64,000 bases of DNA, from positions 1-64,000 of the forward strand of contig DASWDU010000022.1 of NCBI GenBank assembly GCA_036395115.1. The letters run 5' to 3'. The position numbers and the translations under genes were made by a program. Under the pieces are notes generated by a model, which did not search any database, was not told the DNA's origin, and worked only from the letters and a program-made list of their open reading frames with translations. This DNA is from Thermoplasmata archaeon (GTDB lineage: Archaea > Thermoplasmatota > Thermoplasmata > RBG-16-68-12). Of the stretch, positions 1-64,000 are shown piece after piece (the first letter of the stretch is position 1; the number at the start of each line of letters is the position of its first letter).

Positions 1-188
1 AGACCATGAGCGCGTTGAAGAACGTCCCCGAGATCCAGGAGATCATCGGCACGACCGGAGATTCGGACATCGTGGCCCGCATCAGCGCGGACCCCCGCGA
101 GAACCTCCTCGAGTCCGTCGTGACGAAGGTCCAGGGCATGCCCGGCGTGCTCTCAACCGAGACGCTCCCGGCGTTCTCGAAGTTCTGA
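1..188 (+). CDS. Lrp/AsnC-type ligand-binding (RAM) domain protein, 5' partial
   Basis: About 60 residues are visible and the frame stays open to the window edge. The segment reads ALKNVPEIQEIIGTTGDSDI, then VARI, then a helix and MPGVLSTETLPAF. This is the usual C-terminal half of the AsnC_trans_reg ligand-binding fold: a helix, a strand with a G-x-D-I turn, a long helix and a final strand after PGV. The ATG at position 6 lies inside the fold, so it is probably an internal Met and the true start is upstream. It may be a stand-alone RAM protein (about 75-80 residues) or the end of a full Lrp regulator with an N-terminal HTH; the window cannot decide. Such domains bind amino acids or other small effectors. 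Confidence 0.72.
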   Translation, partial: TMSALKNVPEIQEIIGTTGDSDIVARISADPRENLLESVVTKVQGMPGVLSTETLPAFSKF

Positions 189-333
189 ACATCGACGCAT
201 GGACGAGCCCACTCGGTTCGTCCCTTTTTCGTTCGCGACTCATTCGGCTGGCGCACTATCCACCGTGACAATCTGCGCGGAATGCCACCGAGCTCCTACG
301 CGTTCTTTGCTCGACCGAACCGTGTCGTTTCGC

Positions 334-356
334 ATACCTCCAAGATAGGTATATGT
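334..356 (+). promoter_or_regulatory. TATA box with overlapping inverted repeat, PIN toxin operon
   Basis: A TATA-like element GTATATGT (349-356) is centred about 26 bases before the GTG at 379, predicting a leaderless transcript. Inverted repeat ATACCT (334-339)/AGGTAT (347-352) overlaps the BRE/TATA region, as expected for an autoregulatory operator. Inferred from spacing only. Confidence 0.5.
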
Positions 357-378
357 AGTTGATTGTATCTTTCGTAAT

Positions 379-885
379 GTGGACATCGCACTGGACTCCG
401 ACGTAGTGATCAAGATGACAAAAACCTCATTAAAGGAAGCCGTAACCTCTGCGTTCACGGTGTGTCTGCCTCCAGAGGTCCACGTGGAGTGTGTCGAACA
501 GGGCAAACAGGGAGGCCATCCCGACGCGTTGAGAGTGGAGGAGAACATCAAGCGACGGAGAATTCATGTCCGGGGCACCCGTAAAACTGGCCCTGCGGAA
601 ACGATCGTAAGGAACTTGAGTTTGAAAGGTGGCGAAGCCGACCTGGTTCGGCTCCATGCGTCGGGTGGCGTGGAAGTCGTTGTGAGTGACGACCGCAGGT
701 TCCTCAATGTTCTCCAAACTCTTAGGATTCCGTTTGCCACCTCGAGTTCTCTCATCGTTGCGCTAGCCAAACGGGACCGGATCGAACGAGGCGAGGCACT
801 CGGGTACCTGGAGAAGCTCGCAGAGTACATTAGCGAAGAACAATATGCAGAAGCCAGGGCAGCCATCCAGGCAGAGAGACCATGA
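379..885 (+). CDS. PIN-domain protein, probable VapC-like toxin ribonuclease
   Basis: The 168-residue protein begins with a GTG placed exactly at the predicted transcription start. The acidic residues of a PIN fold are visible: D6 and D8 in the first strand (ALDSDVVI), an E-A-D in 'GGEADLVRL' and paired aspartates in 'VVSDDRRF'. PIN proteins of this size are Mg-dependent RNases; in toxin-antitoxin modules they cut tRNA or rRNA. The gene overlaps the next by four bases (ATGA), so the two are cotranscribed, here with the toxin first. The middle segment is longer than in classical VapC, resembling archaeal PIN proteins paired with UPF0175 antitoxins. Specific RNA target unknown. Confidence 0.72.
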   Translation: MDIALDSDVVIKMTKTSLKEAVTSAFTVCLPPEVHVECVEQGKQGGHPDALRVEENIKRRRIHVRGTRKTGPAETIVRNLSLKGGEADLVRLHASGGVEVVVSDDRRFLNVLQTLRIPFATSSSLIVALAKRDRIERGEALGYLEKLAEYISEEQYAEARAAIQAERP

Positions 886-1178
886 GCGCGGTTCGCAGTC
901 TGCGGATTCCCGAGAGGCTCCTCAAGACCGTGCAAGAGGTTGCGCGTCGGGAGCACTTGGACGAGTCGACCGTCACTCGCCAGCTCCTTGCACTCGGAGC
1001 GACTGAGTATGCGGTTCGCCTCTATCGTGAGGGCAAGGTCACCTTGAGAGACGCCGCGGAACTCGCAGACACCACCGTTCGGGGAATGATCGACATTCTC
1101 TTAGACCATGGAGTGAAGGGCAACGTCACAGCGAGTCAGGAGAGGAAGGCGATCGAGTTCGTGCTGAGCAAGATGTGA
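882..1178 (+). CDS. UPF0175-like small protein, predicted antitoxin
   Basis: 98 residues. The N-terminal third (VRSLRIPERLLKTVQEVARR, then EHLDESTVTRQLLALGATEYA) looks like a ribbon-helix-helix DNA-binding segment. The remainder, 'VRLYREGKVTLRDAAELA' followed by a helix and 'LLDHGV', is the UPF0175 signature of a proposed antitoxin family that pairs with PIN toxins. Its ATG overlaps the toxin stop codon (882-885), so translation is coupled. It probably neutralises the upstream PIN protein and may bind the inverted repeat at 334-352. That pairing is inference from family and context. Confidence 0.68.
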   Translation: MSAVRSLRIPERLLKTVQEVARREHLDESTVTRQLLALGATEYAVRLYREGKVTLRDAAELADTTVRGMIDILLDHGVKGNVTASQERKAIEFVLSKM

Positions 1179-1184
1179 GCGTCG

Positions 1185-1556
1185 GTGTTGTTCGTGGTGA
1201 AGCCGCGCACCTCAAAGAAAATGTCGAGGGGACTTGACAAGACGCGGGCGGAAGACGAAACGCTCCGCGAGAGCCCAGCTAGGCCAAGGGACGTGATCAG
1301 GAGACGGACCCATCGACCTCTCTCGGACTTCGCAGGGATTCTCAGCCTTTCGGCAGCTGAGGAAATGAGGAAGACAATCGACCAAGCCCGCAAGGAACGG
1401 GAACCATTCGACCGCAAGCGCTTGGAAGAGTTGGCGGAAGCCTTCAATCGTCTTGACGATGACGTTGTCCCGAAAACGACAAGGCGAAAGGCTAAGTCTA
1501 CGCAGTCACGAGGACCGTCCGAGTCGAGTAGCAAACATACGAAAAGAAGCACCTGA
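1185..1556 (+). CDS. hypothetical protein with VapB-tail-like helix
   Basis: 123 residues from a GTG six bases after the previous stop. I do not recognise a family. Residues 47-90 read LSDFAGILSLSAAEEMRKTI followed by a charged helix, resembling the toxin-binding tail of VapB-type antitoxins ('FaGiLs...ae.l...i...R'). The C terminus is Lys/Ser/Thr-rich and probably disordered. Its last codons lie inside a 39-bp sequence repeated at 2722-2760. It could be an orphan antitoxin, a third member of the upstream operon, or a gene whose end was altered by recombination at the repeat. Confidence 0.45.
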   Translation: MLFVVKPRTSKKMSRGLDKTRAEDETLRESPARPRDVIRRRTHRPLSDFAGILSLSAAEEMRKTIDQARKEREPFDRKRLEELAEAFNRLDDDVVPKTTRRKAKSTQSRGPSESSSKHTKRST

Positions 1557-1566
1557 GACGATCTGC
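1528..1566 (+). repeat. left copy of a 39-bp imperfect direct repeat
   Basis: The first 16 bases (GTAGCAAACATACGAA) are identical to 2722-2737. After a 9-base divergent stretch, 12 of 14 bases match again (CTGAGACGATCTGC versus CGGAGACAATCTGC). Spacing is identical in both copies. Together with 2722-2760 it brackets the first HEPN-nucleotidyltransferase pair. Confidence 0.7.
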
Positions 1567-1660
1567 CAGGATCATCCGCGTGCGGGCCAGCGGGGAGAGT
1601 CTAACGGACTTCGCCTCATGTGCGCAAAGGATTGAGTAGTTGTGTGTTATTATACCACAC

Positions 1661-2023
1661 ATGGCCGACCGTGCCCAGCACCTCGCCCAGTACGCAGACT
1701 TCAAGAAGGGCGCCGACCTCGAGGTCAACCCGCCCCAGCTACGCGTCGAGGCGATCTTCTTGGCCATGTTCCATCTCATCGACGCGTGCGCTGCATTGCG
1801 AAACGTCCACATCAACAAACATCAGCGGGTCCGCTACGAGCTCGAGCGGAATCGCGCCATCTTTGGCAATCGGACCGAGGAGGTCTGGCTGTCCTTTCAG
1901 GACCTTGAGACGCGGCTGCGGCCCAAGTTCGTGTATGGAAAGAGGTGGCGCCCGGATGACTTCAAGGCCGCGTTCGAGAAAGCTGCAAGGATCGAGGAAA
2001 TCTGCCGGGAGGTCCTGCGATGA
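1661..2023 (+). CDS. HEPN-domain protein, predicted toxin of a HEPN-MNT module (copy 1)
   Basis: 120 residues from the ATG at 1661, preceded by GTGTG/CACAC arms at 1642-1660. The predicted four-helix protein contains RNVHINKH, an R-x6-H motif diagnostic of HEPN ribonucleases. The next gene is a minimal nucleotidyltransferase with ATGA overlap, the classical HEPN-MNT arrangement in which the MNT partner modifies (AMPylates) or blocks the HEPN RNase. A paralogue at 25725-26084 shares LRVEA, the HEPN motif, AKFVYG/PKFVYG and I(E/C)..EVL, which supports real coding. In known systems the HEPN protein is the toxin; that role here is inferred. Confidence 0.78.
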   Translation: MADRAQHLAQYADFKKGADLEVNPPQLRVEAIFLAMFHLIDACAALRNVHINKHQRVRYELERNRAIFGNRTEEVWLSFQDLETRLRPKFVYGKRWRPDDFKAAFEKAARIEEICREVLR

Positions 2024-2640
2024 ACCCCGCCAAGTTCGACGGGTGTCTCCGGGAGGTTCGCCTATACCTCGCGGAGCGGCACGAAGTGGGGTCCGCTCTC
2101 CTGTACGGGTCAGTCGCCGTCGGTACGGCCGGAGCCGACAGCGACTTCGATCTGCTAATCGTCGCTCCTCGGGATGTCCACGAGGATCTCGCACGGGACC
2201 TATTCCGAATCGGGGCGCGTCACGACGTCACCATCAGCCCGTACCTCGTTGAGCGGCCGGAGCTTGACGCTCTCGATCCACAATTCCTGGAAGCCGTCAC
2301 ACGAGATGGCGTTGCGATTGTCGGGGAGGCCTTGGATCCCTCCATCCGACAGCTTCGGATGGAGCCGTATCAGCTGGTCACACTGCAGCTGGACCGGCTG
2401 CCTCAGGGAAAGAAAGTGGCGCTCTCCCGGGATCTATACGGATACGAGTCTGTGAGGAAGTACAAACGCAAGACGTATCGGAGCCGTAGACAGGGCTTCG
2501 TCGAGGAAGTCGGAGGACGGAAGCTGGGAAGGGGAACCTTCCTGATCCCCGCCCGGTCTTGGCCGCAGCTGGAGGCCCTCCTGCGGAGGCGTGGTGCGGA
2601 AAGGTGGGCCTTTACGGTATGGGTCCAAGCTACCTCGTGA
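2020..2640 (+). CDS. MNT-type nucleotidyltransferase with extra C-terminal domain (copy 1)
   Basis: 206 residues. 'LLYGSVAVGTAGADSDFDLLIV' carries the G-S-x(n)-D-x-D signature of the DNA polymerase beta-like fold used by MntA antitoxins. Residues about 1-110 form the nucleotidyltransferase. A further ~90 residues (YGYESVRKYKRKTYR, then VGGRKLGRGTFLIPA, then LLRRRGAERW) are conserved in the second copy (25111-25728) but absent from minimal MNT proteins of about 100-140 residues. It overlaps the HEPN gene by four bases and presumably acts on it. The extra Lys/Arg-rich domain might bind RNA, but no function can be assigned from sequence. Confidence 0.75.
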   Translation: MNPAKFDGCLREVRLYLAERHEVGSALLYGSVAVGTAGADSDFDLLIVAPRDVHEDLARDLFRIGARHDVTISPYLVERPELDALDPQFLEAVTRDGVAIVGEALDPSIRQLRMEPYQLVTLQLDRLPQGKKVALSRDLYGYESVRKYKRKTYRSRRQGFVEEVGGRKLGRGTFLIPARSWPQLEALLRRRGAERWAFTVWVQATS

Positions 2641-2721
2641 CGCGGCCCAGCCGTGCAGCGAACCGTGGAACGAGACCAGTCGACGGACGCCGGGCAGGCG
2701 TTCGATTGACAGACCCGAACC

Positions 2722-2760
2722 GTAGCAAACATACGAATGGACGCCTCGGAGACAATCTGC
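2722..2760 (+). repeat. right copy of the 39-bp imperfect direct repeat
   Basis: Partner of 1528-1566, with an identical 16-base left block and a 12-of-14 right block at the same spacing. It lies just beyond the stop codon of the first nucleotidyltransferase gene. In one frame it still reads SKHTNG, like the SKHTKRST tail of the 1185-1556 gene, so it may be a duplicated gene end rather than an attachment site. Confidence 0.7.
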
Positions 2761-2830
2761 ATATAGCGTTAGGCTGCACTATAGCCTGATTACAGCCACT
2801 TTACTGGAGAACGCCACAGACCGATTTTGG

Positions 2831-3010
2831 TTATTTCCGCCGTGTAGCAATCCGTTCCAGCCCCGATATTTCCTCAAGCCGCCGTCGCACGGCATCGGCG
2901 ATGAACTCGGCCCTTGATCGAAAGCCGAACGCCTTCCGGCTCACCAGGCGATCGATTTCGCTCATCAATTCTTTCGGCAGGCGAACGCTCAGGTAATCCT
3001 CGTCGGCCAT
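2831..3010 (-). CDS. ribbon-helix-helix (CopG/Arc-like) regulator
   Basis: 59 residues from the ATG at 3010: a strand 'YLSVRLPKELMSEIDRLV' followed by 'FRSRAEFIADAVRRRLEEI', the standard RHH fold (beta strand, helix, turn, helix with the S-R-x-E-F-I junction). It is transcribed divergently from the integrase at 3111. Their shared spacer has a palindrome (3057-3071) covering the TATA element, so this protein probably represses itself and the integrase. An upstream in-frame Met would extend it through the promoter and was not used. Confidence 0.75.
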   Translation of the reverse strand: MADEDYLSVRLPKELMSEIDRLVSRKAFGFRSRAEFIADAVRRRLEEISGLERIATRRK

Positions 3011-3056
3011 GGTCCCCCGAACTCCCTCAGAGTCATGAATGTTGCATTCGTGTACA

Positions 3057-3071
3057 TGCAGTATAACTGCA
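3057..3071. promoter_or_regulatory. divergent promoter/operator palindrome between RHH gene and integrase
   Basis: TGCAGT-ATA-ACTGCA has perfect 6-bp arms and contains a TATA-like core usable on both strands. Predicted starts lie near 3091 for the integrase and near 3038 for the RHH gene. A factor bound here would block both promoters. Confidence 0.5.
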
Positions 3072-3110
3072 CAGAGTAGAATGATGCGTGCATGAGCCAT
3101 ATACGCAACT

Positions 3111-4190
3111 ATGCCGGAGAACAACTGGGATCTCGACCCACCTTTGATCAAGGAGTTTGTGTCGTTAGCCATTGCGGAAGGACTCCGTCCGAGTTCACTG
3201 GACCAGGGACGTGGCGTCCTTATTCGGTACAGTCAGTTCCTTCGCGAACGGTTCAATCTGGACCTGACGACCGCGGGCTGGAAGGAGTTCGCAGCCTACA
3301 AGGGCCACTTGGCCCAGTCGGGAATCGCGAGGACAACTGCCCGCGGCTACCTCAGCTACATCATCACGTTCTACCGCCTGAAGGCTCAGGGTACGCAGGA
3401 TCCACAGCTCCTCGAGCTCTTCACGAAGCTAAACGCCATCGGAATGCCGCGTAAGGCGAAATCTGTGAAATGGACGCCCTTCGCCCCGGAGGTCCTCACT
3501 CGGGTTCTCGAGGTCGCGAAAGCTCAGGCGTTCGTCGGTGAGGGTCTTCGAGCGGTCCCTTCGGAAGACTACGCCCTCCTGATGACGCTACTCTACACGG
3601 GCGGAAGGGCGCAGTTTTACGGGTTGCGGGTGAGCGACCTCGATTTCGATCGAATGGAGATCAAAGCCATCGTCAAAGGCGGGAAGCCGGTCACGATCCC
3701 GTTGCACCCGACACTGGCGGACCTGCTGAGGGAGCATCTCGCCTCGCGATCCTACCAATCGGAATCCCTGTTTCGGTACGGGAAGGATTCCGGCAGTCGA
3801 ACAGGCCAGAAAGCGAACCGTCAGAACGCGTGGCGAGCCTGCAAGCGTATCCAGGAGGCTGCAGGTCTCGCAGAGAGCGTTCATCCCCACCGGTTCCGGA
3901 AGACCACCGCAACCATGGGGAAGAGGCTGGGGTTGGATCCGCAGTTTCTTCAGGCAATCCTCGCCCACGAGAGCGTCACGATGACGCTGGACCGATACGC
4001 GGAGGTCGAGCTCGACGATGTGAAGAGGGAGTTCGCCAAGCTGGACCTGTGCAACGGTCAGGTGGCCTCCACGCAGCCAGCTCAGGCGGAACTCATTGAA
4101 CATCTGAAGAAGCAAGCTCCGCGAGGTAAAGAAGGTGCGTGGAGCATGATCTTGGATGGCCTGAGCACAATCTTGCGGGAGGGAGCATGA
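3111..4190 (+). CDS. tyrosine recombinase/integrase (XerC/D-like)
   Basis: 359 residues. The N-terminal ~115 residues form a SAM-like core-binding domain (YSQFLRERF; RGYLSYIITFYRL). The catalytic domain has the expected order: R166 in TGGRAQF, K189 in IVKGG, H258-x-x-R261 in HPHRFRK, H286 in LAHES and nucleophile Y296 in LDRYAEV. The full set suggests an active enzyme for site-specific recombination, as in archaeal chromosomal integrases of mobile elements. It is probably under control of the divergent RHH gene. The next gene overlaps its stop codon (ATGA). No tRNA or clear att pair was found nearby, so the element it mobilises is not defined. Confidence 0.88.
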   Translation: MPENNWDLDPPLIKEFVSLAIAEGLRPSSLDQGRGVLIRYSQFLRERFNLDLTTAGWKEFAAYKGHLAQSGIARTTARGYLSYIITFYRLKAQGTQDPQLLELFTKLNAIGMPRKAKSVKWTPFAPEVLTRVLEVAKAQAFVGEGLRAVPSEDYALLMTLLYTGGRAQFYGLRVSDLDFDRMEIKAIVKGGKPVTIPLHPTLADLLREHLASRSYQSESLFRYGKDSGSRTGQKANRQNAWRACKRIQEAAGLAESVHPHRFRKTTATMGKRLGLDPQFLQAILAHESVTMTLDRYAEVELDDVKREFAKLDLCNGQVASTQPAQAELIEHLKKQAPRGKEGAWSMILDGLSTILREGA

Positions 4191-4474
4191 TGGCGCAGAT
4201 TGGAGCAATATCTCGCGGCCGGCGACGCGCCACGAAGACGATCGTCCTGACGGTGCCGGGGGAACGGGAGCCGGAAGTCTACTCGGTCTGCTCGGATGTG
4301 TTTGAGATCCTGGGGAAGATGCTCGCCACAAACCAACTGTCGAGTTCGTTCGGGGCAGGCCCCCGATTCGAGTACGACGAGGTTCGATTCCTCCTGAGGC
4401 TTCTTGGTGCTGAGCGCCCCATCGCGAGGCAGAATGAATTGGAACCTGTGGAGCTTTGGATCTCCGGTTACTAA
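4187..4474 (+). CDS. hypothetical protein downstream of integrase
   Basis: 95 residues from an ATG overlapping the integrase stop codon, so translation is probably coupled. It has a short basic N terminus (RGRRRATK), then a compact alpha/beta segment ending in 'RFLLRLLGAERP' and 'VELWISGY'. I do not recognise a family. It might be an accessory (excisionase-like) protein because of its position, but no HTH is evident. About 190 bp without a clear gene separate it from hsdR. Confidence 0.5.
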   Translation: MMAQIGAISRGRRRATKTIVLTVPGEREPEVYSVCSDVFEILGKMLATNQLSSSFGAGPRFEYDEVRFLLRLLGAERPIARQNELEPVELWISGY

Positions 4475-4664
4475 AGCGGATTTGCCCATACACATAGCTG
4501 CCGGAGCTTCGGATAAGCGTCCGCTCGGTGGAGTGCGGTTACGGAGCAATTCGCCAGGTTTCTTCCTCTACCCCCCGTTAGCTCGCGGTGAACCGATCTG
4601 GTCGAACTTGAAGAGCCGCGCCGCAAGAGTGATAGGTAGGGGACGCGCATCCCCTGGAATTGTC

Positions 4665-7328
4665 ATGCCCTCTCTGCCGGACGAGGCAAGGACGCGAAAG
4701 GACTTCATTGACAAGGCCCTTCAAAAGGCTGGATGGGACCCTATAACGGCTTTCATCCCGGGAGGTAGCCTTCGGGACGGTACCGTTGAGGAGTACCCAA
4801 CGGCGTCGGGTCCTGCCGACTACGTCCTTTTCAGCAAGGGTCGACCGCTCGCGGTTGTCGAGGGAAAGAAGCTAGCTGTATCACCTCAGAACGTTCTGGA
4901 ACAGGCAGAGCGGTACGCCCGTACATTCCAAGGTGGTCCTTTCCAATTCGGACCCCATCGCATTCCCTTTGCTTATTCCACTAACGGTATGACCTTCTGG
5001 TTTCGCGATCTCCGCCAGAGTGACAGCCGTTCCCGACAAGTTTCGGGTTTCCACCCCCCCGCAGCGCTTGACGAAATGCTTGGACGTGACACAGAAAGAT
5101 CTGAGAAGTGGCTTGAGCAGTCCACCGTTGACCTACCACGGTTGCGCCCGTACCAAAAGGATGCGATTGTGGCCATCGAGGAGGCCCTGCTCGATGGTCG
5201 AAGGAAGATGCTCGTCGCAATGGCCACAGGAACTGGGAAGACAGTGACGACGATCGCCCTGCTCTATCGACTCCTCAAGTCAGGATACATCCGTCGAGTC
5301 CTCTTTTTGGTCGATCGACGCGCGCTCGCCGCCCAGGCTGCCTCCGAGATGGCGGCCTTCGAACCCGAGCCAGGCCTGAAGTTCGATCGGATCTACGAAG
5401 TCTACAGCCATCGCTTCCATCGGGAGGATTTCGACGAGAACCTGAAGTTCAATCCAAGGGAACTTCCCGCACATTATCTGACCGAGCCCAAGCCTGGTAG
5501 CTCATTCGTTTACGTCTGTACCATCCAGCGGATGCGAATCAACTTATTTGGCCAACCCGAGGACACGTTTGGCCAGAGCGGGGACATTGATGAGGATTCA
5601 GAGGCGGGAAAATTGGACATCCCCATCCATGCGTTTGATTGTATCATAGCCGACGAATGCCATAGGGGATATACCACACTCGAGGAGGGGAAGTGGCGCG
5701 AAGTCTTAGACCACTTCGACGCCGTCAAAATTGGGCTGACGGCGACTCCTGCTGCCCACACTAAGGCGTACTTCCAGGACATCGTGTTCCGTTATGACTA
5801 CAATCAAGCCGTGCGAGATGGATATCTCGTCGACTACGACCCTGTGACCATACATTCGGATGTCCGCATGAACGGAGTATTCTTGAAGCCTGGGGAAGAG
5901 GTGCAGCTCGTTGACACACTCACAGGAAAGATTGCCTACGACGTCCTCGAAGACGAGCGTGAGTTCGACACGTCAGAGATTGAGAGAAAGGTGACTTCGC
6001 CCGACAGCAATCGCAAGATCGTTCAAGCCTACCTTCACCATGCTTTGGAGCACGAACGAGTGTATGGTCGTTTTCCCAAGACGATTGTCTTTGCGGTGAA
6101 TGATCTTCCACATACGTCTCACGCAGATCAGCTGGTCAACATGCTACGGGATGAGTGCCGTCGGGGCGATGATTTCGTGAAGAAAATCACAAGCAATCCG
6201 AACGTAGATCGTCCGCTGCAACGGATTCGAGAATTTCGAAATCGGCCAGCACCCGCAATTGCGGTAACCGTGGACATGCTCACCACGGGCGTGGACATCC
6301 CCAGCGTAGAGGCGCTCCTATTTGTTCGACCGGTCAAGTCGCGGATTCTGTTTGAACAGATGGTGGGTCGGGGCACGAGGAGGTGCGAGGATCTGCAGAA
6401 GAGCCACTTCGTTGTGTTCGATGCAGTTGGGGTCCTCGACTATTTCAGGAACGCCAGCGATCTCATTGTGGAGGATCCTTCGAGGCCGCCACGACCGCTT
6501 CGTGCTGTCATCCAAGAACTATACGACAATAAGGATTCGCTGTACAACTTACAGGTTCTCGTCCGGCGACTCCAAAGGATCGCGAAAGAAGTGTCAGGCG
6601 AGGGCCGTGAGGAGTTCTCCCAATTCATCCCGGAAGGGGACCTCGCTTCATTCGCTCGGCGTTTGCCGGACCTCTTGAGGGGTGACTGGACGGGCACCTT
6701 GGCGCTCCTTAGGAACAAAGCGTTTCAAGAAATCTTGGAGAACTATCCCAGGGCGCCTCGCACATTTCTCGTGGCGCTAGGCGCTGAAGACGTCGTCAGC
6801 TCGATGTATCACTTTCGCACCGCGGACGGCCGTGAACTGAAACCTGAGGACTATCTTCAGGCATTCGAGCGTTTTGTAAGAAAAAACCCAGAACGGATCG
6901 AGGCTCTCGAAATCCTCCTTGACCGGCCTCGGGAATTTGACACCCGTTACCTGGCGGAGTTGAGGAAGAAGCTCGCGGAGCAGCCCGAGCGGTTCACGGA
7001 AGAGAACTTGAGGAGAGTGTACCGTGATAGTCTCGCAGATATCATCTCAATCATTAGACATGCAGCCAAGAACGAACCTCTCGTGACCGCTGAGCAGCGG
7101 GTCGACAGCGCGATGGCCAAAATTCGCCAGGGGAAGACCTTTAAGCCCATACAAGAGAATTGGCTCCAGCTCATCCGAGATCATCTCGTCCAGAACCTTC
7201 TAATTGAGAGAGCCTACCTGGAAACAATCCCATTCTCGCGCCACGGAGGCTGGAACAGGGCCAACCGAGACTTTGGTGGTCGTCTTGAGGAACTCCTGAA
7301 AGAGATCAATCTGGCGGTGGTTGAATGA
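4665..7328 (+). CDS. hsdR: type I restriction enzyme R subunit (HsdR)
   Basis: 887 residues from the ATG at 4665; an open extension to 4404 is not conserved-looking. An N-terminal PD-(D/E)XK nuclease is visible as D52 and E66-G-K68. A Q-motif RPYQ (161-164), Walker A ATGTGKT (187-193), DECH box (330-333), GLTATP (357-362) and a C-terminal helicase half (VDMLTTGVDIPSVE; MVGRGTR) form the translocase. The C-terminal third is EcoEI/EcoR124-like. It pumps DNA using ATP and cuts unmodified DNA, in complex with HsdM and HsdS. The gene overlaps hsdM by ATGA. The order R-M-S with overlaps points to a single operon, and all key motifs appear intact. Confidence 0.93.
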   Translation: MPSLPDEARTRKDFIDKALQKAGWDPITAFIPGGSLRDGTVEEYPTASGPADYVLFSKGRPLAVVEGKKLAVSPQNVLEQAERYARTFQGGPFQFGPHRIPFAYSTNGMTFWFRDLRQSDSRSRQVSGFHPPAALDEMLGRDTERSEKWLEQSTVDLPRLRPYQKDAIVAIEEALLDGRRKMLVAMATGTGKTVTTIALLYRLLKSGYIRRVLFLVDRRALAAQAASEMAAFEPEPGLKFDRIYEVYSHRFHREDFDENLKFNPRELPAHYLTEPKPGSSFVYVCTIQRMRINLFGQPEDTFGQSGDIDEDSEAGKLDIPIHAFDCIIADECHRGYTTLEEGKWREVLDHFDAVKIGLTATPAAHTKAYFQDIVFRYDYNQAVRDGYLVDYDPVTIHSDVRMNGVFLKPGEEVQLVDTLTGKIAYDVLEDEREFDTSEIERKVTSPDSNRKIVQAYLHHALEHERVYGRFPKTIVFAVNDLPHTSHADQLVNMLRDECRRGDDFVKKITSNPNVDRPLQRIREFRNRPAPAIAVTVDMLTTGVDIPSVEALLFVRPVKSRILFEQMVGRGTRRCEDLQKSHFVVFDAVGVLDYFRNASDLIVEDPSRPPRPLRAVIQELYDNKDSLYNLQVLVRRLQRIAKEVSGEGREEFSQFIPEGDLASFARRLPDLLRGDWTGTLALLRNKAFQEILENYPRAPRTFLVALGAEDVVSSMYHFRTADGRELKPEDYLQAFERFVRKNPERIEALEILLDRPREFDTRYLAELRKKLAEQPERFTEENLRRVYRDSLADIISIIRHAAKNEPLVTAEQRVDSAMAKIRQGKTFKPIQENWLQLIRDHLVQNLLIERAYLETIPFSRHGGWNRANRDFGGRLEELLKEINLAVVE

Positions 7329-8746
7329 CCGATGTAGTTGGCAAACTCTGGGGGTTCTGCAACACCCTGCGGCACGATGGCATCGGCTACGGTGACTATA
7401 TCGAACAGCTGACTTACCTGCTCTTCCTGAAACTGGCGGAAGAAAAAGGTGTGGTCATTCCCGACGGCTACGACTGGAACTCGCTGCGCGTCCGATCCGG
7501 TACCGCGTTGCTTGATCATTATGTCGAAATTCTCCGACGTCTCTCAAGAGAGCCTAGCCTGCTGGGAGATATCTTCGCAGGTTCTCTTTCCAAATTCCGA
7601 GACCCCGTCAACTTGAAGAAGCTTGTCTCGATGATTGACGAGGAGGACTGGGCGTCCCTCGACATTGACTTAAAGGCACAGGCCTACGAGGGCCTACTCC
7701 AGAAGTACGCGGCGGAACAGAAAGGCGCGGGTCAATATTTCACGCCTCGCGAAGCAATCCGTTCCGTCGTGCGATGCGTGAAGCCCGACATTCGTGCGCA
7801 CCCAGAATTCACCATTCACGACCCGGCAGTGGGGACCGGCGGCTTTCTCATTGGATCCTACGAATGGCTTCTCTCGGTGACAAAAGAAGGAGCACTACTG
7901 AAGGTAGAGGACCGCGATCGACTTCGGAGGCGCAGCTTATCCGGAGGAGAAATCGTCTTGGATACGAGAAGGCTGGCATTGATGAACCTGTATCTTCACG
8001 AAATCGAGGGAGATGTATATTACGGAGACTCCCTTGCGGAAGGTCCGCATACCAGCCGACGGTATGACTGTGTAATGACGAACCCTCCCTTTGGAACGAA
8101 GGGCGCGGGAGAAATTCCGAATCGCGCGGATTTCACAATACCTACCAGCAACAAGCAGCTCAATTTCGTCCAGCATGTCATTCGGATCCTCAAGCCCGGT
8201 GGGCGTGCGGCGATGGTTGTCCCCGACAACGTGTTGTTCGAAGAGCATGCCGGAAGGCAAGTCCGCAGGATCCTCATGCAGGATTGCGACCTCCACACGA
8301 TCCTGCGTCTCCCGGTTGGAACGTTCACGCCGTACAGCCCGGGGGTAAAGGCAAACATAATCTTCTTCCGCAAGGGGCATCCGACTCAGGAAGTCTGGGT
8401 CTACGATCTCCGGACAAATGTGGAGAAGATAACCAAAGGTCGCCCCTTGACAGACGAGAATTTCAAGGAATTCGAAGCCGCGTACGGTCCCGATCCCAAT
8501 GGCCATCCGAAAGGAGACCGGCGCGAGACCGAACGGTTCCGGCGCTTTACGCGGAAGCAAATCGAGGACCGCGGCGACAATCTCGACATCTTCTGGTTAA
8601 GAGACGAGAGTCTCGAAGATCCCCAGAATCTGTCCGACCCGGAAGACCTTGCCGCCGAAGCTCGGAATCATCTGCAAGCCGCCCAGGATGCCCTCGATGA
8701 CATTATCCTATTCCTCCAGGCAACTAACCAGGAGCGGAGGGCATGA
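7325..8746 (+). CDS. hsdM: type I restriction-modification methyltransferase (HsdM)
   Basis: 473 residues. The N-terminal helical domain is followed by GQYFTPR (136-142), the AdoMet-binding motif DPAVGTGG (166-173) and the catalytic N6-adenine motif NPPF (253-256). Two copies are expected to assemble with HsdS to methylate adenine in both half-sites of a bipartite target and protect it from HsdR. It overlaps both neighbours by four bases, so subunit stoichiometry is probably set by translational coupling. No disrupted motif was seen. Confidence 0.94.
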   Translation: MTDVVGKLWGFCNTLRHDGIGYGDYIEQLTYLLFLKLAEEKGVVIPDGYDWNSLRVRSGTALLDHYVEILRRLSREPSLLGDIFAGSLSKFRDPVNLKKLVSMIDEEDWASLDIDLKAQAYEGLLQKYAAEQKGAGQYFTPREAIRSVVRCVKPDIRAHPEFTIHDPAVGTGGFLIGSYEWLLSVTKEGALLKVEDRDRLRRRSLSGGEIVLDTRRLALMNLYLHEIEGDVYYGDSLAEGPHTSRRYDCVMTNPPFGTKGAGEIPNRADFTIPTSNKQLNFVQHVIRILKPGGRAAMVVPDNVLFEEHAGRQVRRILMQDCDLHTILRLPVGTFTPYSPGVKANIIFFRKGHPTQEVWVYDLRTNVEKITKGRPLTDENFKEFEAAYGPDPNGHPKGDRRETERFRRFTRKQIEDRGDNLDIFWLRDESLEDPQNLSDPEDLAAEARNHLQAAQDALDDIILFLQATNQERRA

Positions 8747-10233
8747 GTGACGGACCGTGGAAGCTCCCCGAGGGATGGGAGTGGACGACCCTTGGGGAAA
8801 TCTGCGAAATCAATCCCCGCAGATTGGATGGTGATCTTCCGGGCGCTACGCCGGTGTCGTTCGTCCCCATGTCGTCCGTCGACGCGAGAAATGGCGAGCT
8901 CGGGGATCTTCAGCTCAGGTCATTGGCAGAAGTGCGAAAGGGTTTCACACCCTTCAAGGAAGGAGACGTACTGTTCGCAAAGATTACTCCTTGCATGGAG
9001 AACGGAAAGTCGGCGATAGCAAGAGGCCTTGTAAACGGAATTGGTTTCGGAACTACTGAGTTTCATGTACTGCGTCCACTCGGTGGAATCCCCTCAGAGT
9101 TCGTCTTTCGCTACGTTCGGCAGAAGTCATTTAGAGGCGAAGCCGCCGGTCATATGACGGGGACCGCCGGGCAATTGCGCGTTCCAAAGGACTACCTTGC
9201 CAGCGCAGCAATCCCACTTCCTCCACTCGCCGAGCAGCGCCAGATCGTCGCCAAGATCGAAGCCCTCTGCGCCGGGAGCCGCGTCGCTCGTCAGGCCCTG
9301 GACCGCGTGCCCCAGCTGACGAAGCGCTTCTGGCAGGCGGTAATAGCAAAGGCGTTCCGGGGCGAATTGACGGCGCGGGAAGAGGGGGACGAACCAGCAC
9401 TCGTGCAGCTGCACAGGATATGGGAGGAGAGACAAGCGAACGAGCAGAGCCAGATGAAGCACAATCCCGAGAAGCAAGAACTAGCGGATACTGGGGGGCT
9501 AAGGGAATTGCCGAGGGACTGGGCCTGGGCGACGCTTGGTGACATTATTCTGAGTACCCAGACTGGCTTCGCTTCGGGCAAGAAAGATGTGGCGGGCGGG
9601 ATCGCGCACCTGAGAATGAATAACATCGGATCCGACTGTAATCTGAACCTCAGTGTCGTACGGACCGTGCCCAAGGAACTGGCTCTTGAAAAATACCTCT
9701 TGAAATCTGGCGACGTCCTCCTCTGCCACACAAACAGTCCAAAGCTGGTGGGCAAAACTGCGTTGTTTGCCTTGAACGATGGTCGGCGCTATGCTTTCAG
9801 TAATCACCTGACGCGAATTCGTATTAACCCAAATGTCACGATACCCGGATGGGTGTGGCACAATCTGGCCACTCTCTGGAGGCAGGGCTACTTCGAAACA
9901 AGGTGCAAGCAATGGGTAAACCAGGCCACAATAGAGCGAGGAATATTGCTGAGTACGCCTATCCCGCTGGCCCCTTTTGCCGAGCAGCAGCGCATCGTCT
10001 CCCGCATCGAATCTCTCTTCTCTCAGAACTCCGCCATCGAGGCTGCTGCCCGGGAGGCTTGGTTGCGGTTTGACAGACTGGACCAAGCGGTGTTGGCAAA
10101 GGCGTTCCGAGGGGACTTAGCGGAGCAGGACCCGCACGACGAGCCGGTTTCGGTCCTCCTGGAGCAAGTCCGATCGCAACGCGGTACCGAAACACGATCG
10201 CCAACTCAGCAGGCGAACCTTCCCGCTGGATGA
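8743..10233 (+). CDS. hsdS: type I restriction-modification specificity subunit (HsdS)
   Basis: 496 residues with two target-recognition domains in tandem. The first runs from 'LPEGWEWTTLGEICEI' to the conserved junction 'PLPPLAEQRQIVAKIEAL'. The second starts at 'ELPRDWAWATLGDII' and ends with 'LAPFAEQQRIVSRIESLF'. Each is followed by a coiled-coil spacer helix ending in 'KAFRGEL'/'KAFRGDL', the internal repeat typical of full-length HsdS. The target sequence cannot be read from the protein. The gene closes the hsd operon; only 38 bp separate it from the TBP-like gene downstream. Confidence 0.93.
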   Translation: MSDGPWKLPEGWEWTTLGEICEINPRRLDGDLPGATPVSFVPMSSVDARNGELGDLQLRSLAEVRKGFTPFKEGDVLFAKITPCMENGKSAIARGLVNGIGFGTTEFHVLRPLGGIPSEFVFRYVRQKSFRGEAAGHMTGTAGQLRVPKDYLASAAIPLPPLAEQRQIVAKIEALCAGSRVARQALDRVPQLTKRFWQAVIAKAFRGELTAREEGDEPALVQLHRIWEERQANEQSQMKHNPEKQELADTGGLRELPRDWAWATLGDIILSTQTGFASGKKDVAGGIAHLRMNNIGSDCNLNLSVVRTVPKELALEKYLLKSGDVLLCHTNSPKLVGKTALFALNDGRRYAFSNHLTRIRINPNVTIPGWVWHNLATLWRQGYFETRCKQWVNQATIERGILLSTPIPLAPFAEQQRIVSRIESLFSQNSAIEAAAREAWLRFDRLDQAVLAKAFRGDLAEQDPHDEPVSVLLEQVRSQRGTETRSPTQQANLPAG

Positions 10234-10271
10234 CGGCGCGGTAGGAGTGATTCAAGGCGGCGGAGAATCCA

Positions 10272-10856
10272 GTGCACGGGAAATCTTCCGGAGCTCGAGA
10301 ATCAGAGCGGCGGATCTTGTACATTGTCCAAAACCTGGTGGTGACTTTCAGATTGGCTAGGATGTTTCCTCTTGAGGAGATCGTGAAGTCGAGAGCGTTG
10401 GGGACAAGCGTCCGGAAAATCGGAAGGCCATGGCTAGGGCTTCGAGTCGGCCCCCAAAACAGGTACGTGGCCATTTATCCCAACGGGAAAATCGTAGTTA
10501 CAGGATGCCGGACTATCGAGGAGACGAGGGAGGTATCAAAAGAGATCGCGGGAATGTTAGCTTCCCACATTGAATCCAAGCAACCCGTGTCTGAACCTGT
10601 CATTCAAAACATTGTTGCGACGAGCGATCTAGGCCGAAAATTAGATCTCGTGATGGTCGCTAGGGCGCTCGCAGGGCAAGATTTTGAATATGAACCGGAA
10701 CAGTTTCCAGGACTCGTGCTGCGCCTGAGAAACCCTCGCTCTGTGGTCATCTTCTTCCGGACCGGCAATCTTGTTCTTACAGGAACCAAGAGTTTCGGCG
10801 AGTTAGAAAAGGCAGTCGACGCAGCCGTCAGATTGGTGATAGACGCCAGCCAATGA
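10272..10856 (+). CDS. divergent TATA-binding protein paralogue
   Basis: 194 residues from GTG 10272; TTG at 10317 is an alternative that starts nearer the fold. The second half is a clear TBP repeat: VIQNIVATSDLGRKLDL, then YEPEQFPGLVLRLR and VVIFFRTGNLVLTG, with aromatic residues F145 and F161/F162. The first half is a degenerate repeat (VQNLVVTF, RPWLGLRV, YVAIYPNGKIVVTG) with W54 and Y69 where the chromosomal TBP (30370-30918) has DNA-intercalating phenylalanines. It follows hsdS by 38 bp on the same strand. TBP recruits TFB and RNA polymerase to TATA boxes; an accessory TBP may redirect transcription or control the restriction cluster. Coding is certain; the role is inference. Confidence 0.85.
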   Translation: MHGKSSGARESERRILYIVQNLVVTFRLARMFPLEEIVKSRALGTSVRKIGRPWLGLRVGPQNRYVAIYPNGKIVVTGCRTIEETREVSKEIAGMLASHIESKQPVSEPVIQNIVATSDLGRKLDLVMVARALAGQDFEYEPEQFPGLVLRLRNPRSVVIFFRTGNLVLTGTKSFGELEKAVDAAVRLVIDASQ

Positions 10857-10888
10857 GTGTGTCCAATCTGGACGCAGGCGGGGCGGGG

Positions 10889-10915
10889 GCTATATCAACA
10901 TACTGTCTTGGACAG
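10889..10915 (+). promoter_or_regulatory. TATA box and inverted repeat upstream of the DpnI-like gene
   Basis: GCTATATC (10889-10896) is followed by perfect inverted repeat CTGTC-TTG-GACAG (10903-10915), placed between TATA and the predicted start near 10918. This would separate the DpnI-like gene from the hsd/TBP transcript and allow repressor control. Prediction from spacing and symmetry. Confidence 0.45.
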
Positions 10916-10969
10916 CACCGCGAGCGGAAGCAGCGGCAAGATCAAGCTGGCAGTGGGCTTCCATGACAT

Positions 10970-11761
10970 GTGGACCTAAACCTCAACCCCTCGCTGGGCG
11001 TGGCGTATACGAGTCGATCTCAGGTCGCCCGGGTTGTTACTGAGGGCTGGGTGGCTGAGCAGCTCTACTGTCCCGCTTGTAACCACGAGGAGCTAACCCC
11101 AACTGCCCCAGGTACAAAGGTAATAGACTTCCAATGCGAAACCTGCGAAGAAACGTTTCAGCTAAAAAGCCAGAGCCGCCCTTTTGGCTCAAGGGTCACA
11201 GACGCTTCGTACGGGCCCATGATGGAACGGATCAAGGAAGGCAGCGTTCCGACTTTTATCTTCCTTCACTATCGATCAGATCGCTGGCTGGTTCGAGACC
11301 TCTTCTTCGTTCCAAGATACTTCCTCTCCTCTTCGGCCATCGAACAGCGGCGGGCCCTGGCGTTGACAGCTCGTCGTGCTGGGTGGGTCGGATGCAATAT
11401 CCTTCTTTCATCGCTGCCCTCCGATGCAAGAATCCCCGCGGTTAGCGACGAAGTCGCCTTGCCATCCCAAGGGGTGCGGGCCTCGTGGAACCGATTTTCA
11501 TTTCTGGATAACTCAAAATCGGAATCTAGAGGGTGGATGGCAGACGTCCTGCGCTGCGTCCGAGACCTCAGCCGGGACTCTTTCAGCCTCCCCGACCTCT
11601 ATGCATTTGAGGTAGCTCTCGCCGGTCTGCATCCCCGGAACCGGAACGTTCGACCCAAGATCAGACAGCAGTTGCAAGTCTTAAGGGACCATGGAGTGCT
11701 TGAGTTTGAGGGAAATGGCCGTTATCGTGTTCTGCTCCAGCCCAGACCGCCCACGGAATAG
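10970..11761 (+). CDS. DpnI-family (Dam-replacing) methyl-directed endonuclease, variant active site
   Basis: 263 residues from GTG, colinear with DpnI (about 254 residues). The N-terminal domain matches 'SQVARVVTEGWVAEQLYCPAC' in spacing, with zinc ligands C34/C37 and C56/C59, and 'LALTARRAGWVGCN' is almost identical to DpnI. The C-terminal winged helix (KIRQQLQVLRDHG, then EFEGNGRYRVL) is the second methyl-GATC reader in DpnI. DpnI cuts GATC only when adenine is methylated. Of the nuclease residues D53, E64 and K66 in DpnI, D53 and K66 are kept but position 64 is glutamine (FQLKS). Some PD-(D/E)XK enzymes function with Q-x-K, so activity is possible but not assured. No partner methylase is adjacent, as expected for this type. 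Confidence 0.9.
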   Translation: MDLNLNPSLGVAYTSRSQVARVVTEGWVAEQLYCPACNHEELTPTAPGTKVIDFQCETCEETFQLKSQSRPFGSRVTDASYGPMMERIKEGSVPTFIFLHYRSDRWLVRDLFFVPRYFLSSSAIEQRRALALTARRAGWVGCNILLSSLPSDARIPAVSDEVALPSQGVRASWNRFSFLDNSKSESRGWMADVLRCVRDLSRDSFSLPDLYAFEVALAGLHPRNRNVRPKIRQQLQVLRDHGVLEFEGNGRYRVLLQPRPPTE

Positions 11762-11950
11762 GCGATCGGCAACTGAGCGAAGGTCGAGGGATCGGTCTAT
11801 CGATACGGCCGCTGGAACTGCTGTGGCTCTCGCGGGAGCGGTGATCGGGCGAGACGTCGAACCGAGTGATGCCGGAGCCACGGTCCGTCTATTTCAAGAC
11901 ATGAGCTGATCTGGAGTTACAGCTCTCACAGAATCCTGGAGTACAATCCG

Positions 11951-12721
11951 TTGGCAGAAATCGATGTCGTGCTGGTCAGTGTGGCGGGATCGCTCGGTCT
12001 AGCGGTGCTTGGCTATCTTCTCAACGGATGGCGCGATCGGAGTTTCGAACGAAGAAAGACAAACTATCACGCAAAGCTGGCAGCGTTTCGGGAGATCAAT
12101 GTGGCCATCCAAGGGCTATCTAATGCTTATCTGTACTTAAGCTGGGTGTCTGGCGTCGACTGGGACCGAGAAAAGAGAGATGACAAGTTAGGGATAGCAC
12201 TCACACTGGTGGCGCTCGCACGAGAGGAAGAGGCCCGACTTGGCACGAAGGTAAGTCAGAGTCTCGCGGAGGAATTCGAGAAGGTTTCTGCAGAGTCGGA
12301 TGAGCGCCGACAGCGTGCGGTCGCGGATCGTTGGCTTGAAGGCACCACACTCAGTCTTCTCATTCTCTGGCTCCGTCTTCTTGTTTTCAATCTGAACTCG
12401 CTTGGAAAGGCAAGCTCAGACGCTCTGCTGGTCGCGGAAACTCCGGCTGTACAAAACGCCATCGGCGCTCTGGTCCAGCATGTTGGAGACCAGCTACGGT
12501 CCGTCGAGACCACGACAAATCTCAAGAAACCGAAGCTCCCTGACATCGAGGCGATTCGAAAGGAGCTATCGCCCCTCGTCTGGAGGCTCCAAATGACCAT
12601 GCGCGAAGATCTCCTCCTGACAATGTTGTCGACTTGGGGGAGGAGGCGCATGATCAGGAATGCAAAGAGGGCTCACGCAACATCCGTTGGCGGCGGCGAA
12701 CCTCAAACTGACACCAGCTGA
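11951..12721 (+). CDS. membrane-anchored hypothetical protein
   Basis: 256 residues from TTG 11951. One N-terminal membrane segment (VVLVSVAGSLGLAVLGYLL, residues 6-24) is followed by a basic stop (NGWRDRSFERRK) and a long, mostly helical cytoplasmic part. A moderately hydrophobic stretch (LSLLILWLRLLVFNL, about 137-151) may be a second membrane or core helix. I do not recognise a family. Single-TM helical proteins are common as membrane effectors in defence islands, and the neighbours are a DpnI homologue and an AIPR protein, but nothing ties it to either. The start codon is uncertain. Confidence 0.55.
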   Translation: MAEIDVVLVSVAGSLGLAVLGYLLNGWRDRSFERRKTNYHAKLAAFREINVAIQGLSNAYLYLSWVSGVDWDREKRDDKLGIALTLVALAREEEARLGTKVSQSLAEEFEKVSAESDERRQRAVADRWLEGTTLSLLILWLRLLVFNLNSLGKASSDALLVAETPAVQNAIGALVQHVGDQLRSVETTTNLKKPKLPDIEAIRKELSPLVWRLQMTMREDLLLTMLSTWGRRRMIRNAKRAHATSVGGGEPQTDTS

Positions 12722-12810
12722 TTAGCAGACTCGTCGGTTCATTCGCGGCGCCGCTCGGATTCCAGAAACAGCTTTAGCCCCAGATTCCATCGAGGCACAG
12801 GAGGATCGCC

Positions 12811-14568
12811 TTGGCCAACATAGGCTTCGATGATCTGAAGAAGGACCTGACGGAGATTGGAACGGCCAATCCGCGCCTGAAAGCTGATGAGAGGTTCGTT
12901 CTCTGGTTCCTAAAGGCGTTCCTTTGCGAAGATGAGGCGGAAGCGGCTCAGTGCCTCACGGGAGGCAGTCACGACAAAGGAATCGACGCGGTAGTCGTTG
13001 ATGAGGACCTGAAGCAGGTTTCCGTCATTCAGGGAAAATTCCATGAAGGGATTGGCGAGGTTGCAGAGAAGCGAAGTGATGTGATATCATTCTCACAACT
13101 TGCCTCCACGTTTTTCGGTCCGAAGAAGGCACTCGACGCCTTCTACGACGAGATCGATCCGTTGGTTCGCGCCAAAGTCGAAAAAGCTGTAGAAAGACTC
13201 AGGAAGCGGAACTACTCGTTGCAACTCTACTACGTTACTACGGGGCGATGCAGTAACGGGCTCACTTCTGAGGCGATGCTAAACGCACGCTACTCCGACG
13301 GTCCGGCTCAGCTCGACCTGGTCGGGGGGCACGATGTTCTGAGGATTTTCACCGACTATCTTGACGGCGTAGCACCCCCTGTCAGGGAACTTGACTTTCC
13401 GCTCGAATCCGAAGGACGGATTCGTAACGAAGGAGTCCTGAAGCGGTACGATCCCACAACCGGAATCACGGCTTGGGTCTTTTCGATGACTGGGAATGAG
13501 ATGGGCCAAGTCTTCGAGAAAGCAGGGATTAGACTCTTCGCTCGCAACGTTCGTGGTTTCCTGGGTCGGACCGATATCAACGATAGCATTCGCTTCACGC
13601 TCGAACATGAAGCGGACAACTTCTGGTACTTCAACAACGGAGTTACGTTGGTTTGCGATCTCGCTACGCGTATCCAGGAGGGAGGACGAGAGTTCTTCCG
13701 CGTAAGGAATCCGCAGATCATCAACGGCCAACAGACCACCCGCCAACTGCACATGTATGCAAAAAAAGGCGCCAGTGTGCTAGTTCGGCTAATCCAGATT
13801 CCGAGGACGGGAGAAAACGGGGAGCACTACTTCGACAAGATGGTCAGCAACATCGTGAAAGCCACCAATTGGCAGAACGAAATCTTGGCTTCCGATCTCA
13901 TGGCGAATGATCGTCGTCAGGTGGTTCTTGAGAAGGAGCTCCGCAAGTTAGGATACCAGTATATCAGGAAGCGCCAAACCAAGTCGGAAGCGAGGCGCGC
14001 GTTCGGCAGGCATTATCACACACAGATTCGGAAAGATGAGTTAGCGCAGGCTGTTGCGGCTTGCGAATTGGACCCTGCGATTGTTCGGCGAGGAAAGGAA
14101 GGCCTGTTCGAGGAAAGGTACTACGGGACAATCTTCAATGCTCAGCGGGCTGGGTACTACCTCGCGCGGTATTGGCTGATGAGAGCGATTCAGAACCGCA
14201 GCAGAGGTTATCCCGAACGGGCGTATGCGAAGTGGCTCGTGCTCAACTTCGCTTGGACACGGCTAAGTGGTGACTTGGGTGGAATCGGCGGGAGTGCCAG
14301 ATTTCGCAAGATGGCAGAAGCGTTGTACGGTTGGCCGAAGTCTCTCGAAGGCGCGATCGACGCTACGTTCCGCGCAGCCTTACTCTTCTATAGATTGAAC
14401 CGTGGTGAGGGGGAGCAGCGTAAGGATGTCTCAACGTTTTTCCAGGGTAGCGGGCTTAACAGAGAGTTCAATTCGTTCTGGCGAGGTTCCAGAAACGTTC
14501 ATCGGGCGCCGGCAGAAAAGCGCTATCTGAACTTCCTGAAAGAGTTGAGAGCTCGGGAGGATTCCTAG
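12811..14568 (+). CDS. AIPR-family abortive phage infection protein
   Basis: 585 residues from TTG 12811, with an AGGAGG ribosome-binding site just upstream. The AIPR core is obvious: 'RLFARNVRGFLG', 'DNFWYFNNGVTLVCD' and 'NPQIINGQQTT'. The N-terminal ~100 residues look like a restriction-endonuclease fold: 'GIDAVVV' with D59, then 'VIQGKF' with Q74-x-K76, a D...QxK arrangement as in Mrr-type enzymes. AIPR proteins are linked to abortive infection and occur beside restriction systems; their biochemistry is poorly known. The protein appears full length. The use of a Shine-Dalgarno site with TTG contrasts with the leaderless genes around it. Confidence 0.85.
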   Translation: MANIGFDDLKKDLTEIGTANPRLKADERFVLWFLKAFLCEDEAEAAQCLTGGSHDKGIDAVVVDEDLKQVSVIQGKFHEGIGEVAEKRSDVISFSQLASTFFGPKKALDAFYDEIDPLVRAKVEKAVERLRKRNYSLQLYYVTTGRCSNGLTSEAMLNARYSDGPAQLDLVGGHDVLRIFTDYLDGVAPPVRELDFPLESEGRIRNEGVLKRYDPTTGITAWVFSMTGNEMGQVFEKAGIRLFARNVRGFLGRTDINDSIRFTLEHEADNFWYFNNGVTLVCDLATRIQEGGREFFRVRNPQIINGQQTTRQLHMYAKKGASVLVRLIQIPRTGENGEHYFDKMVSNIVKATNWQNEILASDLMANDRRQVVLEKELRKLGYQYIRKRQTKSEARRAFGRHYHTQIRKDELAQAVAACELDPAIVRRGKEGLFEERYYGTIFNAQRAGYYLARYWLMRAIQNRSRGYPERAYAKWLVLNFAWTRLSGDLGGIGGSARFRKMAEALYGWPKSLEGAIDATFRAALLFYRLNRGEGEQRKDVSTFFQGSGLNREFNSFWRGSRNVHRAPAEKRYLNFLKELRAREDS

Positions 14569-14721
14569 GCCTCGCATGGTTCTTCTGATGGGATTGGTGA
14601 CGATCGACAGCGATTGTCACATTGGGATGATTTCGGAGATTCGGAAAGAGGGTTGCGAGGAGGCACATCAGCCGCTGTTCGTGGGCTTCGTCAACAGGAA
14701 TCTCGACTTCGCGGCTATTCC

Positions 14722-14729
14722 TTTATAAA
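14722..14729 (+). promoter_or_regulatory. TATA box of the nurA-herA operon
   Basis: TTTATAAA predicts transcription from about 14752. This lies after the first in-frame ATG (14733) and before the ATG at 14781, so the second is preferred as the nurA start. Confidence 0.6.
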
Positions 14730-14780
14730 GCCATGCGCCGCTTCTTTCATCCAGCCGCGAGCGATTTGCGGGGTCCGAAG

Positions 14781-15875
14781 ATGGCACTTGAAACGATCGA
14801 CATGACGCGGGCTCGGGATGGACTTCGCAGTGCCCTCGAACAAGAACGGCCGATGCTCGAGGATCTCCGCGACCGCGTTCGCGGATTCGAGATTCACGAA
14901 ATCGGATACCGGCGGTGCTACGCAATCTCCCCGGTCGCCACCGACGGGGGCGAGAACCGCCTCACGTTTGAACCCTTCAACTTGGAAATTCTGCGCGTCG
15001 TGGACAGCGACGGGCGGGAGCGGTTTCAGAAGATCCTCCCGCTATCGGGAGGTCCTGGGATCTTCCGTGCGGCTTTCGATCGAACGTTCCCCGATCACGT
15101 CCCACTTCTCGCAGAGTTTCTGGAACGCCTCGACGTCAGGTACGATGACCTCTCCTACCTTCTTAATCCGGACCGAAGCGCCGGCGATCTGAGGTCCGCC
15201 GTACAGCCGTTCCGAGACATCGTGGAATGGGCTGTGTTGCTCGACATTGCCTGGAATCCGGGGCAAACGAAGGCACTCGTGATCCGGGACGGGCTGCTGC
15301 GTTCCATTGCGTTGCGGAAGGAGATTCTTCCCAAGCTCGCCAGGTCGTTTGAGGAGGCCTACCGAGAGCAGGGCAGCCTGCTCGTCGGGGTAGCCAAGCG
15401 ATCGAAAGTTCTGAACTACCTTTCCTTTGCCCTTGCCCTCGAGGGGACTCTCCGCAAGTCCTATCCTTGCTTCTGTGAGGTGCCGAAACAGATTGAGCGC
15501 GAGGCCCATCGGCAGTGGCGAAGTTGGCTTGAGGAACACACGATCGGCCGACTACACCTCGCGAAACTCGTTGAAGAGCCCGACGGGCTCATTCTCCCCG
15601 TCGATATTCCCGAGTGGCTTATGCCACGCCGGAAGGAGATTCTCGAGTACCTCGCCGAGACCGCGAAATCCTCTTTCCCCACGCCCGGCTATCCGGAACC
15701 TCTCATCCGCGCGCATGAGGGCGCGGTCCTCCACGGGATGGAGATGTCGGTCTTGGAAGACATGTTCATCGAGGAGTTGTTGCGAAATCAGCCTGGAAGC
15801 GACTCCGACAAGACCTTCGAGCACGTGGCGATCGGCCGCGGTCTGCTCAAAGGAGGCTGGAAGGAATATGGATGA
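14781..15875 (+). CDS. nurA: NurA-like nuclease
   Basis: 364 residues from 14781. NurA 5'-3' nucleases share an RNase H-like core. Visible here are an early acidic 'ATDGGENRLTFEPFNLEI', a central 'TKALVIRDGLLR' with the D-G pair, and 'LLVGVAKRSKVLNYL', matching the family's vvgisK element. NurA forms a complex with the hexameric HerA translocase and, in most archaea, with Mre11-Rad50 to resect DNA ends. Here the pair stands without mre11/rad50 inside a restriction/abortive-infection cluster, so a defence role is possible. It overlaps herA by eight bases. Confidence 0.75.
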   Translation: MALETIDMTRARDGLRSALEQERPMLEDLRDRVRGFEIHEIGYRRCYAISPVATDGGENRLTFEPFNLEILRVVDSDGRERFQKILPLSGGPGIFRAAFDRTFPDHVPLLAEFLERLDVRYDDLSYLLNPDRSAGDLRSAVQPFRDIVEWAVLLDIAWNPGQTKALVIRDGLLRSIALRKEILPKLARSFEEAYREQGSLLVGVAKRSKVLNYLSFALALEGTLRKSYPCFCEVPKQIEREAHRQWRSWLEEHTIGRLHLAKLVEEPDGLILPVDIPEWLMPRRKEILEYLAETAKSSFPTPGYPEPLIRAHEGAVLHGMEMSVLEDMFIEELLRNQPGSDSDKTFEHVAIGRGLLKGGWKEYG

Positions 15876-17889
15876 GGTGATGGGGACCGTCATCGGCGTC
15901 TTCAAGGGTTTCATCGAGTCCGGACTCGAGTTCAAAGCGGATCTCGTGGTCCCGTATCAGAGCGAGTTCGCGCCCCTCCTTGGTAGCTTCCTGGTCGTCG
16001 AGGTGTCAAAGCAACGCTATCTCCTGGGGCGAATCACCCGGTTCCACCCGGTCGGCCTCATGGCCGGGGCCGAGGCGGAGGACTACCTCGCCCGGATGTC
16101 AAAGGCCGGACGATCGGTCCCTGAGGATCTGAAGGAAGCAAAGCTCCGGTACAACGTGAACGTCAAGTTGCTCGGCGCGTTGACGCTAGACGGGAAAGGT
16201 GTCCCGAAATATGAGCCATCCATGCGCCAACTGCCTCATTTGGGTGCCCGCGTGGGGGTCCCTGCCGAGGATGCCCTCCGGCTCATCTGCTCTCTCGGCA
16301 TCGAGGCGGGCGAGAAACCGATGGTCCTAGGGCGTCTCGCGTTCGGCAACGTCGTCTTCGACGGGGACGGCCAAGCTAATCTGCCTGTCCCGTTCGATGT
16401 CCGGCGCCTTGTAGGTCGGCGGAGCTACGTGTTTGCGCACGCGGGATACGGCAAGACGAATCTCGTTAAGCTCCTTGTCACGAAGTTGTACGAAACGGAC
16501 CCCGAGGTCGGCTTCTTGATCTTCGACCCAGAGGGCGAATACGCGGTCACGGACAAGAGGGGGCGACCTGGATTAGCGGACGTCCCGGAACTCCAAGACA
16601 AAGTTGTCTTGTACACAGATCGAAAGCTGTCCCCGAAGTATCAGCGGTTCCTCGCGGGCGATGTTCATTTGAACCTCGGCTCTCTGAGACCTGGAAATGT
16701 GGTCAAGAATTGCGTGCCCCCCGAAAAGTGGGAGCAAGTGTGGGCGAACGCGGTCCGAGGTCTGCAGGAGCATGAGTGGGCCGCGCTCGTTCGGTTGCTT
16801 GAGATCGATGGGTACCGCGCCGACTCGGCCGGGATACGAGACATCGTCCAAAACGTCGCCGAAACGACGCCTCCTGCGATCGTCAATAACATCGTCCCCG
16901 TCGTCAAGAGACTTCATGATAAGGCTTCTCGGATGCTCGACGGGATCTTCTGGCATCTCGAGCGCAACCACATCATCGTCGTCGACATTTCCCTGATGGC
17001 ATCGGTCCACGGTCGTTGGATCGCATCCTTGATCCTGAACGAGATCTTCCAGCGGAACCAGGCCAACTTCACAGCGGGCGCCCAGCGGGAGCTCCTGAAC
17101 GTCGTGACGGTCGTCGAAGAGGCGCAGACGGTCCTCTCCACAGACCGCGAGAAGGGTGAGACCATCTTCGTGGAGTGGGCGAAGGAGGGTCGCAAGTACG
17201 GACTCGGCAGCATCTTCGTAACCCAGCAGCCCGGCGCGATTCCCTCGGAGCTTGTGAGCCAGGGAGACAACTTCTTCGTGTTCCACTTACTCAGTACGGA
17301 CGATCTGGCGTCCTTGCAGAGGGCTAACGCACACTTTTCGAGCGATGTGTTGGGTATGATCCTGAACGAGCCAATCCCTGGAAACGCATACGTCTGGAGC
17401 GCGCCGTACCAACCCTTCGTGCTCTCGGTCCGAATGGAGAATTTCGAGGACTATGCCAAGGGCGCAATGCGCACCAAACCCGCGGAGGCGCTAGCGACTC
17501 CAGCTGAGGAATTCGCCAAAAGGATTCCAGATCTCCAAATGGAGCTTGATCGGACCGTTCGTGAGTTGCTCGAGAAAGACCGACAAGTACCCGTGTATGT
17601 CAACCTCGTATCCAATGGCCAGCCTTTGGCGGGACAAGTTGCGGTGAAGCTCTGGAATCTCAAACTCGGCGTGGGGAAGTCCCTGTCGCAAGAGGCCGCC
17701 CGGGTTTTCGCAACTGAAATGCCTGACGGGCACAAAGTCGTGCCCGATGACACGCTCCTTGCGGCACTCGATCGGTTGACTGTACGCCACAGGATCATGC
17801 GTTCGGAGAAGACCCCCTATCTGCTCTTGGGTTCAGACGCCCTCAAATTCCAGAAACCCACGAGATCGGAAGTCGTGGATCTGCAGTAG
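15868..17889 (+). CDS. herA: HerA-like DNA translocase ATPase
   Basis: 673 residues from ATG 15868; the longer open frame from 15427 reads through nurA and is a shadow. An N-terminal HAS-barrel region (VIGVFKGFIESGLEFKADL) precedes the FtsK/HerA ATPase. Walker A is AHAGYGKTN, with Walker B and catalytic glutamate in 'VVTVVEEAQTVLS'. 'EWAKEGRKYGLGSIFVTQQP' carries the sensor and arginine-finger region usual in HerA. A C-terminal ~120-residue extension (VYVNLVSNGQPLAG onward) is not typical of short HerA. It should form hexameric rings that pump DNA to NurA. Overlap with nurA implies coupled translation. Confidence 0.85.
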   Translation: MDEVMGTVIGVFKGFIESGLEFKADLVVPYQSEFAPLLGSFLVVEVSKQRYLLGRITRFHPVGLMAGAEAEDYLARMSKAGRSVPEDLKEAKLRYNVNVKLLGALTLDGKGVPKYEPSMRQLPHLGARVGVPAEDALRLICSLGIEAGEKPMVLGRLAFGNVVFDGDGQANLPVPFDVRRLVGRRSYVFAHAGYGKTNLVKLLVTKLYETDPEVGFLIFDPEGEYAVTDKRGRPGLADVPELQDKVVLYTDRKLSPKYQRFLAGDVHLNLGSLRPGNVVKNCVPPEKWEQVWANAVRGLQEHEWAALVRLLEIDGYRADSAGIRDIVQNVAETTPPAIVNNIVPVVKRLHDKASRMLDGIFWHLERNHIIVVDISLMASVHGRWIASLILNEIFQRNQANFTAGAQRELLNVVTVVEEAQTVLSTDREKGETIFVEWAKEGRKYGLGSIFVTQQPGAIPSELVSQGDNFFVFHLLSTDDLASLQRANAHFSSDVLGMILNEPIPGNAYVWSAPYQPFVLSVRMENFEDYAKGAMRTKPAEALATPAEEFAKRIPDLQMELDRTVRELLEKDRQVPVYVNLVSNGQPLAGQVAVKLWNLKLGVGKSLSQEAARVFATEMPDGHKVVPDDTLLAALDRLTVRHRIMRSEKTPYLLLGSDALKFQKPTRSEVVDLQ

Positions 17890-18017
17890 GCCAAAAAAGC
17901 CCCTAGCATCCATTGCCCGCGCGTTCGAATGAGCTATGGCGTCCTCATTCACGGTGTTTGTCTCGTAACCCTGGATGCTTTGAAACTTCACGACTTGCCC
18001 GTCGCCTAACCCGTCAT

Positions 18018-19274
18018 TCAAGGTGACAGAGTGTCGGCGTGCGCGGTTCGGACCTTGGCAACTCGCTCAGTAAGCGCCTCATTCAATTCTCCGATGGGAA
18101 AGGCCTTCAAGATTCGGTCGGCGAATGGTGGTGTATACGGGTACGCGTGGATCCAAATCCGGAATCCAGCAAGATTGTCTAGCGCGAACCTCTCGAACAA
18201 ATCCCTAGTCTTCCATTTCTTGATTTCTTCGATTACGTCTTCTGGCAGGGCATCGAAGTCCGTAAGCATGTCATATGAAAACCGGAGCAGGGACACCAGA
18301 TTGTCCTTGCCCTTGCGACCGGAGACGATTGAATCGTATCGGTAATGGACGTCTGGGATTCCAAGAGCCATTGATGCCAGTCGACGAATTATGCAACCAT
18401 AACACGTCCCGTCGTGAGACCTAAATTGCTGGGAGATGCAGGAGTGGGTAAGTTTGAGCCAACCCCTATCTTTGATCAACGCCATGGCTTCGGCCTTTGT
18501 ATGACCGGCGAGCGGCGTTTCTAGGCGGATTCTATTCTGAGTGAGCTTCTTTGCAATTGATCTGATTACCTCGAGCACCAAGGGGTGGGAAGTCATGGTG
18601 GTTGTGTCGAAAGGACCGAATCGGGGCTGATGCATGGTCGGGCCACATTCGCCCATTACGAAGGAACGTCTTCTCAAGCTCTCCGCGACAGCCAGGGCGG
18701 CCATTCCGTACAGAAAGCCGCGGGTTTGCGAATACCCGGCGCGACGGAGAGGGGGCGCGTATAAGGTGAGCAGCGGAACCGAAATTTGCTCGAGAACTGA
18801 CTTGTAGAGCGATTGGACTATGTGAATTAGCCCACCCAGGTCGCTATGCGCGACGAAGAGGGCGATAGGGCGTCTGCCCTCTGTGATGCGCTTGAGTAGG
18901 GTTGCCAGACTATCGATCCCGCCTGAGAAGAGGCTAACCTCGGTTTTCTGAGTTAGGCTGACCTCATATTTTGACGTACGAACCCGAGTATCTGCGGCGA
19001 CGAATCTGACACTAATCTCGACGGGCCATAGATATTCGAACAGGTGTTCCAGGTCAGTTGTGATGTCATTGTCTCTAAATCGGTCCAAGTTGATCATTGA
19101 GACGGGGATGACAGATTCTATCTTGCGGTAGCCCGCCTTGACTTGATTCTCAACTGCGATGGCGGATTCCCCGATTCGGTAGATATCGCGTCCCGAAACG
19201 AACGCATCGAGCCTGGCATAATCGCTTTCGCGGCTCGAGACCCTAACTGGTGTGACGACCCTCCTCCGGTTCAA
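18018..19274 (-). CDS. QueC-like PP-loop ATPase (QatC/Cap9-type), defence-associated
   Basis: 418 residues. The PP-loop motif SGGIDS (117-122) and a downstream 'HSC...HDGTCYGCIIRR' (C279, C291, C294) match the QueC/7-cyano-7-deazaguanine synthase superfamily. The long N-terminal region and 'GPTMHQPRFG...TSHPLV...GHTKAEAM' resemble QatC and CBASS Cap9 rather than housekeeping QueC (about 220-240 residues). No other preQ0-pathway gene is nearby. It is the last gene of the rel operon and overlaps the gene before it by 32 bases. The TTG start at 19274 is uncertain because a GGAGGAG site lies just inside it. Family-level inference is an ATP-dependent deazaguanine or conjugation reaction. Confidence 0.75.
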   Translation of the reverse strand: MNRRRVVTPVRVSSRESDYARLDAFVSGRDIYRIGESAIAVENQVKAGYRKIESVIPVSMINLDRFRDNDITTDLEHLFEYLWPVEISVRFVAADTRVRTSKYEVSLTQKTEVSLFSGGIDSLATLLKRITEGRRPIALFVAHSDLGGLIHIVQSLYKSVLEQISVPLLTLYAPPLRRAGYSQTRGFLYGMAALAVAESLRRRSFVMGECGPTMHQPRFGPFDTTTMTSHPLVLEVIRSIAKKLTQNRIRLETPLAGHTKAEAMALIKDRGWLKLTHSCISQQFRSHDGTCYGCIIRRLASMALGIPDVHYRYDSIVSGRKGKDNLVSLLRFSYDMLTDFDALPEDVIEEIKKWKTRDLFERFALDNLAGFRIWIHAYPYTPPFADRILKAFPIGELNEALTERVAKVRTAHADTLSP

Positions 19275-19587
19275 TATCGTCCGCTTCCTGTATCTGCCGT
19301 CGCGCAGCGCTGATACCGTTCTTGATTGCAGACTCGATTACGTTTTCCGGGACTTGGCTCCAATCGTCAGTAGAATAGCCCGCGGTGCGGAGCCTATCCG
19401 CCACAAGCGGTGCCGCCGCTTTGGCGACCTGACGGTTCCGCCTTTCCACTTCGCGTTGGACATCTTTGGGGAGGGTAAGGTAGCCCGTAGAGATATCTTC
19501 CGACCTGACGCCAGCGGTAAGCATCTTCTCGATCAAAGAGGCAAGGAATTCCAGAAACGCGGCATCCGCCGGTGGGGGTCGAATCAT
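19243..19587 (-). CDS. small helical protein of the rel/QueC-like operon (a)
   Basis: 114 residues, ATG at 19587 overlapping the upstream stop by four bases (ATGA). Predicted mostly alpha-helical and charged (AAFLEFLASLIEKMLTAG; LPKDVQREVERRNRQVAKAA). I recognise no family. The tight coupling on both sides suggests a dedicated subunit made in stoichiometry with the QueC-like enzyme. It could be an adaptor, an antitoxin for the alarmone-synthetase-like protein, or a structural partner; sequence alone does not decide. Confidence 0.62.
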   Translation of the reverse strand: MIRPPPADAAFLEFLASLIEKMLTAGVRSEDISTGYLTLPKDVQREVERRNRQVAKAAAPLVADRLRTAGYSTDDWSQVPENVIESAIKNGISAARRQIQEADDIEPEEGRHTS

Positions 19588-19955
19588 TTTCCCCTCTTAC
19601 GGCGACGAAGTGCCCGTGCCAGCGCTTCAGTGACAATTTTGTCTTCAACAAGCGAAGTCTGGATCCCTCTCTTGTCGCGCTCGACGGCCCAAGCCTTGTT
19701 CGCAGCTCGTTTTCTTTGTTCGTAGGTCTTCGGTTCTTCCTTCCTCGCTTCTTCAAGAACCTTCGAGTACGCCCTGACGGCTTCGCTGAGGAGGCGGACG
19801 GGTCTCTCGCTGTCGACAACGAGCTGTGCACTATCTGAGGCAATTCGATCGGCACGCCCTTCTTTGACTGCTCGAGTAACCCGCCTCTTGTCCAGCTTTG
19901 TCTTCTTGGACTTTCCAAAAACGTCCTCTAGAGAGTATGACCGTCGACCGCCCAT
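19584..19955 (-). CDS. small basic protein with Met-Gly-Gly N terminus, rel/QueC-like operon (b)
   Basis: 123 residues; its ATG follows the rel stop codon immediately (TAA-ATG). It starts MGGRRSYSLEDVFGKSKKTK and ends in a Lys/Arg-rich tail, with a central helix 'RPVRLLSEAVRAYSKVLEEA'. No family recognised. The exposed Gly expected after Met removal is notable because QueC-like enzymes of defence systems have, as I recall it, been reported to modify N-terminal glycines of partner proteins. This is a hypothesis only. The protein is very basic and might also bind nucleic acid or ribosomes. Confidence 0.62.
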   Translation of the reverse strand: MGGRRSYSLEDVFGKSKKTKLDKRRVTRAVKEGRADRIASDSAQLVVDSERPVRLLSEAVRAYSKVLEEARKEEPKTYEQRKRAANKAWAVERDKRGIQTSLVEDKIVTEALARALRRRKRGK

Positions 19956-21032
19956 TTAGCGGACCTCCCCTGGGCCTGGAGAAAGTCGATCTCGCTTCAG
20001 AGCAGCAACTCGATCACAGAAAACACGGATTGTCGGAATGTCCCACTCCGGGTGGCTCTGCCTCACAAAGTCGTAGTAGGCCTGGGGACTACGATACTTC
20101 AGGATGTCGCGGACCTTGCCAATCCCAGACCGACGCACATAGTTTAGCTCGAGCCTGAGAGCCTCCACCGCCTCCGCGGGAAACTCACCGATGGCGCGAT
20201 TAAGAGCCGATAGTGTCGTGATGCCAACAGCCCGTGCCTCTTCGGTGATGTCGCGAAGGACCTCGCCAGTAATTGAACTCCCGTGCTGATTCCGAAAAGC
20301 TTTTTTCGATAGGAAAACCCTGAGGGCTATTGGTTCAATCTCGATTTCCAAATCGCCGCGATCGATGCGATTTCCGATCTCCGACTCCAGTCGGCGCCCA
20401 TAGTCTCTCAGGTCTTCGAGCTCATTGTCGGCGATTTCTAGGAGCCCGGAAAGAGCGTAGAAGCGGCGCTCGATTGTCCTGGGGGGCTCCGTCGGCGGTT
20501 TATATATTAGCCCGTGGGCTGTTGCCGCCCACGCATGTTGAAGAATCGTCCGAATCTGGATTTCGCATTTGAGCGTTGCGATTCCTGGGGCTTCTGCCGG
20601 AACCAATTGACCGGGTAACGTAACAACGAAGTGCGCAGAGTTATATCCGAAGACCTTTGGGTCGCTGGCCTTGTTGAAATCCACTGAATTTTTTTCGTCA
20701 ATGATGAATTTCCTCCTTACGATGTCGCTCACGGTCTCAATATCGGATCGGAAGTGGACCATTGCCCTGACACCTGCGAGGTCGGTGACTTCCGTCAGCG
20801 GATCTTTGTAGTCCTTTTCTTCCCGGAGGACCTTCTCTTGAAAACTCTCAACAGTCTTTACGCGGTATGTGCACCCGTCGATTGTGAGTCCGATTGCTGC
20901 GATTTCGCTGACTAGACAGTCTCTCACCACAACTGCAAGTCGCTCGTACGAAGGGCGGAGAACCCTGTATTGTTCCGCGATTTCGTCAACCGATAGCTCT
21001 TCTGGCTTAGAACCTGGTGTCCCGTTCGCCAA
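19956..21032 (-). CDS. RelA/SpoT-domain alarmone-synthetase-like protein
   Basis: 358 residues from TTG 21032, preceded by GGGAGGG and a TATA box. The nucleotidyl-pyrophosphotransferase core is clear: R57-x-K59...S63...K67 (YRVKTVESFQEK), D84-L-A-G-V-R89, 'FGYNSAHFVV' with Y130 at the guanine-stacking position, and 'EIQIRTILQHAWAATAHGLIYK'. There is no HD hydrolase domain. About 180 residues follow the core, longer than in ordinary small alarmone synthetases; their function is unknown. Family members make (p)ppGpp or ppApp, or pyrophosphorylate tRNA as toxins. As first gene of the operon it is the likely effector. Archaea mostly lack ppGpp signalling, which makes this gene unusual. Confidence 0.82.
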   Translation of the reverse strand: MANGTPGSKPEELSVDEIAEQYRVLRPSYERLAVVVRDCLVSEIAAIGLTIDGCTYRVKTVESFQEKVLREEKDYKDPLTEVTDLAGVRAMVHFRSDIETVSDIVRRKFIIDEKNSVDFNKASDPKVFGYNSAHFVVTLPGQLVPAEAPGIATLKCEIQIRTILQHAWAATAHGLIYKPPTEPPRTIERRFYALSGLLEIADNELEDLRDYGRRLESEIGNRIDRGDLEIEIEPIALRVFLSKKAFRNQHGSSITGEVLRDITEEARAVGITTLSALNRAIGEFPAEAVEALRLELNYVRRSGIGKVRDILKYRSPQAYYDFVRQSHPEWDIPTIRVFCDRVAALKRDRLSPGPGEVR

Positions 21033-21060
21033 AGACCCTCCCTTTGTGAATCGCCCGGGG

Positions 21061-21068
21061 GTTAAATC
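21061..21068 (-). promoter_or_regulatory. TATA box of the rel/QueC-like operon
   Basis: On the minus strand this reads GATTTAAC and predicts a start near 21038, six bases before the TTG at 21032. Confidence 0.5.
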
Positions 21069-21227
21069 ATCCTACCGCAAGAAGTCACGACCTCACCGGT
21101 ATAGCATGCATCCATGGGCCTCCCGCGCATATCGCGTCGCCGCAACGTCGTCGGACCGGAACAAAATGGCGCGATTGCCGCAAGCATCACTCTCTACGGC
21201 AGAAGTCGGAGTCGCTAGCTAGGTCTA

Positions 21228-21235
21228 GTTTATGG
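21228..21235 (+). promoter_or_regulatory. TATA box for the 21258 gene
   Basis: GTTTATGG is centred 26 bases before the ATG at 21258, predicting a leaderless mRNA. Confidence 0.5.
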
Positions 21236-21257
21236 CGGTCGAAGCAATCCGCGCATC

Positions 21258-21935
21258 ATGCCGCGAAAGTCCACGGTTACCATCGTCAGGCAATCCTTGC
21301 AGGAGCTTGTTGATCAGTTCTTCTCCTCGCCCCATGCCCTCAGAACCGAACAGAGTTTGCATTGCCAGCTCTATTACCTCCTCCTAAAACACGGGCTCAA
21401 TCACTCTCATCAGTCCGGCGCTGGCTTCGATGTCTCACAGGTTCAGAAGGAGTACCCGCCACGGAATGCCGACAAACGTGGTCGGCGTGGTCGATTCGAC
21501 CTTGTAGTGTTCGATGCGGCCGACATTCGCTCGATAGCTCGTTGGGACTACTCTGATGAATTGAAGATGCCCATTCCGCCCACCGTCGCTATTGAGCTGA
21601 AGCTGAATGGTGGCCTTCGATGGAGTCCTGACAGGGCCAACCTTCCGGACATTCAAAAGGAGCTCAAGAGGCTCCAGCGCGAGGAGAATGGGGTCAGACA
21701 CCCGTTCGTCCTTTACCTCTACCGGATCGCAAACCTCAAAGATGCCAGAGGCCAAGTTGAATCGTTCAAAAGGCTGGAAGAACTCTTCGTCGCAGCCTCA
21801 ATGGAATATCGGAAGGTGTCTGCATGGCTAGCCGGGACCGAGTTTGATCCAGCGCAAGGATTCAAACCGCTGACGTCCATCGAAGTCAAGGTAGAGAAGG
21901 GCAAAGTTGCCCGAAGAACCCACGTCCGAAACTGA
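21258..21935 (+). CDS. putative PD-(D/E)XK nuclease-like protein
   Basis: 225 residues, start fixed by the leaderless promoter. 'RRGRFDLVVFDA' followed by 'PTVAIELKLNGG' gives the D...E-x-K pattern of restriction-endonuclease-like folds (D in FDLVV, E-L-K in AIELKL). An N-terminal helical region (LRTEQSLHCQLYYLLLKHGL) precedes it. Such proteins are frequent in defence islands as effectors or orphan nucleases. It is divergent from the rel/QueC-like operon and might be part of the same system, but no overlap or shared operator proves that. I cannot name a closer family. Confidence 0.6.
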   Translation: MPRKSTVTIVRQSLQELVDQFFSSPHALRTEQSLHCQLYYLLLKHGLNHSHQSGAGFDVSQVQKEYPPRNADKRGRRGRFDLVVFDAADIRSIARWDYSDELKMPIPPTVAIELKLNGGLRWSPDRANLPDIQKELKRLQREENGVRHPFVLYLYRIANLKDARGQVESFKRLEELFVAASMEYRKVSAWLAGTEFDPAQGFKPLTSIEVKVEKGKVARRTHVRN

Positions 21936-22055
21936 TGCAAGCGGGGAGCCGGCCGAGCTCGGTCAACTAAATGAGTTCTGCACGCCTTTGTGTGGTAATA
22001 TGACGCTAAAGCCTCGACGGGTTCGGGTCGACAATACAGAACAAACTCCGTGGCA

Positions 22056-22063
22056 CTTAAATA
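22056..22063 (+). promoter_or_regulatory. TATA box for the 22088 gene
   Basis: CTTAAATA is centred about 26 bases before position 22086, two bases ahead of the ATG at 22088. Confidence 0.55.
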
Positions 22064-22087
22064 GAATCACAAACGCCTCCGCTTCCC

Positions 22088-23260
22088 ATGACCCTGGCAC
22101 CGCTGAGGATAGAAGGCTCGGGATTCTTACCACCAGCGCGTAGGCGATTACTTGGCTTCCCTTGGAAATCTACGAGTTATCAGAGGCGCCTTGCGATCGT
22201 CGCGGCCTTCGCGGTGACGGTTTTTCTCGTGAGTTTCTTCAGCTATCATGAGGATACGATACCTTCGCCTGCGACTGTGACAGGCACATGGGAAGGTCCT
22301 GCGGAACAACTGACGATTTCCGGGAGGGGCTTTGCATTCACTTACCCAGGTCGGGGGAATCCAGTCGACTCGACTTACGCGGTTTTTGAGGTCCTCCCAT
22401 CTGTGGGGTCAGGTCCAATTCGGCTGGTGTACCCCCACACGGTCGGCCCCACCGCCAACGGGTCTTATCGCGTGCTTGATCCTGCGACCCTCGAGGTGCT
22501 CGCAAACGGATCATTCAGGAATTTCGCGCTCGGAGCACCCTACTATTTCAACTCGACCCGCCTGGCGGTGTTCGGGTCATACATCCGGACAGTTCAGGAC
22601 TTGGGCGACTCCCGCGAGCTCAATCTCGCGTTCACTGACGCTTCCGACCGTGACCTCGAGATGAAAGTGACTCCGATTCCGACCCCACACGTAACCTTCG
22701 ACACTTCCTTTACGGCCGGTGATTCATCCAATTTCGTTTCAATCGACTTGGATTTCGCAAACGTCACCGTCGATGGACAAAGTTCGCAGTTCGATCGCTC
22801 GGTTCGCCTACTTATCACAAACTTCGGGGAATTCGCTCTATCACTGGACGCTTTCGAAGGGCCCATTATTCGATTCCCCATAGGACTGTCCCTGGGCTGC
22901 AGATCGTGCGGTGCTACGTTCGAAGGTCCCGGCAACGCGACTTATCAGGACAACACGTCGCCCTTCAAGGAAGGGCTCGATATCGACAATGCTGAGTTCC
23001 TTGACTTTGACCTTGCGGCCCCGCTCACTCCATTCCGATTTGGCGCCGTCAGAGTGATGTTCATTGCAGCCAGCGCACTCGTAATAGCGGACGGAGTGTC
23101 GATCGCGGCCAATACTCGCATCAGTTATTCTCCAATCCCTTGGAGGGAGCTCCGGGAGACTCTCTTGGTCTTCTCCGGAATCGTTTTGACGGTGCCCATT
23201 GAGCGGGTCGTCGAGTGGTGGCTTCGACGCAACGAAAAAGACAAGAACAAGAGTGTCTAG
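22088..23260 (+). CDS. membrane-anchored extracytoplasmic protein, unknown function
   Basis: 390 residues. A basic stretch (YQRRLA) precedes a membrane segment (IVAAFAVTVFLVSFF, about residues 36-50). About 270 residues of beta-rich, Thr/Ser-rich exterior domain follow, with several N-glycosylation sequons (NGS, NST, NAT). The C-terminal hydrophobic helices (VMFIAASALVIADGV; LLVFSGIVLTVPI) end in a basic tail 'RRNEKDKNK'. I recognise no family. It could be a surface receptor or adhesin, or a cell-envelope effector of the island. Promoter position fixes the start. Confidence 0.6.
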   Translation: MTLAPLRIEGSGFLPPARRRLLGFPWKSTSYQRRLAIVAAFAVTVFLVSFFSYHEDTIPSPATVTGTWEGPAEQLTISGRGFAFTYPGRGNPVDSTYAVFEVLPSVGSGPIRLVYPHTVGPTANGSYRVLDPATLEVLANGSFRNFALGAPYYFNSTRLAVFGSYIRTVQDLGDSRELNLAFTDASDRDLEMKVTPIPTPHVTFDTSFTAGDSSNFVSIDLDFANVTVDGQSSQFDRSVRLLITNFGEFALSLDAFEGPIIRFPIGLSLGCRSCGATFEGPGNATYQDNTSPFKEGLDIDNAEFLDFDLAAPLTPFRFGAVRVMFIAASALVIADGVSIAANTRISYSPIPWRELRETLLVFSGIVLTVPIERVVEWWLRRNEKDKNKSV

Positions 23261-23560
23261 AAGACCCCCCACTTGTCGACGGTCTAAGATTGCTCTTTGT
23301 CTCTCTTATGAAACGCTTCTACCTCGATTGACGGGCATTCTGTTAGCCTGAGGCTGTAGCCCTATGATGCGATTGCGACTGTCCTCCACACGGCCACGCG
23401 GGAATGAAACCGGTCGCTCAACAGCGTATTGTCGGCTCAACAAAGCGACAGCTCCATATGAACCGGGGCTCCCCTGCCACGTTGTTGGCGGAAAGGGCCT
23501 TTCGAGGCCGTCCTTCGGGGGTCGGGCCCCTCCGACCTGCTTATCGCATCAACGATGGCC
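23261..23560. other. intergenic stretch without a convincing gene
   Basis: Short frames on both strands have no recognisable domain, promoter or start context. The sequence is more GC-rich than the flanking island genes and may be decayed. No terminator-like T-tract stem was recognised. Confidence 0.4.
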
Positions 23561-23764
23561 CTACGACGGCTCCGATGAGGTCCCGCCAATCAGGCCAGCG
23601 ATCCACTCGTCGGTCATGGCTCCGTGGATGAGTCCCCCAAATGAGGCCGATCCGGCACCGACCATCGCGGCTGGTGGCAAATCGCGGGTCACGCTCGGAT
23701 CGAAGACTAGGTTCGGAGATACTTCGAGGTTTTCGTAGGCGGGCTCTGCAATCTCCGGCCGTAG
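23561..23764 (-). other. in-frame open extension beyond the TGA of the YwgA-like gene
   Basis: After the TGA at 23765-23767 the same minus-strand frame stays open for 67 codons to a TAG. It encodes YENLEVSPNLVFDPSVTRDL and then a Gly/Ala-rich hydrophobic stretch (MVGAGSASFGGLIHGAMTDE). It lacks an early ATG; GTG or TTG starts are possible. It may be a decayed tail, a small downstream gene or a readthrough domain. Confidence 0.35.
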
Positions 23765-24406
23765 TCACTCTTCGTCAGGTTCCACGAAGATCTTCTTGTA
23801 CTCTGGATAGTCGGCGTGGACCCGCTCCATAATCGTGTGAGGATCGAGAGGGAAGAGTTCTGTCTTGACCCCGATCGTAACCTCTCTATACGGTAGCGGC
23901 ACTGCTTCCCAAAGAGACTTTGCGACTTTGAGGCCTTCCGAAGTAAGGTAGACTTCCAAGGTCTTCTTCTGGCTCTTGCCGCCCTTCAGTTTGGCAAGGC
24001 CTTTGCTTTCAAGATCTGCCAAGTCCGAATAGAGTTCCCGAGGGATAGGTCCTTTGATGGCTGGCTCGAACCTGTCGTGCTCATAGGCCTCACCAAGTCC
24101 CTGCTTCTCGAGTTCTTTCCACTGGTAGAACAGCATTTTGTTCAGCTTGTACTTGTTATGGCCGGAGCCACCAGGAAAAGGCCCGGGCTGGGCCTGCAGC
24201 AAGAGCATCACAGGCAGCTGTCTCGGACTAACTCCGCACGACTCCGCAAGCTGCCGAAGCTCGGCCTTTACAACTTCGGCCGGATCGAACCAGATCTTTC
24301 CAGTCCTCGTATCCTTCAAGGCCGGCACTCCGTGTAACTTGACTGGGTTGCCGTCCCAGTCGACCGTGACTGTGTCCGTCTCGATTCGAAGGAATTCCCG
24401 CGTCAT
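23765..24406 (-). CDS. YwgA/Panacea-like helical regulator or antitoxin
   Basis: 213 residues. The middle (KYKLNKMLFYQWKELEKQGL, then FEPAIKGPIPRELYSDLADL, then ESKGLAKL) has the pattern 'LNK.LF...f.p...GP.s..l..dl..L...GL' of YwgA-like and SocA/Panacea (DUF4065-type) proteins, several of which act as antitoxins. The N terminus (TDTVTVDWDGNPVKLHGVPA, then TGKIWFDPAEVV) is a separate small domain I cannot place. It has its own leaderless promoter. No toxin partner is obvious unless the small gene at 24483-24656, which precedes it on the same strand, plays that role. Confidence 0.55.
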   Translation of the reverse strand: MTREFLRIETDTVTVDWDGNPVKLHGVPALKDTRTGKIWFDPAEVVKAELRQLAESCGVSPRQLPVMLLLQAQPGPFPGGSGHNKYKLNKMLFYQWKELEKQGLGEAYEHDRFEPAIKGPIPRELYSDLADLESKGLAKLKGGKSQKKTLEVYLTSEGLKVAKSLWEAVPLPYREVTIGVKTELFPLDPHTIMERVHADYPEYKKIFVEPDEE

Positions 24407-24434
24407 GTGCTTGTTACCTTCTTGGTTTTCATCG

Positions 24435-24442
24435 CTTTAATT
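24435..24442 (-). promoter_or_regulatory. TATA box of the YwgA-like gene
   Basis: Minus strand AATTAAAG predicts a start near 24412, six bases before the ATG at 24406. Confidence 0.5.
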
Positions 24443-24482
24443 GTCGCGCCCTTGTTATCAGGACGAGATTCTCTTTCTCTTT

Positions 24483-24656
24483 TCATTCGCATATGAGGGC
24501 GACCCGCGTTCCATTCCACTTCACGATTTCCTGCGTCTTCTTCTTGGCCCGGCGTGGATTGTCTCGCAGCTCTTTATCGAGCCGGGCGGCAGCCTGCAGG
24601 ACGATGACCTGCGGAAGCTTGGTGACCACCTCGGGACTCACCAACACCCGGACCAT
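24483..24656 (-). CDS. small protein with its own leaderless promoter
   Basis: 57 residues from ATG 24656: a strand (VRVLVSPEVV), a long charged helix (LQAAARLDKELRDNPRRAKK) and a final strand (WNGTRVALICE). The TATA element at 24681-24688 is spaced exactly for transcription to begin at this ATG, which makes a real gene likely despite its size. The strand-helix-strand pattern faintly recalls truncated RelE/ParE toxins, but no catalytic set is visible. It lies 76 bp upstream of the YwgA-like gene on the same strand, so the two could form a toxin-antitoxin pair. Confidence 0.45.
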   Translation of the reverse strand: MVRVLVSPEVVTKLPQVIVLQAAARLDKELRDNPRRAKKKTQEIVKWNGTRVALICE

Positions 24657-24680
24657 GGCGGGTCCGGACATATTGGTTTC

Positions 24681-24688
24681 TTAAATAC
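24681..24688 (-). promoter_or_regulatory. TATA box of the 24656 small gene
   Basis: Minus strand GTATTTAA is centred 26-28 bases before the ATG at 24656. Confidence 0.5.
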
Positions 24689-25110
24689 CTGCCGGAAAAT
24701 AGTCCCACCAGGAACGGAATCGCAGCTGATCAGGAAGCTGGGTCCGTGTCGCCCGGTGCTACATACAAGGAACTGATACACACCGGCCGTATTTAGGAAT
24801 TGCGTCAATACGCTAGGTCCCAGAAGCCAAGGGTTTTGGGTGCACTAGGAAGCGCTAACCCGGAAGAGCGTTTGGCTGCCTTCCGAAGAGAGAGCTTGGT
24901 CGAGAACGTCAAAAAAGCTGTAGGAGGATTCCGCGCAGTACGCTCTGCGCGCACGGTAGGCCCCATCAGAGTACGTCGCCCTTGGTGCTCAGGTAGTAGG
25001 GCTTGGGAATCGGAACTCTGGAGAAGCGAGGGGCCAGAAGGTCGGTACTTACCCTCGGTAGCGCTATGTATGGAGTACCTCCGAACGGCTCAGCTAGCGT
25101 CGATCACTGG
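24689..25110. other. stretch without a convincing gene
   Basis: The longest plus-strand frame (about 24800-25123) begins QYARSQKPRVLG and contains a charged helix (ANPEERLAAFRRESLVENVK), then becomes low-complexity Arg/Ser-rich. A weak TATA (CGTATTTAGG, about 24788-24797) lies just before. It could be a gene remnant. No other feature seen. Confidence 0.35.
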
Positions 25111-25728
25111 TCAGGGACGCTGACACCATATCGGAATGATATGGCGCTTGGCCCCATACCGCCGCAGCAGTTCGTCGAACGCCTCGATTTTCTCCTCCGG
25201 GACGATGACCGCTCCGCGCCCGACCCGCCAGCCACCTCCCTCCTTCAGGAACCCCGGCTTCCGGACGACATACGTCTTCTTCCCAACCCGCTTCCGGGTC
25301 TCGTACCCATCGATCTCTCGGAGCAACTGAGCGCGCTTCCGGGGCTCCAGTCGGTCCGTCCAATAGCTCACGAGGCGGAGGGGCTGGAGGTCGAGCTGAC
25401 CCGGGGTCACGACGGGGAGAGTCCCGATGAGGACTCGCCCTTGGCGAACGATGGACTCGAGGAATTGTTTGTCGAAGGCCTCACGCTCTTCGGGGCGATA
25501 GAAGATGACGCTGAACTCCACGTCGAACCGGCGGTCGAGGGCGAGGAGGACCTTCCATGCGGCATCCTCGGCGTCCGGCTCACAGTCAATGAAGAGATCG
25601 ATATCGCTCTCCTCCGCGGCGCTCCCTCGCGCCGTCGAACCGAACAGGACCACGGATCGCACGCCGGGAACGGCGGCGAGATCCCGAACCGCGGCTCGGA
25701 TCGCATCTTCGAACCGGGGAGGGTTCAT
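25111..25728 (-). CDS. MNT-type nucleotidyltransferase with extra C-terminal domain (copy 2)
   Basis: 205 residues from ATG 25728, the codon that overlaps the HEPN stop; a Met six codons upstream is disfavoured. 'VVLFGSTARGSAAEESDIDLFID' is the nucleotidyltransferase signature (GS...DID). The C-terminal ~90 residues (YETRKRVGKKTYVVR, then GWRVGRGAVIVPE, then LLRRYGAKRH) match the same region of the copy at 2020-2640, showing that both modules share an unusual two-domain antitoxin. Predicted to modify and silence the HEPN partner encoded immediately before it. Confidence 0.76.
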   Translation of the reverse strand: MNPPRFEDAIRAAVRDLAAVPGVRSVVLFGSTARGSAAEESDIDLFIDCEPDAEDAAWKVLLALDRRFDVEFSVIFYRPEEREAFDKQFLESIVRQGRVLIGTLPVVTPGQLDLQPLRLVSYWTDRLEPRKRAQLLREIDGYETRKRVGKKTYVVRKPGFLKEGGGWRVGRGAVIVPEEKIEAFDELLRRYGAKRHIIPIWCQRP

Positions 25729-26084
25729 CCCAGCACCTCCTGACAAATGGACTCGATCGCCTCGAAGCTCTTGCGCGCCTTTTCGAGATCGGCCCGAGTC
25801 CCAGAGTTGCCGTACACGAATTTGGCGCGAGCGTGATGGTCCAGATACCTGAACGCGTCGACCACGGCAGAGGTCCTTGGGCCCAGGATCGCAGGGTTCT
25901 GTTCGAGTTCATCGGGCACCCGTTGGTGCTTCTGAATGTGGACCCTCCGTTTGGCCGCACACGCTTCGATGAAATGGTAGGCGCTCAAAAACCAAGCTTC
26001 GACCCGGAGGCCCGGTTCGTCGACCTTGGCGGCCCCGTCCCGGAACGCCCGCGCTTGCCGCATGTGGGTTTCCAATGAGGACAT
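25725..26084 (-). CDS. HEPN-domain protein, predicted toxin (copy 2)
   Basis: 119 residues from ATG 26084, the predicted transcription start; longer in-frame starts would lie upstream of the promoter. It has 'RRVHIQKH', the R-x6-H HEPN motif, within a helical protein clearly homologous to copy 1 at 1661-2023 (shared LRVEA, HQRV, AKFVYG and IESICQEVL/IEEICREVL). It overlaps the nucleotidyltransferase by ATGA. The two copies differ at many positions, so they probably form separate toxin-antitoxin pairs rather than a recent duplication. Confidence 0.77.
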   Translation of the reverse strand: MSSLETHMRQARAFRDGAAKVDEPGLRVEAWFLSAYHFIEACAAKRRVHIQKHQRVPDELEQNPAILGPRTSAVVDAFRYLDHHARAKFVYGNSGTRADLEKARKSFEAIESICQEVLG

Positions 26085-26085
26085 T

Positions 26086-26115
26086 CGCGTACTAATTACG
26101 CGACCGGTACTTAAG
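26086..26115 (-). promoter_or_regulatory. TATA box and palindromic operator of HEPN-MNT copy 2
   Basis: Minus-strand TATA CTTAAGTA (26108-26115) is spaced for leaderless transcription at 26084. Between them lies perfect inverted repeat CGCGTA-CTAAT-TACGCG (26086-26102). This is a good autoregulatory operator candidate. Confidence 0.6.
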
Positions 26116-26214
26116 CGTCGTGGCCGCCAGGACGAATGCAAGGGTGGCACATTTCCGGATCCCTTGGCCCTGCAGAACCGTTGCAACTTACACCGGATGT
26201 TACCACGCGACACA

Positions 26215-26655
26215 CTACGTATGGATTGTCTTGTCCGGAGGGCCTCGGGCAGCCAACAGCTTGCGAGCCTCACTCGGTCGGATGATCTTCACCCCTTCGA
26301 CTTCCCGGAGCACGAGGAGGTCCTTGTCTCCCGTCACGACTACATCGCAGCGGGAGACGATGGCGGCCGCAAGGATGTGGGCGTCGTCCGGATCCCGCAG
26401 CTCGGGAAATCCCTGAGAACGTCCCTCGTACGTTCTCCTCGGCAAAGTCTGTGCACGAAGCAACGCCATGACCTCCTCCGACTCCTCCCGAAGGCGGGGG
26501 AACTTCTGCCGCATGACCTTCCTGACTTCTCGTTGGACATCCTGCGAGATGACGAAAGCGTGATCTCTCCCGAACGTGGCCAAGAGAATCCGACGCTCCG
26601 TACCCGCGAAGACGATTCCCGAGACAATTACGTTCGAATCGAGGAAGAACCTCAC
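26215..26655 (-). CDS. vapC: VapC-type PIN-domain toxin
   Basis: 146 residues. 'FFLDSNVIVSG' gives the first PIN aspartate (D6), 'FPELRDPDDAHILAAAI' the central acidic cluster and 'DVVVTGDKDLL' the final pair of aspartates. This complete active site suits a Mg-dependent RNase. It is the second gene of a two-gene operon and overlaps the AbrB-type antitoxin by four bases, the canonical VapB-VapC order. A putative PIN COG1569-like subfamily member; RNA target unknown. Confidence 0.88.
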   Translation of the reverse strand: MRFFLDSNVIVSGIVFAGTERRILLATFGRDHAFVISQDVQREVRKVMRQKFPRLREESEEVMALLRAQTLPRRTYEGRSQGFPELRDPDDAHILAAAIVSRCDVVVTGDKDLLVLREVEGVKIIRPSEARKLLAARGPPDKTIHT

Positions 26656-26903
26656 CGCGACGGCCCCCGACGAGCCCCCTTGAGGGCCCGCAGGAGGGCC
26701 TCCTTGGTGATTCCCTTGCGCTTAGCCTCCCGTTGGAATCGTTCCGACAGCTCGAGGAACCGAGTCTCCGCCCGTCGGAGCACGACGAAGTCACCCACCT
26801 CCTCCGCGAGGAGATAGGTGTCCTCGGAAATGTTGAGATCCTTTCGAATTCGGGCAGGGAGCGTCAGCTGCCCCTTTGTGGTGACCTTTACAACGTCGGC
26901 CAT
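26652..26903 (-). CDS. vapB: VapB-type AbrB/SpoVT antitoxin
   Basis: 83 residues. 'VVKVTTKGQLTLPARIRKDL' is the AbrB/SpoVT swapped-hairpin DNA-binding domain; the C-terminal helix (LELSERFQREAKRKGITKEA) should wrap the toxin. It has a leaderless start directly after a 15-bp palindrome, fitting autorepression by the VapBC complex. ATGA overlap with vapC. Confidence 0.88.
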   Translation of the reverse strand: MADVVKVTTKGQLTLPARIRKDLNISEDTYLLAEEVGDFVVLRRAETRFLELSERFQREAKRKGITKEALLRALKGARRGPSR

Positions 26904-26912
26904 TAGACCTGA

Positions 26913-26935
26913 GTAAGGAATCCTTACTATTTGAA
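26913..26935 (-). promoter_or_regulatory. vapBC TATA box and operator palindrome
   Basis: GTAAGGA-A-TCCTTAC (26913-26927) is a perfect inverted repeat between the TATA-like TTCAAATAGT (minus strand, about 26926-26935) and the ATG at 26903. Confidence 0.6.
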
Positions 26936-27232
26936 CTTGGTCGGTGGTGGCTCCATCCTGAAATTTGACTTCGCCGCAGAGCCGTGTCTGCGGCTGGTCC
27001 GTGACAGTTCAGAATGAATCGTCTCCGTTTCCGCAACCCGAGATTCCGTTGCCTGGTGCGCAGCAGGGTGGTGCTACCGCAACCGGATCGCGATATCGAT
27101 CCGGCACGTCGCAGGCGCGCCCCAGATGTACACGCTTTGCGCACGGTGCGCGGACGTCCCGGAGATGAGGTGGACCCGACTGATCTTGCGGCCCCAGCCT
27201 AGGAGTTTCTCCCGGCCCCTGCGTCTTCGGGC
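26936..27232. other. intergenic stretch, no gene seen
   Basis: About 300 bp between two minus-strand regulators. Open frames on the plus strand are Arg/Pro-rich and lack promoters or domains. No repeat or RNA structure recognised. Confidence 0.35.
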
Positions 27233-27574
27233 TTACGCAGCTCGGGCAACCGCTCCCTCCTCGAGTAACGTGTCTACGACTCGAAACGCGAGGTCCGGCT
27301 CCATGCCAAGAGCCTCGATGATGTCTGACACGTACGCTTTCCGTCCCCCCTTGAGGTATTTCAGGACCGCTGCTTTGGCCCTGGGTTCAGTCCATTCTCG
27401 GAGCAGGAGCACCTTGGATTCCTTGAGTTCATCGAGGTACCGATCGATCGCTCGTTCCAAGAATTCCGTCCGCGATCGCATTCCTGTCCTCCGGACGAGC
27501 CGGTCGATTTCTTCGAGCTGCTTGACGGACAAGCGAAAGGATGTCGTCACCTTGGAACCGCGCTCGCCTTGCAT
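27233..27574 (-). CDS. ribbon-helix-helix plus C-terminal helical domain regulator
   Basis: 113 residues. An RHH domain is followed by a long helix and a second helical domain. The first is 'VTTSFRLSVKQLEEIDRLVR', then 'MRSRTEFLERAIDRYLDEL'. The second is 'RAKAAVLKYLKGGRKAYVSD', then 'IIEALGMEPDLAFRVVDTLL', with winged-helix-like spacing. It is monocistronic with a leaderless promoter and a palindrome at its start codon, so autoregulation is likely. The two DNA-binding-like domains in so small a protein suggest an archaeal regulator family; no named family recognised. Confidence 0.68.
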   Translation of the reverse strand: MQGERGSKVTTSFRLSVKQLEEIDRLVRRTGMRSRTEFLERAIDRYLDELKESKVLLLREWTEPRAKAAVLKYLKGGRKAYVSDIIEALGMEPDLAFRVVDTLLEEGAVARAA

Positions 27575-27606
27575 GCAATATGCGCATTGCGGACCGACTA
27601 CTTAGG
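27575..27606 (-). promoter_or_regulatory. TATA box and palindrome of the 27574 regulator
   Basis: Minus-strand CCTAAGTAG (27598-27606) is spaced for a start at about 27575. GCAAT/ATTGC arms (27575-27579 and 27586-27590) lie between it and the ATG, with an internal palindrome ATGCGCAT (27580-27587). Confidence 0.5.
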
Positions 27607-27619
27607 AGACTTGCTCCAG

Positions 27620-27780
27620 GTACATGAATTGTCAGACCGCGGTGGAGCCACGTGAAACGGTCACAATCCGAGTGAACTGCTACGCGCGGAACGCGATCCG
27701 CGCGACCCCGCTGCCGGGAGAGCGGGAGGATGGAGCTCTGCCCGAAGGCGAAGGAAACCCGGATGGAATAGCAAGACGCA
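27620..27780 (+). ncRNA. possible structured RNA or decayed element, GC-rich with stems
   Basis: No reading frame is convincing, but several short perfect stems are present: GACCG/CGGTC, GCGCGGA/TCCGCGC around a 6-base loop, and CCGCT/AGCGG. Purine-rich joints such as GAAGGCGAAGGAAACC resemble structured-RNA linkers. Strand and identity are not known. Confidence 0.25.
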
Positions 27781-27783
27781 CAT

Positions 27784-27802
27784 CTATTAATATCTGATAT
27801 TA
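27784..27802 (+). promoter_or_regulatory. TATA box and operator of the 27816 regulator
   Basis: CTATTAATAT (27784-27793) is the TATA element, placed for a start at about 27815. Overlapping it is perfect inverted repeat TAATAT-CTG-ATATTA (27788-27802). Confidence 0.58.
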
Positions 27803-27815
27803 CATGCAGGAAACT

Positions 27816-28268
27816 ATGGCAAAGAACGAAACTGAATCAGACGATTTGGAGGGGGACACCATCCGCGTCTCGCTCCTATTTGAAAAGCCCCTGCTGGAAG
27901 GAGTGGAGAGGGCCGCGGGGCGCTTCGGTGTCACCCGATCCGCATTCATCCGCCAGGCATGCCAACAGGCTCTAGCGGGGGTGCAAGAGGAGCCCGACTG
28001 GGAGGATCTCCTCAAGTCGACGAGGACCCCATTCTATTACGATCTCCCGGCGCTGGCCCGCAGGTTGCAACACGTCGGATATCTCACCCCGCGGGGGTTA
28101 CGAGTATTGAAACAGAGAATCGTGGACACTGTGGGTGCCGCGGAAGTACTCCAGGCACTCCCGTCACCGTATGAACAGCTCTTGCGCAGGCTTGGGCTGA
28201 CGAAAAAGAAGGTGGACGAGGCTCTCGAGAAGGACGAATCGATCGCCCTCAAGGCCGTTGGCGGGTAG
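27816..28268 (+). CDS. ribbon-helix-helix regulator, right edge of island
   Basis: 150 residues from ATG 27816, matching the predicted transcription start (an ATG at 27804 lies before it). An acidic N terminus precedes an RHH domain (TIRVSLLFEKPLLEGVERAA, then FGVTRSAFIRQACQQALAG). About 90 further residues are helical (DLPALARRLQHVGYLTPRGL, then TKKKVDEALEKDE). The operator palindrome over its TATA box suggests self-repression. It is the last gene before the return to very GC-rich core genes. Partner unknown. Confidence 0.65.
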   Translation: MAKNETESDDLEGDTIRVSLLFEKPLLEGVERAAGRFGVTRSAFIRQACQQALAGVQEEPDWEDLLKSTRTPFYYDLPALARRLQHVGYLTPRGLRVLKQRIVDTVGAAEVLQALPSPYEQLLRRLGLTKKKVDEALEKDESIALKAVGG

Positions 28269-28470
28269 GTCACCGCACTGTGCTGTCGGTCGCACCCGGT
28301 TCCGAGCTTCGCGTCAGATAACGTCGGCTGGCAAGGCCTTCAGCGATCAGCGTCTCCGCCTCAAACGCGACCCCCTCCCCGAGATGTTGTCGAGCTCGAA
28401 CCGCTAGGCCTCGTAGAGTCGGCGGCCCGGGGCGAAGCCTCATCGGGGACCTGGGACTAGCCCCGGGCAC

Positions 28471-30276
28471 ATGGAGCCGATCATCGCGGGCCGGGACCTC
28501 CGGAAATCCTGGGGCCCCACGCTCGTCCTCGAGCACGCCGACTTCCTTCTCCACGCAGGGGACAAAGTCGCCCTCGTCGGCCCGAACGGATCGGGGAAGA
28601 GCACCCTGTTCCGGCTCCTCGCGGGCGAGACGGCGCCGGACCTGGGGGACCTCGTGCTCAAGCCCGGGCTCCGGTACGGCTACCTCCCGCAGGTCCCGAA
28701 CGTCCCGCCGGAGACCGTTGTGCGGGACGTCCTCTCGGCCCCGAGCCCGGAGGCGCAGCGGATCGAGGCCGACCTGGCGGCCCTCGAGGCGTGGATGGCC
28801 CGCCCGGACGCGTGGGACGCCGCGGACGCGAGCGCGCGCATGGCCCGCTACGAAGCCCTGCACGTCGCCCTGGGGTCCGCCCGCAGCCAGAGCGTGATCG
28901 TCAACGACCCGATCCTGAACGACTTGGGCGTCGGCGAGGAGCTCCTCGACCAGCGGTTCGGCTCCCTCTCCGGCGGCGAGAAGTCCAAGGTCCTCACCGC
29001 GCGCGCCCTCGCGAACGCGAAGGACAAGGACGTCCTCCTGCTCGACGAGCCGACGAACCACATGGACGTCGACACGATCGAGACGATCGAGGCGTTCCTC
29101 GGGGAGATCGATGCGGCCGTCCTCCTGGCGAGCCACGACAAGTTCCTCCTCGACGCGATCGCGGACAAGGTGATCGAGATCGACCGTCTCCGCACCCTCG
29201 AGTACGTCGGCAACTACACGGACTATAGGGTGCAGCGCGACGCGATCGCGCGGGCCCGGGAGGCCCAGCGCCACCGGCACCAGGAGGAGCTCAAACGGCA
29301 GCTCGCGATCATCGAGGCGTTCAAGTCCCGCAAGGTGTACGAGCAGGTCCTCTCGCGCAAGCTGCGGGTCGAGCGGATGCGGCGCGAGACGCCGGAGCCG
29401 CCTCCGACCGCCCCGCGCGCCTTCCGCCTCGCCTTCCGCACGGGCGCCTCGGGCCCGGGGGTCGTGCGCCTCGAGGGCGTCGCGAAGTCCCACGGCGGCC
29501 GCCTCCTCTTCGCCGACGTCGACCTCGAGCTGGCGAAGGGGGACAAGGTCGGCCTCGTCGGCCCGAACGGCGCCGGGAAGACGACGCTCCTGGAGGTCCT
29601 CATTGGGCGTCAGGCGGCGGACGCGGGATCCGTGTTCCGGGGCAAGAACCTGGCGATCGGGTATTTCGCCCAGGAAGCGGAGGAGCTCGACTTCTCCCGC
29701 ACCCTCCTCGAGGAGATCCGCAGCGTGCGACGTCCGGAACCGCCGGAAGCGTGGGCGAGGGGACTCCTCGGCCGCTTCTGGTTCCGGGGGGACGCGGTCC
29801 ACAGCCGCGTCGGCCAGCTCAGCGGCGGCGAGCGGGCGCGCCTCGCCCTCGCGAAGTTCATCGCCCAGGACTACGACCTCCTCGTCCTCGACGAGCCGAC
29901 GAACCACCTCGACATCGAGAGCCAGGAGATCGTGGCAGCGGCCCTCCGGACGTATCCGGGCATGCTCCTGGTCGTGAGCCACAACCGCTCCTTCCTGAAC
30001 GAAGTGGCGAACAAGATCGCGGTCATCGCGCACCGGCGCCTCGCCGTGTTCCAGGGGACCTTCCGGGACTCGTGGGCCGCGGCGAAGATGGCGGAGTTCA
30101 TGGCGGTGCGGCAGAAGCCCCGGTACCGCGTCCTGCGCGTCGTCAAGGACTGGGAGACCGGGACCGCCTACCATGGAGGGGACGTGATCGCCCTCAACGG
30201 CGCGGAGACCCAGGCCTTCCTGCGCCTGCTGCGGTGGGCGGAGGCGAACGGCCGCGTGGAGCGCATCGAGACGTGA
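28471..30276 (+). CDS. ABC-F family ATPase (duplicated ABC domains)
   Basis: 601 residues, no membrane segments. Two ABC cassettes are present: first Walker A GPNGSGKST, signature LSGGEKS and DEPTNHMD; second GPNGAGKTT, LSGGERA and DEPTNHLD. They are joined by a basic helical linker of about 80 residues (AQRHRHQEELKRQLAIIEAF), the 'P-site tRNA interaction' linker position of ABC-F translation factors. Such proteins act on ribosomes or give antibiotic resistance. The very high GC makes the opposite strand open over this whole gene, but that frame has no domain. Confidence 0.92.
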   Translation: MEPIIAGRDLRKSWGPTLVLEHADFLLHAGDKVALVGPNGSGKSTLFRLLAGETAPDLGDLVLKPGLRYGYLPQVPNVPPETVVRDVLSAPSPEAQRIEADLAALEAWMARPDAWDAADASARMARYEALHVALGSARSQSVIVNDPILNDLGVGEELLDQRFGSLSGGEKSKVLTARALANAKDKDVLLLDEPTNHMDVDTIETIEAFLGEIDAAVLLASHDKFLLDAIADKVIEIDRLRTLEYVGNYTDYRVQRDAIARAREAQRHRHQEELKRQLAIIEAFKSRKVYEQVLSRKLRVERMRRETPEPPPTAPRAFRLAFRTGASGPGVVRLEGVAKSHGGRLLFADVDLELAKGDKVGLVGPNGAGKTTLLEVLIGRQAADAGSVFRGKNLAIGYFAQEAEELDFSRTLLEEIRSVRRPEPPEAWARGLLGRFWFRGDAVHSRVGQLSGGERARLALAKFIAQDYDLLVLDEPTNHLDIESQEIVAAALRTYPGMLLVVSHNRSFLNEVANKIAVIAHRRLAVFQGTFRDSWAAAKMAEFMAVRQKPRYRVLRVVKDWETGTAYHGGDVIALNGAETQAFLRLLRWAEANGRVERIET

Positions 30277-30297
30277 GGGGTCGTGGGCGCACGGAAG

Positions 30298-30305
30298 CAT
30301 ATAAG
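30298..30305 (+). promoter_or_regulatory. TATA box of the tbp gene
   Basis: CATATAAG predicts transcription from about 30328; the ATG at 30370 is preceded by GGAGG. Confidence 0.55.
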
Positions 30306-30369
30306 GCACCACCGGTGTCCCGTTGCCTGCGACCGAGTCCCTTTGTGAAGGCCGGCCGCGGAGGTTCCC

Positions 30370-30918
30370 ATGGCCAAGTTCCGGATCGAGAACGTCGTCG
30401 CGTCGACCTCCCTCGGGCACGAGCTCGACCTCAAGGCGATCGCCCTCGCCCTGGGCGGCTCCGAGTACGAGCCGGAGCAGTTCCCCGGGCTCATCTACCG
30501 CATCAAGGAACCGAAGACCGCCATCCTGCTGTTCCGCAGCGGGAAGGTCGTCTGCACCGGCGCGAAGAGCCTCGAGAACGTCAAGATGGCGATCGACCTG
30601 GTCGCGAAGCAGATCGAGGCCGCGGGCATCCCGATCAAGAAGAACCCGGAGATCGAGGTCCAGAACATCGTCGCCACGTCGGACCTCGGCGCCCAGATCG
30701 ACCTGAACGCGGTCGCGATCACCTTGGGGCTCGGTGCCGTGGAGTACGAGCCGGAGCAGTTCCCCGGCCTCGTCTACCGGATCGACGAGCCCAAGGTCGT
30801 CCTGCTCATGTTCGGCAGCGGCAAGGTCGTGTGCACCGGCGCGCGCAAGCCTGCGGACGTCGAGAAGGCCGTCGACAAGATCACGGCCGAGCTCAAGGCG
30901 AACGGGCTTCTGCACTGA
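30370..30918 (+). CDS. tbp: TATA-box-binding protein (TBP)
   Basis: 182 residues, the normal archaeal length, made of two direct repeats. The first is 'RIENVVASTSLGHELDL...YEPEQFPGLIYRIKEP...ILLFRSGKVVCTG'; the second is 'VQNIVATSDLGAQIDL...YEPEQFPGLVYRIDEP...LLMFGSGKVVCTG'. Intercalating phenylalanines are present in both. It nucleates the pre-initiation complex with TFB. This copy sits among core genes (ABC-F and eL33) and is taken as the housekeeping TBP, in contrast with the divergent copy at 10272-10856. Confidence 0.96.
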   Translation: MAKFRIENVVASTSLGHELDLKAIALALGGSEYEPEQFPGLIYRIKEPKTAILLFRSGKVVCTGAKSLENVKMAIDLVAKQIEAAGIPIKKNPEIEVQNIVATSDLGAQIDLNAVAITLGLGAVEYEPEQFPGLVYRIDEPKVVLLMFGSGKVVCTGARKPADVEKAVDKITAELKANGLLH

Positions 30919-30948
30919 TCGCGCGCCCCTTCGAAGCGCATGCGGAGG

Positions 30949-30956
30949 CCTTATAG
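30949..30956 (+). promoter_or_regulatory. TATA box of the eL33 gene
   Basis: CCTTATAG is centred 26 bases before about 30979; the ATG is at 30982, so the leader is about three bases. Confidence 0.6.
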
Positions 30957-30981
30957 CGCAGGGAGCGGTGGCGCTCCTCGT

Positions 30982-31248
30982 ATGGCGAAGGCCGAGGCGT
31001 CCGGAACGGTGACCGCGTTCCGTCAAAGCAAATTCAAGCAGGACAGCTACCAGACGATCGTGGACCTCGCCAAACCGGAGCATGCGGCGGAACTCGTGGG
31101 AGCCCGGGTGGTGTGGGCCCGCAAGGACGGCCTCCAGATCCTGGGCCGGGTCGTGGCCCTCCACGGCTCGAAGGGCGCGCTCCGCGTACGGTGGGACCGC
31201 GGCTTCCCGCCTCAAGCCCTCGGCACCCAGGTCAAGATCATTCCCTGA
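30982..31248 (+). CDS. rpl35ae: ribosomal protein eL33 (L35Ae)
   Basis: 88 residues from ATG 30982; a frame extension from 30940 lies upstream of the predicted transcript. It matches the L35Ae barrel: 'GTVTAFRQSKFKQDSYQTIV', then 'AAELVGARVVWARKDG', 'ILGRVVALHGSKGALRVRW' and 'GFPPQALGTQVKIIP'. It is a large-subunit protein confined to archaea and eukaryotes and is a strong domain marker for this genome. Confidence 0.92.
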   Translation: MAKAEASGTVTAFRQSKFKQDSYQTIVDLAKPEHAAELVGARVVWARKDGLQILGRVVALHGSKGALRVRWDRGFPPQALGTQVKIIP

Positions 31249-31694
31249 CGCCACGCCCGGCGCGCTTCGCGGGCACGGCGCGGATCCGCCGACGCTCCGT
31301 TCTCACTCGCGGCACGGGGTAGCATTGTTGTCGAGGTCGTGATCTGGTCCTATGAGTCAATCTGCTTTCTTAGATGGCGTGGAATGATCACGGCATCGAC
31401 TTCCCGCCTGGCGTCCTTGATCCGCCTCAGGGCGCTCGGTGTCGCACTGTACCGGCGCAGGATAACGATGCGGGTAGCATCGACGAGTCCGAGCTTTTCA
31501 ACGGATTTCTTCCGTGGCGAAGCTGCGTCGAGCTCGATCATGACTCTCTCGTTGGGACGTTATCGTCCTTGCGAACTGCCCCACCAGGCTTAACCCGTCT
31601 TGACAAAGTGGCTTATCAGAGAGTCGGGATATTGAGAAATACGAGGAAGCAGCTTGGGCCAACCTCAAACCGGAGGCCTGCTGGCTTGAAGACC
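31249..31694. other. 446-bp stretch with a possible small minus-strand remnant
   Basis: A minus-strand frame at 31350-31541 (63 codons, ATG at 31541) reads LGLVDATRIVILRRYSATPS and ends VDAVIIPRHLRKQ; it is unlike GC-driven shadow frames but has no matching promoter. It may be a gene fragment. The rest shows nothing recognisable. Confidence 0.3.
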
Positions 31695-31955
31695 ATGTAC
31701 GATCATCTTGGTCTGTCCAAGGACGAATTCACCAAGCTTTCCGACCAGTTCCGTCATGACGCTGCTTGGTTCCACGGCAACCTGGAGAAACTTCGCAGGG
31801 GCCACGCAGGAAGATATGTTGCGGTTCTTGGTGGCAAGGTTATCTCTGAGAATCGAGAAATTGATGAGGTCATTCGCGAAGTCGAAGCTTCAGGCGCCAA
31901 TTCGCGACTGACCTTCGTCGGATTCGTGACCCCTAAGCCCATTGACCTGATCTAG
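31695..31955 (+). CDS. DUF5678-like small protein
   Basis: 86 residues from ATG 31695. 'DAAWFHGNLEKLRRGHAGRY', then 'VAVLGGKVISENREIDEVIR', matches the DUF5678 pattern (W...nld.L...y.GkyVAV..gkVi......el...). These small proteins are common in archaea and cyanobacteria; function unknown. It lies eight bases upstream of a retropepsin-like gene on the same strand and is probably cotranscribed with it. Confidence 0.65.
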   Translation: MYDHLGLSKDEFTKLSDQFRHDAAWFHGNLEKLRRGHAGRYVAVLGGKVISENREIDEVIREVEASGANSRLTFVGFVTPKPIDLI

Positions 31956-31963
31956 TATCTCGG

Positions 31964-32404
31964 ATGCCCGTCATGCGGATCGCTGGCGAATCAAGGGACG
32001 ATGGGCCGTACGTCATTTGTGGCGTTCGAACGCTCACCGGAACCTTCGGTGGCGAGGCTGAATTCCTTCTAGACACAGGAGCATCGCGTAGCCTCCTAAG
32101 TCTCTTTGATTTCCGACGTCTTGGAGGGAAGGTCACCGATCTTAGGCCAACGAAGGCGATTCGACTGACTAGCCTGACGACCCAAGTCCCATGTCGATTG
32201 CTCGAGGGAGCGGTGCTTGATTTCCGCGGAGAGGAGAAACAGGAAGTCCATTTGGAATTCGATCACATTGCGGTTCCGACAGCGGAGCTATGGGCTCCAA
32301 GTATGCTGGGTCGCGATTTCCTACGAATTAGCGGCTGGATCCTCCGGTATCAGCCAAGCCGGGGGGTTTGCGAACTTGGGGCTTGGGCGGAAGCTAGTTC
32401 TTGA
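31964..32404 (+). CDS. retropepsin-like aspartyl protease
   Basis: 146 residues. 'AEFLLDTGASRSLLS' carries the D-T-G-A catalytic motif, and 'PSMLGRDFLRISGWIL' is the typical (I/M)LGRD-hL flap-distal motif. A single copy means activity requires a homodimer, as in retroviral proteases. No membrane segment or signal is present, so the protein is cytoplasmic. Coupled to the DUF5678 gene; whether that is a substrate or partner is unknown. ATG 31973 is an alternative start. Confidence 0.8.
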   Translation: MPVMRIAGESRDDGPYVICGVRTLTGTFGGEAEFLLDTGASRSLLSLFDFRRLGGKVTDLRPTKAIRLTSLTTQVPCRLLEGAVLDFRGEEKQEVHLEFDHIAVPTAELWAPSMLGRDFLRISGWILRYQPSRGVCELGAWAEASS

Positions 32405-32499
32405 CCATGCGCCGCTGTTACAAAACGGAGCGTCAAGAATTCGGCAGTCGCGTAGCACTGTGCCGAGAATGCTATCGCAGCCGCGACCGTCCCGCTCCC

Positions 32500-32766
32500 T
32501 TACCGATAGCCCCGCCCACGGATGAAGATCTCGACGACCTTCACTTCGCGCTCCACGACCGCGTAGATCGCCCGATAATCTCCGATCCGGATACGATACT
32601 TCCTTGGATCCGTCCCCTCGATGACTCGAATGTCGGCCTTCGGACGAGGTCGAAACGGATCCTCCTCGAGGACACGCAAACCCTTTACGATGCGAGTTCG
32701 CGTTCCGGCAGGCAGTTTGCGCAGCTGCCGAGCCGCTGTCTCCGACAGCGTGACCCGGAACCTCAT
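32500..32766 (-). CDS. RelE/ParE-type toxin
   Basis: 88 residues: 'FRVTLSETAARQLRKLPAGT', then 'RPKADIRVIEGTDPRKYRIR', 'IGDYRAIYAVVEREVKVVEI' and 'RGRGYR'. This is the RelE/ParE fold, with the conserved YRIRIGDYR strand and basic C-terminal residues of ribosome-dependent RelE endoribonucleases. It overlaps its antitoxin by four bases in antitoxin-first order. Confidence 0.9.
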   Translation of the reverse strand: MRFRVTLSETAARQLRKLPAGTRTRIVKGLRVLEEDPFRPRPKADIRVIEGTDPRKYRIRIGDYRAIYAVVEREVKVVEIFIRGRGYR

Positions 32767-32951
32767 ACCTCATCCAATGAGATGAACTCCTCTTCCTCGA
32801 GGATCCGGTTCCACCGGGCATCGAGTTCTTTGATCGATGCTTTTTCTATCAGTTCCCGGATGACCTCGTCGTAAGTCTGGCCCTTCGAGCCCAGCTTGCG
32901 GAGCATTTCCTTCGTTTCCTTCTGCAGGGAAATCGTTGTCGAGCCGGCCAT
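32763..32951 (-). CDS. antitoxin partner of RelE-type toxin
   Basis: 62 residues from ATG 32951, the predicted leaderless start; an upstream in-frame ATG (32993) precedes the TATA box. 'TTISLQKETKEMLRKLGSKG', then 'QTYDEVIRELIEKA', resembles the RHH/VapB-like archaeal antitoxin family (DUF7557-type). An acidic C-terminal tail (EEEEFISLDEV) is suited to masking a basic toxin. The start codon lies inside a palindrome. Confidence 0.82.
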   Translation of the reverse strand: MAGSTTISLQKETKEMLRKLGSKGQTYDEVIRELIEKASIKELDARWNRILEEEEFISLDEV

Positions 32952-32984
32952 ATCATGGCCACCATGGCCGCCATGGTACTTATG
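32946..32984 (-). promoter_or_regulatory. relBE-type promoter with nested ATGGCC palindromes
   Basis: Minus-strand TATA CATAAGTA (32977-32984) is 26 bases before about 32954. Between it and the ATG the sequence repeats ATGGCC in both orientations, including perfect GGCCAT-ATC-ATGGCC (32946-32960). Likely autorepression site. Confidence 0.55.
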
Positions 32985-33013
32985 CTTGACCATGTTACGT
33001 CATGAATGGAGTG

Positions 33014-33601
33014 CTACGCCGGGGGGCGCCGGTCGGCAAGCCACCGCCGAAGAGAGACGAGAAGATCCTCGACGTCGTACTCCGCCGCCAGACGCTCCAC
33101 GTACGCCCATTGAATCCGGTCTTCATACCCCGCAGCCAGGAGCTGGGCATGATCCGCGTCGTGAGGCCGCCGCCAGTGCTTCGCCGAGGCGAGCCGCTTG
33201 ACGATCAGATCCTCCAGGGCCGCGAGGCGGATGGATCCGTACGGCGTCTCCAAGGCCTGTGTGCGCGCCAGGTCGCCCGTGTAGGGAGGCTTGACGAAAT
33301 CGAGAATGATGCCCAACCGTTCGTTCAGCCAGATACGACCTTGGCGGATGAAGCGCCACCCGAGCAGCACCTTGTCGACGTCCGCGCGTCCCGTGTAGAC
33401 CACGTCGACGTCCCCCGTCGTGTACTGCCCCCGCGTATAGAATTCGATGGCCGAGCCTCCCACGACGACGAACTCCGTTTCCGATGCCCGGAGCTCCGAG
33501 GCGAGCAGCGCCGCAAACCGTAGCCGACGCTCCGTGGGCGACGGCGCCCCGGACACGATGGCCTCGACCTCGCGATAGGCGACCAACGGTGCCCTCTCCA
33601 T
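33014..33601 (-). CDS. nucleotidyltransferase, AbiEii-like compact toxin
   Basis: 195 residues from ATG 33601, overlapping the wHTH stop (TGATG). 'EFVVVGGSAIEFYTRGQYTT' and then 'GDVDVVY' give the G-G-S...D-x-D nucleotidyltransferase signature; 'LEDLIVKRLASAKHWRRPHD' is the K-R-x-A helix seen in AbiEii/DUF6036-type proteins. AbiEii toxins of bacteria are about 300 residues, so this is a short form. An open frame continues upstream to 34186 but duplicates the wHTH gene out of frame. Confidence 0.76.
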   Translation of the reverse strand: MERAPLVAYREVEAIVSGAPSPTERRLRFAALLASELRASETEFVVVGGSAIEFYTRGQYTTGDVDVVYTGRADVDKVLLGWRFIRQGRIWLNERLGIILDFVKPPYTGDLARTQALETPYGSIRLAALEDLIVKRLASAKHWRRPHDADHAQLLAAGYEDRIQWAYVERLAAEYDVEDLLVSLRRWLADRRPPA

Positions 33602-34068
33602 CAATCCGACGGATGTGACCGGGCGACTCGCCGCAACGCGCGGTCCTTGTCCGGAGGTCGTTCGAACTCCCGGTAGTTGGGGAGCTGTTCCCGTTTCATC
33701 CGGGATGGCCGGGGCGCGAATCGTACCGGCCGGAGTCGGTCCAGACTCGCCTCCCTCTGCCGCACGCGCACCGGCGAGAACCACTCCTGGAGGGTCGTGA
33801 TCCTCACGTGGCGCAGGAGGAAGCGTCGGAGATCCGGATCGACGAGGGAGTAGCGCCGCACGGCCGGTCGATCCGAGAGGACCTGCACGAGGCCCGCCTC
33901 TGCGAGGCCGCGGAGGATCCCGTACACCTTCGTAGGGTTCGCCCGCGCCGCCTTCGCGAGCTCGTATCCGGTCTTCGGGACCGTAGCGTCCGCGAGCAAG
34001 CCGAGGACTCTCGCCCTCGTTTCTCCACCAAGGAGACGACGGAGCGCCGGCTGGAGGATCGTGGACAT
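33601..34068 (-). CDS. winged-helix regulator, AbiEi-like partner
   Basis: 155 residues. A winged helix is clear: 'GGETRARVLGLLADATVPKT', then 'GYELAKAARANPTKVYGILR', then 'LAEAGLVQVLSDRPAVRRYS'. A basic, Arg-rich tail follows. The arrangement wHTH then nucleotidyltransferase with one-base overlap is that of AbiE type IV systems, in which the wHTH antitoxin represses the operon. It could instead be an ordinary MarR/ArsR-like regulator that happens to lie beside the nucleotidyltransferase. Confidence 0.74.
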   Translation of the reverse strand: MSTILQPALRRLLGGETRARVLGLLADATVPKTGYELAKAARANPTKVYGILRGLAEAGLVQVLSDRPAVRRYSLVDPDLRRFLLRHVRITTLQEWFSPVRVRQREASLDRLRPVRFAPRPSRMKREQLPNYREFERPPDKDRALRRVARSHPSD

Positions 34069-34250
34069 CGATAACCATATAGTCTAAATGGGATAATGAA
34101 TATTGTCCTTTTAGGATCCGCCACGCGGGCTCCCCGCGGCCTCCGTGAAACCGCGACCAACGGTGTGCGCTGAGCCATGCGCGCACCGATGAGTTTATCC
34201 CTTCCGCCGAAACCCCGCCGTCCTCCCATGACGCCGCCGATACGATCGTA

Positions 34251-34487
34251 ATGGAAGACTGGACCGTAATCTTGAGGCGGCCCGACGGCCGACTCGAGTT
34301 CGAGCACGTCGAGGCGGAGTCGTTCGCCCTTGAACTCGATCCGCTCTCGAAGAACTCCCGAATCCGGTACTACGTCCTCCGCGACTCGGACCGCGCCGAA
34401 GTCGCACGGTTCAACGAGAAGGACGTCGTGGGCATTCGGAAGGGGCGTCACATCGACATCACGGCGAAACACGACTGGGACTGGTAA
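34251..34487 (+). CDS. small hypothetical protein
   Basis: 78 residues. A beta-strand-rich, acidic protein (WTVILRRPDGRLEFEHVEAE, then SRIRYYVLRDSDRAEVARFN, ending HDWDW). GAGTTTATCC near 34191-34200 could be its TATA element with a short leader. No family recognised. The composition is balanced rather than Arg/Pro-rich, which argues for real coding. Confidence 0.5.
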   Translation: MEDWTVILRRPDGRLEFEHVEAESFALELDPLSKNSRIRYYVLRDSDRAEVARFNEKDVVGIRKGRHIDITAKHDWDW

Positions 34488-34651
34488 TCCGGTGGCCGGC
34501 GCGCTACTCTCTCCGGTTGGATGCCTGATCGGAAGCGCCGTTGCAGGCACGAGAGGGAAGACGGCAAACCGAACCCGCCGTCGCTGTCACGAGGCCGCAG
34601 TCGCGCTGGGCCGAGGCTCCCTTCCCGTAACCTCGATGCGGTCCGGGTCGC

Positions 34652-36406
34652 CTACAGCCGGCGGATTAGTCGCCGCGATCCCAGAGGGACCGAGCGCTGC
34701 CTGTGTCCCGACGCACGGCTCGGTGGATTGCCCGTCGGCAACGTCGGCAAGAACGACGGCTTGCGTCGCGCCCTCATCGTGGCCTCGAAGCCCGAGGCGA
34801 CCTTGATCAGAGTCGGCTCGCTGAACGCGGTCCCGTAGAAGCTCATCCCGAGGGGCAGGCCGAACGCGTCCCCCATCGGCACGTTGATAATCGGGTATCC
34901 GGCGATCGCCGCGGGCGCTGACGTCCCGAAGATGAAGTGGTCGCCGTTCACGAGGTCCGACGTCCACGCCGGCGAGTCGGTCGGCGAGATGAGGGCGTCG
35001 AGCCCGTTGCCCTGGAGGACGGCGTCGATCCCGTCGGTGCCGCCGGTCCGCCGGGCCTCGGGCGCCGCAGCGTCGTACGTCGCTTGGTCGAACGGATCGG
35101 CGTCCGCGAGCTCGAACCACTCTTGGCCGAACCACTTCAGCTCCTCGGCCGCGTGGGCCTGATTGAAGGCGATCAGCCCCGCGAGGGTCCGATCGTACCC
35201 TTCGCGGTCGAGGGCCACGTCGCTCCGTGTCGCCAGGTACGCGTTCAGGTCGCGCTTGAACTCGAACACGAGGACGACGATCTCCTCGAATGCCGCGTTG
35301 ATCTGGTCGATCGTCGGGATGTCCGCCGGATCGACGATCGTCGCTCCGGCGCCCTCGATCGCGGCGACGGCCGCGTCGAACGCGCCGCTCACCTCCTCCG
35401 TCACAAAGTCTGTCACGCCCGCGCGGGGGATGCCGATCCTCGCGCCGTCGAGGCCGTCCGGGTCGACGAACTGCACGTAGTCATCGTAGACGGCGCCCCG
35501 GTTCCCGATCGGGCCCGTGTTCGTCGCGGGATCCCTCGGATCCGGCTCGACGCTCGCGATCGCTCCGAGGACGGCGGCGGCGTCCGCCACGGTCCGACCG
35601 TGCGGGCCGACCGTGTCCTGGCTGTGGGCGATCGGCACGACGCCCGCTCGGCTCACCAGCCCGACGGTCGGCTTGATGCCGACGACCCCGTTCGCGTTCG
35701 CGGGACACACGATCGATCCGTCCGTCTCCGTGCCAATCGACGCGGCGGTCAGGTTCGCGGACGGCGCGGCGCCCGAACCGGACGAAGAGCCGCACGGGTT
35801 TCGGTCGAGCACGTACGGGTTGAGGCACTGCCCGCCGCGGCCGCTCCACCCGCTCGAGGAGAAGAACGACCGGAAGTTCGCCCATTCGCTCAGGTTCGTC
35901 TTGCCCAGGATGACGGCTCCGGCCGCGCGCAACTTCGAGGCGACCGTGGAATCGAGCGACGGGGCGGCGCCCACGAGGGCGAGGGACCCCGCGGCCGTCA
36001 CCATCGCGTCCGCCGTGTCGATGTTGTCCTTCAACACGATCGGAATCCCGTGCAGCGGCCCGCGCACGATGCCCTGACGTCGTTCCGCATCGAGCGCCAT
36101 CGCGATCGCCTCGGCGTCTGGGTTGACCTCGAGGATCGAGTTGAGCCGCGGACCGCTTTGATCCAGCGACCGGATCCGCGTGAGGTACATCCGCACGAGA
36201 GAAAGGGCCGTGAGCGACCCCGCCGTCATCGCGGCCTGCAGGTCGGCGATCGTGGCCTCCTCGATCTGCGGAGCGGGCGCTCCGAGCTCTTCGACGGTCC
36301 GCGTCTCCGGGGCGACCGCCCCTCCCGCTCCGATGACTCGAGCCGCCGCCGTGGCCGCGGCCGCCGTCGCTCCGAGGCGCAGGAAGTCCCTGCGGTCGAG
36401 GTCCAT
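34652..36406 (-). CDS. Tat-exported amidase-signature hydrolase
   Basis: 584 residues. The N terminus DRRDFLRLGATAAAATAAA is a twin-arginine signal, so it is exported folded. The amidase triad is visible: K126 in IVLKDNID, the cis-Ser in CGSSSGSG (about 207-210) and nucleophile S231 in TETDGSI. Downstream 'GIKPTVGLVSRAGVVPIAHS', then 'DTVGPHGRTVADAA', is diagnostic. It hydrolyses an unknown amide. The last ~40 residues after 'TLIKVASGFEATM' are Arg/Ser-rich and may be a tail or a drifted stop codon. Confidence 0.9.
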   Translation of the reverse strand: MDLDRRDFLRLGATAAAATAAARVIGAGGAVAPETRTVEELGAPAPQIEEATIADLQAAMTAGSLTALSLVRMYLTRIRSLDQSGPRLNSILEVNPDAEAIAMALDAERRQGIVRGPLHGIPIVLKDNIDTADAMVTAAGSLALVGAAPSLDSTVASKLRAAGAVILGKTNLSEWANFRSFFSSSGWSGRGGQCLNPYVLDRNPCGSSSGSGAAPSANLTAASIGTETDGSIVCPANANGVVGIKPTVGLVSRAGVVPIAHSQDTVGPHGRTVADAAAVLGAIASVEPDPRDPATNTGPIGNRGAVYDDYVQFVDPDGLDGARIGIPRAGVTDFVTEEVSGAFDAAVAAIEGAGATIVDPADIPTIDQINAAFEEIVVLVFEFKRDLNAYLATRSDVALDREGYDRTLAGLIAFNQAHAAEELKWFGQEWFELADADPFDQATYDAAAPEARRTGGTDGIDAVLQGNGLDALISPTDSPAWTSDLVNGDHFIFGTSAPAAIAGYPIINVPMGDAFGLPLGMSFYGTAFSEPTLIKVASGFEATMRARRKPSFLPTLPTGNPPSRASGHRQRSVPLGSRRLIRRL

Positions 36407-36644
36407 GCTATCCCTCCCGCGATCCGAGAATCGAGTCCGTGAAGTCGCCCGTCCGAGACACGCCGCAAGGCCGAAGGCTACCGGGACCGACTGGTCGTGT
36501 CATGACCCCTTCCCCCAGAGGCTGGGCGCCGCGGCTGAAGGCCTCCACCCGCATAAGACTTGTCCTCACTCGCGGCGTCCGATCGAGGCGGCCTGAGCCG
36601 AGTCGACGTCCGCCGGATCGGCGAGACAGCTTGACCCTCAGACG

Positions 36645-36689
36645 CTGCACGACTGCTCCTCGATCACCTGAAACCCGTTCCCGTCGTCC
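36645..36689 (-). pseudogene. remnant of a VOC-family gene 3' end
   Basis: The minus strand reads D-D-G-N-G-F-Q-V-I-E-E-Q-S-C-S-V-stop, closely similar to the end of the intact VOC gene next door (DPDGNEFQVMEGDV). No matching upstream part is present, so only the tail survives. Confidence 0.55.
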
Positions 36690-36787
36690 ACGGCGACCCG
36701 CTCACGGATCCGACGGCGCTGTGGCGAGCGTGGCGCGTGGCGTGGCTGCCCGAAGCGGTCGGTCCGGCGGAACCCACCGCGAATTAG
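36690..36787 (+). pseudogene. remnant of an amidohydrolase gene 3' end
   Basis: The plus strand reads VHGDPLTDPTALWRAWRVAW and ends PEAVGPAEPTAN-stop. It matches the last 35 residues of the intact amidohydrolase at 38491-39732 (VHGDPLADPTALWRVWKVAW). It begins exactly where the VOC remnant ends, a back-to-back scar. Confidence 0.65.
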
Positions 36788-37128
36788 ACGTCTCCTTCCA
36801 TCACTTGGAACTCGTTCCCGTCGGGGTCTGCGAACCAGAAGATCGTGCCCCACTCCTCTTTCTTGACCGGCTTGGTGATCTTGACGCCCTTCTTCCGGAG
36901 CGCCGCCTCCTCCTGCTTCGCGTCCTTCGTGGAGAAGAGGTATCCCGTGTTCCCCTTCTCCGGGCGGGAGTCGGGGCACAGATGCAGCCGGACATTCGCG
37001 CCGCGGGGCGCCACGGTGACCCAATGGGGGAACGAGGTCACGACGCGGAAACCGATCTTGTCCTTCCAGAACTTCGTCGCCTTTCCCTCATCGCGCACGA
37101 CGAGCGCGACCGTCTCGAACCTGAGCAT
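36784..37128 (-). CDS. VOC/glyoxalase-fold protein
   Basis: 114 residues with the two beta-alpha-beta-beta-beta modules of the VOC family: 'VALVVRDEGKATKFWKDKIG', then 'FRVVTSFPHWVTVAP', 'GNTGYLFSTKDAKQEEAALR' and 'WGTIFWFADPDGNEFQVME'. The final E in EFQV/ME is the usual metal ligand position. Substrate unknown (fosfomycin, dioxygenase or glyoxalase-type roles occur). A second partial copy of its 3' end lies just downstream. Confidence 0.85.
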   Translation of the reverse strand: MLRFETVALVVRDEGKATKFWKDKIGFRVVTSFPHWVTVAPRGANVRLHLCPDSRPEKGNTGYLFSTKDAKQEEAALRKKGVKITKPVKKEEWGTIFWFADPDGNEFQVMEGDV

Positions 37129-37200
37129 GGGCGCGGGAATCCGCCGTGACGCATGAGACCGCGGGAGGACCGCAACAAACGACTTCGCTCCCGATCGAGG

Positions 37201-37839
37201 CTACCGCTCGTCCTGTCGGAGCCGCTCGAGGTACGCGTCGACCGGATTGAAGGCGATGAACAGGACCGGCAGGGCCACGTAGATGCGCAACGAGGCCGGG
37301 GGACTCACGAACGCGAGGGCGATCGCGACGAGGGCGATCACGGGCCCGACGGCGATCCAGTGTTGGACCTTGCGGACCAGGCCCGGGTCCATCCCCTCGA
37401 CCACGAGCCCGCGGTCCCCGGTCATGTACCACCAGGTCACGTACCCGAGGACGGTCAGGAGGCCGATGGCCCCGTCGTACAAGGTGAGGGCAATCGGGTC
37501 GTCCGGGTGTGCGCCGAGGACGGACGCGACGAATGGGATCAGGGCGACCCCCAGGAAGAACCCGATGCTGAGCCAGACCAGCGTGCGGTTCACCCGGACG
37601 AGGAAGTGGAACGTCTGGTGATGCGCGAACCAGAAGACCCCGAGGACGACGAAGCTGATGACGAACGTAAGGAAGGCGGAGCGCAGCCCGACCAGCTGCG
37701 TCGCGAGATCCGCGTTGCTCCCGTCGGGCAGCCGCAGATCCAGCACGAGGAGCGTCATCGCGATCGCGAAGATGCCATCCGCCAACGTGAGGAGGCGGCC
37801 CGGCGGCATCCCGACGACGGTGCGCGTTCCCGACTCCAT
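37201..37839 (-). CDS. TMEM175-family (DUF1211) potassium-channel-like membrane protein
   Basis: 212 residues, about six membrane segments. The first helix contains the hallmark 'RLLTLADGIFAIAMTLLVLD' followed by LRLP, and 'SFVVLGVFWFAHHQTFHFLV' matches TM3 of the family. Prokaryotic TMEM175 proteins are single six-TM subunits that form tetrameric K+ channels. The conserved hydrophobic filter residues of helix 1 are present. Confidence 0.87.
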   Translation of the reverse strand: MESGTRTVVGMPPGRLLTLADGIFAIAMTLLVLDLRLPDGSNADLATQLVGLRSAFLTFVISFVVLGVFWFAHHQTFHFLVRVNRTLVWLSIGFFLGVALIPFVASVLGAHPDDPIALTLYDGAIGLLTVLGYVTWWYMTGDRGLVVEGMDPGLVRKVQHWIAVGPVIALVAIALAFVSPPASLRIYVALPVLFIAFNPVDAYLERLRQDER

Positions 37840-37872
37840 GCTTGGTGCTCTCCCCGTGTCCGATGGAGCCGC

Positions 37873-38364
37873 TCACTTCTTTCGTCGAGTTCCGGAGGAC
37901 CGGCTGTGCCGATAATCGCGCTCCATCGCCGCGCCGAAGCGCTTCCACGCAACCCGCGCGGACGCCTCGCGCTGCGCCTTGGTGAGTTCCTTCGTGCCGG
38001 GCATTGTGGGCCGCCGCCTCCAGCGAAGCTCGAGCTGCGTCCGGCCGTCCGGGAGCGATGTCAGCACGTAGTCAGCCGTGACGTCGCGGCGATTGCCGAC
38101 GCCGTCCATATGCCAACGGTTCGGAGGACGCAGGGTGACGACGTCCCGCCCCCAGAACCAGCCGTCGGGCATCTCCTCGAGGTCCTCGAACACGACGCGC
38201 CGCGCCGACCGCTCGATGATTTTCCGCTGGTATGCCTCGCCTTCGAGGGCTGCGTCCGCGGGCGTGTAGTCCGTACACCAGGCGAACGCGAAATCGAGCG
38301 GCACGCGGAACGTCGCGGTGATGCGGTACTCCGGTCCCCATCCACTCCTGCGACCCGGCGCCAT
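37873..38364 (-). CDS. SRPBCC/START-fold protein
   Basis: 163 residues from ATG 38364; the longer open frame from 39222 is a shadow of the amidohydrolase. 'EYRITATFRVPLDFAFAWCT', then 'ARRVVFEDLEEMPDGWFWGR' and 'TADYVLTSLPDGRTQLELRW', shows the helix-grip fold of polyketide cyclase/AHSA1-like proteins that bind hydrophobic ligands. The basic C terminus (HSRSSGTRRKK) is unusual. Ligand unknown. Confidence 0.72.
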   Translation of the reverse strand: MAPGRRSGWGPEYRITATFRVPLDFAFAWCTDYTPADAALEGEAYQRKIIERSARRVVFEDLEEMPDGWFWGRDVVTLRPPNRWHMDGVGNRRDVTADYVLTSLPDGRTQLELRWRRRPTMPGTKELTKAQREASARVAWKRFGAAMERDYRHSRSSGTRRKK

Positions 38365-38490
38365 GATGGCCTCCCTTCGTCTCGAATCCCGGGACGCAGA
38401 TATGCGAGATAAGTCTTGCCGCGGTGGATTCCGATCCGTTCCACGAACTCTCGCGCATCCCTTAAGTGAGGCGATGCATCCGGTGCCGCG

Positions 38491-39732
38491 ATGATCGAAG
38501 GCCAGCCCACACTCTATCGGGACGCCGCGCTCGCGGACGGCAGCGGACCCTCGCTCACGAACGGCGTGAGCGTCCTGGTCGAGCAAGGCCGCGTCCGTTC
38601 GATCCGGCCGACATCCGACGAGGGCGAACTCCCTCCCGATGTCCACGTCGTCGACGCGGGCGGAGCGACGATCGTCCCGGGGATGGTCGATGCCCACAGC
38701 CACGTCACCCTCCCCGGCGGCTCGCATTGGATCGACCGCGGATTCGACCCCGCAGAGGAGTTGCTCGACGTCGCGGAACACAACGGGGATCTCCTCGGAC
38801 GCGCGGGAGTCCGCTGGGCACGCGACGTCGGGTCGCCGGCGGCTGTCGACCCGCGCGACGGGAGGATGCGGGCGCTCGCGCTCCGCGTCCGCGAGCGATG
38901 GCGCGACGATCTGTCGCGGCCGCGGCTCCGCGTCGCCGGAACGTGGATCGCGCACGGCGGCGTCCTCCCCCCAGGCCTCACGATCGATGCGGACGACGGC
39001 CCGGCACTCCTCGCGGCGGCCGCCAAACAGCTCGACGACGGCGCGGACCTCTTGAAGCTCTACCTCGACGGACCGAAGAAGGAGGAGGCCCCTTGGTCGA
39101 CGGAGACCGTGCGGGCCGTCGTCGACCTCGCGCACGGCCGCGGGGCGAAGGTCACCGCGCACTCCGGCCTCCTCGCCGGCGCTCGCGTCGGAATCGACGC
39201 CGGGGTGGACTGCCTCGAGCACGGCTTCGAACTCGACTCCGACGCCGCCGCGCAGATGGTCCGCCAGGGGACGTTCCTCGTCAGCACGCTGGCGATCTTC
39301 CGGTCGTGGGCGTCATTCGCCCATACGACGACATTGGCGCGATTCGTAGGCGACGAGGGGAAGGAACGTACGGCGCGCCGCCGAGAGCGGGCGATCGAGA
39401 GCGTCCGGCTCGCCCACCACGCCGGCGTGAGGATCGCGACAGGGACAGACTTCGGCGGCGGATCGTTGCGGGCGAACCACCTCGCATGGGAGGTCGAGGC
39501 GCTCGTCGAGGCCGGCCTGAAGCCGTGGGAGGCGCTCGCCTCCGCGACGTTGCGGGGCGGGGAACTCCTCGGAGAGGCCGATGCCGGCCGGATCGTCGAG
39601 GGCGGACCCGCCGACTTCTTCCTCGTCCACGGTGACCCGCTCGCCGACCCGACAGCCCTGTGGCGGGTGTGGAAAGTCGCGTGGCTCTGGGAGCCTCAGG
39701 CTCGCCCCCGCGGATCGTCGGTGGCAGTCTAG
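38491..39732 (+). CDS. amidohydrolase-superfamily metal-dependent hydrolase
   Basis: 413 residues. A small beta domain precedes a TIM barrel with 'PGMVDAHSHV' (HxH metal ligands), a metal-bridging lysine in 'DLLKLYLDG', 'VTAHSG', 'CLEHGFELD' and 'ATGTDFGGG' (final Asp). The arrangement is that of imidazolonepropionase-like or peptidase (Xaa-Pro dipeptidase-like) amidohydrolases. Cytoplasmic, no signal. Its 3' end is duplicated as debris at 36690-36787. Substrate cannot be assigned. Confidence 0.88.
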   Translation: MIEGQPTLYRDAALADGSGPSLTNGVSVLVEQGRVRSIRPTSDEGELPPDVHVVDAGGATIVPGMVDAHSHVTLPGGSHWIDRGFDPAEELLDVAEHNGDLLGRAGVRWARDVGSPAAVDPRDGRMRALALRVRERWRDDLSRPRLRVAGTWIAHGGVLPPGLTIDADDGPALLAAAAKQLDDGADLLKLYLDGPKKEEAPWSTETVRAVVDLAHGRGAKVTAHSGLLAGARVGIDAGVDCLEHGFELDSDAAAQMVRQGTFLVSTLAIFRSWASFAHTTTLARFVGDEGKERTARRRERAIESVRLAHHAGVRIATGTDFGGGSLRANHLAWEVEALVEAGLKPWEALASATLRGGELLGEADAGRIVEGGPADFFLVHGDPLADPTALWRVWKVAWLWEPQARPRGSSVAV

Positions 39733-40234
39733 CCGCCTCGCCGCTAGGGTACCCAATTGCAGAAGGTTGCCGCACGGAAACCTCACGGCACGGCCCTGCC
39801 GTTTACGGCCGGTACGATTGTCGGACGACGAATTCCGTCGCACTTTCCTTGCCGTGCGGGATGTTGCAGATTTGTGCAGTACCACCGGTCCTGAACGAGA
39901 ATCGCATTGGGGAAGCCGCACCGAGGACATGCCGTCTTCGAGAACGTTCCGATTGGATTAGGGTACCCTGGACGACGCACCGCGATCGGGGACAAGGGGG
40001 TGCGTCAGCGGGGACGTTGCGACGCGCCCCCATCTACGGGTCGGCACGAGCAAGGGGCCAGGTCCGACCATCAGCAGTGGAGGAACCGGGGGGAGGGACT
40101 CTTTTCGAGTTGTCGCTCGGGAAACCGACGGAGGGGCCCCCGACGCCTGCAGCGAGCGCCGTGCGGTTCCGGGATCGGCGGAGGATAACTTTCTTGGCTC
40201 CGAGCGACGTGTGACCCGTCGAGCGTGATCGCGC
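39733..40234. other. 500-bp stretch with a possible zinc-ribbon remnant
   Basis: A minus-strand frame at 39783-39995 (TTG start) reads KTACPRCGFPNAILVQDRWY, then CTN and HPARQGKCDG, a zinc-ribbon-like Cys pattern, but lacks a good promoter or ATG and may be a decayed gene. GATAACTT (about 40183-40190) is a plausible TATA element for the next gene. Nothing else seen. Confidence 0.35.
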
Positions 40235-40801
40235 ATGGCGAAGATTCGCGACTGGGAGGATATGCGGACGATGTCCGCCCGCCTCCTCGAAGAACGGACG
40301 GGAGAGGGCGTGGCGGCTTGGAATCGGCGCGTCCAGAAGGAGGGTTTCGAGGACGAAGAGGGACTTCGCACGTGGTTGACGGAACACGGGGTGACGGGAT
40401 ACGCCCAGACGCTCCTGGTGATGGAACGGTTCGGTTACCCGGACTTCCTCACTGCGACGGCGGACGAACTCATCGACGGGCAGTATGCGGATCGGCCGCA
40501 GCTGAGGCCCATCTACGATGCCGTCATCGACGCGGCTGCAGGCCTCGGGGACGTCACGATCCAGGCCCGCAAGACGTTCGTCTCGCTCGTCTCGCCCCGC
40601 CGGACGTTCGCGCGCATCCAGGCCACGACGAAGGACCGGGTCGATCTTGCGTTGCGCACCGAGCGGGTGAAGCCTGGCGGACGCCTGCAACCATCGAGGA
40701 TCCACGAGACGATGCCCGTCCACATCGGCCTCCGGTCCGCGAAAGAGGTCGACGCCGAAGTGGTGCGTTGGCTACAGCGAGCGTACCGCGAGAACGCCTG
40801 A
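40235..40801 (+). CDS. DUF4287-DUF5655 two-domain protein
   Basis: 188 residues. The N-terminal half (LLEERTGEGVAAWNRRVQKE, then WLTEHGVTGYAQTLLVM) fits DUF4287. The second half (LRPIYDAVIDAAAGLGDVTI, then QARKTFVSLVSPRRTFARIQ, then DLALRTERVKPGGRL) fits DUF5655, a domain sometimes fused to restriction or transport proteins. The two-domain combination is common in bacteria and archaea; function unknown. Cytoplasmic. Confidence 0.78.
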   Translation: MAKIRDWEDMRTMSARLLEERTGEGVAAWNRRVQKEGFEDEEGLRTWLTEHGVTGYAQTLLVMERFGYPDFLTATADELIDGQYADRPQLRPIYDAVIDAAAGLGDVTIQARKTFVSLVSPRRTFARIQATTKDRVDLALRTERVKPGGRLQPSRIHETMPVHIGLRSAKEVDAEVVRWLQRAYRENA

Positions 40802-40825
40802 GAGGTTGATTCGGAAGAAGATGAT

Positions 40826-41662
40826 TCACTCCGCCTTCAGGTAGCGACTGGCGATCGCGGTTCCCGAAACGAGCATGCCCGTCGCGAAGAGGGCGAGGTA
40901 TCCGAGATACGACCACTCCACGGTCCCGAAGACGACGATCCCGCGACCCAGGAGCGCGGAGAACGAGACCGGGTTGACGCTCGCGATCGCCTGCATCCAC
41001 GCGGGGAAGTTGGCGAGCGGGAGGAGCGCGCCGCTCGCGAACATGAGCGGCATCGTGATGAAGTTGGAAATCACGCCGGGCGTCTGCCAGTCCGTGCTCG
41101 ACGCGGTCACGGCGAGGAAGAAGCACGACATGCCGAGCCCGAGGAAGAAGATCCCAAGGATCCATCCGAGCCACATGAGGGGATCCCCCGCGAAGCGCAC
41201 GCCGAACACGAGGGCGGCCACGATCATCACGGGGATCTGAATGAGCCCGCGGCTCGTCGACCCGAGGACCTTGGACCAGTACACGGTCGCCTTGCTCGTA
41301 GGCGTCAGCAGGATGCGTTTCATGAATCCGAAGCGTTTGTCCTGAATCGTGCTCATCGATCCGAACATGCCAACGGTCAGCATCGACGTCGACAGGACCC
41401 CGGGGAGCAGGAAGGCGATGTAACTGTCCGTGTGGAAGATCGTTTGCACCAGGGCGGGCGAGGCCCCACTGAAACTGCTCCCGAAGAACGCGAGCCACAT
41501 GAACGGTTGGACGAACGTGATGACGAGCACCCACGGATTCCGGAAGGTCCGAAGGAGCTCACGAGCGTACAGCCCGACGAACTGGCTCCGCTGGCTCACC
41601 CGCGGTCGTTCGGACACGAACTCCCGCCGCGATACCCGTGCATGGGTCGTTTCCGTGCTCAT
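40826..41662 (-). CDS. ABC-2-type exporter permease (DrrB-like), exporter 2
   Basis: 278 residues from ATG 41662, which overlaps the ATPase stop. Six membrane helices are predicted ('VLVITFVQPFMWLAFFGSSF' near the N terminus, 'LMWLGWILGIFFLGLGMSCF' centrally). The ABC-2 signature 'NFITMPLMFASGALLPLANF', then 'PAWMQAIASVNPVSF', is characteristic. With the ATPase encoded before it, it should export drugs or lipophilic compounds. Last gene of the PadR-controlled operon. Confidence 0.88.
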   Translation of the reverse strand: MSTETTHARVSRREFVSERPRVSQRSQFVGLYARELLRTFRNPWVLVITFVQPFMWLAFFGSSFSGASPALVQTIFHTDSYIAFLLPGVLSTSMLTVGMFGSMSTIQDKRFGFMKRILLTPTSKATVYWSKVLGSTSRGLIQIPVMIVAALVFGVRFAGDPLMWLGWILGIFFLGLGMSCFFLAVTASSTDWQTPGVISNFITMPLMFASGALLPLANFPAWMQAIASVNPVSFSALLGRGIVVFGTVEWSYLGYLALFATGMLVSGTAIASRYLKAE

Positions 41663-42654
41663 CGTCGAGCCCTCCTCATCTGCGCGTAGAATTTGCGGTA
41701 GTCGGGCACATCGGACCCCGGTTGGTCGATCCGCTTGCCCGTGATGTCCAGGAAGACCGTCTCGAGGCTCGGCTTCTCCACATTGATCCGCCGGATCTCG
41801 TCCGTCTTCAGCGTCGAGAAGAGATGGGGGAGGACCTCTTCCGCCGCGGACACGCGTAGGATCCACGTCTTCCCCTGGGTGCGGACGTCGGAGACGCCGG
41901 GGATCGCGCGCAACCTCGCTTCATCGACCTCCTCGCTTGTCTCGAGCTCGACGAAGTCCGACTTGACCCTGGCCTTGAGGTCCGTCGGGCTCCCCGAGGC
42001 GACGAACTTCCCATGGTCGATGATCGAGATCTGCTCGCAGAGTGCGTCCGCCTCCTCGATGTAGTGGCTCGTCAGCAGCACCGTGATCCCGAACTCCCGG
42101 TTCACGCCCGTGATCAAGTCCCAGAGCATGTGTCGCGTGTTCGCGTCGAGGCCGATCGTCGGCTCGTCCATGAACACGACCTCGGGTTGATGGAGCAGCG
42201 CCAGGGCGATCTCGAGCTTCTTTCGCATCCCCGTCGAGAAGGTCTTCACGCGATCCTTCCGACGATCGAGGAGGCCGAAGTACTTCAGCAGGTTCTCCGC
42301 CCGGTCCTTCCACTCTGGAAGGCTCTGGAGCTTCGCCTGCAACCAGAGGTTCTCCCACGCCGTGAAGTCGTCGTCGAGGATGACCTCGGACGCGACCCAG
42401 CCAATCCGCTGCTTGACGTGCATCGGATCCCGGCGGACGTCGAAACCTGCGACGGACGCATCGCCCTCCGTCATGTCGGTCAGGCCCGTGAGCAGCTTGA
42501 TCATCGTCGTCTTGCCGGCCCCGTTCGGGCCGAGGAGTCCGAAGACCGTCCCCGAGGCGACGTTCAGGGTGACGTGGTCGACGGCCGTCAGCTTTCCGTA
42601 CACCTTCGTCAGATTTTCCGTGACGATCGCGTTGTTGACCATGGCCATTCCCAT
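41659..42654 (-). CDS. ABC transporter ATPase (DrrA-like), exporter 2
   Basis: 331 residues from ATG 42654 (further ATGs at 42648 and 42642). Walker A GPNGAGKTT, signature FSTGMRKK (diverged from LSGGQ, as in DrrA-type proteins), Walker B VVFMDEPTIGLD and switch H in LLTSHYIEEAD. The C-terminal ~90 residues form the DUF4162-like extension typical of ABC-2 drug exporters. Two bases separate it from padR. Confidence 0.9.
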   Translation of the reverse strand: MGMAMVNNAIVTENLTKVYGKLTAVDHVTLNVASGTVFGLLGPNGAGKTTMIKLLTGLTDMTEGDASVAGFDVRRDPMHVKQRIGWVASEVILDDDFTAWENLWLQAKLQSLPEWKDRAENLLKYFGLLDRRKDRVKTFSTGMRKKLEIALALLHQPEVVFMDEPTIGLDANTRHMLWDLITGVNREFGITVLLTSHYIEEADALCEQISIIDHGKFVASGSPTDLKARVKSDFVELETSEEVDEARLRAIPGVSDVRTQGKTWILRVSAAEEVLPHLFSTLKTDEIRRINVEKPSLETVFLDITGKRIDQPGSDVPDYRKFYAQMRRARR

Positions 42655-42656
42655 CC

Positions 42657-43133
42657 TCACTTCGAGAGGATCCGCAGCGCCTTCTCGCGCATCTCGACGA
42701 CCATCCGGCGGAGCTCCTCCGCCTGTTTCGGGGTCACGTCGCTCATGTTCGCCCGGAGGAGCTTGCCCGTCGCTCGGAACTCTCGGAACAGCGCGGCCCG
42801 CTCCGGCCCGACCGCGGACTCGAAGGCGCGGAAGCGCGCCTCGATCTCCTTCCGACGACTCCGCAGATACGCCTTGCCTTCGCGGGTGATGCGGTACGTC
42901 TTGCGCCGCTCCTCGCCGCTCACGGAGAGATACCCCTTGCGCGAAAGCGCCCTCAGCGCCGGATAGATCGCACCCGCGCTCGGCTTGTAGAACCCGTGGT
43001 ATCGTTCCTCGATCGCCTTGATGATCTCGTACCCGTGCATCGGGCGTTCCTCGAGCAGCCGGAGGACGAGCTCTTTGAAGTCGCCCTTGCCGAAGAAATG
43101 GAAGAACCCGCCGAACTTCTCGGGGGAGCTCAC
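42657..43133 (-). CDS. PadR-family transcriptional regulator
   Basis: 158 residues from GTG 43133 overlapping the permease stop (GTGA). The winged helix 'ELVLRLLEERPMHGYEIIKA', then 'FYKPSAGAIYPALRALSRKG' and 'YLSVSGEERRKTYRITREGK', is canonical PadR; the C-terminal helices form the dimerisation domain. It sits in the middle of the exporter operon and probably represses it through the 18-bp palindrome at 44900-44917, releasing it on ligand binding. This arrangement is standard for PadR-controlled ABC exporters. Confidence 0.93.
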   Translation of the reverse strand: MSSPEKFGGFFHFFGKGDFKELVLRLLEERPMHGYEIIKAIEERYHGFYKPSAGAIYPALRALSRKGYLSVSGEERRKTYRITREGKAYLRSRRKEIEARFRAFESAVGPERAALFREFRATGKLLRANMSDVTPKQAEELRRMVVEMREKALRILSK

Positions 43134-43927
43134 GAGGAGAGCTCCCGTCGCCGGAACCAGAGGATCGCGAGCACGCCGCAGACGATGGCGTACGCCGCGA
43201 AGACGAGGACGGAGGTCGCGGGATCCGGCACGAACCCGACACCCTCCTGGCCTCCTCCGGGTCCCGGTCGCACCCCTGTGCCACCGAGCGCGTTCGTGAT
43301 GATCCCCGAAGCCGACGTCGGGATGAACCAGGGGTCGATCTTCGCGACCGGGAGGATCGCCCCGACGATGCCGAAGATCAGCGTGAACAGGAAGAACGTC
43401 AGGACCGTCGCCGCGACCGTGCTCTTCAACAACGCCGAGAGGAGATAGGCGACCCCGACGACCGCGGTCATGTACGCGAGCGCGTAGAGGTAGGAGAGCC
43501 CGACGTCCCACGTCAGGGAGCCCGTGATCGCGAGGGCCGCGATCGCCGCGGCGCCGTAGTACACGGTGAGGACGGCGGCGGAAACGATCAGACTGGCGGC
43601 AATCTTCCCGACGACGAGGACCTCCCGGCGGACCGGGTTCGGGAACAGGAAGTAGCCCGTCCGCTTTTCGTGCTCTGAGACGAGCGCGTCGGCCGCGAAG
43701 AGGACCCCGCTGAGGACCACGAGCAAACCGCTGAACGTCGCGAACGTCGAGACGAACGCGTTCGGGGTCGACGCGTACGGGATCCCCAAGCCCGGCGGGA
43801 GGCCGAGGAAGAGGCCGATGATCAGCCCCACGAGGATCAGCATGCCGAGGAGGCGGCGGCCCCGGATGTACTTGCGAATCTCGTAGCTCGCGACGGTGAC
43901 GACCTGACCGAACGGCGTCGTCGTCAT
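43130..43927 (-). CDS. ABC exporter permease, exporter 1
   Basis: 265 residues, six predicted membrane helices ('RLLGMLILVGLIIGLFLGLP', 'LLVVLSGVLFAADALVSEHE', then 'KRTGYFLFPNPVRREVLVVG'). The E-x-x-x-T-x...L-x-x-P-V-x-R segment is typical of ABC-2 family permeases of the NatB/YhaP or NosY type. It overlaps the preceding ATPase by ATGA and padR by GTGA. Confidence 0.88.
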   Translation of the reverse strand: MTTTPFGQVVTVASYEIRKYIRGRRLLGMLILVGLIIGLFLGLPPGLGIPYASTPNAFVSTFATFSGLLVVLSGVLFAADALVSEHEKRTGYFLFPNPVRREVLVVGKIAASLIVSAAVLTVYYGAAAIAALAITGSLTWDVGLSYLYALAYMTAVVGVAYLLSALLKSTVAATVLTFFLFTLIFGIVGAILPVAKIDPWFIPTSASGIITNALGGTGVRPGPGGGQEGVGFVPDPATSVLVFAAYAIVCGVLAILWFRRRELSS

Positions 43928-44895
43928 AGGCGATCCGACTCCTGGATGCGGTCGAGGTAGAGCTGTTCGAGCGATGAGCCGAGCGGCCGATACGTGATGA
44001 CTTTCAGGCCGCGGGTCACCATCGCTTCGAGCACTCGCGCCTGCCCTTCTTCACCGCCCGAGATTCGGAGGTCGATCGTCGAGTCACCCTCGTTCTTGAT
44101 CTCCACAATTCCGGGGACTGATGCGAGGGCTTCGAGATCTTCCGGCGTCGGCGGACGGAGGAAGCTCGTCTGGAACGTGGAGGTGTCGGACCCCCGGGAA
44201 AGGTCGCGCACGGAACCGTGGATCAGAAGCTCCCCATGGTTCAGGAGCGCGACATCGTCGCAGACCTCCTGGACCTCGCCGAGGAGGTGGGAGCTCATGA
44301 AGATCGTCCGGCCCTCGCCTTTCAGCGATTGGATCACGTCGCGGACCTCCGCCATGCCCCTCGGATCCAAGCCCGACGTGGGCTCGTCGAGGATGAGGAG
44401 GGCGGGTTCGTTGAGGAGCGCCTGGGCGATCGCGAGGCGCTGTTTCATTCCCTTCGAGAACTCCTGGATCCGGTGGTCGGCCCAGTCGCTCAACTTGACG
44501 CCTTTCAGGACGTCTTCGCTGCGCGATTCGATCTCCTTGGACGACATGCCGCGGAGGCGTCCTGCGTATGCGAGGGTCTCGAGCGGCGAGAGGTAGCCGT
44601 AGAACTCCGGGGTCTCGATGACCGCGCCGATCCGTGCGAGCGCGCGGGTCGGCTCCTTCCGGACATCGATGCCGAACAACGCGGCACGGCCTCGGGACGG
44701 TCGAATCAGGTTCGTCATGATCTTGATCGTCGTGGACTTCCCCGCACCGTTCGGCCCGAGGAAGCCCAGGGACGTGCCCTCCGGGACCGTGAGGTCGAGT
44801 GATTTCAGCGCGGTGAAGTGACCGTACTCCTTGCCGAGCCTTTCGAGCTGGACCGGGAAATCGCGCGTGCTCGATCGTGCGCGGGAGGATTGCAT
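43924..44895 (-). CDS. ABC transporter ATPase, exporter 1; first gene of operon
   Basis: 323 residues from a leaderless ATG at 44895. Walker A GPNGAGKST, signature FSKGMKQR, Walker B LLILDEPTSGLD and H-loop MSSHLLGE. The C-terminal extension (PGIVEIKNEGDSTIDLRISG) resembles CcmA/NatA-type exporters. Its promoter contains the palindrome assumed to be the PadR operator, so all five genes respond together. Confidence 0.92.
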   Translation of the reverse strand: MQSSRARSSTRDFPVQLERLGKEYGHFTALKSLDLTVPEGTSLGFLGPNGAGKSTTIKIMTNLIRPSRGRAALFGIDVRKEPTRALARIGAVIETPEFYGYLSPLETLAYAGRLRGMSSKEIESRSEDVLKGVKLSDWADHRIQEFSKGMKQRLAIAQALLNEPALLILDEPTSGLDPRGMAEVRDVIQSLKGEGRTIFMSSHLLGEVQEVCDDVALLNHGELLIHGSVRDLSRGSDTSTFQTSFLRPPTPEDLEALASVPGIVEIKNEGDSTIDLRISGGEEGQARVLEAMVTRGLKVITYRPLGSSLEQLYLDRIQESDRL

Positions 44896-44899
44896 GGGA

Positions 44900-44927
44900 A
44901 TCGCGATATATCGCGATATACTTAAAC
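44900..44927 (-). promoter_or_regulatory. exporter operon promoter with 18-bp perfect palindrome (PadR operator candidate)
   Basis: ATCGCGATATATCGCGAT (44900-44917) is a perfect palindrome lying exactly between TATA box GTTTAAGT (minus strand, 44920-44927) and the leaderless ATG at 44895. Bound protein would cover the transcription start. Confidence 0.75.
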
Positions 44928-45044
44928 TCTTCGAGGTGGTTGCGAGAACACGGGTTCACATGCCGACACGTACCGTAGAACGAGGGCCGGCCATCCAGCA
45001 TGCTTCTTATGGTCTGAGTCGTTCCCCGCGTTAGGCCTCGAGAC

Positions 45045-45911
45045 ATGTTGGATCCAGGTCCGTCTCCGGGCGTTCGCCCCTTGATCAAATCGATGCGTTG
45101 GCTCTTGTACGCGGCGAGCGCCCTCGTCTTCCTCGCGGGTTTCCAACTGACGGTGTTCTCGGAGCAGACGGCCACCTATTTCGCTTGGACCGTCTCGCCG
45201 CCCATCACCGCGGCGTTCCTCGGTGCGGCGTACTGGGCCGCCGTACCTGTCGAGGTCATCGCCGCACGCCAGAAGACCTGGTCGCACGCGCGCGTCGCGG
45301 TCCCGGCGATCTGGCTCTTTACGACACTCACCCTCGTCGTCACCCTCGTCCACTTCGACCGCTTCCACTTCTCCAGCTCCAGCTCGGTCCCGAGCGCCCA
45401 AGGCGCGGCGTGGTTCTGGCTCGCGATCTACACAGGCGTGCCAATCGCCATGCTCCTCGTCGGCTGGCTGCAACTTCGCGCGCCGGGAGTCGATCCGCCG
45501 GCCGGGCCCGCCCCTCCGAGGTGGATGCGGATCGTGGTCCTCGCCCAAGGCGGCGGCATGCTCGCCTTCGGGTTGGGCCTCCTCGCCGCGCCGACCGACG
45601 TCGGCCGGATGTGGCCGTGGGCCCTGACGGCGTTGACCGGACGGGCGATCGGGGCGTGGCTCGTCGGGATTGGCTTCGCCGCGTTCCACGGGGTCCGGGA
45701 GAACGACTTCCTCCGCATCCGGCCGCTGGGTGGCGGTTACACGGTCTTCGCGATCTTGGAACTCGTCGCACTCGGTCGGTACTCCGGGGGAGTCGATTGG
45801 AGCGGCCCCTCCGGGTGGGTATACCTTGCTTTCCTGTTGAGTATCCTCCCGCTCGGACTGTACGGATGGTTCGGCCACGGTGGCGTCCCCCGGTGGATAC
45901 GGCGGAAATGA
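45045..45911 (+). CDS. polytopic membrane protein, unknown function
   Basis: 288 residues, about seven hydrophobic helices (WLLYAASALVFLAGFQLTVF; AVPAIWLFTTLTLVVTLVHF; AWFWLAIYTGVPIAMLLVGW; VVLAQGGGMLAFGLGLLAAP; WVYLAFLLSILPLGLYGWFG). No family recognised. It is divergent from the exporter operon with about 150 bp between them; its own promoter is not clear. The start may be the ATG at 45045 or a later Met near 'MRWLLYAAS'. Confidence 0.68.
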   Translation: MLDPGPSPGVRPLIKSMRWLLYAASALVFLAGFQLTVFSEQTATYFAWTVSPPITAAFLGAAYWAAVPVEVIAARQKTWSHARVAVPAIWLFTTLTLVVTLVHFDRFHFSSSSSVPSAQGAAWFWLAIYTGVPIAMLLVGWLQLRAPGVDPPAGPAPPRWMRIVVLAQGGGMLAFGLGLLAAPTDVGRMWPWALTALTGRAIGAWLVGIGFAAFHGVRENDFLRIRPLGGGYTVFAILELVALGRYSGGVDWSGPSGWVYLAFLLSILPLGLYGWFGHGGVPRWIRRK

Positions 45912-45947
45912 ATCCGGGTCGGCAGCTTCCCGATAAACGAGCGATCG

Positions 45948-46754
45948 CTAGGCCCTAATCGCGCGCGTCATCAGGAAGTCTTGGTGCACGACGTTCCGGT
46001 CGAAGTACTGGGCCACGATCCCGTCGTACTCGCGACGGAAGGCGGCCAGGCGCGTGGGATCGTCCTTCAAGGTCTGTATGACCCGGACCATCGGTCCACC
46101 GGTCTGCTCCATCATCCGCCGATAGTGCTGGGGGCTCAGGGCCGGCGCGGTTTGCACCCCGCGGTCGAACGTCACGTCGCGGACGGCACTCCCGAGCCTC
46201 TGGAGCACGACGTTCGGATCGCCCCACTGGCTCGCGGGAGCGGGCTTCGGGTCCGGGGGCGGAGGCATGTACTGCGCGACGAGCGCGAACACCCGACCGA
46301 ACATCAATTCCGGAGGCCACGTGTGGAAGGCGATCGTGCCGCCCCGCTTCAGCACGCGGAGCATTTCCTTGACCGCAACTTCGGGACGAGGGGCGAAGAT
46401 GTGCGCGAACTGGCTCAGCACGACGTCGAACTCGCCGTCTCGGAAGGGCAGGCTCTCCACGTCGCCCTCCTTCCACGCGATGTCGTCGACTTCGGAAATC
46501 GCCGCGTTCTCCTTCGCGACCGCGAGGAGTTCCGGCGTCAGGTCGAGGCCCGTGACGACGGCGCCCACGCGCCGCGCCGTGATCGCGACGACGCCGGTCC
46601 CGCATCCGACGTCGAGCACCTTCTGTCCCGGCCGGACGTCGGCGAAGTGCACGAGCTTCGCCGCGGTCGGCGTCGTCATCTGAGCGAGCGGCGCGAACGA
46701 TTTCCACACCTCGCGTTGGGCCATCTTGAACGCTTCGAAGGGATCGGACGTCAT
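45948..46754 (-). CDS. class I SAM-dependent methyltransferase (UbiE/Methyltransf_11-like)
   Basis: 268 residues. AdoMet motif I VLDVGCGTGVVA, motif II 'TGLDLTPELLAVA', the acidic 'EGDVESLPF' and 'FDVVLSQFAHIFAPRPEVAV', then 'KEMLRVLKRGG', define a class I small-molecule methyltransferase. Substrate unknown. A TATA-like GCGTTATCCG (minus strand, about 46783-46792) could give a transcript starting about eight bases before the ATG. It is divergent from the SDR gene. Confidence 0.9.
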   Translation of the reverse strand: MTSDPFEAFKMAQREVWKSFAPLAQMTTPTAAKLVHFADVRPGQKVLDVGCGTGVVAITARRVGAVVTGLDLTPELLAVAKENAAISEVDDIAWKEGDVESLPFRDGEFDVVLSQFAHIFAPRPEVAVKEMLRVLKRGGTIAFHTWPPELMFGRVFALVAQYMPPPPDPKPAPASQWGDPNVVLQRLGSAVRDVTFDRGVQTAPALSPQHYRRMMEQTGGPMVRVIQTLKDDPTRLAAFRREYDGIVAQYFDRNVVHQDFLMTRAIRA

Positions 46755-46850
46755 GGTTTCGCCCGCGGCAGCGCATTGAGGCGGATAACGCTTCGGGCGC
46801 CGTTTGCGAATGGCCCCAAGCCAGCTGGTCGCACCGGACCGGGCGGGCGT

Positions 46851-46858
46851 TTTATAAA
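46851..46858 (+). promoter_or_regulatory. TATA box of the SDR gene
   Basis: TTTATAAA predicts transcription from about 46880. Confidence 0.6.
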
Positions 46859-46895
46859 GAGGCTCTGATTTCGAGGCTCAGAGGCCCGAGGCGAG

Positions 46896-47693
46896 ATGAA
46901 CCTCCGGGGCCTAGTCGCCTTCATGAGTGGTCGTATGAGCGCCCTCGACGGCAAGGTGGCGTTGGTCACAGGCAGTTCGCGCGGCATCGGTGCGGCGATC
47001 GCCAAGCTCTTCGCCGAGAGAGGCGCAAGCGTCGCGGTGCACGGCAGAGATGTGGCAGCCCTGTCCGCGGTGCAGGCGGAGATCGAGCGCGCGGGCGGAC
47101 GCGTGATTCGAGTCGTGGCGGAGACGACCAACTTCGCCGAGATCGAGGCGATGCGTCACCAGATCGAACGAGAGCTTGGGCCCATCGACATCCTGGTCGC
47201 GAACGCGGGGGGCAGCCTCACGCCACCCGGGCCGCTCGAAGACACGCCCGAGGAAGGGTGGCACGCGCCGGTCGACGGCAACCTCACCGCGACGTTCCTG
47301 ACGATCAAGAGCATCCTGCCCGGCATGAAGGAACGGAAGCGCGGAAACATCATCACGATCTCCTCCTCCGCGGGCCGCCGACCCCATCCCCGGTCCCCCA
47401 TCCCATACGCCGCCGCGAAGGCGGGCATCGAAATCCTCACGCAGGACCTCGCCGCTCAAATCGGCCCGTACGGCATCCGGGCGAACTGCATCGCCCCCGA
47501 GACGATCCTCACGGAACGCAACAAGGAGTGGATCACCAAGGCGCAACAGGAGGCACTCATCGAGACGCACCCAGTCCGACGTCTTGGCACGCCCGAGGAC
47601 GTCGCGCGCGCGGCGCTGTTCCTCGCCTCCGACGAATCGACGTGGATCACCGGCGTCGTCTTGGACGTGACCGGTGGTGCGGTCATGGTGTAG
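46896..47693 (+). CDS. short-chain dehydrogenase/reductase (FabG-like)
   Basis: 265 residues as opened here; ATGs at 46923 and 46935 are alternatives, and the last (MSALDGKVALVTG) best matches the usual family start. Rossmann motif TGSSRGIG, 'NAGG', catalytic Ser in 'TISSSAGR' and Y-A-A-A-K in 'PYAAAKAGIE'. The C-terminal 'GTPEDVARAALFLASDESTW', then 'ITGVVLDVTGG', is classical. NAD(P)-dependent oxidoreductase, substrate unknown. Confidence 0.92.
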   Translation: MNLRGLVAFMSGRMSALDGKVALVTGSSRGIGAAIAKLFAERGASVAVHGRDVAALSAVQAEIERAGGRVIRVVAETTNFAEIEAMRHQIERELGPIDILVANAGGSLTPPGPLEDTPEEGWHAPVDGNLTATFLTIKSILPGMKERKRGNIITISSSAGRRPHPRSPIPYAAAKAGIEILTQDLAAQIGPYGIRANCIAPETILTERNKEWITKAQQEALIETHPVRRLGTPEDVARAALFLASDESTWITGVVLDVTGGAVMV

Positions 47694-47769
47694 TCGCGCG
47701 TGGACCAGCCACTGGCGCCCGATTTGCCCGTTCCTTCGTTTGAAAGTTCCTGTGTCGCATCGACACGGC

Positions 47770-47777
47770 TTTACATA
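47770..47777 (+). promoter_or_regulatory. TATA box of the cyclophilin gene
   Basis: TTTACATA is centred 26 bases before 47800, selecting the second ATG as the leaderless start. Confidence 0.6.
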
Positions 47778-47799
47778 GGTAGGACGGATGGCGGGCACC

Positions 47800-48258
47800 A
47801 TGACGACCGTCCTCTTGCAGACGACGATGGGCGACGTGAAGATCGAGCTCTTCGATGATCGCATGCCGATCACGACAGGGAATTTTCGCAAGCTCGTCGA
47901 GACGCACTTCTACGACGGCACGATTTTCCATCGCGTGATCAAGAGCTTCATGATCCAAGGCGGCGACCCCGAGGGCACCGGACATGGCGGACCCGGCTAT
48001 ACGATCAAAGACGAGCTCCCCTCAGACAACCGGAACGCGCGAGGGACGATCTCCATGGCGAACGCAGGACCGAACACGGGCGGGAGCCAGTTCTTCATCA
48101 ACGTCGTCGACAACGCGCGGCTGGACCGGAAGCATCCCGCGTTCGGCCGGGTCGTGGACGGGATGGAGGTCGTCGACGCGATGAGCCGAGCGCCGACGGA
48201 CGACCAGGACCGGCCCCGGACGAAGGTCACGATCCGGAAGGCGAGCGTTCTACCGTAG
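47800..48258 (+). CDS. cyclophilin-type peptidyl-prolyl cis-trans isomerase
   Basis: 152 residues from ATG 47800 (an ATG at 47788 precedes the predicted transcript). 'FYDGTIFHRVIKSFMIQGGD' has the catalytic arginine; 'GTISMANAGPNTGGSQFFIN', 'HPAFGRVVDGMEVVD' and 'DRPRTKVTIRKA' complete the fold. Single-domain, cytoplasmic, a folding catalyst. Family membership is certain. Confidence 0.95.
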   Translation: MTTVLLQTTMGDVKIELFDDRMPITTGNFRKLVETHFYDGTIFHRVIKSFMIQGGDPEGTGHGGPGYTIKDELPSDNRNARGTISMANAGPNTGGSQFFINVVDNARLDRKHPAFGRVVDGMEVVDAMSRAPTDDQDRPRTKVTIRKASVLP

Positions 48259-48423
48259 GTTGGGTCTCTTCGGACTCTTGCCGTCGAGAGACAAGGCGAC
48301 TCTTGGGCGGCGGAATGAGCTACGACTGAGCGTGAAACGCCAGCCATTACCCGAGAGCCGATCGCTTTCGGTCCGCCGAACCGCGTCCAACTGCGTGACA
48401 TACCTCCGAAAGTTCTATCATCT

Positions 48424-48498
48424 ATGACATGTGTTCACGCCCCCGGGGTAGAGGAGATTCTGCACCGGCTCGGTCTCGACGAAGTCGCCGCCAACTAG
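48424..48498 (+). other. possible 24-codon ORF before the transthyretin-like gene
   Basis: ATG to TAG, ending VEEILHRLGLDEVAAN. It lies 12 bases before the 48511 gene on the same strand. It could be a leader peptide or the surviving end of a lost gene; no promoter was identified. Confidence 0.25.
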
Positions 48499-48510
48499 TC
48501 CGGTCGCGCA

Positions 48511-49200
48511 ATGGGGGAGGAGACCTCGTCCGCGTTCACACTTCACGGCAAGATCATCACGGCTGGACGGGAGCCACTCAAAGGTGCGACCGTGGCGGCG
48601 TATGACAGCGACCCACTCATCAATCCGGACGATTTCCTCGGCGAGGCCACGAGCGACGAACGCGGAACCTTCCGAATCGACTTCGACAGTTCGAAGTTCG
48701 CGGGATTCCTCGCGGTCCTGGAGGGATCTCCGGACGTTTACCTCATCATGAGGGACGCGCACGGAAAGGAAACGCTCAGGACCTCCGTATGCAAGACCGG
48801 AAAGGAAATCGAGTATCACATCAAACTCGGCGATGAGAAACCGCATCCCGACGCCATCGACCCATACGCAGGCAATGCGCGTCGCCTGCTCGCGTACTTG
48901 CGGGAGGCGGGCGCGACGATGGGAATCGAGCATCGCTGGAATCTCGACGTCCTTCAGAACCCAAACTTCCCAACCGACATGCAGGACCGGTTGCGCCAGT
49001 CGACGGAGGCGTTCGACGACAACCTCGCGAACTTCAACCATCTCATGGCCCTGCTCGATGGCGTCGTCAATCGCGACATGGAGGAGCGCCGGCTGGGCGC
49101 AATCGGGTATGACGGCCCACAGGTCCCGCACATACCGCGTCGTGAAGCACACGCAGACGCGATTCAGTGGTCGCGTCGGGAGGGATTTCGATGGGCGTAA
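48511..49200 (+). CDS. transthyretin-like/carboxypeptidase-regulatory-like domain protein
   Basis: 229 residues. The N-terminal ~95 residues (FTLHGKIITAGREPLKGATV, then PDDFLGEATSDERGTFRIDF) form a transthyretin-like beta sandwich of the nematode TTL/CarboxypepD_reg type. The C-terminal half is helical (NARRLLAYLREAGATMGIEH, then LRQSTEAFDDNLANFNHLMA) and unassigned. No signal peptide. It overlaps the GMC oxidoreductase by ten bases, so it is probably a partner or chaperone of that enzyme. Confidence 0.7.
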   Translation: MGEETSSAFTLHGKIITAGREPLKGATVAAYDSDPLINPDDFLGEATSDERGTFRIDFDSSKFAGFLAVLEGSPDVYLIMRDAHGKETLRTSVCKTGKEIEYHIKLGDEKPHPDAIDPYAGNARRLLAYLREAGATMGIEHRWNLDVLQNPNFPTDMQDRLRQSTEAFDDNLANFNHLMALLDGVVNRDMEERRLGAIGYDGPQVPHIPRREAHADAIQWSRREGFRWA

Positions 49201-51773
49201 TTTTCGGCGTCGACGACGTGCCCCGGCGGAACGAGCGGTATGAGGTCGTCTCGGGAGACGTCGTCGACACCGCGGACGTCTGCATCATCGGCTCCGGCGC
49301 GGCGGGAGCTGTCCTCGCGAAAGAGCTCGTGGAAGGGGGCCGAAGTGTCGTGCTCCTCGAGCGCGGAGGGTACTACGAAGGACCGGACATGAACCAGAGG
49401 GATGTCGACATGATGCCCCTGCTCTGGAAGAACGGCGGCTTCAACTTCGACGACAACTTCCGAATCCCGATCGCCCAGGGGTCATGTCTCGGCGGCTCGA
49501 CCATCATCAACGACGCGGTTTGCTTCGACCCACCCCTGCGGGTCATCTCCGAGTGGCGGTCCCTCGGCGTCGACTTCACGGACCGGGAATGGAGCGACCA
49601 CACGGCACGGGTGAACCGCATCCTTCAGGTGACGGACGTGTCCGAGGAGGAGCTGAACCGCAACAATCGCATGGTCCGCCAAGGGGCGAAGGCGATCGGA
49701 TTGAATGATCATCGGAAGAACCGCCGGAATTGCGTGAACTGTATGCAGTGCGGATTCTGCCATCTCGGCTGTCACTACGAAACCAAGCGGAACGTCCTGG
49801 TCACGTACCTGCACGACGCCCTTCAACGGCCCGACGACCCAATCCGCGTCTACTGCAACTGCTACGCGAATCGGATTGTACACGAGGACGGCGTGGTCGA
49901 AGGCGTCGAAGGCGAGTTTCGGGACATCGACGGAAATCCACGGTATCGGATCCGGGTGAACGCGAAGCTCACGATTGTGAGCGCCGGGGCGATCGCCTCG
50001 AGCAAGCTGCTGTTACAGAACGGCATCGCGCAAGAAACGGCGGGCCGCGGTCTCTGTCTCCACCCAGCCCCGTTCCTCATTGGCGACTTCGACTATGAGA
50101 TCAAAGGGAATCAGGGCATTCCGATGGCCTACACGATTCACGACTTCGGGGTCACGCGGACTTCGGAGGCCGCCAGGGATTCGTACAACTTCCACGATGG
50201 GGAGTTTCTGATCGAAGGCATCTTTCTCCCGCTCGTTCAGCTCTCCATGGCAATCCCCGCCGGCGTGGGGGAACACCGCAAACTGCTCCAGCGGCTCAAC
50301 AACCTCGCCATGGCCGGGGTCCTCATCCGAGACGCGAACAACGGCCGCGTGTCCCTGACGTCCACGGATCGGGCGAGCGTGCAGTATCGCCTCAGCGACC
50401 GGGAGCGGGACGTCACTGCGTTGGGGATCTCGCTCATCGGCAAGATGTGGTTCGCCCTTGGCGCCAAGCGAGTCATCACCCCGCATCGAGACCTGACCGT
50501 CGTCGAGCGGGAGGCCGACCTGCCGAAGCTCACGGACTTGATCCGCGGCGCCTCCGACCACCTCCTCCTCGGTTCCGCTCATCCTCAATCCGGGAACCGA
50601 ATCGGAAGCGATCCACGCGATTCGGTCGTCGACTCCCGGTGCCGCGTCCACGGGTTTCAGAACCTCTTCGTGTGCGATGCGAGCGTCTTCCCGACCTCCG
50701 TTGGCGTGAACCCGCAAATCACGGTGATGGCCATCGCGTCGATGACAAGTGCACGGATCCTCCTGGATTGGAGCACGGACTATGCCAGGCTGACCGTCAG
50801 CGAGAGTCTCGGCCGCACGGGCTCGCTCACGCAGCCGATGTATTGCGACCGGGCCAACCTCTCGCAGCTGTTCGACACACTGGAGCCTAAACTGGGGACC
50901 GAGGTGCTTCCGAATAGCTCGAGCGAGATCGCAGACTCGACGAACTGGTCCTTCGACCCGCACACACTGATGATCGGGAACAATTCTCATTGGAAGGGAA
51001 TCTTCCCCCGCGACGGGGACGTCGCGAGCACCCTCACGCACTACTTCGGAGGCTTCTGGAAGCGATTCGGACGGGGGCCGACCGGGGTCGAGGGGACGAC
51101 GCATCCCTACCTGTTTCCCGTGTACGCTCGGAATCGGGCGATCGATTGGGAGACGCCGGAGTTCGGCAAAGCCATCCGGCTCGATTATCCGGATGCTCCC
51201 TACTCCTTGTTCCACGACGTGCTCAAGGTCGTGAACCAAGACATCCTCCTGGGAAAGGCCTTCCTGATCGAGCCGAAGCGAGGCCAGGAAGTCTTGACGT
51301 TCTGCATGGCCCGCCGGTATCCGCTTGAGTTCATGACGACGGAGGACCACGCCATGCTCTACGACCGGATGACCAAGCCGAACCTCGAGACGATGGTCGG
51401 AGTGTGGGACGGGCAGTTGGTATCCGACTCCGCCTGGACGGATCCGCTCTTCCGTTTCCGATATTACTTCGATGGCCCGACCCTCAAAAACGACTACGTG
51501 TTCAACCGGACCTTGGCCGGGACCGCGGTGGTGAACGAGGCGGAGGATCACCTCGAGATGCAAGACATCACCGGTGCATTCCACGACGAGATCCGAGAGG
51601 TGAATCGGGACCTCATGGTCGGCCGCTACGTATCCCCTAGGGACGGCCTCTTTCGCTGGCTCCCCGATGGTTTAGACTTCCTCCGAATCGACCGGTCCCA
51701 GTCGACCGTAACGATTCCGTACGTCCTCAAGAGAATCGGCAGCGCCTCCGCGTTCCGGGAGTATAGCGATTGA
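49191..51773 (+). CDS. GMC-type FAD oxidoreductase with Cys cluster and long C-terminal extension
   Basis: 860 residues from ATG 49191. Dinucleotide fold GSGAAG (34-39) with 'SVVLLERGG', GMC signature 'QGSCLGGSTIINDAV', and the substrate domain ending 'DASVFPTSVGVNPQITVMAI'. A cysteine cluster CVNCMQCGFCHLGC (181-194) resembles the Cys-rich loop of fatty-alcohol oxidase and gluconate-dehydrogenase-like GMC enzymes. About 335 residues follow the normal GMC end (from about 525) and match no domain I know. The substrate is probably an alcohol or lipid. Coupled to the transthyretin-like gene. Confidence 0.85.
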   Translation: MGVIFGVDDVPRRNERYEVVSGDVVDTADVCIIGSGAAGAVLAKELVEGGRSVVLLERGGYYEGPDMNQRDVDMMPLLWKNGGFNFDDNFRIPIAQGSCLGGSTIINDAVCFDPPLRVISEWRSLGVDFTDREWSDHTARVNRILQVTDVSEEELNRNNRMVRQGAKAIGLNDHRKNRRNCVNCMQCGFCHLGCHYETKRNVLVTYLHDALQRPDDPIRVYCNCYANRIVHEDGVVEGVEGEFRDIDGNPRYRIRVNAKLTIVSAGAIASSKLLLQNGIAQETAGRGLCLHPAPFLIGDFDYEIKGNQGIPMAYTIHDFGVTRTSEAARDSYNFHDGEFLIEGIFLPLVQLSMAIPAGVGEHRKLLQRLNNLAMAGVLIRDANNGRVSLTSTDRASVQYRLSDRERDVTALGISLIGKMWFALGAKRVITPHRDLTVVEREADLPKLTDLIRGASDHLLLGSAHPQSGNRIGSDPRDSVVDSRCRVHGFQNLFVCDASVFPTSVGVNPQITVMAIASMTSARILLDWSTDYARLTVSESLGRTGSLTQPMYCDRANLSQLFDTLEPKLGTEVLPNSSSEIADSTNWSFDPHTLMIGNNSHWKGIFPRDGDVASTLTHYFGGFWKRFGRGPTGVEGTTHPYLFPVYARNRAIDWETPEFGKAIRLDYPDAPYSLFHDVLKVVNQDILLGKAFLIEPKRGQEVLTFCMARRYPLEFMTTEDHAMLYDRMTKPNLETMVGVWDGQLVSDSAWTDPLFRFRYYFDGPTLKNDYVFNRTLAGTAVVNEAEDHLEMQDITGAFHDEIREVNRDLMVGRYVSPRDGLFRWLPDGLDFLRIDRSQSTVTIPYVLKRIGSASAFREYSD

Positions 51774-51792
51774 TGCGCAGCGAGCGAGAAAA

Positions 51793-53055
51793 GTGACGAC
51801 CGACCCCGTCGTGTACACGATCGCAGACACCCATCTCGGGCTGCGGGAGCGCGGCTGGGAGCGGAGCAGCGATGCGCCGGCCGTCGTCGCGGGTTTCCTG
51901 CGGTGGCTTTCCCGGCTACCTCCCGCGGGGGAGGCCATCCCCGTCTTGGAGCCCGTGGGAATCGGGACTCGAACGCTCAAGCCCCTCACCCATCTGATCC
52001 TCTTGGGTGACATCCTCGAGCTCTGGGACGCGGAGAACCAGACCGTCCTCCTGTCGGCCGCTTCCGTCGTGCCGTTCCTCGCCTCGATCCAAGGCCAAAT
52101 CGTTTACGTGCTCGGAAACCACGACAACATCCTCGAAGAATCCGCCGGAACCTACCCGATCTCGGCGCTCTCGATGAGCGTCGTACCCAACGTCTTCCCG
52201 TTGCCCGGCAAAGATGGGATAGTAGAGCCCCTCCAGATCGGTGACCAGTCCTATGTCTTCGTTCACGGCCATCAACTGGACCGACATTTCATGCACGCGG
52301 GACGCACGTGGAGATTGCTCGGACATCTACGGCACATCGGCGCCGCCCTGGGGAGTTACGCTTGGGTTTTCTTCGGCCTCATGCTCCTTGCGGTCCTCTC
52401 GGTCTTAATCGTGGCGCCGGTCGCGGCTGCCTGGCTTCTGCTCGTGGCGCTCATTCTCTTGTTCACCCCTCGGGCCTATATGACGGTCGGCCGACGCCTT
52501 TGGCGTCGTCTCTTCGGCACGCGGTATCGGCGATCGGCCGCACGAGACGGATTCCATCGGTGGTGGAATCGTTTTCGGGAGGAGGTACGGCTGACCGCGT
52601 CCCTGGCCGTCGTCTTCGGGCACACCCACGTCTTGGACTGGTTCGAGGTCGACCCTCCACCAAAAGCGCCCGCCGTGCGACCGCAACGCGACCTAGCTGC
52701 TGACGCTCCTGAGCGGCGCCGGGAGCAGGCTCACGCGGCCTACAACATCTCGTCCTGGATCTCGGCTGGAGGTGGCTACGAAACGGTCACGTCGGCGACG
52801 CTTCTATACGCGGACGCAGAAGGCCCTCTATTCCTCGGCTGGGACTGGAACGCAAAGAAGCCATTTCATATCCCGTTCGAATTCGTCAGCCTTCGACCGA
52901 CGCGCCGGCTCTCCTCGTCAGAAGCGGAAATCGCGCAACGTCTGGGTTGGCCGGAAAAGCTAATCGAAAAGTGGAGTCGGACGGACGAGAAAGCGCGGAC
53001 CATATGGTCCGCTCGATCGGAATCCCGAAGGCTCATGCATGTCCAGAAAACCTGA
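51793..53055 (+). CDS. calcineurin-like metallophosphoesterase with inserted membrane hairpin
   Basis: 420 residues from GTG. All metal-binding motifs are present: D12-x-H14 (ADTHLG), G-D73 (LLGDILELW), G-N109-H110-D111, 'VHGHQLD' and 'VFGHTH'. Between the last two motifs lies a strongly hydrophobic hairpin (VFFGLMLLAVLSVLIVAPVA, then AAWLLLVALILLF, about 190-225) that should anchor the enzyme in the membrane. The core resembles UDP-diacylglucosamine hydrolase-type (LpxH-like) enzymes, so an archaeal lipid pyrophosphate may be the substrate. It follows the GMC gene closely and may share its transcript. Confidence 0.87.
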   Translation: MTTDPVVYTIADTHLGLRERGWERSSDAPAVVAGFLRWLSRLPPAGEAIPVLEPVGIGTRTLKPLTHLILLGDILELWDAENQTVLLSAASVVPFLASIQGQIVYVLGNHDNILEESAGTYPISALSMSVVPNVFPLPGKDGIVEPLQIGDQSYVFVHGHQLDRHFMHAGRTWRLLGHLRHIGAALGSYAWVFFGLMLLAVLSVLIVAPVAAAWLLLVALILLFTPRAYMTVGRRLWRRLFGTRYRRSAARDGFHRWWNRFREEVRLTASLAVVFGHTHVLDWFEVDPPPKAPAVRPQRDLAADAPERRREQAHAAYNISSWISAGGGYETVTSATLLYADAEGPLFLGWDWNAKKPFHIPFEFVSLRPTRRLSSSEAEIAQRLGWPEKLIEKWSRTDEKARTIWSARSESRRLMHVQKT

Positions 53056-53411
53056 ATGAGCCCCCCAAGAGAACCGCCGCGGAACGCTCGACACCGCGCA
53101 CCGGTTTCCATTCGGCAGTCCAACCGGGTTTCTGACCGCGTGCGGCCCGCCGTGTTTTCCACGGGCGGCATTCCTGCTATTTCTCATGATGGCCACCCCG
53201 ACCATGACCGTCACGGACACGTCGGGCAAACAGGACGACGTCACCATCGTCGTCCAATGTTTCCCAAGCCCGGGCAGGGGATGGCCTCCCTCCCCACGCA
53301 CGCGGGGCTGTTCGTACTCGGACCCATGATCGGTCTGCCGGCTCCGAGCTGCGTCTTCCACGCCGCACGGCGGAGCGAATCGACGCATCCCCGCGGGGAA
53401 TTTGGGCCCCA
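53056..53411. other. convergent intergenic region without a gene
   Basis: 356 bp between two converging genes. Frames here are short or Pro/Arg-rich extensions. No T-tract terminator or repeat recognised. Confidence 0.4.
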
Positions 53412-54665
53412 TCACGCGGAAACGCTCTTGACGAGCCGCCCGGACTTCCACACCCGAACGATCGCCTCGGGCGACGTCAGGATCGACAGATCCGCGAGCG
53501 GATCCTTCCGAACCGCCAGGATGTCCGCATCGTACCCTGACCGGAGCTGACCCGACTTCGGCGCCTGCGGCCCCAACGTCAGCGGCCCGTTCGCGGTCGC
53601 GGCCTCGATCGCCTGCAGGGGTTTCATCCCGGCCTCGATGAGGTGGAGGAACTCCCGCGCGTTCTGGCCCCACGGGGCGATCGTGTCTTCGCCGGTACTC
53701 CAGATGTCGGTCCCGAGGGCGATCCGCACGCCTTTCCGGACGGCGAGCTGCAGCGAGCGCTTGTGCTGGTCCCCGAAGGCGACGACCTTGCGGTACGCGT
53801 AGTCCGGCACGCCGAATTTCGGACCCTCCTTGAGCAGGCGCTCGATGATGTACCGCGTCGGGACGAGGATGGCGTTCTTCTCGCGCAAGAGGTCCGCGGC
53901 CTCGTCGTCGAGGAACGAGCCGTGCTCGATCGTCGCGCACCCGGCCTTCAACGCGGCCATGATGCCCGGCTTGCCGTGGCAGTGCGCCGCGACGGCGCGT
54001 TCCGCTCGCGCTGCCTCCCCGACGATCGCCCTCAACTCGTCGTCGGAGAACTGCTGGTGCTCCGGGTGGTCCACCTCGCTCATCACCCCGCCGGACGCGC
54101 ACAGCTTGATCACCCTCGCGCCGAGACGGAGCTGGTTGCGCACGCCCCGCAAGCACTCGTCGACGCCGTCGCAGATCTGGAAGTAGTGCCCCGATTCGCC
54201 GAGCGCATGGATGTACGACGTCGGGAACATGTGCAGGTCGCCGTGGCCCGCGGTGGGGCTGAGCATCGCCCCGCCGCCGTAGATGTGCGGACCGGGGAGC
54301 GTTCCCTCGTCGACCACCCGCGCAAGGTGCACGCCGAGGCCGACGAGATCGCGCACGCTGGTGAAGCCGGCCATCAGCCCGGTCTCCGCGTTGTTCATGG
54401 CCCGCGCCGCCATGACCGGCAGCGACGTCTTGGCGGTCTCCTCGACGTTCGCGGACCGGATGCCCATCAGGTGGCCGTGGCAATCCCACATCCCCGGCAT
54501 GACAGTGGGCACGCGATGCACGGGGACATCCTGTGGCGTCTTCGGCGCACCCTCAATCGGCCCGGCGTATGCGATTGTCGGGCCATCGATCACGACGCAC
54601 CCGTTCCGGATCGGCTCGCCGCGTCCCGGGATCACGAGGTCGGCTTCGATGCGTTCCATGCCCAA
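53412..54665 (-). CDS. amidohydrolase, Xaa-Pro/Xaa-Arg dipeptidase-like
   Basis: 417 residues. 'PGMWDCHGHL' (HxH), 'VIKLCASGGVMSEVDHPEHQ' with the metal-bridging lysine, 'AAHCHGKPGI', 'CATIEHGSF' and 'ALGTDIWS' (final Asp) give a complete binuclear site. The 'GGVMS' plus 'E(H)QQFSD' segment is typical of the imidazolonepropionase-related peptidase group (Xaa-Pro or Xaa-Arg dipeptidases). The start may be ATG 54665 or 54659. Substrate assignment is family-level only. Confidence 0.9.
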   Translation of the reverse strand: MGMERIEADLVIPGRGEPIRNGCVVIDGPTIAYAGPIEGAPKTPQDVPVHRVPTVMPGMWDCHGHLMGIRSANVEETAKTSLPVMAARAMNNAETGLMAGFTSVRDLVGLGVHLARVVDEGTLPGPHIYGGGAMLSPTAGHGDLHMFPTSYIHALGESGHYFQICDGVDECLRGVRNQLRLGARVIKLCASGGVMSEVDHPEHQQFSDDELRAIVGEAARAERAVAAHCHGKPGIMAALKAGCATIEHGSFLDDEAADLLREKNAILVPTRYIIERLLKEGPKFGVPDYAYRKVVAFGDQHKRSLQLAVRKGVRIALGTDIWSTGEDTIAPWGQNAREFLHLIEAGMKPLQAIEAATANGPLTLGPQAPKSGQLRSGYDADILAVRKDPLADLSILTSPEAIVRVWKSGRLVKSVSA

Positions 54666-54827
54666 CGGGAACGCCTCCGTATGAATGAGGATTCTGGGAG
54701 CGTTGCACAGCGCGGGTGGCCTTGTTCGCGCTCCGCAATCGAGAGCCGCAACCGCGCCCCGAGGACGATTTGGGCATACGACTATCTACCCGGCACGGGC
54801 CATCCCGCGCCTCACGGGGCGGGGATC

Positions 54828-55907
54828 ATGGTGAGGACTTCTGGATTCAATGGCGTGAAGAAAATCGGCATACTTGCGTTCGCATTGGCGGCGGTCGCGG
54901 TCCTCACGGCACCGTCCGCCGCCGCGGTCAGTCCGAACCGATACACCGTCACGCCCCTCGTCTCAAACAACGGCGTGCCGGGCACGGTGGTGGACGCGAA
55001 CCTCGTGAACGCATGGGGTCTCGTCGCCGGCCCAGCGACGCCTTGGTGGGTCGCGGACAACGGCGCGGACCTATCGACGCTCTACAACGCGACCGGGGCG
55101 AAGCGCGCCCTCGAAGTCGGCGTTGCGGGTGCTCCGACCGGTCTCGTCTTCAACTGCGATTCGACGAGCTTCCGTGTGGGCAGCAGCAACGCCGGGGCGT
55201 TGTTCATCTTCGCGACCGAAGGCGGCACGATTGCCGGCTGGCATCCGTCCCTCGGGACCGTGGCGCAGGTGAAGGTGGACTCCTCCGGCGCGGGCGCGGT
55301 CTACAAGGGGCTCGCGATCGCCTCGACCGCGACCGGGCTGCAGCTCTATGCGACCGATTTCGCCAACGCGCGCGTCGATGTGATCAACACGACCTGGGCC
55401 GTGCAGACGACGGGCGGATTCGTCGATCCGAGTCTCCCCGCCGGATACGCCCCGTTCGGGATCCAGACGATCGGCACGCGAATCTTCGTCACATACGCGA
55501 GGCAAACCCCGGGCTCGAATGACGAGACGGCTGGTCCGAGCCTCGGCTTCGTCGACGCCTACGACACCACCGGGAACCTGCTCGTCCGCGTCGCGCAGCG
55601 CGGCCAGCTGAACGCGCCGTGGGGCATTGCGATGGCCCCGGCGAGCTTCGGCTTCTTCGGCGGCGACCTGCTCATCGGAAACTTCGGGGACGGCCACATC
55701 AACGCGTACCAAGAACAGGCGGACGGGACCTTCGAGCTGGCCGGTACGCTCCGCACGTCCGACGGACACAGGCTTGCAATCGACGGACTCTGGGCCTTGC
55801 AGTTCGGACACGGCGCGACGGCCAACGGCCCGACGGACACGCTGTTCTTCACCGCGGGCCCGAACGACGAGGAGGACGGACTCTTCGGCTCGATCCGAGC
55901 CGCGTAG
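54828..55907 (+). CDS. secreted TIGR03118-family beta-propeller-like protein
   Basis: 359 residues from ATG 54828; the open frame upstream of it is antisense to the amidohydrolase. A signal peptide (VKKIGILAFALAAVAVLTAP) ends at SAAA. The mature part has the TIGR03118 features 'DANLVNAWGLVAGPATPWWV', then 'ADNGADLSTLYNATG', 'PWGIAMAPASFGFFGGDLLI', then 'GNFGDGHINAY', and 'LWALQFGHG'. Exported, function unknown; the repeats suggest a beta-propeller. Confidence 0.87.
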   Translation: MVRTSGFNGVKKIGILAFALAAVAVLTAPSAAAVSPNRYTVTPLVSNNGVPGTVVDANLVNAWGLVAGPATPWWVADNGADLSTLYNATGAKRALEVGVAGAPTGLVFNCDSTSFRVGSSNAGALFIFATEGGTIAGWHPSLGTVAQVKVDSSGAGAVYKGLAIASTATGLQLYATDFANARVDVINTTWAVQTTGGFVDPSLPAGYAPFGIQTIGTRIFVTYARQTPGSNDETAGPSLGFVDAYDTTGNLLVRVAQRGQLNAPWGIAMAPASFGFFGGDLLIGNFGDGHINAYQEQADGTFELAGTLRTSDGHRLAIDGLWALQFGHGATANGPTDTLFFTAGPNDEEDGLFGSIRAA

Positions 55908-56088
55908 ACCAATCGTGGAACCGAGTTCCCGTGCCGGGGTCGGCGAGGCTCGCATTCCGGCAACGAGGCTCGGAGCGCGTTTGGCTTTTCCGTCCATCGG
56001 CGGCGCCTTCGGGCCCGTCTGCCGCATTGATACCGCCCGGCTTGGCCCCCCGGTGCTGGGACTCAGCCATGAGAATGAGCGAGGAACC

Positions 56089-56095
56089 GTTAAGT
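56089..56095 (+). promoter_or_regulatory. TATA-like element of the GTPase gene
   Basis: GTTAAGT predicts a start near 56118, about 19 bases before the ATG at 56137. Confidence 0.45.
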
Positions 56096-56136
56096 CATCG
56101 AGAGACGACGGGCGGGCGTCGCAGAGCGGAGAGCCG

Positions 56137-56688
56137 ATGGCGGATGTCGTGCAGCTCAAGTCGAAGATCTGCCTCGTCGGCGAGGCGGCGGTCGGGAAGA
56201 CGTCTCTGATCCGCCGGTTCGTCTTGGACCAGTTCGACGACTCGTACATCCGGACGCTCGGGGCGAAGGTCTCTAAGAAGTCGATGCGCCTCGAGCTTCC
56301 GGAGAAGAAAGCCGAGGTCGACATCACGATCGCGATCTGGGACGTCATCGGTCACTCCGGCTTCCGGCAGCTCCTCGGGGACGCGTTCTTCGACGGGGCG
56401 CAAGGGATCCTCGCCGTCGCGGACCTGACGCGGCGCGAGACCCTCACGGTCCTGCCGAACTGGGTCGAGGCGGTCGAGGAAGTCTCGGGCACGGTCCCGA
56501 TCGTCCTCGCAGCGAACAAGGCCGACCTCAAGTCGGAGGCACAGTATGGCGAGACCGAGGTCGCCCCGGTGGCCGCGATCTTGGGGTGCGGTTTCCTCCC
56601 GACGTCGGCGAAGACGGGCCTGAACGTCGAAGACGCGTTCCTCCACCTCGGGAAGCTCATCGCGAAGGCGCAACTCCGCGACGCGTGA
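56137..56688 (+). CDS. Rab/Ras-like small GTPase
   Basis: 183 residues. P-loop GEAAVGKTS (15-23), switch I threonine T40 in 'YIRTLGAKV', G3 motif D69-V-I-G-H73, G4 NKAD (127-130) and G5 SAK (157-159), the complete Ras-superfamily set. The position equivalent to catalytic Gln61 is histidine (DVIGH), suggesting slow intrinsic hydrolysis or another mechanism. No C-terminal prenylation motif. Archaeal Rab-like GTPases of this type occur in Thermoplasmatota and other phyla; cellular role unknown. Confidence 0.9.
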   Translation: MADVVQLKSKICLVGEAAVGKTSLIRRFVLDQFDDSYIRTLGAKVSKKSMRLELPEKKAEVDITIAIWDVIGHSGFRQLLGDAFFDGAQGILAVADLTRRETLTVLPNWVEAVEEVSGTVPIVLAANKADLKSEAQYGETEVAPVAAILGCGFLPTSAKTGLNVEDAFLHLGKLIAKAQLRDA

Positions 56689-56732
56689 GCCGCGGTGATT
56701 TGATAATCATCCCAGCGAGGTCGAAGACAAAG

Positions 56733-56740
56733 CGTTAAGG
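56733..56740 (+). promoter_or_regulatory. TATA-like element of the peroxidase gene
   Basis: CGTTAAGG predicts a start near 56763, 12 bases before the ATG at 56775. Confidence 0.45.
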
Positions 56741-56774
56741 TGGGTCCCAGCGTCCGGCGCTCGGTGTCAATCCC

Positions 56775-58238
56775 ATGCCGCACCGGCCGTTCCACGGCAC
56801 GGAACCGCGAGGGCTCCTGTCCGTCCTACGCTCCCCTGCCTTCGAGGGCCGATTCGGACGGATGTTCCCGAACCTCCCGGCGTTCCTCCCGCCGGACGAC
56901 GCGCTCGACGCGCTCGCGCGGGCGATGGTCGAGCCCGAGCCCAAGGAGGGCGAGGACGACACCGCGGGCGACAACCCCGACATCCCTGCGGGCTTCACGT
57001 ATTTCGGCCAGTTCGTCGACCACGACCTGACGTTCGATCCGACATCGAAGCTCCAGAGGGACAACGACCCGGATGCGCTCGTCGACTTTCGCACGCCCCG
57101 CTTTGACCTCGACGCCGTCTACGGGCGGGGCCCGGACGACCAGCCGTTCCTGTACGAAGACGACGGCGTGCACCTCCTGATCGGGAGGAATGAGGCGGGA
57201 GAGGACGACCTCCCTCGAAACGCGAAGGGTCGCGCGCTCCTCGGCGACGCCCGGAACGACGAGAACCTGATCGTCTCCCAACTCGCGCTCGGCTTCCTCA
57301 AGTATCACAACCGGGTCGTCGAGGCTCCCGCGGTCGCGGACGTGCCGCCGGAACGACGGTTCGACGAGGGCCGCCGGATCGTCCGCTGGCATTACCAGTG
57401 GGCCGTCGTCCACGACTTCCTCGGACGGCTCGTCGGGAACGAGGTGATCGACGACATCCTCCGACCCGTGTCATTCAAGGTGCCCGCGGGTGGCGGATCA
57501 AGGACGATCAAGACGCTCTCGCCAGCTCTGAAGTTCTTCCATTGGAGGACCCGTCCGTTCATGCCCGTCGAGTTCTCCGTCGCCGCCTATCGGTTCGGGC
57601 ACAGCATGGTCCGTGGAGAGTACGAGCTGAACGACGACGTGCAAGACGTCCCGATCTTCGCGAAGCCGCCGGCGGAGGACCTCCGGGGCTTCCGGCCCCT
57701 CCCGGCGGGGCATGTCATCGAATGGGCGCGGTTCTTCGAGTTTCAGGGCAGCCGCCTCGAGGTCCAGCCGAGCCGGAAGATCGACACGAAGCTCGCATTC
57801 GGGCTGAGCATCTTGCCCGAGGCGGTCGCGCGAGGCATCCGCGCGCTCGCGGAACGGGACCTGCGGCGAGGAAAGGCGCTCGGGCTGCCGTCAGGGCAGA
57901 CCGTCGCTCGGGCGATCGGCCTTTCGGAGGATCTCATCATCCACGCTCGCGACTTGGAGCCCCTGCCGAAGAATCTCGTCCGCGTCTTCGGGGAAGACAC
58001 GCCCCTATTCTTCTACGTTCTCAAGGAAGCAGAGGTCCTGAGCAAGGGACAGCAGCTCGGCCCGGTCGGCGGCCGGATCGTCGCGGAGGTCCTCATCGGT
58101 CTGTTGCGCGGCGACCCGTTCTCGTTCCTCAGCATGCAGCCGAACTGGCGCCCGAAATCGGCCGAGTTCGGCGCACGGAAAGACGGCGAATTCACAGTCG
58201 CGGACCTGCTCCGGTTCGCCGGCGTGACGATCGGATGA
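56775..58238 (+). CDS. animal-type (peroxidasin/cyclooxygenase superfamily) haem peroxidase
   Basis: 487 residues. Distal site 'FGQFVDHDLTFDP' with H83 and D84, the Arg motif 'GDARNDEN' (R160), and proximal 'AAYRFGHSMVR' with H276, in the canonical order. D84 is the usual residue for covalent haem linkage. No signal peptide is present, unlike animal enzymes. The family oxidises halides or organic substrates using peroxide. Such genes are known in bacteria but rare in archaea, so transfer is likely although GC content matches the neighbours. Confidence 0.92.
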   Translation: MPHRPFHGTEPRGLLSVLRSPAFEGRFGRMFPNLPAFLPPDDALDALARAMVEPEPKEGEDDTAGDNPDIPAGFTYFGQFVDHDLTFDPTSKLQRDNDPDALVDFRTPRFDLDAVYGRGPDDQPFLYEDDGVHLLIGRNEAGEDDLPRNAKGRALLGDARNDENLIVSQLALGFLKYHNRVVEAPAVADVPPERRFDEGRRIVRWHYQWAVVHDFLGRLVGNEVIDDILRPVSFKVPAGGGSRTIKTLSPALKFFHWRTRPFMPVEFSVAAYRFGHSMVRGEYELNDDVQDVPIFAKPPAEDLRGFRPLPAGHVIEWARFFEFQGSRLEVQPSRKIDTKLAFGLSILPEAVARGIRALAERDLRRGKALGLPSGQTVARAIGLSEDLIIHARDLEPLPKNLVRVFGEDTPLFFYVLKEAEVLSKGQQLGPVGGRIVAEVLIGLLRGDPFSFLSMQPNWRPKSAEFGARKDGEFTVADLLRFAGVTIG

Positions 58239-58254
58239 CGATCGACGTCATCTC

Positions 58255-59535
58255 CTACGACTCATCCGCGGGACCGACCGCGGCCCGAATCGCGGCCTGA
58301 TTCCGGCTCTCGCGGTACACCAAGAGCGTCATCGCGAACCCGATCGCCATGAGGCCTGCGCCGAGGAGGAACGGCGCGGCCGTGTTCACCTGTTCGAACA
58401 GGACGCCCGCGACCAAGGGACCCGGGACGCGCGCGAGGCTGCCGAGCGACTGGGTAATCCCAAGGATCGCGCCCTGCTCGTGCGGAGGCGTTCGCTTCGA
58501 GACGAGACTGGGGACGAGTGGGAATGCGATGGCGACTCCCGTCGCGACGACGCCGGTCAGGAGGACGTACGCGTTGACGTTGGCGATCCACGGCACGGCG
58601 GCCAGGCCTGCCATCATCGCGACCGTCCCCGTGGCCACGAGCCGCTCTTCCCCTGCACGGCGGGCGAGGCGGCCCGCCGCGGTCCCGACGACGATCTGGA
58701 TCACGCCGATGTACACGAAGATCAACGCGAGTTCCGTCGTGCCCAGCCCGAAGTACGCGATCCCGAGACTCGGGAACGCGACGGGGATCCCGCTGAATGC
58801 GAACGACACGAGGATGAACGTGATCAGGAGCGCACGGATGGCGGGCCGCCGGATCGCATCGCGGAAGCTCGTCCGCCGGCGCGTCCCGTTCCGACGCCGC
58901 ATATCCGGCGTCAGGGACTCCGGAAGGAGGAGGGCCGCGAGGCCGAAGTTCGATGCCGCGAGGGCGGCCGCGGCGAGCGCGGGCGCCGCAAGGCCAAGTG
59001 GAGCGAAGGTCCCGCCGATGACCGGCCCGACCGCGAACCCGACGCCGAAGGCCGCGCCGATCAATCCCATGCCCCGCGGCCGCTCCTGGGGCGTCGTGCG
59101 GTCCGCGACGTACGCCTGTGCAACGGAAAGGTTCCCGGACGCAACGCCCGCCAGAATTCGCGCCGTGAAGAGCAGCACGAGGGAGTTCGCGAAGGATAGC
59201 GTGAGGTGACCCGCGGTCGAGAGCACGAGGCTTCCGAGGAGGACCGGCCGCCGGCCCACGCGGTCGCTGAGCCGCCCGAGAATCGGCGAGAAGACGAATT
59301 GCATCGCGAAGAACGCGGCGATGAGGAGCCCGAGGATCGCCGGACCACCTCCGACTTGCTCCGTGTAGAACGGCAGGAGGGGAATGATGATCCCGAAGCC
59401 GATGAGGTCGACGAAGACCGTGAACAGCACGACGAGCAGCGGAGAGCGCTTCAGAGACCCAACCTCGAGAGGCCGTCGAGGACGTCGGTGGGATATATGA
59501 TTGGCCCTGGCGTCCCCTCCCGAATGCGTCTCCAA
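58255..59535 (-). CDS. MFS transporter, TetA-like drug exporter
   Basis: About 12 membrane helices. 'VVLFTVFVDLIGFGIIIPLL', then PFY, and 'GRLSDRVGRRPVLL' (motif A), then 'AYVADRTTPQERPRGMGLIG' and 'GFAVGPVIGG' (motif C), are typical of the TetA/DHA1 group. The start is uncertain: the TTG at 59535 opens a 27-residue unlike-TetA leader, while homologues usually begin with (M)KRSPLL, here encoded by CTG-AAG at 59454. A TATA-like element (59491-59498) would start RNA near 59469, favouring the short form. Exports a drug or metabolite by proton antiport. Confidence 0.88.
   Translation of the reverse strand: METHSGGDARANHISHRRPRRPLEVGSLKRSPLLVVLFTVFVDLIGFGIIIPLLPFYTEQVGGGPAILGLLIAAFFAMQFVFSPILGRLSDRVGRRPVLLGSLVLSTAGHLTLSFANSLVLLFTARILAGVASGNLSVAQAYVADRTTPQERPRGMGLIGAAFGVGFAVGPVIGGTFAPLGLAAPALAAAALAASNFGLAALLLPESLTPDMRRRNGTRRRTSFRDAIRRPAIRALLITFILVSFAFSGIPVAFPSLGIAYFGLGTTELALIFVYIGVIQIVVGTAAGRLARRAGEERLVATGTVAMMAGLAAVPWIANVNAYVLLTGVVATGVAIAFPLVPSLVSKRTPPHEQGAILGITQSLGSLARVPGPLVAGVLFEQVNTAAPFLLGAGLMAIGFAMTLLVYRESRNQAAIRAAVGPADES
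59491..59500. promoter_or_regulatory. shared TATA element between MFS and dehydratase genes
   Basis: GGATATATGA can serve either strand. It predicts starts near 59521 for the dehydratase and near 59469 for the exporter. Confidence 0.4.
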
Positions 59536-59575
59536 GAAATATGGATCTCCTCATACGGTCGACGCGGAAATTGAC

Positions 59576-60559
59576 ATGCCGTCAGAGAAGTCGATCACGA
59601 CCTTGAAGAAAATCTCGATCCGCGACATCGAAGCCGCGAGGAAGCGGCTCGCCGGTCTCGTCCTCCGCACGCCGGTGATCCGGCTCGACGTGGAGGACGC
59701 ACCCGCCGAAATCCACCTCAAGCTCGAGAACCTCCAGCCGACCGGATCGTTCAAGGTCCGCGGCGCGGGGAACGCGATTTCCCTTCTTACTCCGACGGAC
59801 CGGAAACGGGGCGTGTACACCTGCAGCGCCGGGAACATGGCGCAGGCTCTCGCGTGGCACGCCCGGCGCCTCGGCATTCCGTGCACGGTCATCGTGCCCG
59901 ACACCGCGCCGCAGACGAAACTCGCCGGCATTCGGCGGTTCGGCGCAGAGATCGTGCAGCTCTCCTGGGACGAGGTCTGGAAGATCGGGATCACCCGCGT
60001 CTACGAACCGCTGAAGGACATGGTCTTCGTCCATCCGTTCAGCGAGTTCGGCATGATCGCGGGCAACGGGACGATCGGCCTCGAGATTCTCGAAGACCTC
60101 CCGACGGTCGATGCGGTCGTCGTCCCCTACGGCGGCGGCGGACTGATCGGCGGCATCGCGACGGCGATCAAGGCGCGGCAGCCGAGGACGAAAGTGTACG
60201 CATGCGAACCGGAAACGGCCGCGCCGCTCGCGGCCTCCTTCGCGGCGGGCTCTCCGCAAGAGTTCAAGCGGATCCCGAGTTTCGTAGACGGCTCCGGCGC
60301 GAGCAGCGTGCTCCCGGAGATGTGGGAATTGAATCGCCCGCTGCTGGCCGGTTCGATCGTCGTCTCCCTCCGCGAGGTCGCGTCCGCGATCAAGCTTCTC
60401 GTGGAGAGGCATCACGTCGTCTCGGAAGGTGCGGGCGGCAGTTCCGTCGCGGCCGCGCTCACCGGCAAGGCCGGAAGCGGGCGAGTCGTGGCGGTGGTAT
60501 CCGGCGGCAACATCGATCCCGCGAAGCTGACGACGATCCTGGACGGCCGGGTCCCGTGA
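59576..60559 (+). CDS. PLP-dependent threonine/serine dehydratase
   Basis: 327 residues from ATG 59576. 'NLQPTGSFKVRGAGNAI' holds the PLP lysine, 'TCSAGNMAQALAWHARRLGI' the substrate loop, 'PYGGGGLIGG' the phosphate-binding glycines and 'VVAVVSGGNID' the C-terminal cofactor contact. No ACT regulatory domain, so it resembles catabolic TdcB/serine racemase-type enzymes. Forms 2-oxobutanoate or pyruvate plus ammonia, or racemises serine; sequence does not choose. Confidence 0.92.
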   Translation: MPSEKSITTLKKISIRDIEAARKRLAGLVLRTPVIRLDVEDAPAEIHLKLENLQPTGSFKVRGAGNAISLLTPTDRKRGVYTCSAGNMAQALAWHARRLGIPCTVIVPDTAPQTKLAGIRRFGAEIVQLSWDEVWKIGITRVYEPLKDMVFVHPFSEFGMIAGNGTIGLEILEDLPTVDAVVVPYGGGGLIGGIATAIKARQPRTKVYACEPETAAPLAASFAAGSPQEFKRIPSFVDGSGASSVLPEMWELNRPLLAGSIVVSLREVASAIKLLVERHHVVSEGAGGSSVAAALTGKAGSGRVVAVVSGGNIDPAKLTTILDGRVP

Positions 60560-60700
60560 ACGTGCACGGGGCGGACCGGCGATGGCCGGCCCAACGCCCT
60601 TGTCGCCCGACGTCATCGGGAGCACGATGACGCAGGGAGCAAAGGATAAGGACCGCGCACGGCATGGGACCGCGGACCCGTCGGGGGAGGCGAGCCCATC

Positions 60701-61897
60701 GTGTTGCATGTGACCTTCGCGACCCGAACGCACGGACCGCTGCAAGAACTAACGGAGCGGCGCGGGCGACTCACGATCGAGGCGTATCCGCTCGGTCGGT
60801 ACCTCCTGCTGCGCGGACTCGGAGACGTCGATGGCCTCGAGGACGCGCCGGAGATCGTCGCCTCCGGTCGGAAGGTCCTCCACGCGTCCCGCACGAACGG
60901 GGAACGCACTCTCCTCCTCGACGGCCACGCGGGAGACGAGGAGGTCATCGCGCGCCTCGCCGACCAGGACGTCCACGTCCTACCGCCGATCCTCTGGCGC
61001 CGGGGCGAGGCCCAGCTTTCGCTCCTCGTCGACGAGGCGACGGACCTCGTCACCCTCCAGGCGCGCTTCCCGCAAGCCCGGCTCGTGTCGAAGCGCACTC
61101 GAAAGGAAGCAGCGAAGGTCGCGTTGGCGTCGCCGCTCTTCCTCCCGGAGATGACGGAGAAGCAGGCCCGCGCGCTCCTCGCGGCGTCCGACGCCGGCTA
61201 CTACGAGTTCCCGCGCAACGCGACCACGGAAGAGGTGAGTACGTCCCTGGGCGTCGCGCGCAGCACGTTCGAGCAACACCTGAACCGCGCCGAACATCAC
61301 GTCGTGAGGGCGATGCTCCCGATGGTGCGGATGCGGGCCGGCCTCCCGCAGGACGAAGCCCTCGAGGTCTACTCGCGATTCAGCCGCGAGCTGGGGCTCT
61401 ACGTCCGACTCGAGGTCCTCGGGGACGACGTGGCGGCCGTGTCGCTTTCCAAGGAACCGATCCCCGCCTCCGCGGGCGCGGACCATCCATACCTCGCGCG
61501 GATCCTCGAGCACATCCGAACGGGGGAGGACGACCTGCGAGACATCCCGCTGCAGTTGGAGCTCTCGCCGTTCGAGCGGGAGGTCCTCGAACTCCTGCGG
61601 ACGATCCCGCCCGGCGCGACGATCACGTACGGTGAGATCGCGAAGCGGCTCGGGCACCCGAACGCCGCCCGCGCGGTCGGCAACGCGGTCGCCAGGAACC
61701 CCGCGCTCATCGTGATCCCGTGCCACCGCGTCGTGCCCGTGTCCGGCCGGCTCGGGAACTACTCGGGTGAAGGCGGCCCGGAGACGAAACGGCGGCTCCT
61801 GGAGCGCGAGGGAGCCCGGCTCGCAGTCCCCGGCGTCCCGCGAAATCCGATCAAGGACGCCGTCCGACCGCGGCCGCTCGCCCGATCCGGGACCTGA
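60701..61897 (+). CDS. Bat-type HTH regulator fused to O6-alkylguanine-DNA alkyltransferase (Ada-like)
   Basis: 398 residues from GTG, with GGGGGAGG upstream. Residues 1-145 resemble the N-terminal domain of bacterio-opsin-activator-type regulators. Residues 151-203 are an HTH_10 domain (MTEKQARALLAASDAGYYEF, then EEVSTSLGVARSTFEQHLNR). Residues about 217-372 are an alkyltransferase, with the helix-turn-helix arginine region 'RAVGNAVARNP' and active-site PCHRV (C341). The combination of a repair methyltransferase and a DNA-binding regulator recalls bacterial Ada but uses archaeal parts. Alkyl transfer to C341 could switch the HTH activity. The repair function is secure; the regulatory one is inferred. 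Confidence 0.9.
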   Translation: MLHVTFATRTHGPLQELTERRGRLTIEAYPLGRYLLLRGLGDVDGLEDAPEIVASGRKVLHASRTNGERTLLLDGHAGDEEVIARLADQDVHVLPPILWRRGEAQLSLLVDEATDLVTLQARFPQARLVSKRTRKEAAKVALASPLFLPEMTEKQARALLAASDAGYYEFPRNATTEEVSTSLGVARSTFEQHLNRAEHHVVRAMLPMVRMRAGLPQDEALEVYSRFSRELGLYVRLEVLGDDVAAVSLSKEPIPASAGADHPYLARILEHIRTGEDDLRDIPLQLELSPFEREVLELLRTIPPGATITYGEIAKRLGHPNAARAVGNAVARNPALIVIPCHRVVPVSGRLGNYSGEGGPETKRRLLEREGARLAVPGVPRNPIKDAVRPRPLARSGT

Positions 61898-62135
61898 GCT
61901 GCCGGCCGATCACGCCTCCGTCGGCCGGATGCCGCCCGACACGGTGAACGGATGCTCCTCGGCCTCGGACGTCCTGGCCCGCCCTCGCTCGAGCTGAATC
62001 AGGAAGACGCGGAGCACGTGCGGGCGCCTTGGCAGGGACCTCGAAGCCTCCGATTCGCGGCACTTCACGAAATCCAGAATCATGTCGAACTCCTCCAGAG
62101 AAATCAGATGGGAGCGAGCGCGGACAGGGTCCGGC
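61898..62135. other. intergenic region, nothing recognised
   Basis: About 240 bp downstream of the alkyltransferase gene and convergent with the next. Frames are short; no repeat or structured element seen. Confidence 0.35.
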
Positions 62136-62510
62136 TCACAGGGACTTGACGAAGCCCCAAATCGCTCCCACGAGGACGAGCGCCCCGGTCATCAAGCCCA
62201 CGGTCGTGCCGGCCACGGCGACCAGCGCCAAGCCGGCGATCGCCGCGACGATCATCCCGTTCCGAACGTTGCGTTTCGACACGACGTAGCCTATCAGCCC
62301 GAGCGCGCCGAACAGCACGAGGAACACGGCCTTCGCGAGGGAGATGCCAAGGATTCGTTCCGCCACCAGGCTGGGCCCGAACGCCACGATGCCCACGAAC
62401 GCGGCGATGGCCCCTCCGAGGGCGATCAGGACCTGGTAGGCCTGCATCCGCTCGAGCGCGCGCCACTTCGACGCGGCCCGCTCGGACCACGTTCCGGTTT
62501 CTGTAGACAT
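62136..62510 (-). CDS. small membrane protein with four hydrophobic segments
   Basis: 124 residues. Helices: 'VLIALGGAIAAFVGIVAFG', 'AVFLVLFGALGLIGYVV', 'GMIVAAIAGLALVAVAG' and 'TVGLMTGALVLVGAIWGFV', preceded by a charged N terminus (TWSERAASKWRALERM). No family recognised. TATA CTTAAGTA (minus strand, 62546-62553) and an excellent Shine-Dalgarno (TAGGAGGTGA, eight bases before ATG) support expression from this start. Confidence 0.72.
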   Translation of the reverse strand: MSTETGTWSERAASKWRALERMQAYQVLIALGGAIAAFVGIVAFGPSLVAERILGISLAKAVFLVLFGALGLIGYVVSKRNVRNGMIVAAIAGLALVAVAGTTVGLMTGALVLVGAIWGFVKSL

Positions 62511-62517
62511 GTTTCGT

Positions 62518-62553
62518 TCACCTCCTAATCCCGGCTGCGCGAGCGTACTTAAG
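62518..62553 (-). promoter_or_regulatory. TATA box and strong ribosome-binding site
   Basis: CTTAAGTA predicts a start near 62523. The leader then contains GGAGGTGA shortly before the ATG at 62510, one of the few strong Shine-Dalgarno sites in this window. Confidence 0.55.
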
Positions 62554-62666
62554 CATCATTGGACGTTGGTCGAACGCGGGGCGGGCGTCGATGGGATGAT
62601 GTCGCGCGGGCGGACCGAAAAGGAGGACCCTCCCGCACAATCGGCGGGCTGCGGCGCGTCGAAGGA

Positions 62667-62674
62667 CTTATACC
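62667..62674 (+). promoter_or_regulatory. TATA box of the 62721 gene
   Basis: CTTATACC predicts a start near 62697, placing the upstream open frame outside the transcript. Confidence 0.5.
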
Positions 62675-62720
62675 TTCCCCTCGATGCCCCGCGGGAGGCC
62701 TCGCGACGCCCAGGATCGAG

Positions 62721-63194
62721 ATGGACGGGGCCTTCCCGCTCGCCCTCGACGCGGTGTGGCGGCTTCTCCACGCGCATCTCGACGAGGTCACCCTCCGTGA
62801 GATCCATCCGTGGATCCTGAGCGGGCGGGTGGTCCGGGAGGGAGATGCGGTCCGACATGCCAGCTTGACGTTCCCCCGCGAGAAAATCGCGGAGCGAGAG
62901 GTGCGGATCCTGGGACGCCGGTCCCGCACGACGTGGACGTACGCAATCGAGCCGCCGTCGCGGTTCGCCTACGAAATCCGATTCGGGAACGGCTCGACGA
63001 GCCGCTTCGACAACGCATATGCGGCCGTCCCGACAGGCACGTTCGTCAAGACGGTCGGCGAGATCTCGATCAAGCGCGTGCCGACGTTCCTGGGAATCTG
63101 GGCCACCCGGCGACTCCTCGACCGCGCGGACGAGGAAGACCTTGCGTACGCCAAGAGGATGGAGCATCCTGACGACCGAAATCAAAAAGGCTAA
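62721..63194 (+). CDS. SRPBCC-fold protein
   Basis: 157 residues from ATG 62721. 'MDGAFPLALDAVWRLLHAHL' starts a helix-grip fold as in SRPBCC/polyketide-cyclase-like proteins; 'SRTTWTYAIEPPSRFAYEIR', then 'FGNGSTSRFDNAYAAVPTGT' and 'TVGEISIKRVPTFLGIWATR', continue it. The C-terminal helix is charged. Ligand unknown. The next gene follows by 36 bases and may be cotranscribed. Confidence 0.7.
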   Translation: MDGAFPLALDAVWRLLHAHLDEVTLREIHPWILSGRVVREGDAVRHASLTFPREKIAEREVRILGRRSRTTWTYAIEPPSRFAYEIRFGNGSTSRFDNAYAAVPTGTFVKTVGEISIKRVPTFLGIWATRRLLDRADEEDLAYAKRMEHPDDRNQKG

Positions 63195-63230
63195 GCCGAC
63201 TCATTCGATAGATGGACCTCGGTGGAATTG

Positions 63231-63863
63231 ATGGCCCAGCAGTGCCCGAAGTGCGGTACGGACAACCGCGACGAATCACGTTTCTGCCTGTATTGCGGCG
63301 CGTCGCTCCCGGGCCCGACCCCCGAGGACGCACCACGGCCCGCTGTCACCGCGCCGATGAGCTCGTCCCCGCCGATCCGCGTGGACCCTCCGCCGGCCCT
63401 GCGCGAGCACATGCCTGATTTCGTCGGTCTCCTCGGGTTCGCGTTCTTCCTCGTCGTCCTCGGCGTCGTCTTCTACCTGAATCAGAATCTCTTCGCGGAC
63501 CTTCGAGCGTGGTGGGACCAGACCGTCGCGGGCCAACTCCGGCCTCCGGAGAGGATCATCTCGTCCGCGATCGCGTTCTGGGGGTTGATCGGCGCTGCCG
63601 ACCTCGTCGTCGCGGCGTTGCGGTGGACGATCCGGCGCACGAAAATCCACACACTGGGCGCGGCCCTTGGAGGCATCGGAATGATCGCGTTCGCGTACTT
63701 CCTCTACCGCTACTCCGTGCGCGAACTCAGTGGCTCCCAAGTCGTTTCGTTCGAGGCGGCGGTGATCGGAATCCTGCTGTTCGTCTACATCGGACTCGGG
63801 CTGCACTGGACGCGCGCGAAGCGCCGCCTCGCCTACGAGGCCACGGAACTCTCGCCGCGATAG
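63231..63863 (+). CDS. zinc-ribbon membrane protein
   Basis: 210 residues from ATG 63231 (GTG 63222 is an alternative). The N-terminal double-Cys zinc ribbon CPKCGTDN...FCLYCG is followed by a Pro-rich linker and four membrane helices (FVGLLGFAFFLVVLGVVFYL; IAFWGLIGAADLVVAALRW; LGGIGMIAFAYFLYRYS; VIGILLFVYIGLGLHW). Proteins of this layout are common in archaea and mostly uncharacterised. Confidence 0.75.
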   Translation: MAQQCPKCGTDNRDESRFCLYCGASLPGPTPEDAPRPAVTAPMSSSPPIRVDPPPALREHMPDFVGLLGFAFFLVVLGVVFYLNQNLFADLRAWWDQTVAGQLRPPERIISSAIAFWGLIGAADLVVAALRWTIRRTKIHTLGAALGGIGMIAFAYFLYRYSVRELSGSQVVSFEAAVIGILLFVYIGLGLHWTRAKRRLAYEATELSPR

Positions 63864-63866
63864 CCT

Positions 63867-64000
63867 TCAAGGCCGGACGATGCTGAAGGACTCGGATCCG
63901 CCGGGCGGGATGAATTGGCTCCCGCACTCGCACGTCCAGACGAGCCCGGTCCTCTCGGCGATGACGAGCCGCGTGACCGTGTAGTCGAACCCGCATATCG
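63867..64000 (-). CDS. partial gene at window edge, Cys-containing C terminus
   Basis: A minus-strand frame open to the edge reads CGFDYTVTRLVIAERTGLVW, then TCECGSQFIPPGGSESF and SIVRP-stop. The CxC and upstream CG pairs suggest a zinc-binding or PilZ/ribbon-like domain. The balanced composition and a stop 3 bp beyond the convergent zinc-ribbon gene support real coding. The N-terminal part is outside the window. Confidence 0.5.
   Translation of the reverse strand, partial: ICGFDYTVTRLVIAERTGLVWTCECGSQFIPPGGSESFSIVRP

Follow-up and report, generated by a model that had tools for sequence, protein, structure and literature searches.

A divergent TATA-binding protein encoded in a thermoplasmatal type I restriction operon, and TbpC-type TBPs in haloarchaeal defence loci

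Paralogues of the archaeal general transcription factors have so far been explained mainly by stress response. The C proteins of bacterial restriction–modification (R-M) systems are helix-turn-helix (HTH) proteins with C-boxes. Among TATA-binding proteins (TBPs), the haloarchaeal variant TbpC is already known (PMC4230888), as are TBP genes in the TOTE and TALON systems (TPR, OB, TBP, Effector; PMC12458937). TbpC was described as a sequence variant that is possibly nonfunctional, and variation of the N-lobe Phe pair is established within the TBP family; its expression was not seen in Hbt. salinarum PHH1, and no link between TbpC and restriction was reported by Becker et al. 2014 (PMC4230888). 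Deletion of tbpC in NRC-1 gave no phenotype that was visible in the laboratory (PMC2121645). Reports of TALON come from bacteria, chiefly from Chloroflexota (PMC12458937). The Trp at position L5.1 of TBPL1 provides a precedent for a TBP paralogue that acts at other promoters (PMC7221094). TBP is unmentioned in a survey of archaeal R-M systems (PMC10609329) and in one of archaeal immunity (PMC12988326), and no paper tying archaeal TBPs to R-M or BREX was found in the open literature.

The restriction operon and its TBP

The TBP described here, P0001, is encoded in a window of 64,000 nt, the whole stretch of DNA analyzed, from a Thermoplasmata archaeon (contig DASWDU010000022.1). The features of its surroundings are the following.

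3111 to 4190, plus strand: tyrosine integrase (PF00589, E=1.8e-23), left neighbour of the restriction operon
4666 to 7328, plus strand: hsdR, type I restriction subunit (EcoEI_R_C 1e-37, ResIII 1e-33, HSDR_N 7e-9; PADLOC REase_I 1e-98); the reading frame opens at 4404, and the ATG at 4666 was chosen by eye
7325 to 8746, plus strand: hsdM, type I methyltransferase (N6_Mtase 3e-60; PADLOC MTase_I 5e-170), overlapping the hsdR stop
8743 to 10233, plus strand: hsdS, specificity subunit (Methylase_S 3e-16; PADLOC Specificity_I 7e-125), overlapping the hsdM stop
10272 to 10856, plus strand: P0001, divergent TBP with GTG start, 194 aa (PF00352, E=1.1e-34)
10857 to 10969, plus strand: gap of 113 nt between the TBP and DpnI-like genes, with a TATA-like CTATATCAA near 10890, read from the sequence
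10970 to 11761, plus strand: DpnI-like methyl-directed endonuclease with a C-terminal wHTH (DpnI 3e-54, DpnI_C 5e-26; PADLOC mREase_II 2e-70)
12811 to 14568, plus strand: AIPR/AbiU-like abortive infection protein (PF10592 1e-36; AbiU 5e-39), island member

The adjacent hsdR, hsdM, and hsdS genes constitute a type I R-M system and overlap one another by 4 nt. The P0001 gene is the fourth of the operon; as the first-pass annotation had stated, it follows hsdS by 38 nt (from the stop at 10233 to the GTG), and a GGAG motif lies a few nucleotides upstream of its start. The inverted repeats seen around hsdR, the TBP, and DpnI genes in the window are only short and unconvincing. Downstream of the DpnI-like gene, the order is an unknown protein, the AIPR/AbiU protein, and relatives of NurA and HerA.

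The setting looks mobile, which agrees with the annotation's picture of a divergent TBP in a mobile restriction island: an integrase is present, GC content is 54 to 60% over the greater part of the leading 27 kb and largely 62 to 69% beyond, and the window HsdM was not found in 99 relatives, 18 of them of the same genus (E<=1e-60). Because the window starts at the contig start, the island's left edge is out of view. The NurA and HerA relatives form a tandem within the island (14733-17889) and perhaps serve defence, not repair, because known HerA models match only distantly. Beside the island genes, the minus strand (18018-21032) encodes a QueC/QatC-like and a RelA/SpoT-domain protein (PADLOC PDC-S33). 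Toxin–antitoxin-like pairs, PIN-like/UPF0175 and HEPN/nucleotidyltransferase-like, occupy both ends of the low-GC stretch (379-2640, 25111-26273), with Pfam backing for the UPF0175 and nucleotidyltransferase domains only.

The product of 10272-10856 is a genuine two-lobed TBP. The whole protein scores 118.5 bits with PF00352 (curated Pfam cut-off 22.9), and both repeats exceed the cut-off; repeat 2 reaches 82.1 bits and repeat 1 39.5 bits, in keeping with the annotated pairing of a well-kept and a degenerate repeat. The AF2 model, built on a 37-row alignment, takes on a two-lobed saddle (mean pLDDT 86.6) with an N-lobe at about residues 17 to 100 and a C-lobe at 107 to 190. The closest PDB folds are TBPs (3oc3_C, 1ais_A, TM 0.80-0.82), the Pyrococcus TBP–TFB–DNA complex 1ais giving a TM of 0.80. 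Whether the first repeat can fold as a TBP half had been raised as a doubt; in the model residues 17 to 97 do so with block pLDDT values of 65 to 94, the weakest part being residues 41 to 50 (mean 65).

The C-lobe is orthodox in the alignment (N113, stirrup EYEPEQFPG at 139-147, F145, F162), with a change of the SGK Lys to Asn (N166). Its stirrup is identical to that of normal TBPs, and the two Glu of this element are the TFB signature (PMC7221094); the acidic stirrup predicted to contact TFB is retained. The N-lobe keeps the minor-groove Asn (N21), and its first stirrup is rearranged. Its Phe pair is absent in the alignment and replaced by the R52/W54 region and Y69, so that P0001 carries the pair in the C-lobe only and not in both lobes. 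The first-pass annotation had placed W54 and Y69 at the intercalating Phe positions. This holds for Y69, which aligns with the second N-lobe Phe (LLF-SGK), but not for W54: in the ungapped alignment the FPG Phe falls on R52 and W54 on a Gly, and W54 is therefore at best a shifted substitute. The N-terminal half has a net charge of +9, and the pI of the protein is 9.9 versus 5.8 for normal TBP.

The genome encodes three TBPs and four TFB loci. The normal TBPs lie at 30370-30918 of the window and on another contig (G000:C50:52334-52855). The former had been named the housekeeping TBP; it is a real normal TBP, but that label is uncertain, as its type seems confined to its own family and the type on the other contig is wider in the order. 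No P0001 orthologue was found in 390 Thermoplasmatota genomes, nor by a peptide-pattern search of genome and viral contigs. The annotation had also considered that close homologues might lie in core loci; none is close, the nearest TBPs being ordinary ones with 41 to 49% identity over parts. A search of the phylum with the N-terminal 120 aa gave best matches of 34 to 37%, which were rejected as defence-linked kin: they are ordinary core-locus TBPs or tandem degenerate TBPs by a normal TBP. The Thermoplasmatota paralogues inspected retain their Phe pairs, except for one group in which both lobes are degenerate. Some families that do not belong to the window's class have a core locus in which the normal TBP gene is directly preceded by a divergent or degenerate one (L050 2655-3666, L053 7859-8965, L054 6718-7842, L206 958-2040, L208), near enolase and phosphoglycerate dehydrogenase-like genes.

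TbpC-type TBPs in DNA-modification loci

P0001 retrieved TBPs of haloviruses, and plasmids were then searched with the HRTV-9 protein, which yielded a clade partly annotated as TbpC. The HRTV-9 TBP gene lies 16 nt downstream of a type IIG R-M gene and that of HJTV-2 adjoins an N4-MTase and Eco29kI; in both proteins the first lobe is degenerate and the second intact. Members of the TbpC clade are encoded in a BREX locus with pglX and pglZ on either side, next to a type I R gene, downstream of an N-6 methylase or of TaqI-like or other MTase and helicase genes, and divergently from a DUF1156 MTase or from BREX-5 pglX. The TbpC-type gene of NRC-1 pNRC100 (L100) overlaps a helicase gene by 4 nt. 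In named genomes, such genes lie within 4 kb of 12 of the 13 loci whose TBP has a Phe-less N-lobe and of 0 of 67 ordinary TBP loci. The marker proteins for this comparison came from the window and from the plasmid and virus loci, and none came from the contigs tested. A single genome can carry two TbpC-type TBPs, each by its own defence system. In some haloarchaeal defence loci, two divergent TBP genes are adjacent or a few kilobases apart, one N-lobe being more degenerate (L106 10091-11528, L267 6325-7600, L270, L116, L249), possibly one for each system.

A controlled survey covered 244 haloarchaeal genomes with a TbpC-clade profile. The top-scoring stretches (58 usable) were fetched together with 40 lower-scoring TBP controls, and TBPs were classified solely on the residues that occupy the four Phe positions. 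For 60 of the 67 rows with a changed N-lobe, an MTase, helicase, HsdS, or BREX marker lies no more than 5 kb from the TBP, and for 46 of 67 it lies within 300 bp, two TBPs being counted twice through overlapping stretches. The same 5-kb distance holds for 1 of 40 ordinary TBPs with the N-lobe pair kept, and that one shares its stretch with a TbpC (Fisher p=8e-21, which is optimistic given relatedness). One stretch fetched as a control, L326, encodes a TBP whose N-lobe is in fact changed, and a marker gene is 63 nt away. Among the seven unlinked rows, two adjoin type II REases (L288, L294), one shares its downstream genes with the BREX-5 locus L285 (L280), and one sits on a 3-kb contig (L273). 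The nearest genes of at least 200 aa flanking the changed TBPs (n=102) match N6_Mtase (25), Eco57I (21), and ResIII (19); control flanks (n=64) match Cdc6, exonuclease VII, and others, with those three absent among the 25 families listed. TbpC-type TBPs thus sit in haloarchaeal DNA-modification defence loci as a rule, and a TBP in a restriction island, of which the first-pass annotation knew no other example, has many counterparts. When a sample of 394 genomes of the wider phylum was searched for the TbpC clade outside Halobacteria, scores at the TbpC level came only from genomes that the haloarchaeal search had already turned up.

In the changed class, 60 of 67 rows have Tyr at the second N-lobe position, and 65 of 67 retain the C-lobe Phe pair. 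Pairs of TbpC genes give dN/dS values of about 0.05 to 0.3 in both lobes, which argues against the suggested loss of function (PMC4230888). A same-strand marker gene precedes the TBP gene in 28 of 67 rows, overlapping or abutting it in 16 of these, and 7 of 67 TBP genes are divergent from a marker gene. Such overlap with an upstream defence gene, or divergence from an MTase, resembles the arrangement of local regulators.

A 21-bp palindrome, TAGTCTAAGTAAAGACTATAT, overlaps a TATA-like sequence upstream of TbpC operons and was considered as a TbpC promoter or TBP site. In the 244 genomes it occurs 20 times (L349-L368, position 1501), always some 31 nt upstream of one and the same kind of small AbrB-like gene, which is often the first of an MTase–helicase defence operon. 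The candidate was rejected, as the element accompanies this gene with or without TbpC; it is most likely the operator of the AbrB-like gene.

Origin and proposed role of P0001

The annotation had proposed a phylogeny with archaeal TBPs. The haloarchaeal TbpC set forms a single clade (100/100 support) next to haloarchaeal TBPs, and P0001 is probably a case independent of it, because the best tree places P0001 outside this clade, among Thermoplasmatota sequences. Its branch is very long (3.5-4.4 changes per column), and forcing it into the TbpC clade costs 11.6 lnL, which the AU test does not reject (p=0.181). After the stirrup, the P0001 C-lobe reads RLRNP like ordinary TBPs, whereas TbpC has RP.

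With its very long branch, its degenerate first lobe, and no orthologue in the phylum, P0001 could be taken for a TBP paralogue or virus-derived TBP that settled in the island and is decaying there with no defence role; an integrase lies nearby, and haloviruses carry such TBPs. However, the frame is open in the fourth position of the operon, 38 nt after hsdS, the C-lobe and TFB motif are intact in a confident model, and this combination is seen again in dozens of unrelated defence loci, where it is under purifying selection. A mere passenger is therefore quite improbable.

P0001 is best explained as a defence-dedicated TBP, a local initiation factor for defence promoters that works together with the TFB and RNA polymerase of the host, because the TFB surface and C-lobe wedge are kept, the N-lobe is re-cut, and the gene is tied to a defence operon; the probability of this reading is put at about 0.5. 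P0001 would be made from the restriction operon mRNA, and its intact second lobe would bind host TFB. It would then position TFB and RNA polymerase at a limited group of promoters that the altered basic N-lobe may tolerate or prefer; the restriction operon and the island around it are the likeliest to supply them. Its role would thus be close to that of a bacterial C protein, but as a replacement general transcription factor and not an HTH activator. We infer the TFB binding, the altered promoter choice, and the sense in which the operon would be regulated, and the first-pass annotation's suggestions that the protein could recruit RNA polymerase to island promoters only, or bind foreign TATA boxes, have the same standing; the constraint evidence for defence TBPs comes from the haloarchaeal relatives of the class. 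Three observations weigh against the reading: NRC-1 tbpC is dispensable under laboratory conditions (PMC2121645), tbpC expression was not seen in Hbt. salinarum PHH1 (PMC4230888), and the one conserved promoter element upstream of TbpC operons goes with the AbrB-like gene in 20 of 20 cases.

The retained TFB surface, with half of the DNA wedge gone, would also suit a decoy or repressor that captures TFB. With its weakened N-lobe it would form poor or misplaced complexes and so damp transcription, whether that of the defence operon, that of viral genes, or, in an abortive response, that of the cell itself, and TBP-lobe proteins do occur in bacterial RnlA antiphage toxins (PMC7221094). Such a role is nevertheless unlikely. 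The N-lobe retains its minor-groove Asn and an aromatic residue at L5.1 and is under selection as strong as that on the C-lobe, which suggests that DNA contact still matters, and the TBP gene often overlaps genes of the modification operon.

That overlap, and the position beside MTase, helicase, or HsdS genes, would also fit a structural subunit that binds or bends DNA within the defence enzyme complex and is no transcription factor; TBP genes are listed as parts of the TOTE and TALON conflict systems (PMC12458937). A subunit of this kind would have no reason to keep an invariant TFB stirrup (EYEPEQFPG, with the C-lobe Phe pair in 65 of 67), and its partners would be very different enzymes (BREX, type I, IIG, DUF1156) for a TBP of one clade. 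The TBP also seems optional, as most of the 20 operons with the AbrB element are not at a mapped TbpC, and the structural role is the most doubtful of the readings.

The local initiation factor can be extended, more tentatively, to the class. Systems of DNA-modification defence in archaea (type I, IIG, BREX, BREX-5, MTase–helicase) may repeatedly have gained a TBP of their own, re-cut in the N-lobe, that reads defence promoters with host TFB and RNA polymerase and would serve immunity as a dedicated general transcription factor. Haloarchaea (TbpC) would account for at least one such gain and Thermoplasmatota for a further one.

Comparison with known systems

Haloarchaeal TbpC is closest to P0001. 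Both have two lobes with the N-lobe Phe pair lost and the C-lobe pair and TFB stirrup kept, both carry Tyr at the second N-lobe position, and both are encoded with a DNA-modification defence system (by the criterion defined in this analysis). They differ in that P0001 comes from Thermoplasmatota, is placed apart from the TbpC clade by the best tree, lacks RP after the stirrup, has a rearranged first stirrup, and is basic (pI 9.9), whereas TbpC is acidic like other halophile TBPs. Through the linkage to defence, TbpC-type TBPs acquire a definite setting, antiviral DNA modification, and the role of TbpC becomes testable in laboratory strains of Halobacterium and Halorubrum.

TOTE and TALON likewise have a TBP gene within a predicted antiviral system. 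They share a TPR–cold-shock fusion, whereas neither TPR nor CSD Pfam domains matched among the scanned window neighbours (379-24406), and type I R-M is not stated for them (PMC12458937).

TBPL1/TRF2 of animals also has a changed N-lobe L5.1 wedge, Trp in TBPL1 and Tyr in P0001, and is thought to serve other promoters (PMC7221094); it differs in being eukaryotic, not linked to defence, and of other evolutionary origin. Bacterial C proteins share with P0001 the small regulator gene in an R-M operon, if the proposed role is right, but P0001 has a TBP fold and does not qualify as an HTH protein. If the proposal holds, an archaeal immune system that transfers from one genome to another can carry along a promoter-recognition factor of its own, and this could explain both the expression of an island in new hosts and the protection of the host before modification is complete.

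The TBPs of HRTV-9 and HJTV-2 resemble P0001 in their degenerate first lobe, intact second lobe, and R-M gene neighbours; they differ in lying on virus genomes and are about 33% identical to it. Viruses with such a TBP beside R-M genes suggest a trick common to both sides.

Follow-up and report, generated by a model that had tools for sequence, protein, structure and literature searches.

The window analysed here comprises 64,000 nucleotides of a contig from a Thermoplasmata archaeon (GCA_036395115.1, DASWDU010000022.1, positions 1 to 64,000). Four tightly packed ORFs were found on its minus strand, in the order RelA/SpoT-like gene, ORF B (123 aa), ORF C (114 aa) and QueC-like gene, with junctions of 0, -4 and -32 bases between successive ORFs. 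The coordinates and overlaps reported for this unit in a preliminary description were confirmed. The features considered are the following:

21036..21042, minus strand: Shine-Dalgarno-like GGGAGGG ahead of the RelA-like start (from the sequence)
19956..21032, minus strand: RelA/SpoT-domain protein (P0001), 358 aa, TTG start (Pfam, PADLOC, AF2, alignment)
19964..19970, minus strand: Shine-Dalgarno-like GGGGAGG ahead of ORF B, within the 3' end of the RelA-like gene (from the sequence)
19584..19955, minus strand: ORF B, 123 aa, MGGRRSYSL..., pI 10.6 (Met-Gly start, cassette position)
19243..19587, minus strand: ORF C, 114 aa, helical, pI 5.0 (HMM of archaeal equivalents)
18018..19274, minus strand: QatC-family QueC-like PP-loop ATPase (P0004), 418 aa, TTG start (NCBIfam, PADLOC, PDB, motifs, tree)
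30376-30897 of the contig: canonical TATA-binding protein

A further Shine-Dalgarno-like sequence, GAGGGG, precedes the start of ORF C. With its ribosome site inside the RelA-like gene, ORF B is probably translated from the RelA-like transcript. The TATA box earlier proposed ahead of the operon is not convincing: the nearest element (TTTAA, 21062-21066) ends 29 bases before the RelA-like TTG, and transcription from it would begin at or within the Shine-Dalgarno sequence; the alternative is a TATA at 21100-21103. A divergent ORF of 225 aa (21258-21935, plus strand) begins about 225 bases away from the operon; it has no Pfam hit, and its stretch FDLVVF...VAIELK resembles the core of PD-(D/E)xK nucleases.

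Over its first ~28 kb the window is GC-poor (54-60%, against 62-70% elsewhere). Between 379 and 14568 we found a UPF0175-type gene, a tyrosine integrase, a type I restriction-modification system (hsdR/M/S), a DpnI-family enzyme and an AIPR protein. From this gene content, the GC-poor region is a defence island of the archaeal chromosome, which bears out the initial view of the four genes as a defence locus. The canonical TATA-binding protein indicates an archaeal genome, of which the contig is a true part and not a bacterial contaminant. A second, divergent TATA-binding protein is encoded between hsdS and the DpnI-family gene (10326-10838, plus strand), and could possibly be an island-specific transcription factor.

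P0001 has a Pfam RelA_SpoT match (6.7e-20) with no hydrolase domain. It also matches PDC-S33, a PADLOC candidate for RelA-domain defence by a single gene (2.6e-17; positions 68-177 of a profile of 349). It is composed of a small-alarmone-synthetase core (approximately residues 15-222) followed by an extra helical C-terminal region. The AF2 model (pLDDT 80) has SAS1/RelQ and SAS2/RelP as best PDB matches, then CapRel. The catalytic-core residues R57, K59, S63, D84, R89, Y130, H134, E157, Q159 and R161 are invariant in an alignment of 21 sequences. Sequence and model together indicate that P0001 is an intact enzyme of the small-alarmone-synthetase type.

Alarmone-synthetase genes are rare in the archaeal phylum of the host, with a match in 8 of 243 genomes. 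Members of the P0001 family are normally solo cargo genes, being found in 36 viral contigs, in Bacteroides and Streptomyces plasmids, in an inovirus and in four archaea of the same class. Examples are the RelA-type genes carried by a Vibrio inovirus (L010:6571-7581) and by a Bacteroides phage-plasmid (L006:5995-7068).

The QueC assignment of P0004, like the RelA/SpoT assignment of P0001, proved to be real, with a weak match to Pfam QueC (PF06508, 5.4e-7). QatC is nevertheless ranked first both by NCBIfam (3.5e-19; 69 bits, below the equivalog cut-off of 280) and by PADLOC (6.9e-14), and the profile of the P0004 clade matches the solved QatC structure PDB 9vlk (3.6e-16). The motifs used for scoring were taken from PMC13279940 and PMC13329287. 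The ATP-binding loop SGGxDS is present as SGGIDS (residues 117-122), along with the ECG (ExG glutamate) and RR motifs, and the P(x)4TK and RxR-type adenosine contact residues P254, T259, K260 and R185 are invariant. In QatC, two invariant threonines before HP replace the Tyr/Asp of QueC and Cap9 (PMC13279940); both are found in P0004, where T226-M-T228-S-H230-P231 aligns with TRTTHP. The zinc site retains three of four cysteines (C279, C291, C294), with Asp at the fourth position. In a tree of 55 QatC proteins, P0004 forms a clade with the proteins of L245 and L246 (100/100), on a long branch. The AF2 model of P0004, built on an alignment of 3 sequences, had a pLDDT of 39 and was unusable for fold search. 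From these motifs and matches, P0004 is a divergent QatC homologue.

QueC is required in archaea for archaeosine, and with the PF06508 match this raises the question of whether P0004 could serve metabolism, as a spare synthase for preQ0 or archaeosine. Elsewhere in the genome there are two full-length QueC genes, one of them beside QueD, together with an archaeosine tRNA-guanine transglycosylase (TGT); P0004 is therefore not needed for preQ0, in agreement with the original suggestion that it is not a preQ0 synthase. A third weak QueC-family match, on contig C39, was rejected as GMP synthase. The canonical substrate motif is replaced in P0004 by the QatC-type threonines, P0004 was found in none of 99 further genomes, from relatives as distant as class level, and QatC fails to complement a queC mutant (PMC13329287). 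A metabolic role is thus very improbable.

The QueC-like enzymes of Qat and type IV CBASS have as their target a partner protein whose N-terminal glycine (MGTS, MGGS) is essential; for Cap9 the reaction has been proven, and for QatC it is a proposal (PMC13279940, PMC11996544). QatBC suffices for defence, with Gly2 of QatB and QatC catalysis both required (PMC13279940). ORF B begins with Met-Gly-Gly, after GGGGAGG; a second-residue glycine occurs in ~10% of long ORFs and Gly-Gly in 0.5%.

From genomes and viral contigs, 143 QatC-like loci were listed. In 122 of them the ORF immediately upstream of QatC starts with Met-Gly (62 MGT[S/A] and 60 MGH), with GTG and TTG start codons included. Among the matches listed, the split order and overlaps seen here are repeated in three other archaea of the same class (G478, L245; G481, L246; G362, L218) and in haloarchaeal plasmids (L012, L014, L015), where a Met-Gly protein of 145-153 aa is followed by a helical protein of ~100-137 aa and by QatC, all overlapping. 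There are at least 7 archaeal cassettes in all, three of which are near-identical haloarchaeal plasmid copies. Neither QatA nor QatD was found in the six split cassettes L012, L014, L015, L245, L246 and L218. In G362 the QatC gene is interrupted by a transposase-like insert (L218:5077-8104). In two of the three haloarchaeal plasmids QatC is directly followed by a gene resembling a restriction endonuclease, and annotated as such in L015 (L015:6336-7523, L012:7306-8559); it is possible that this gene is an alternative accessory effector.

ORF B occupies the position of the MGT... proteins in the archaeal split cassettes. We were not able to find any significant sequence match between ORF B and QatB or its cassette equivalents beyond the Met-Gly start, so its assignment to a split QatB is based on position and on Met-Gly. 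ORF C matches, weakly, an HMM built on its counterparts in four archaeal cassettes, with a score equalled by 1 of 1902 shuffles and 2 of 2267 control pieces. The bacterial QatB HMM gives 6.5 bits against ORF B and ORF C together (equalled by 2 of 1000 shuffles and 22 of 1228 control pieces), which is only suggestive. Direct searches of the plasmids with ORF B and ORF C returned no match. The two haloarchaeal proteins, when joined, align to QatB from residue 1 (77%, 2e-5), which indicates that they are a split QatB. ORF B is most likely the N-terminal half of a split QatB, bearing the N-terminal glycine acceptor, and ORF C most likely the C-terminal half. The proposal that the gene set was unrelated to known systems was not upheld, since P0004 is homologous to QatC and the pair of small genes resembles a split QatB. 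Of the four genes, three make up a recurrent archaeal split-QatB/QatC variant, free of QatA and QatD and apparently undescribed. We consider the Qat part of this reading well supported and hold it with high confidence.

A second class of QatBC, with 60 loci (L025, L026, L028-L030, L033, L035, L038, L041, L048, L056, L057 and most of L105-L166), has a protein of ~262 aa (MGHxRLGxLPxxxxW) and a QatC-like protein of ~600-700 aa. Prophage and viral contigs often carry these loci, which have no adjoining QatA or QatD. The one MGH partner tested has no Pfam or PADLOC family match, and the profile of the partner aligns with QatB at full length (hhalign 91%, 1e-6). By these alignments, the class looks like an unannotated two-gene Qat variant. 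Scans of the viral contigs with P0004 and with P0001 singly returned no confirmed relative, and a scan with the archaeal QatC clade returned no match.

Compared with qatABCD, the locus shares a QatC-family enzyme, an upstream partner with N-terminal glycine, overlapping genes and a defence-island setting, and published work has QatBC as the functional core of Qat (PMC13279940). It differs in having QatB in two ORFs, an MGG instead of an MGTS start, a RelA-type gene in first position and one zinc cysteine missing, and Pfam found neither the QatA KAP NTPase nor the QatD TatD among the neighbouring genes. With these absences and a score below the equivalog cut-off, the locus does not belong under qatABCD, and it probably works like QatBC. 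With the six split cassettes it has in common the three-gene order and the overlaps, and with L245 and L246 also the QatC clade, whereas these cassettes have an MGT start and no RelA-like gene, and two haloarchaeal ones carry the restriction-endonuclease-like gene. Type IV CBASS (Cap9/Cap10, with an MGGS CD-NTase) also combines a QueC-family ligase, a protein with a Gly-Gly N-terminus and a nucleotide-transferring enzyme in one operon. However, neither CD-NTase nor Cap10 is present here, RelA_SpoT being the sole nucleotidyltransferase-type match at the locus; the active site is of the QatC type and not of the Cap9 type, P0004 has 418 aa against the short Cap9, and the synthetase itself has no Met-Gly start. 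From these features, the locus should not be filed as type IV CBASS either. PDC-S33, RelQ, RelP and CapRel share with P0001 the synthetase fold and catalytic residues, and it belongs to the same family as the solo phage-borne homologues, but none of those genes, whether solo, housekeeping or toxin-antitoxin, is joined to QatBC.

A toxin-antitoxin pair would be another way of reading the first two genes, with the RelA-like protein as a toxSAS, ORF B as its antitoxin, and ORF C and QatC as bystanders or regulators. ORF B is indeed small and basic and adjoins the RelA-like gene, and toxSAS toxins pair with adjacent small antitoxins, some being antiphage (PMC11782079, PMC9712102). In Pfam, ORF B has no match to an antitoxin family. 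Yet ORF B occupies the slot of the Met-Gly partner of every archaeal cassette, most of the RelA homologues looked at stand without a small partner gene, and P0001 is nearer to RelQ/SAS1 than to CapRel in both sequence and fold, all of which makes this pairing improbable.

We suggest that in the QatBC-type cassette the QatC-family enzyme would use ATP to activate (adenylate) a 7-deazaguanine-type or related carboxylate and attach it to Gly2 of ORF B, exposed after removal of Met. ORF C would be the helical docking part, through which ORF B would be docked in an ORF B-ORF C complex, and the modified ORF B would arm the defence complex. That the QueC-like protein probably modifies a partner protein, as first proposed, is supported. 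The RelA-type synthetase may be an accessory effector, causing growth arrest on infection by pyrophosphate transfer to a nucleotide or tRNA, and would fill the place of QatA/QatD (KAP NTPase, TatD) in bacterial operons. The whole reading, an archaeal QatBC-type antiviral cassette with a split QatB and a co-transcribed RelA-type accessory effector, has in our judgement an even chance of being right.

The weakest step is the proposed link in function between the RelA-like protein and QatBC, which we place about level with a chance neighbourhood; it is from the operon layout alone that we infer a role as effector of the QatC module. The RelA-like gene and ORF B are on the same strand with a 0-base junction, and the ribosome site of ORF B lies within the RelA-like gene, which points to co-expression. 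The same transcript could instead carry two independent defence systems, a solo PDC-S33-type RelA gene having come by chance to lie upstream of a split-QatB/QatC cassette. Full-length homologues of P0001 are solo in prophages, plasmids, an inovirus and the four same-class archaea, and defence genes cluster in the island. In the neighbourhoods covered, up to ~7 kb on each side and in some cases ending with the contig, no RelA-like gene was found beside QatC in 143 other listed QatC loci or in the 6 other archaeal split loci, nor QatC beside the RelA-like gene in ~40 other RelA loci. A RelA-like match beside the viral QatC locus L135 was false, being a DUF669 protein. We found no paper joining RelA/SpoT and Qat in a literature search that covered part of the literature. 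With one known locus of the combination, chance and selection cannot be distinguished, and we regard independence as nearly as likely as coupling, its probability lying somewhat short of even. A more specific form of the coupled reading, in which the QatC-type enzyme and its glycine-tailed partner would control the RelA-type alarmone/pyrophosphate synthetase as a Qat effector, by analogy with the licensing of a nucleotidyltransferase by Cap9, is offered tentatively, and we lean against it.

The preliminary description had treated the four genes as one system. ORF B, ORF C and QatC are neighbours elsewhere, and the RelA-like gene is not among them; the claim is thereby reduced to a recurrent, apparently undescribed split-QatB/QatC archaeal variant and a plausible link to a RelA-type gene that has so far been seen only at the present locus. 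How a modified QatB stops phage, and which reaction QatC performs, are questions named in PMC13279940. Natural cassettes of split QatB and QatC with no QatA or QatD support QatBC as the core, and suggest that the glycine tail, in ORF B, and the helical docking part, in ORF C, can be two distinct polypeptides. With the glycine tail on a separate short chain, the substrate would be tractable for mass spectrometry. If the RelA-type synthetase is truly wired to QatBC, Qat would gain an effector of known chemistry, and two immune strategies not seen together would be joined.
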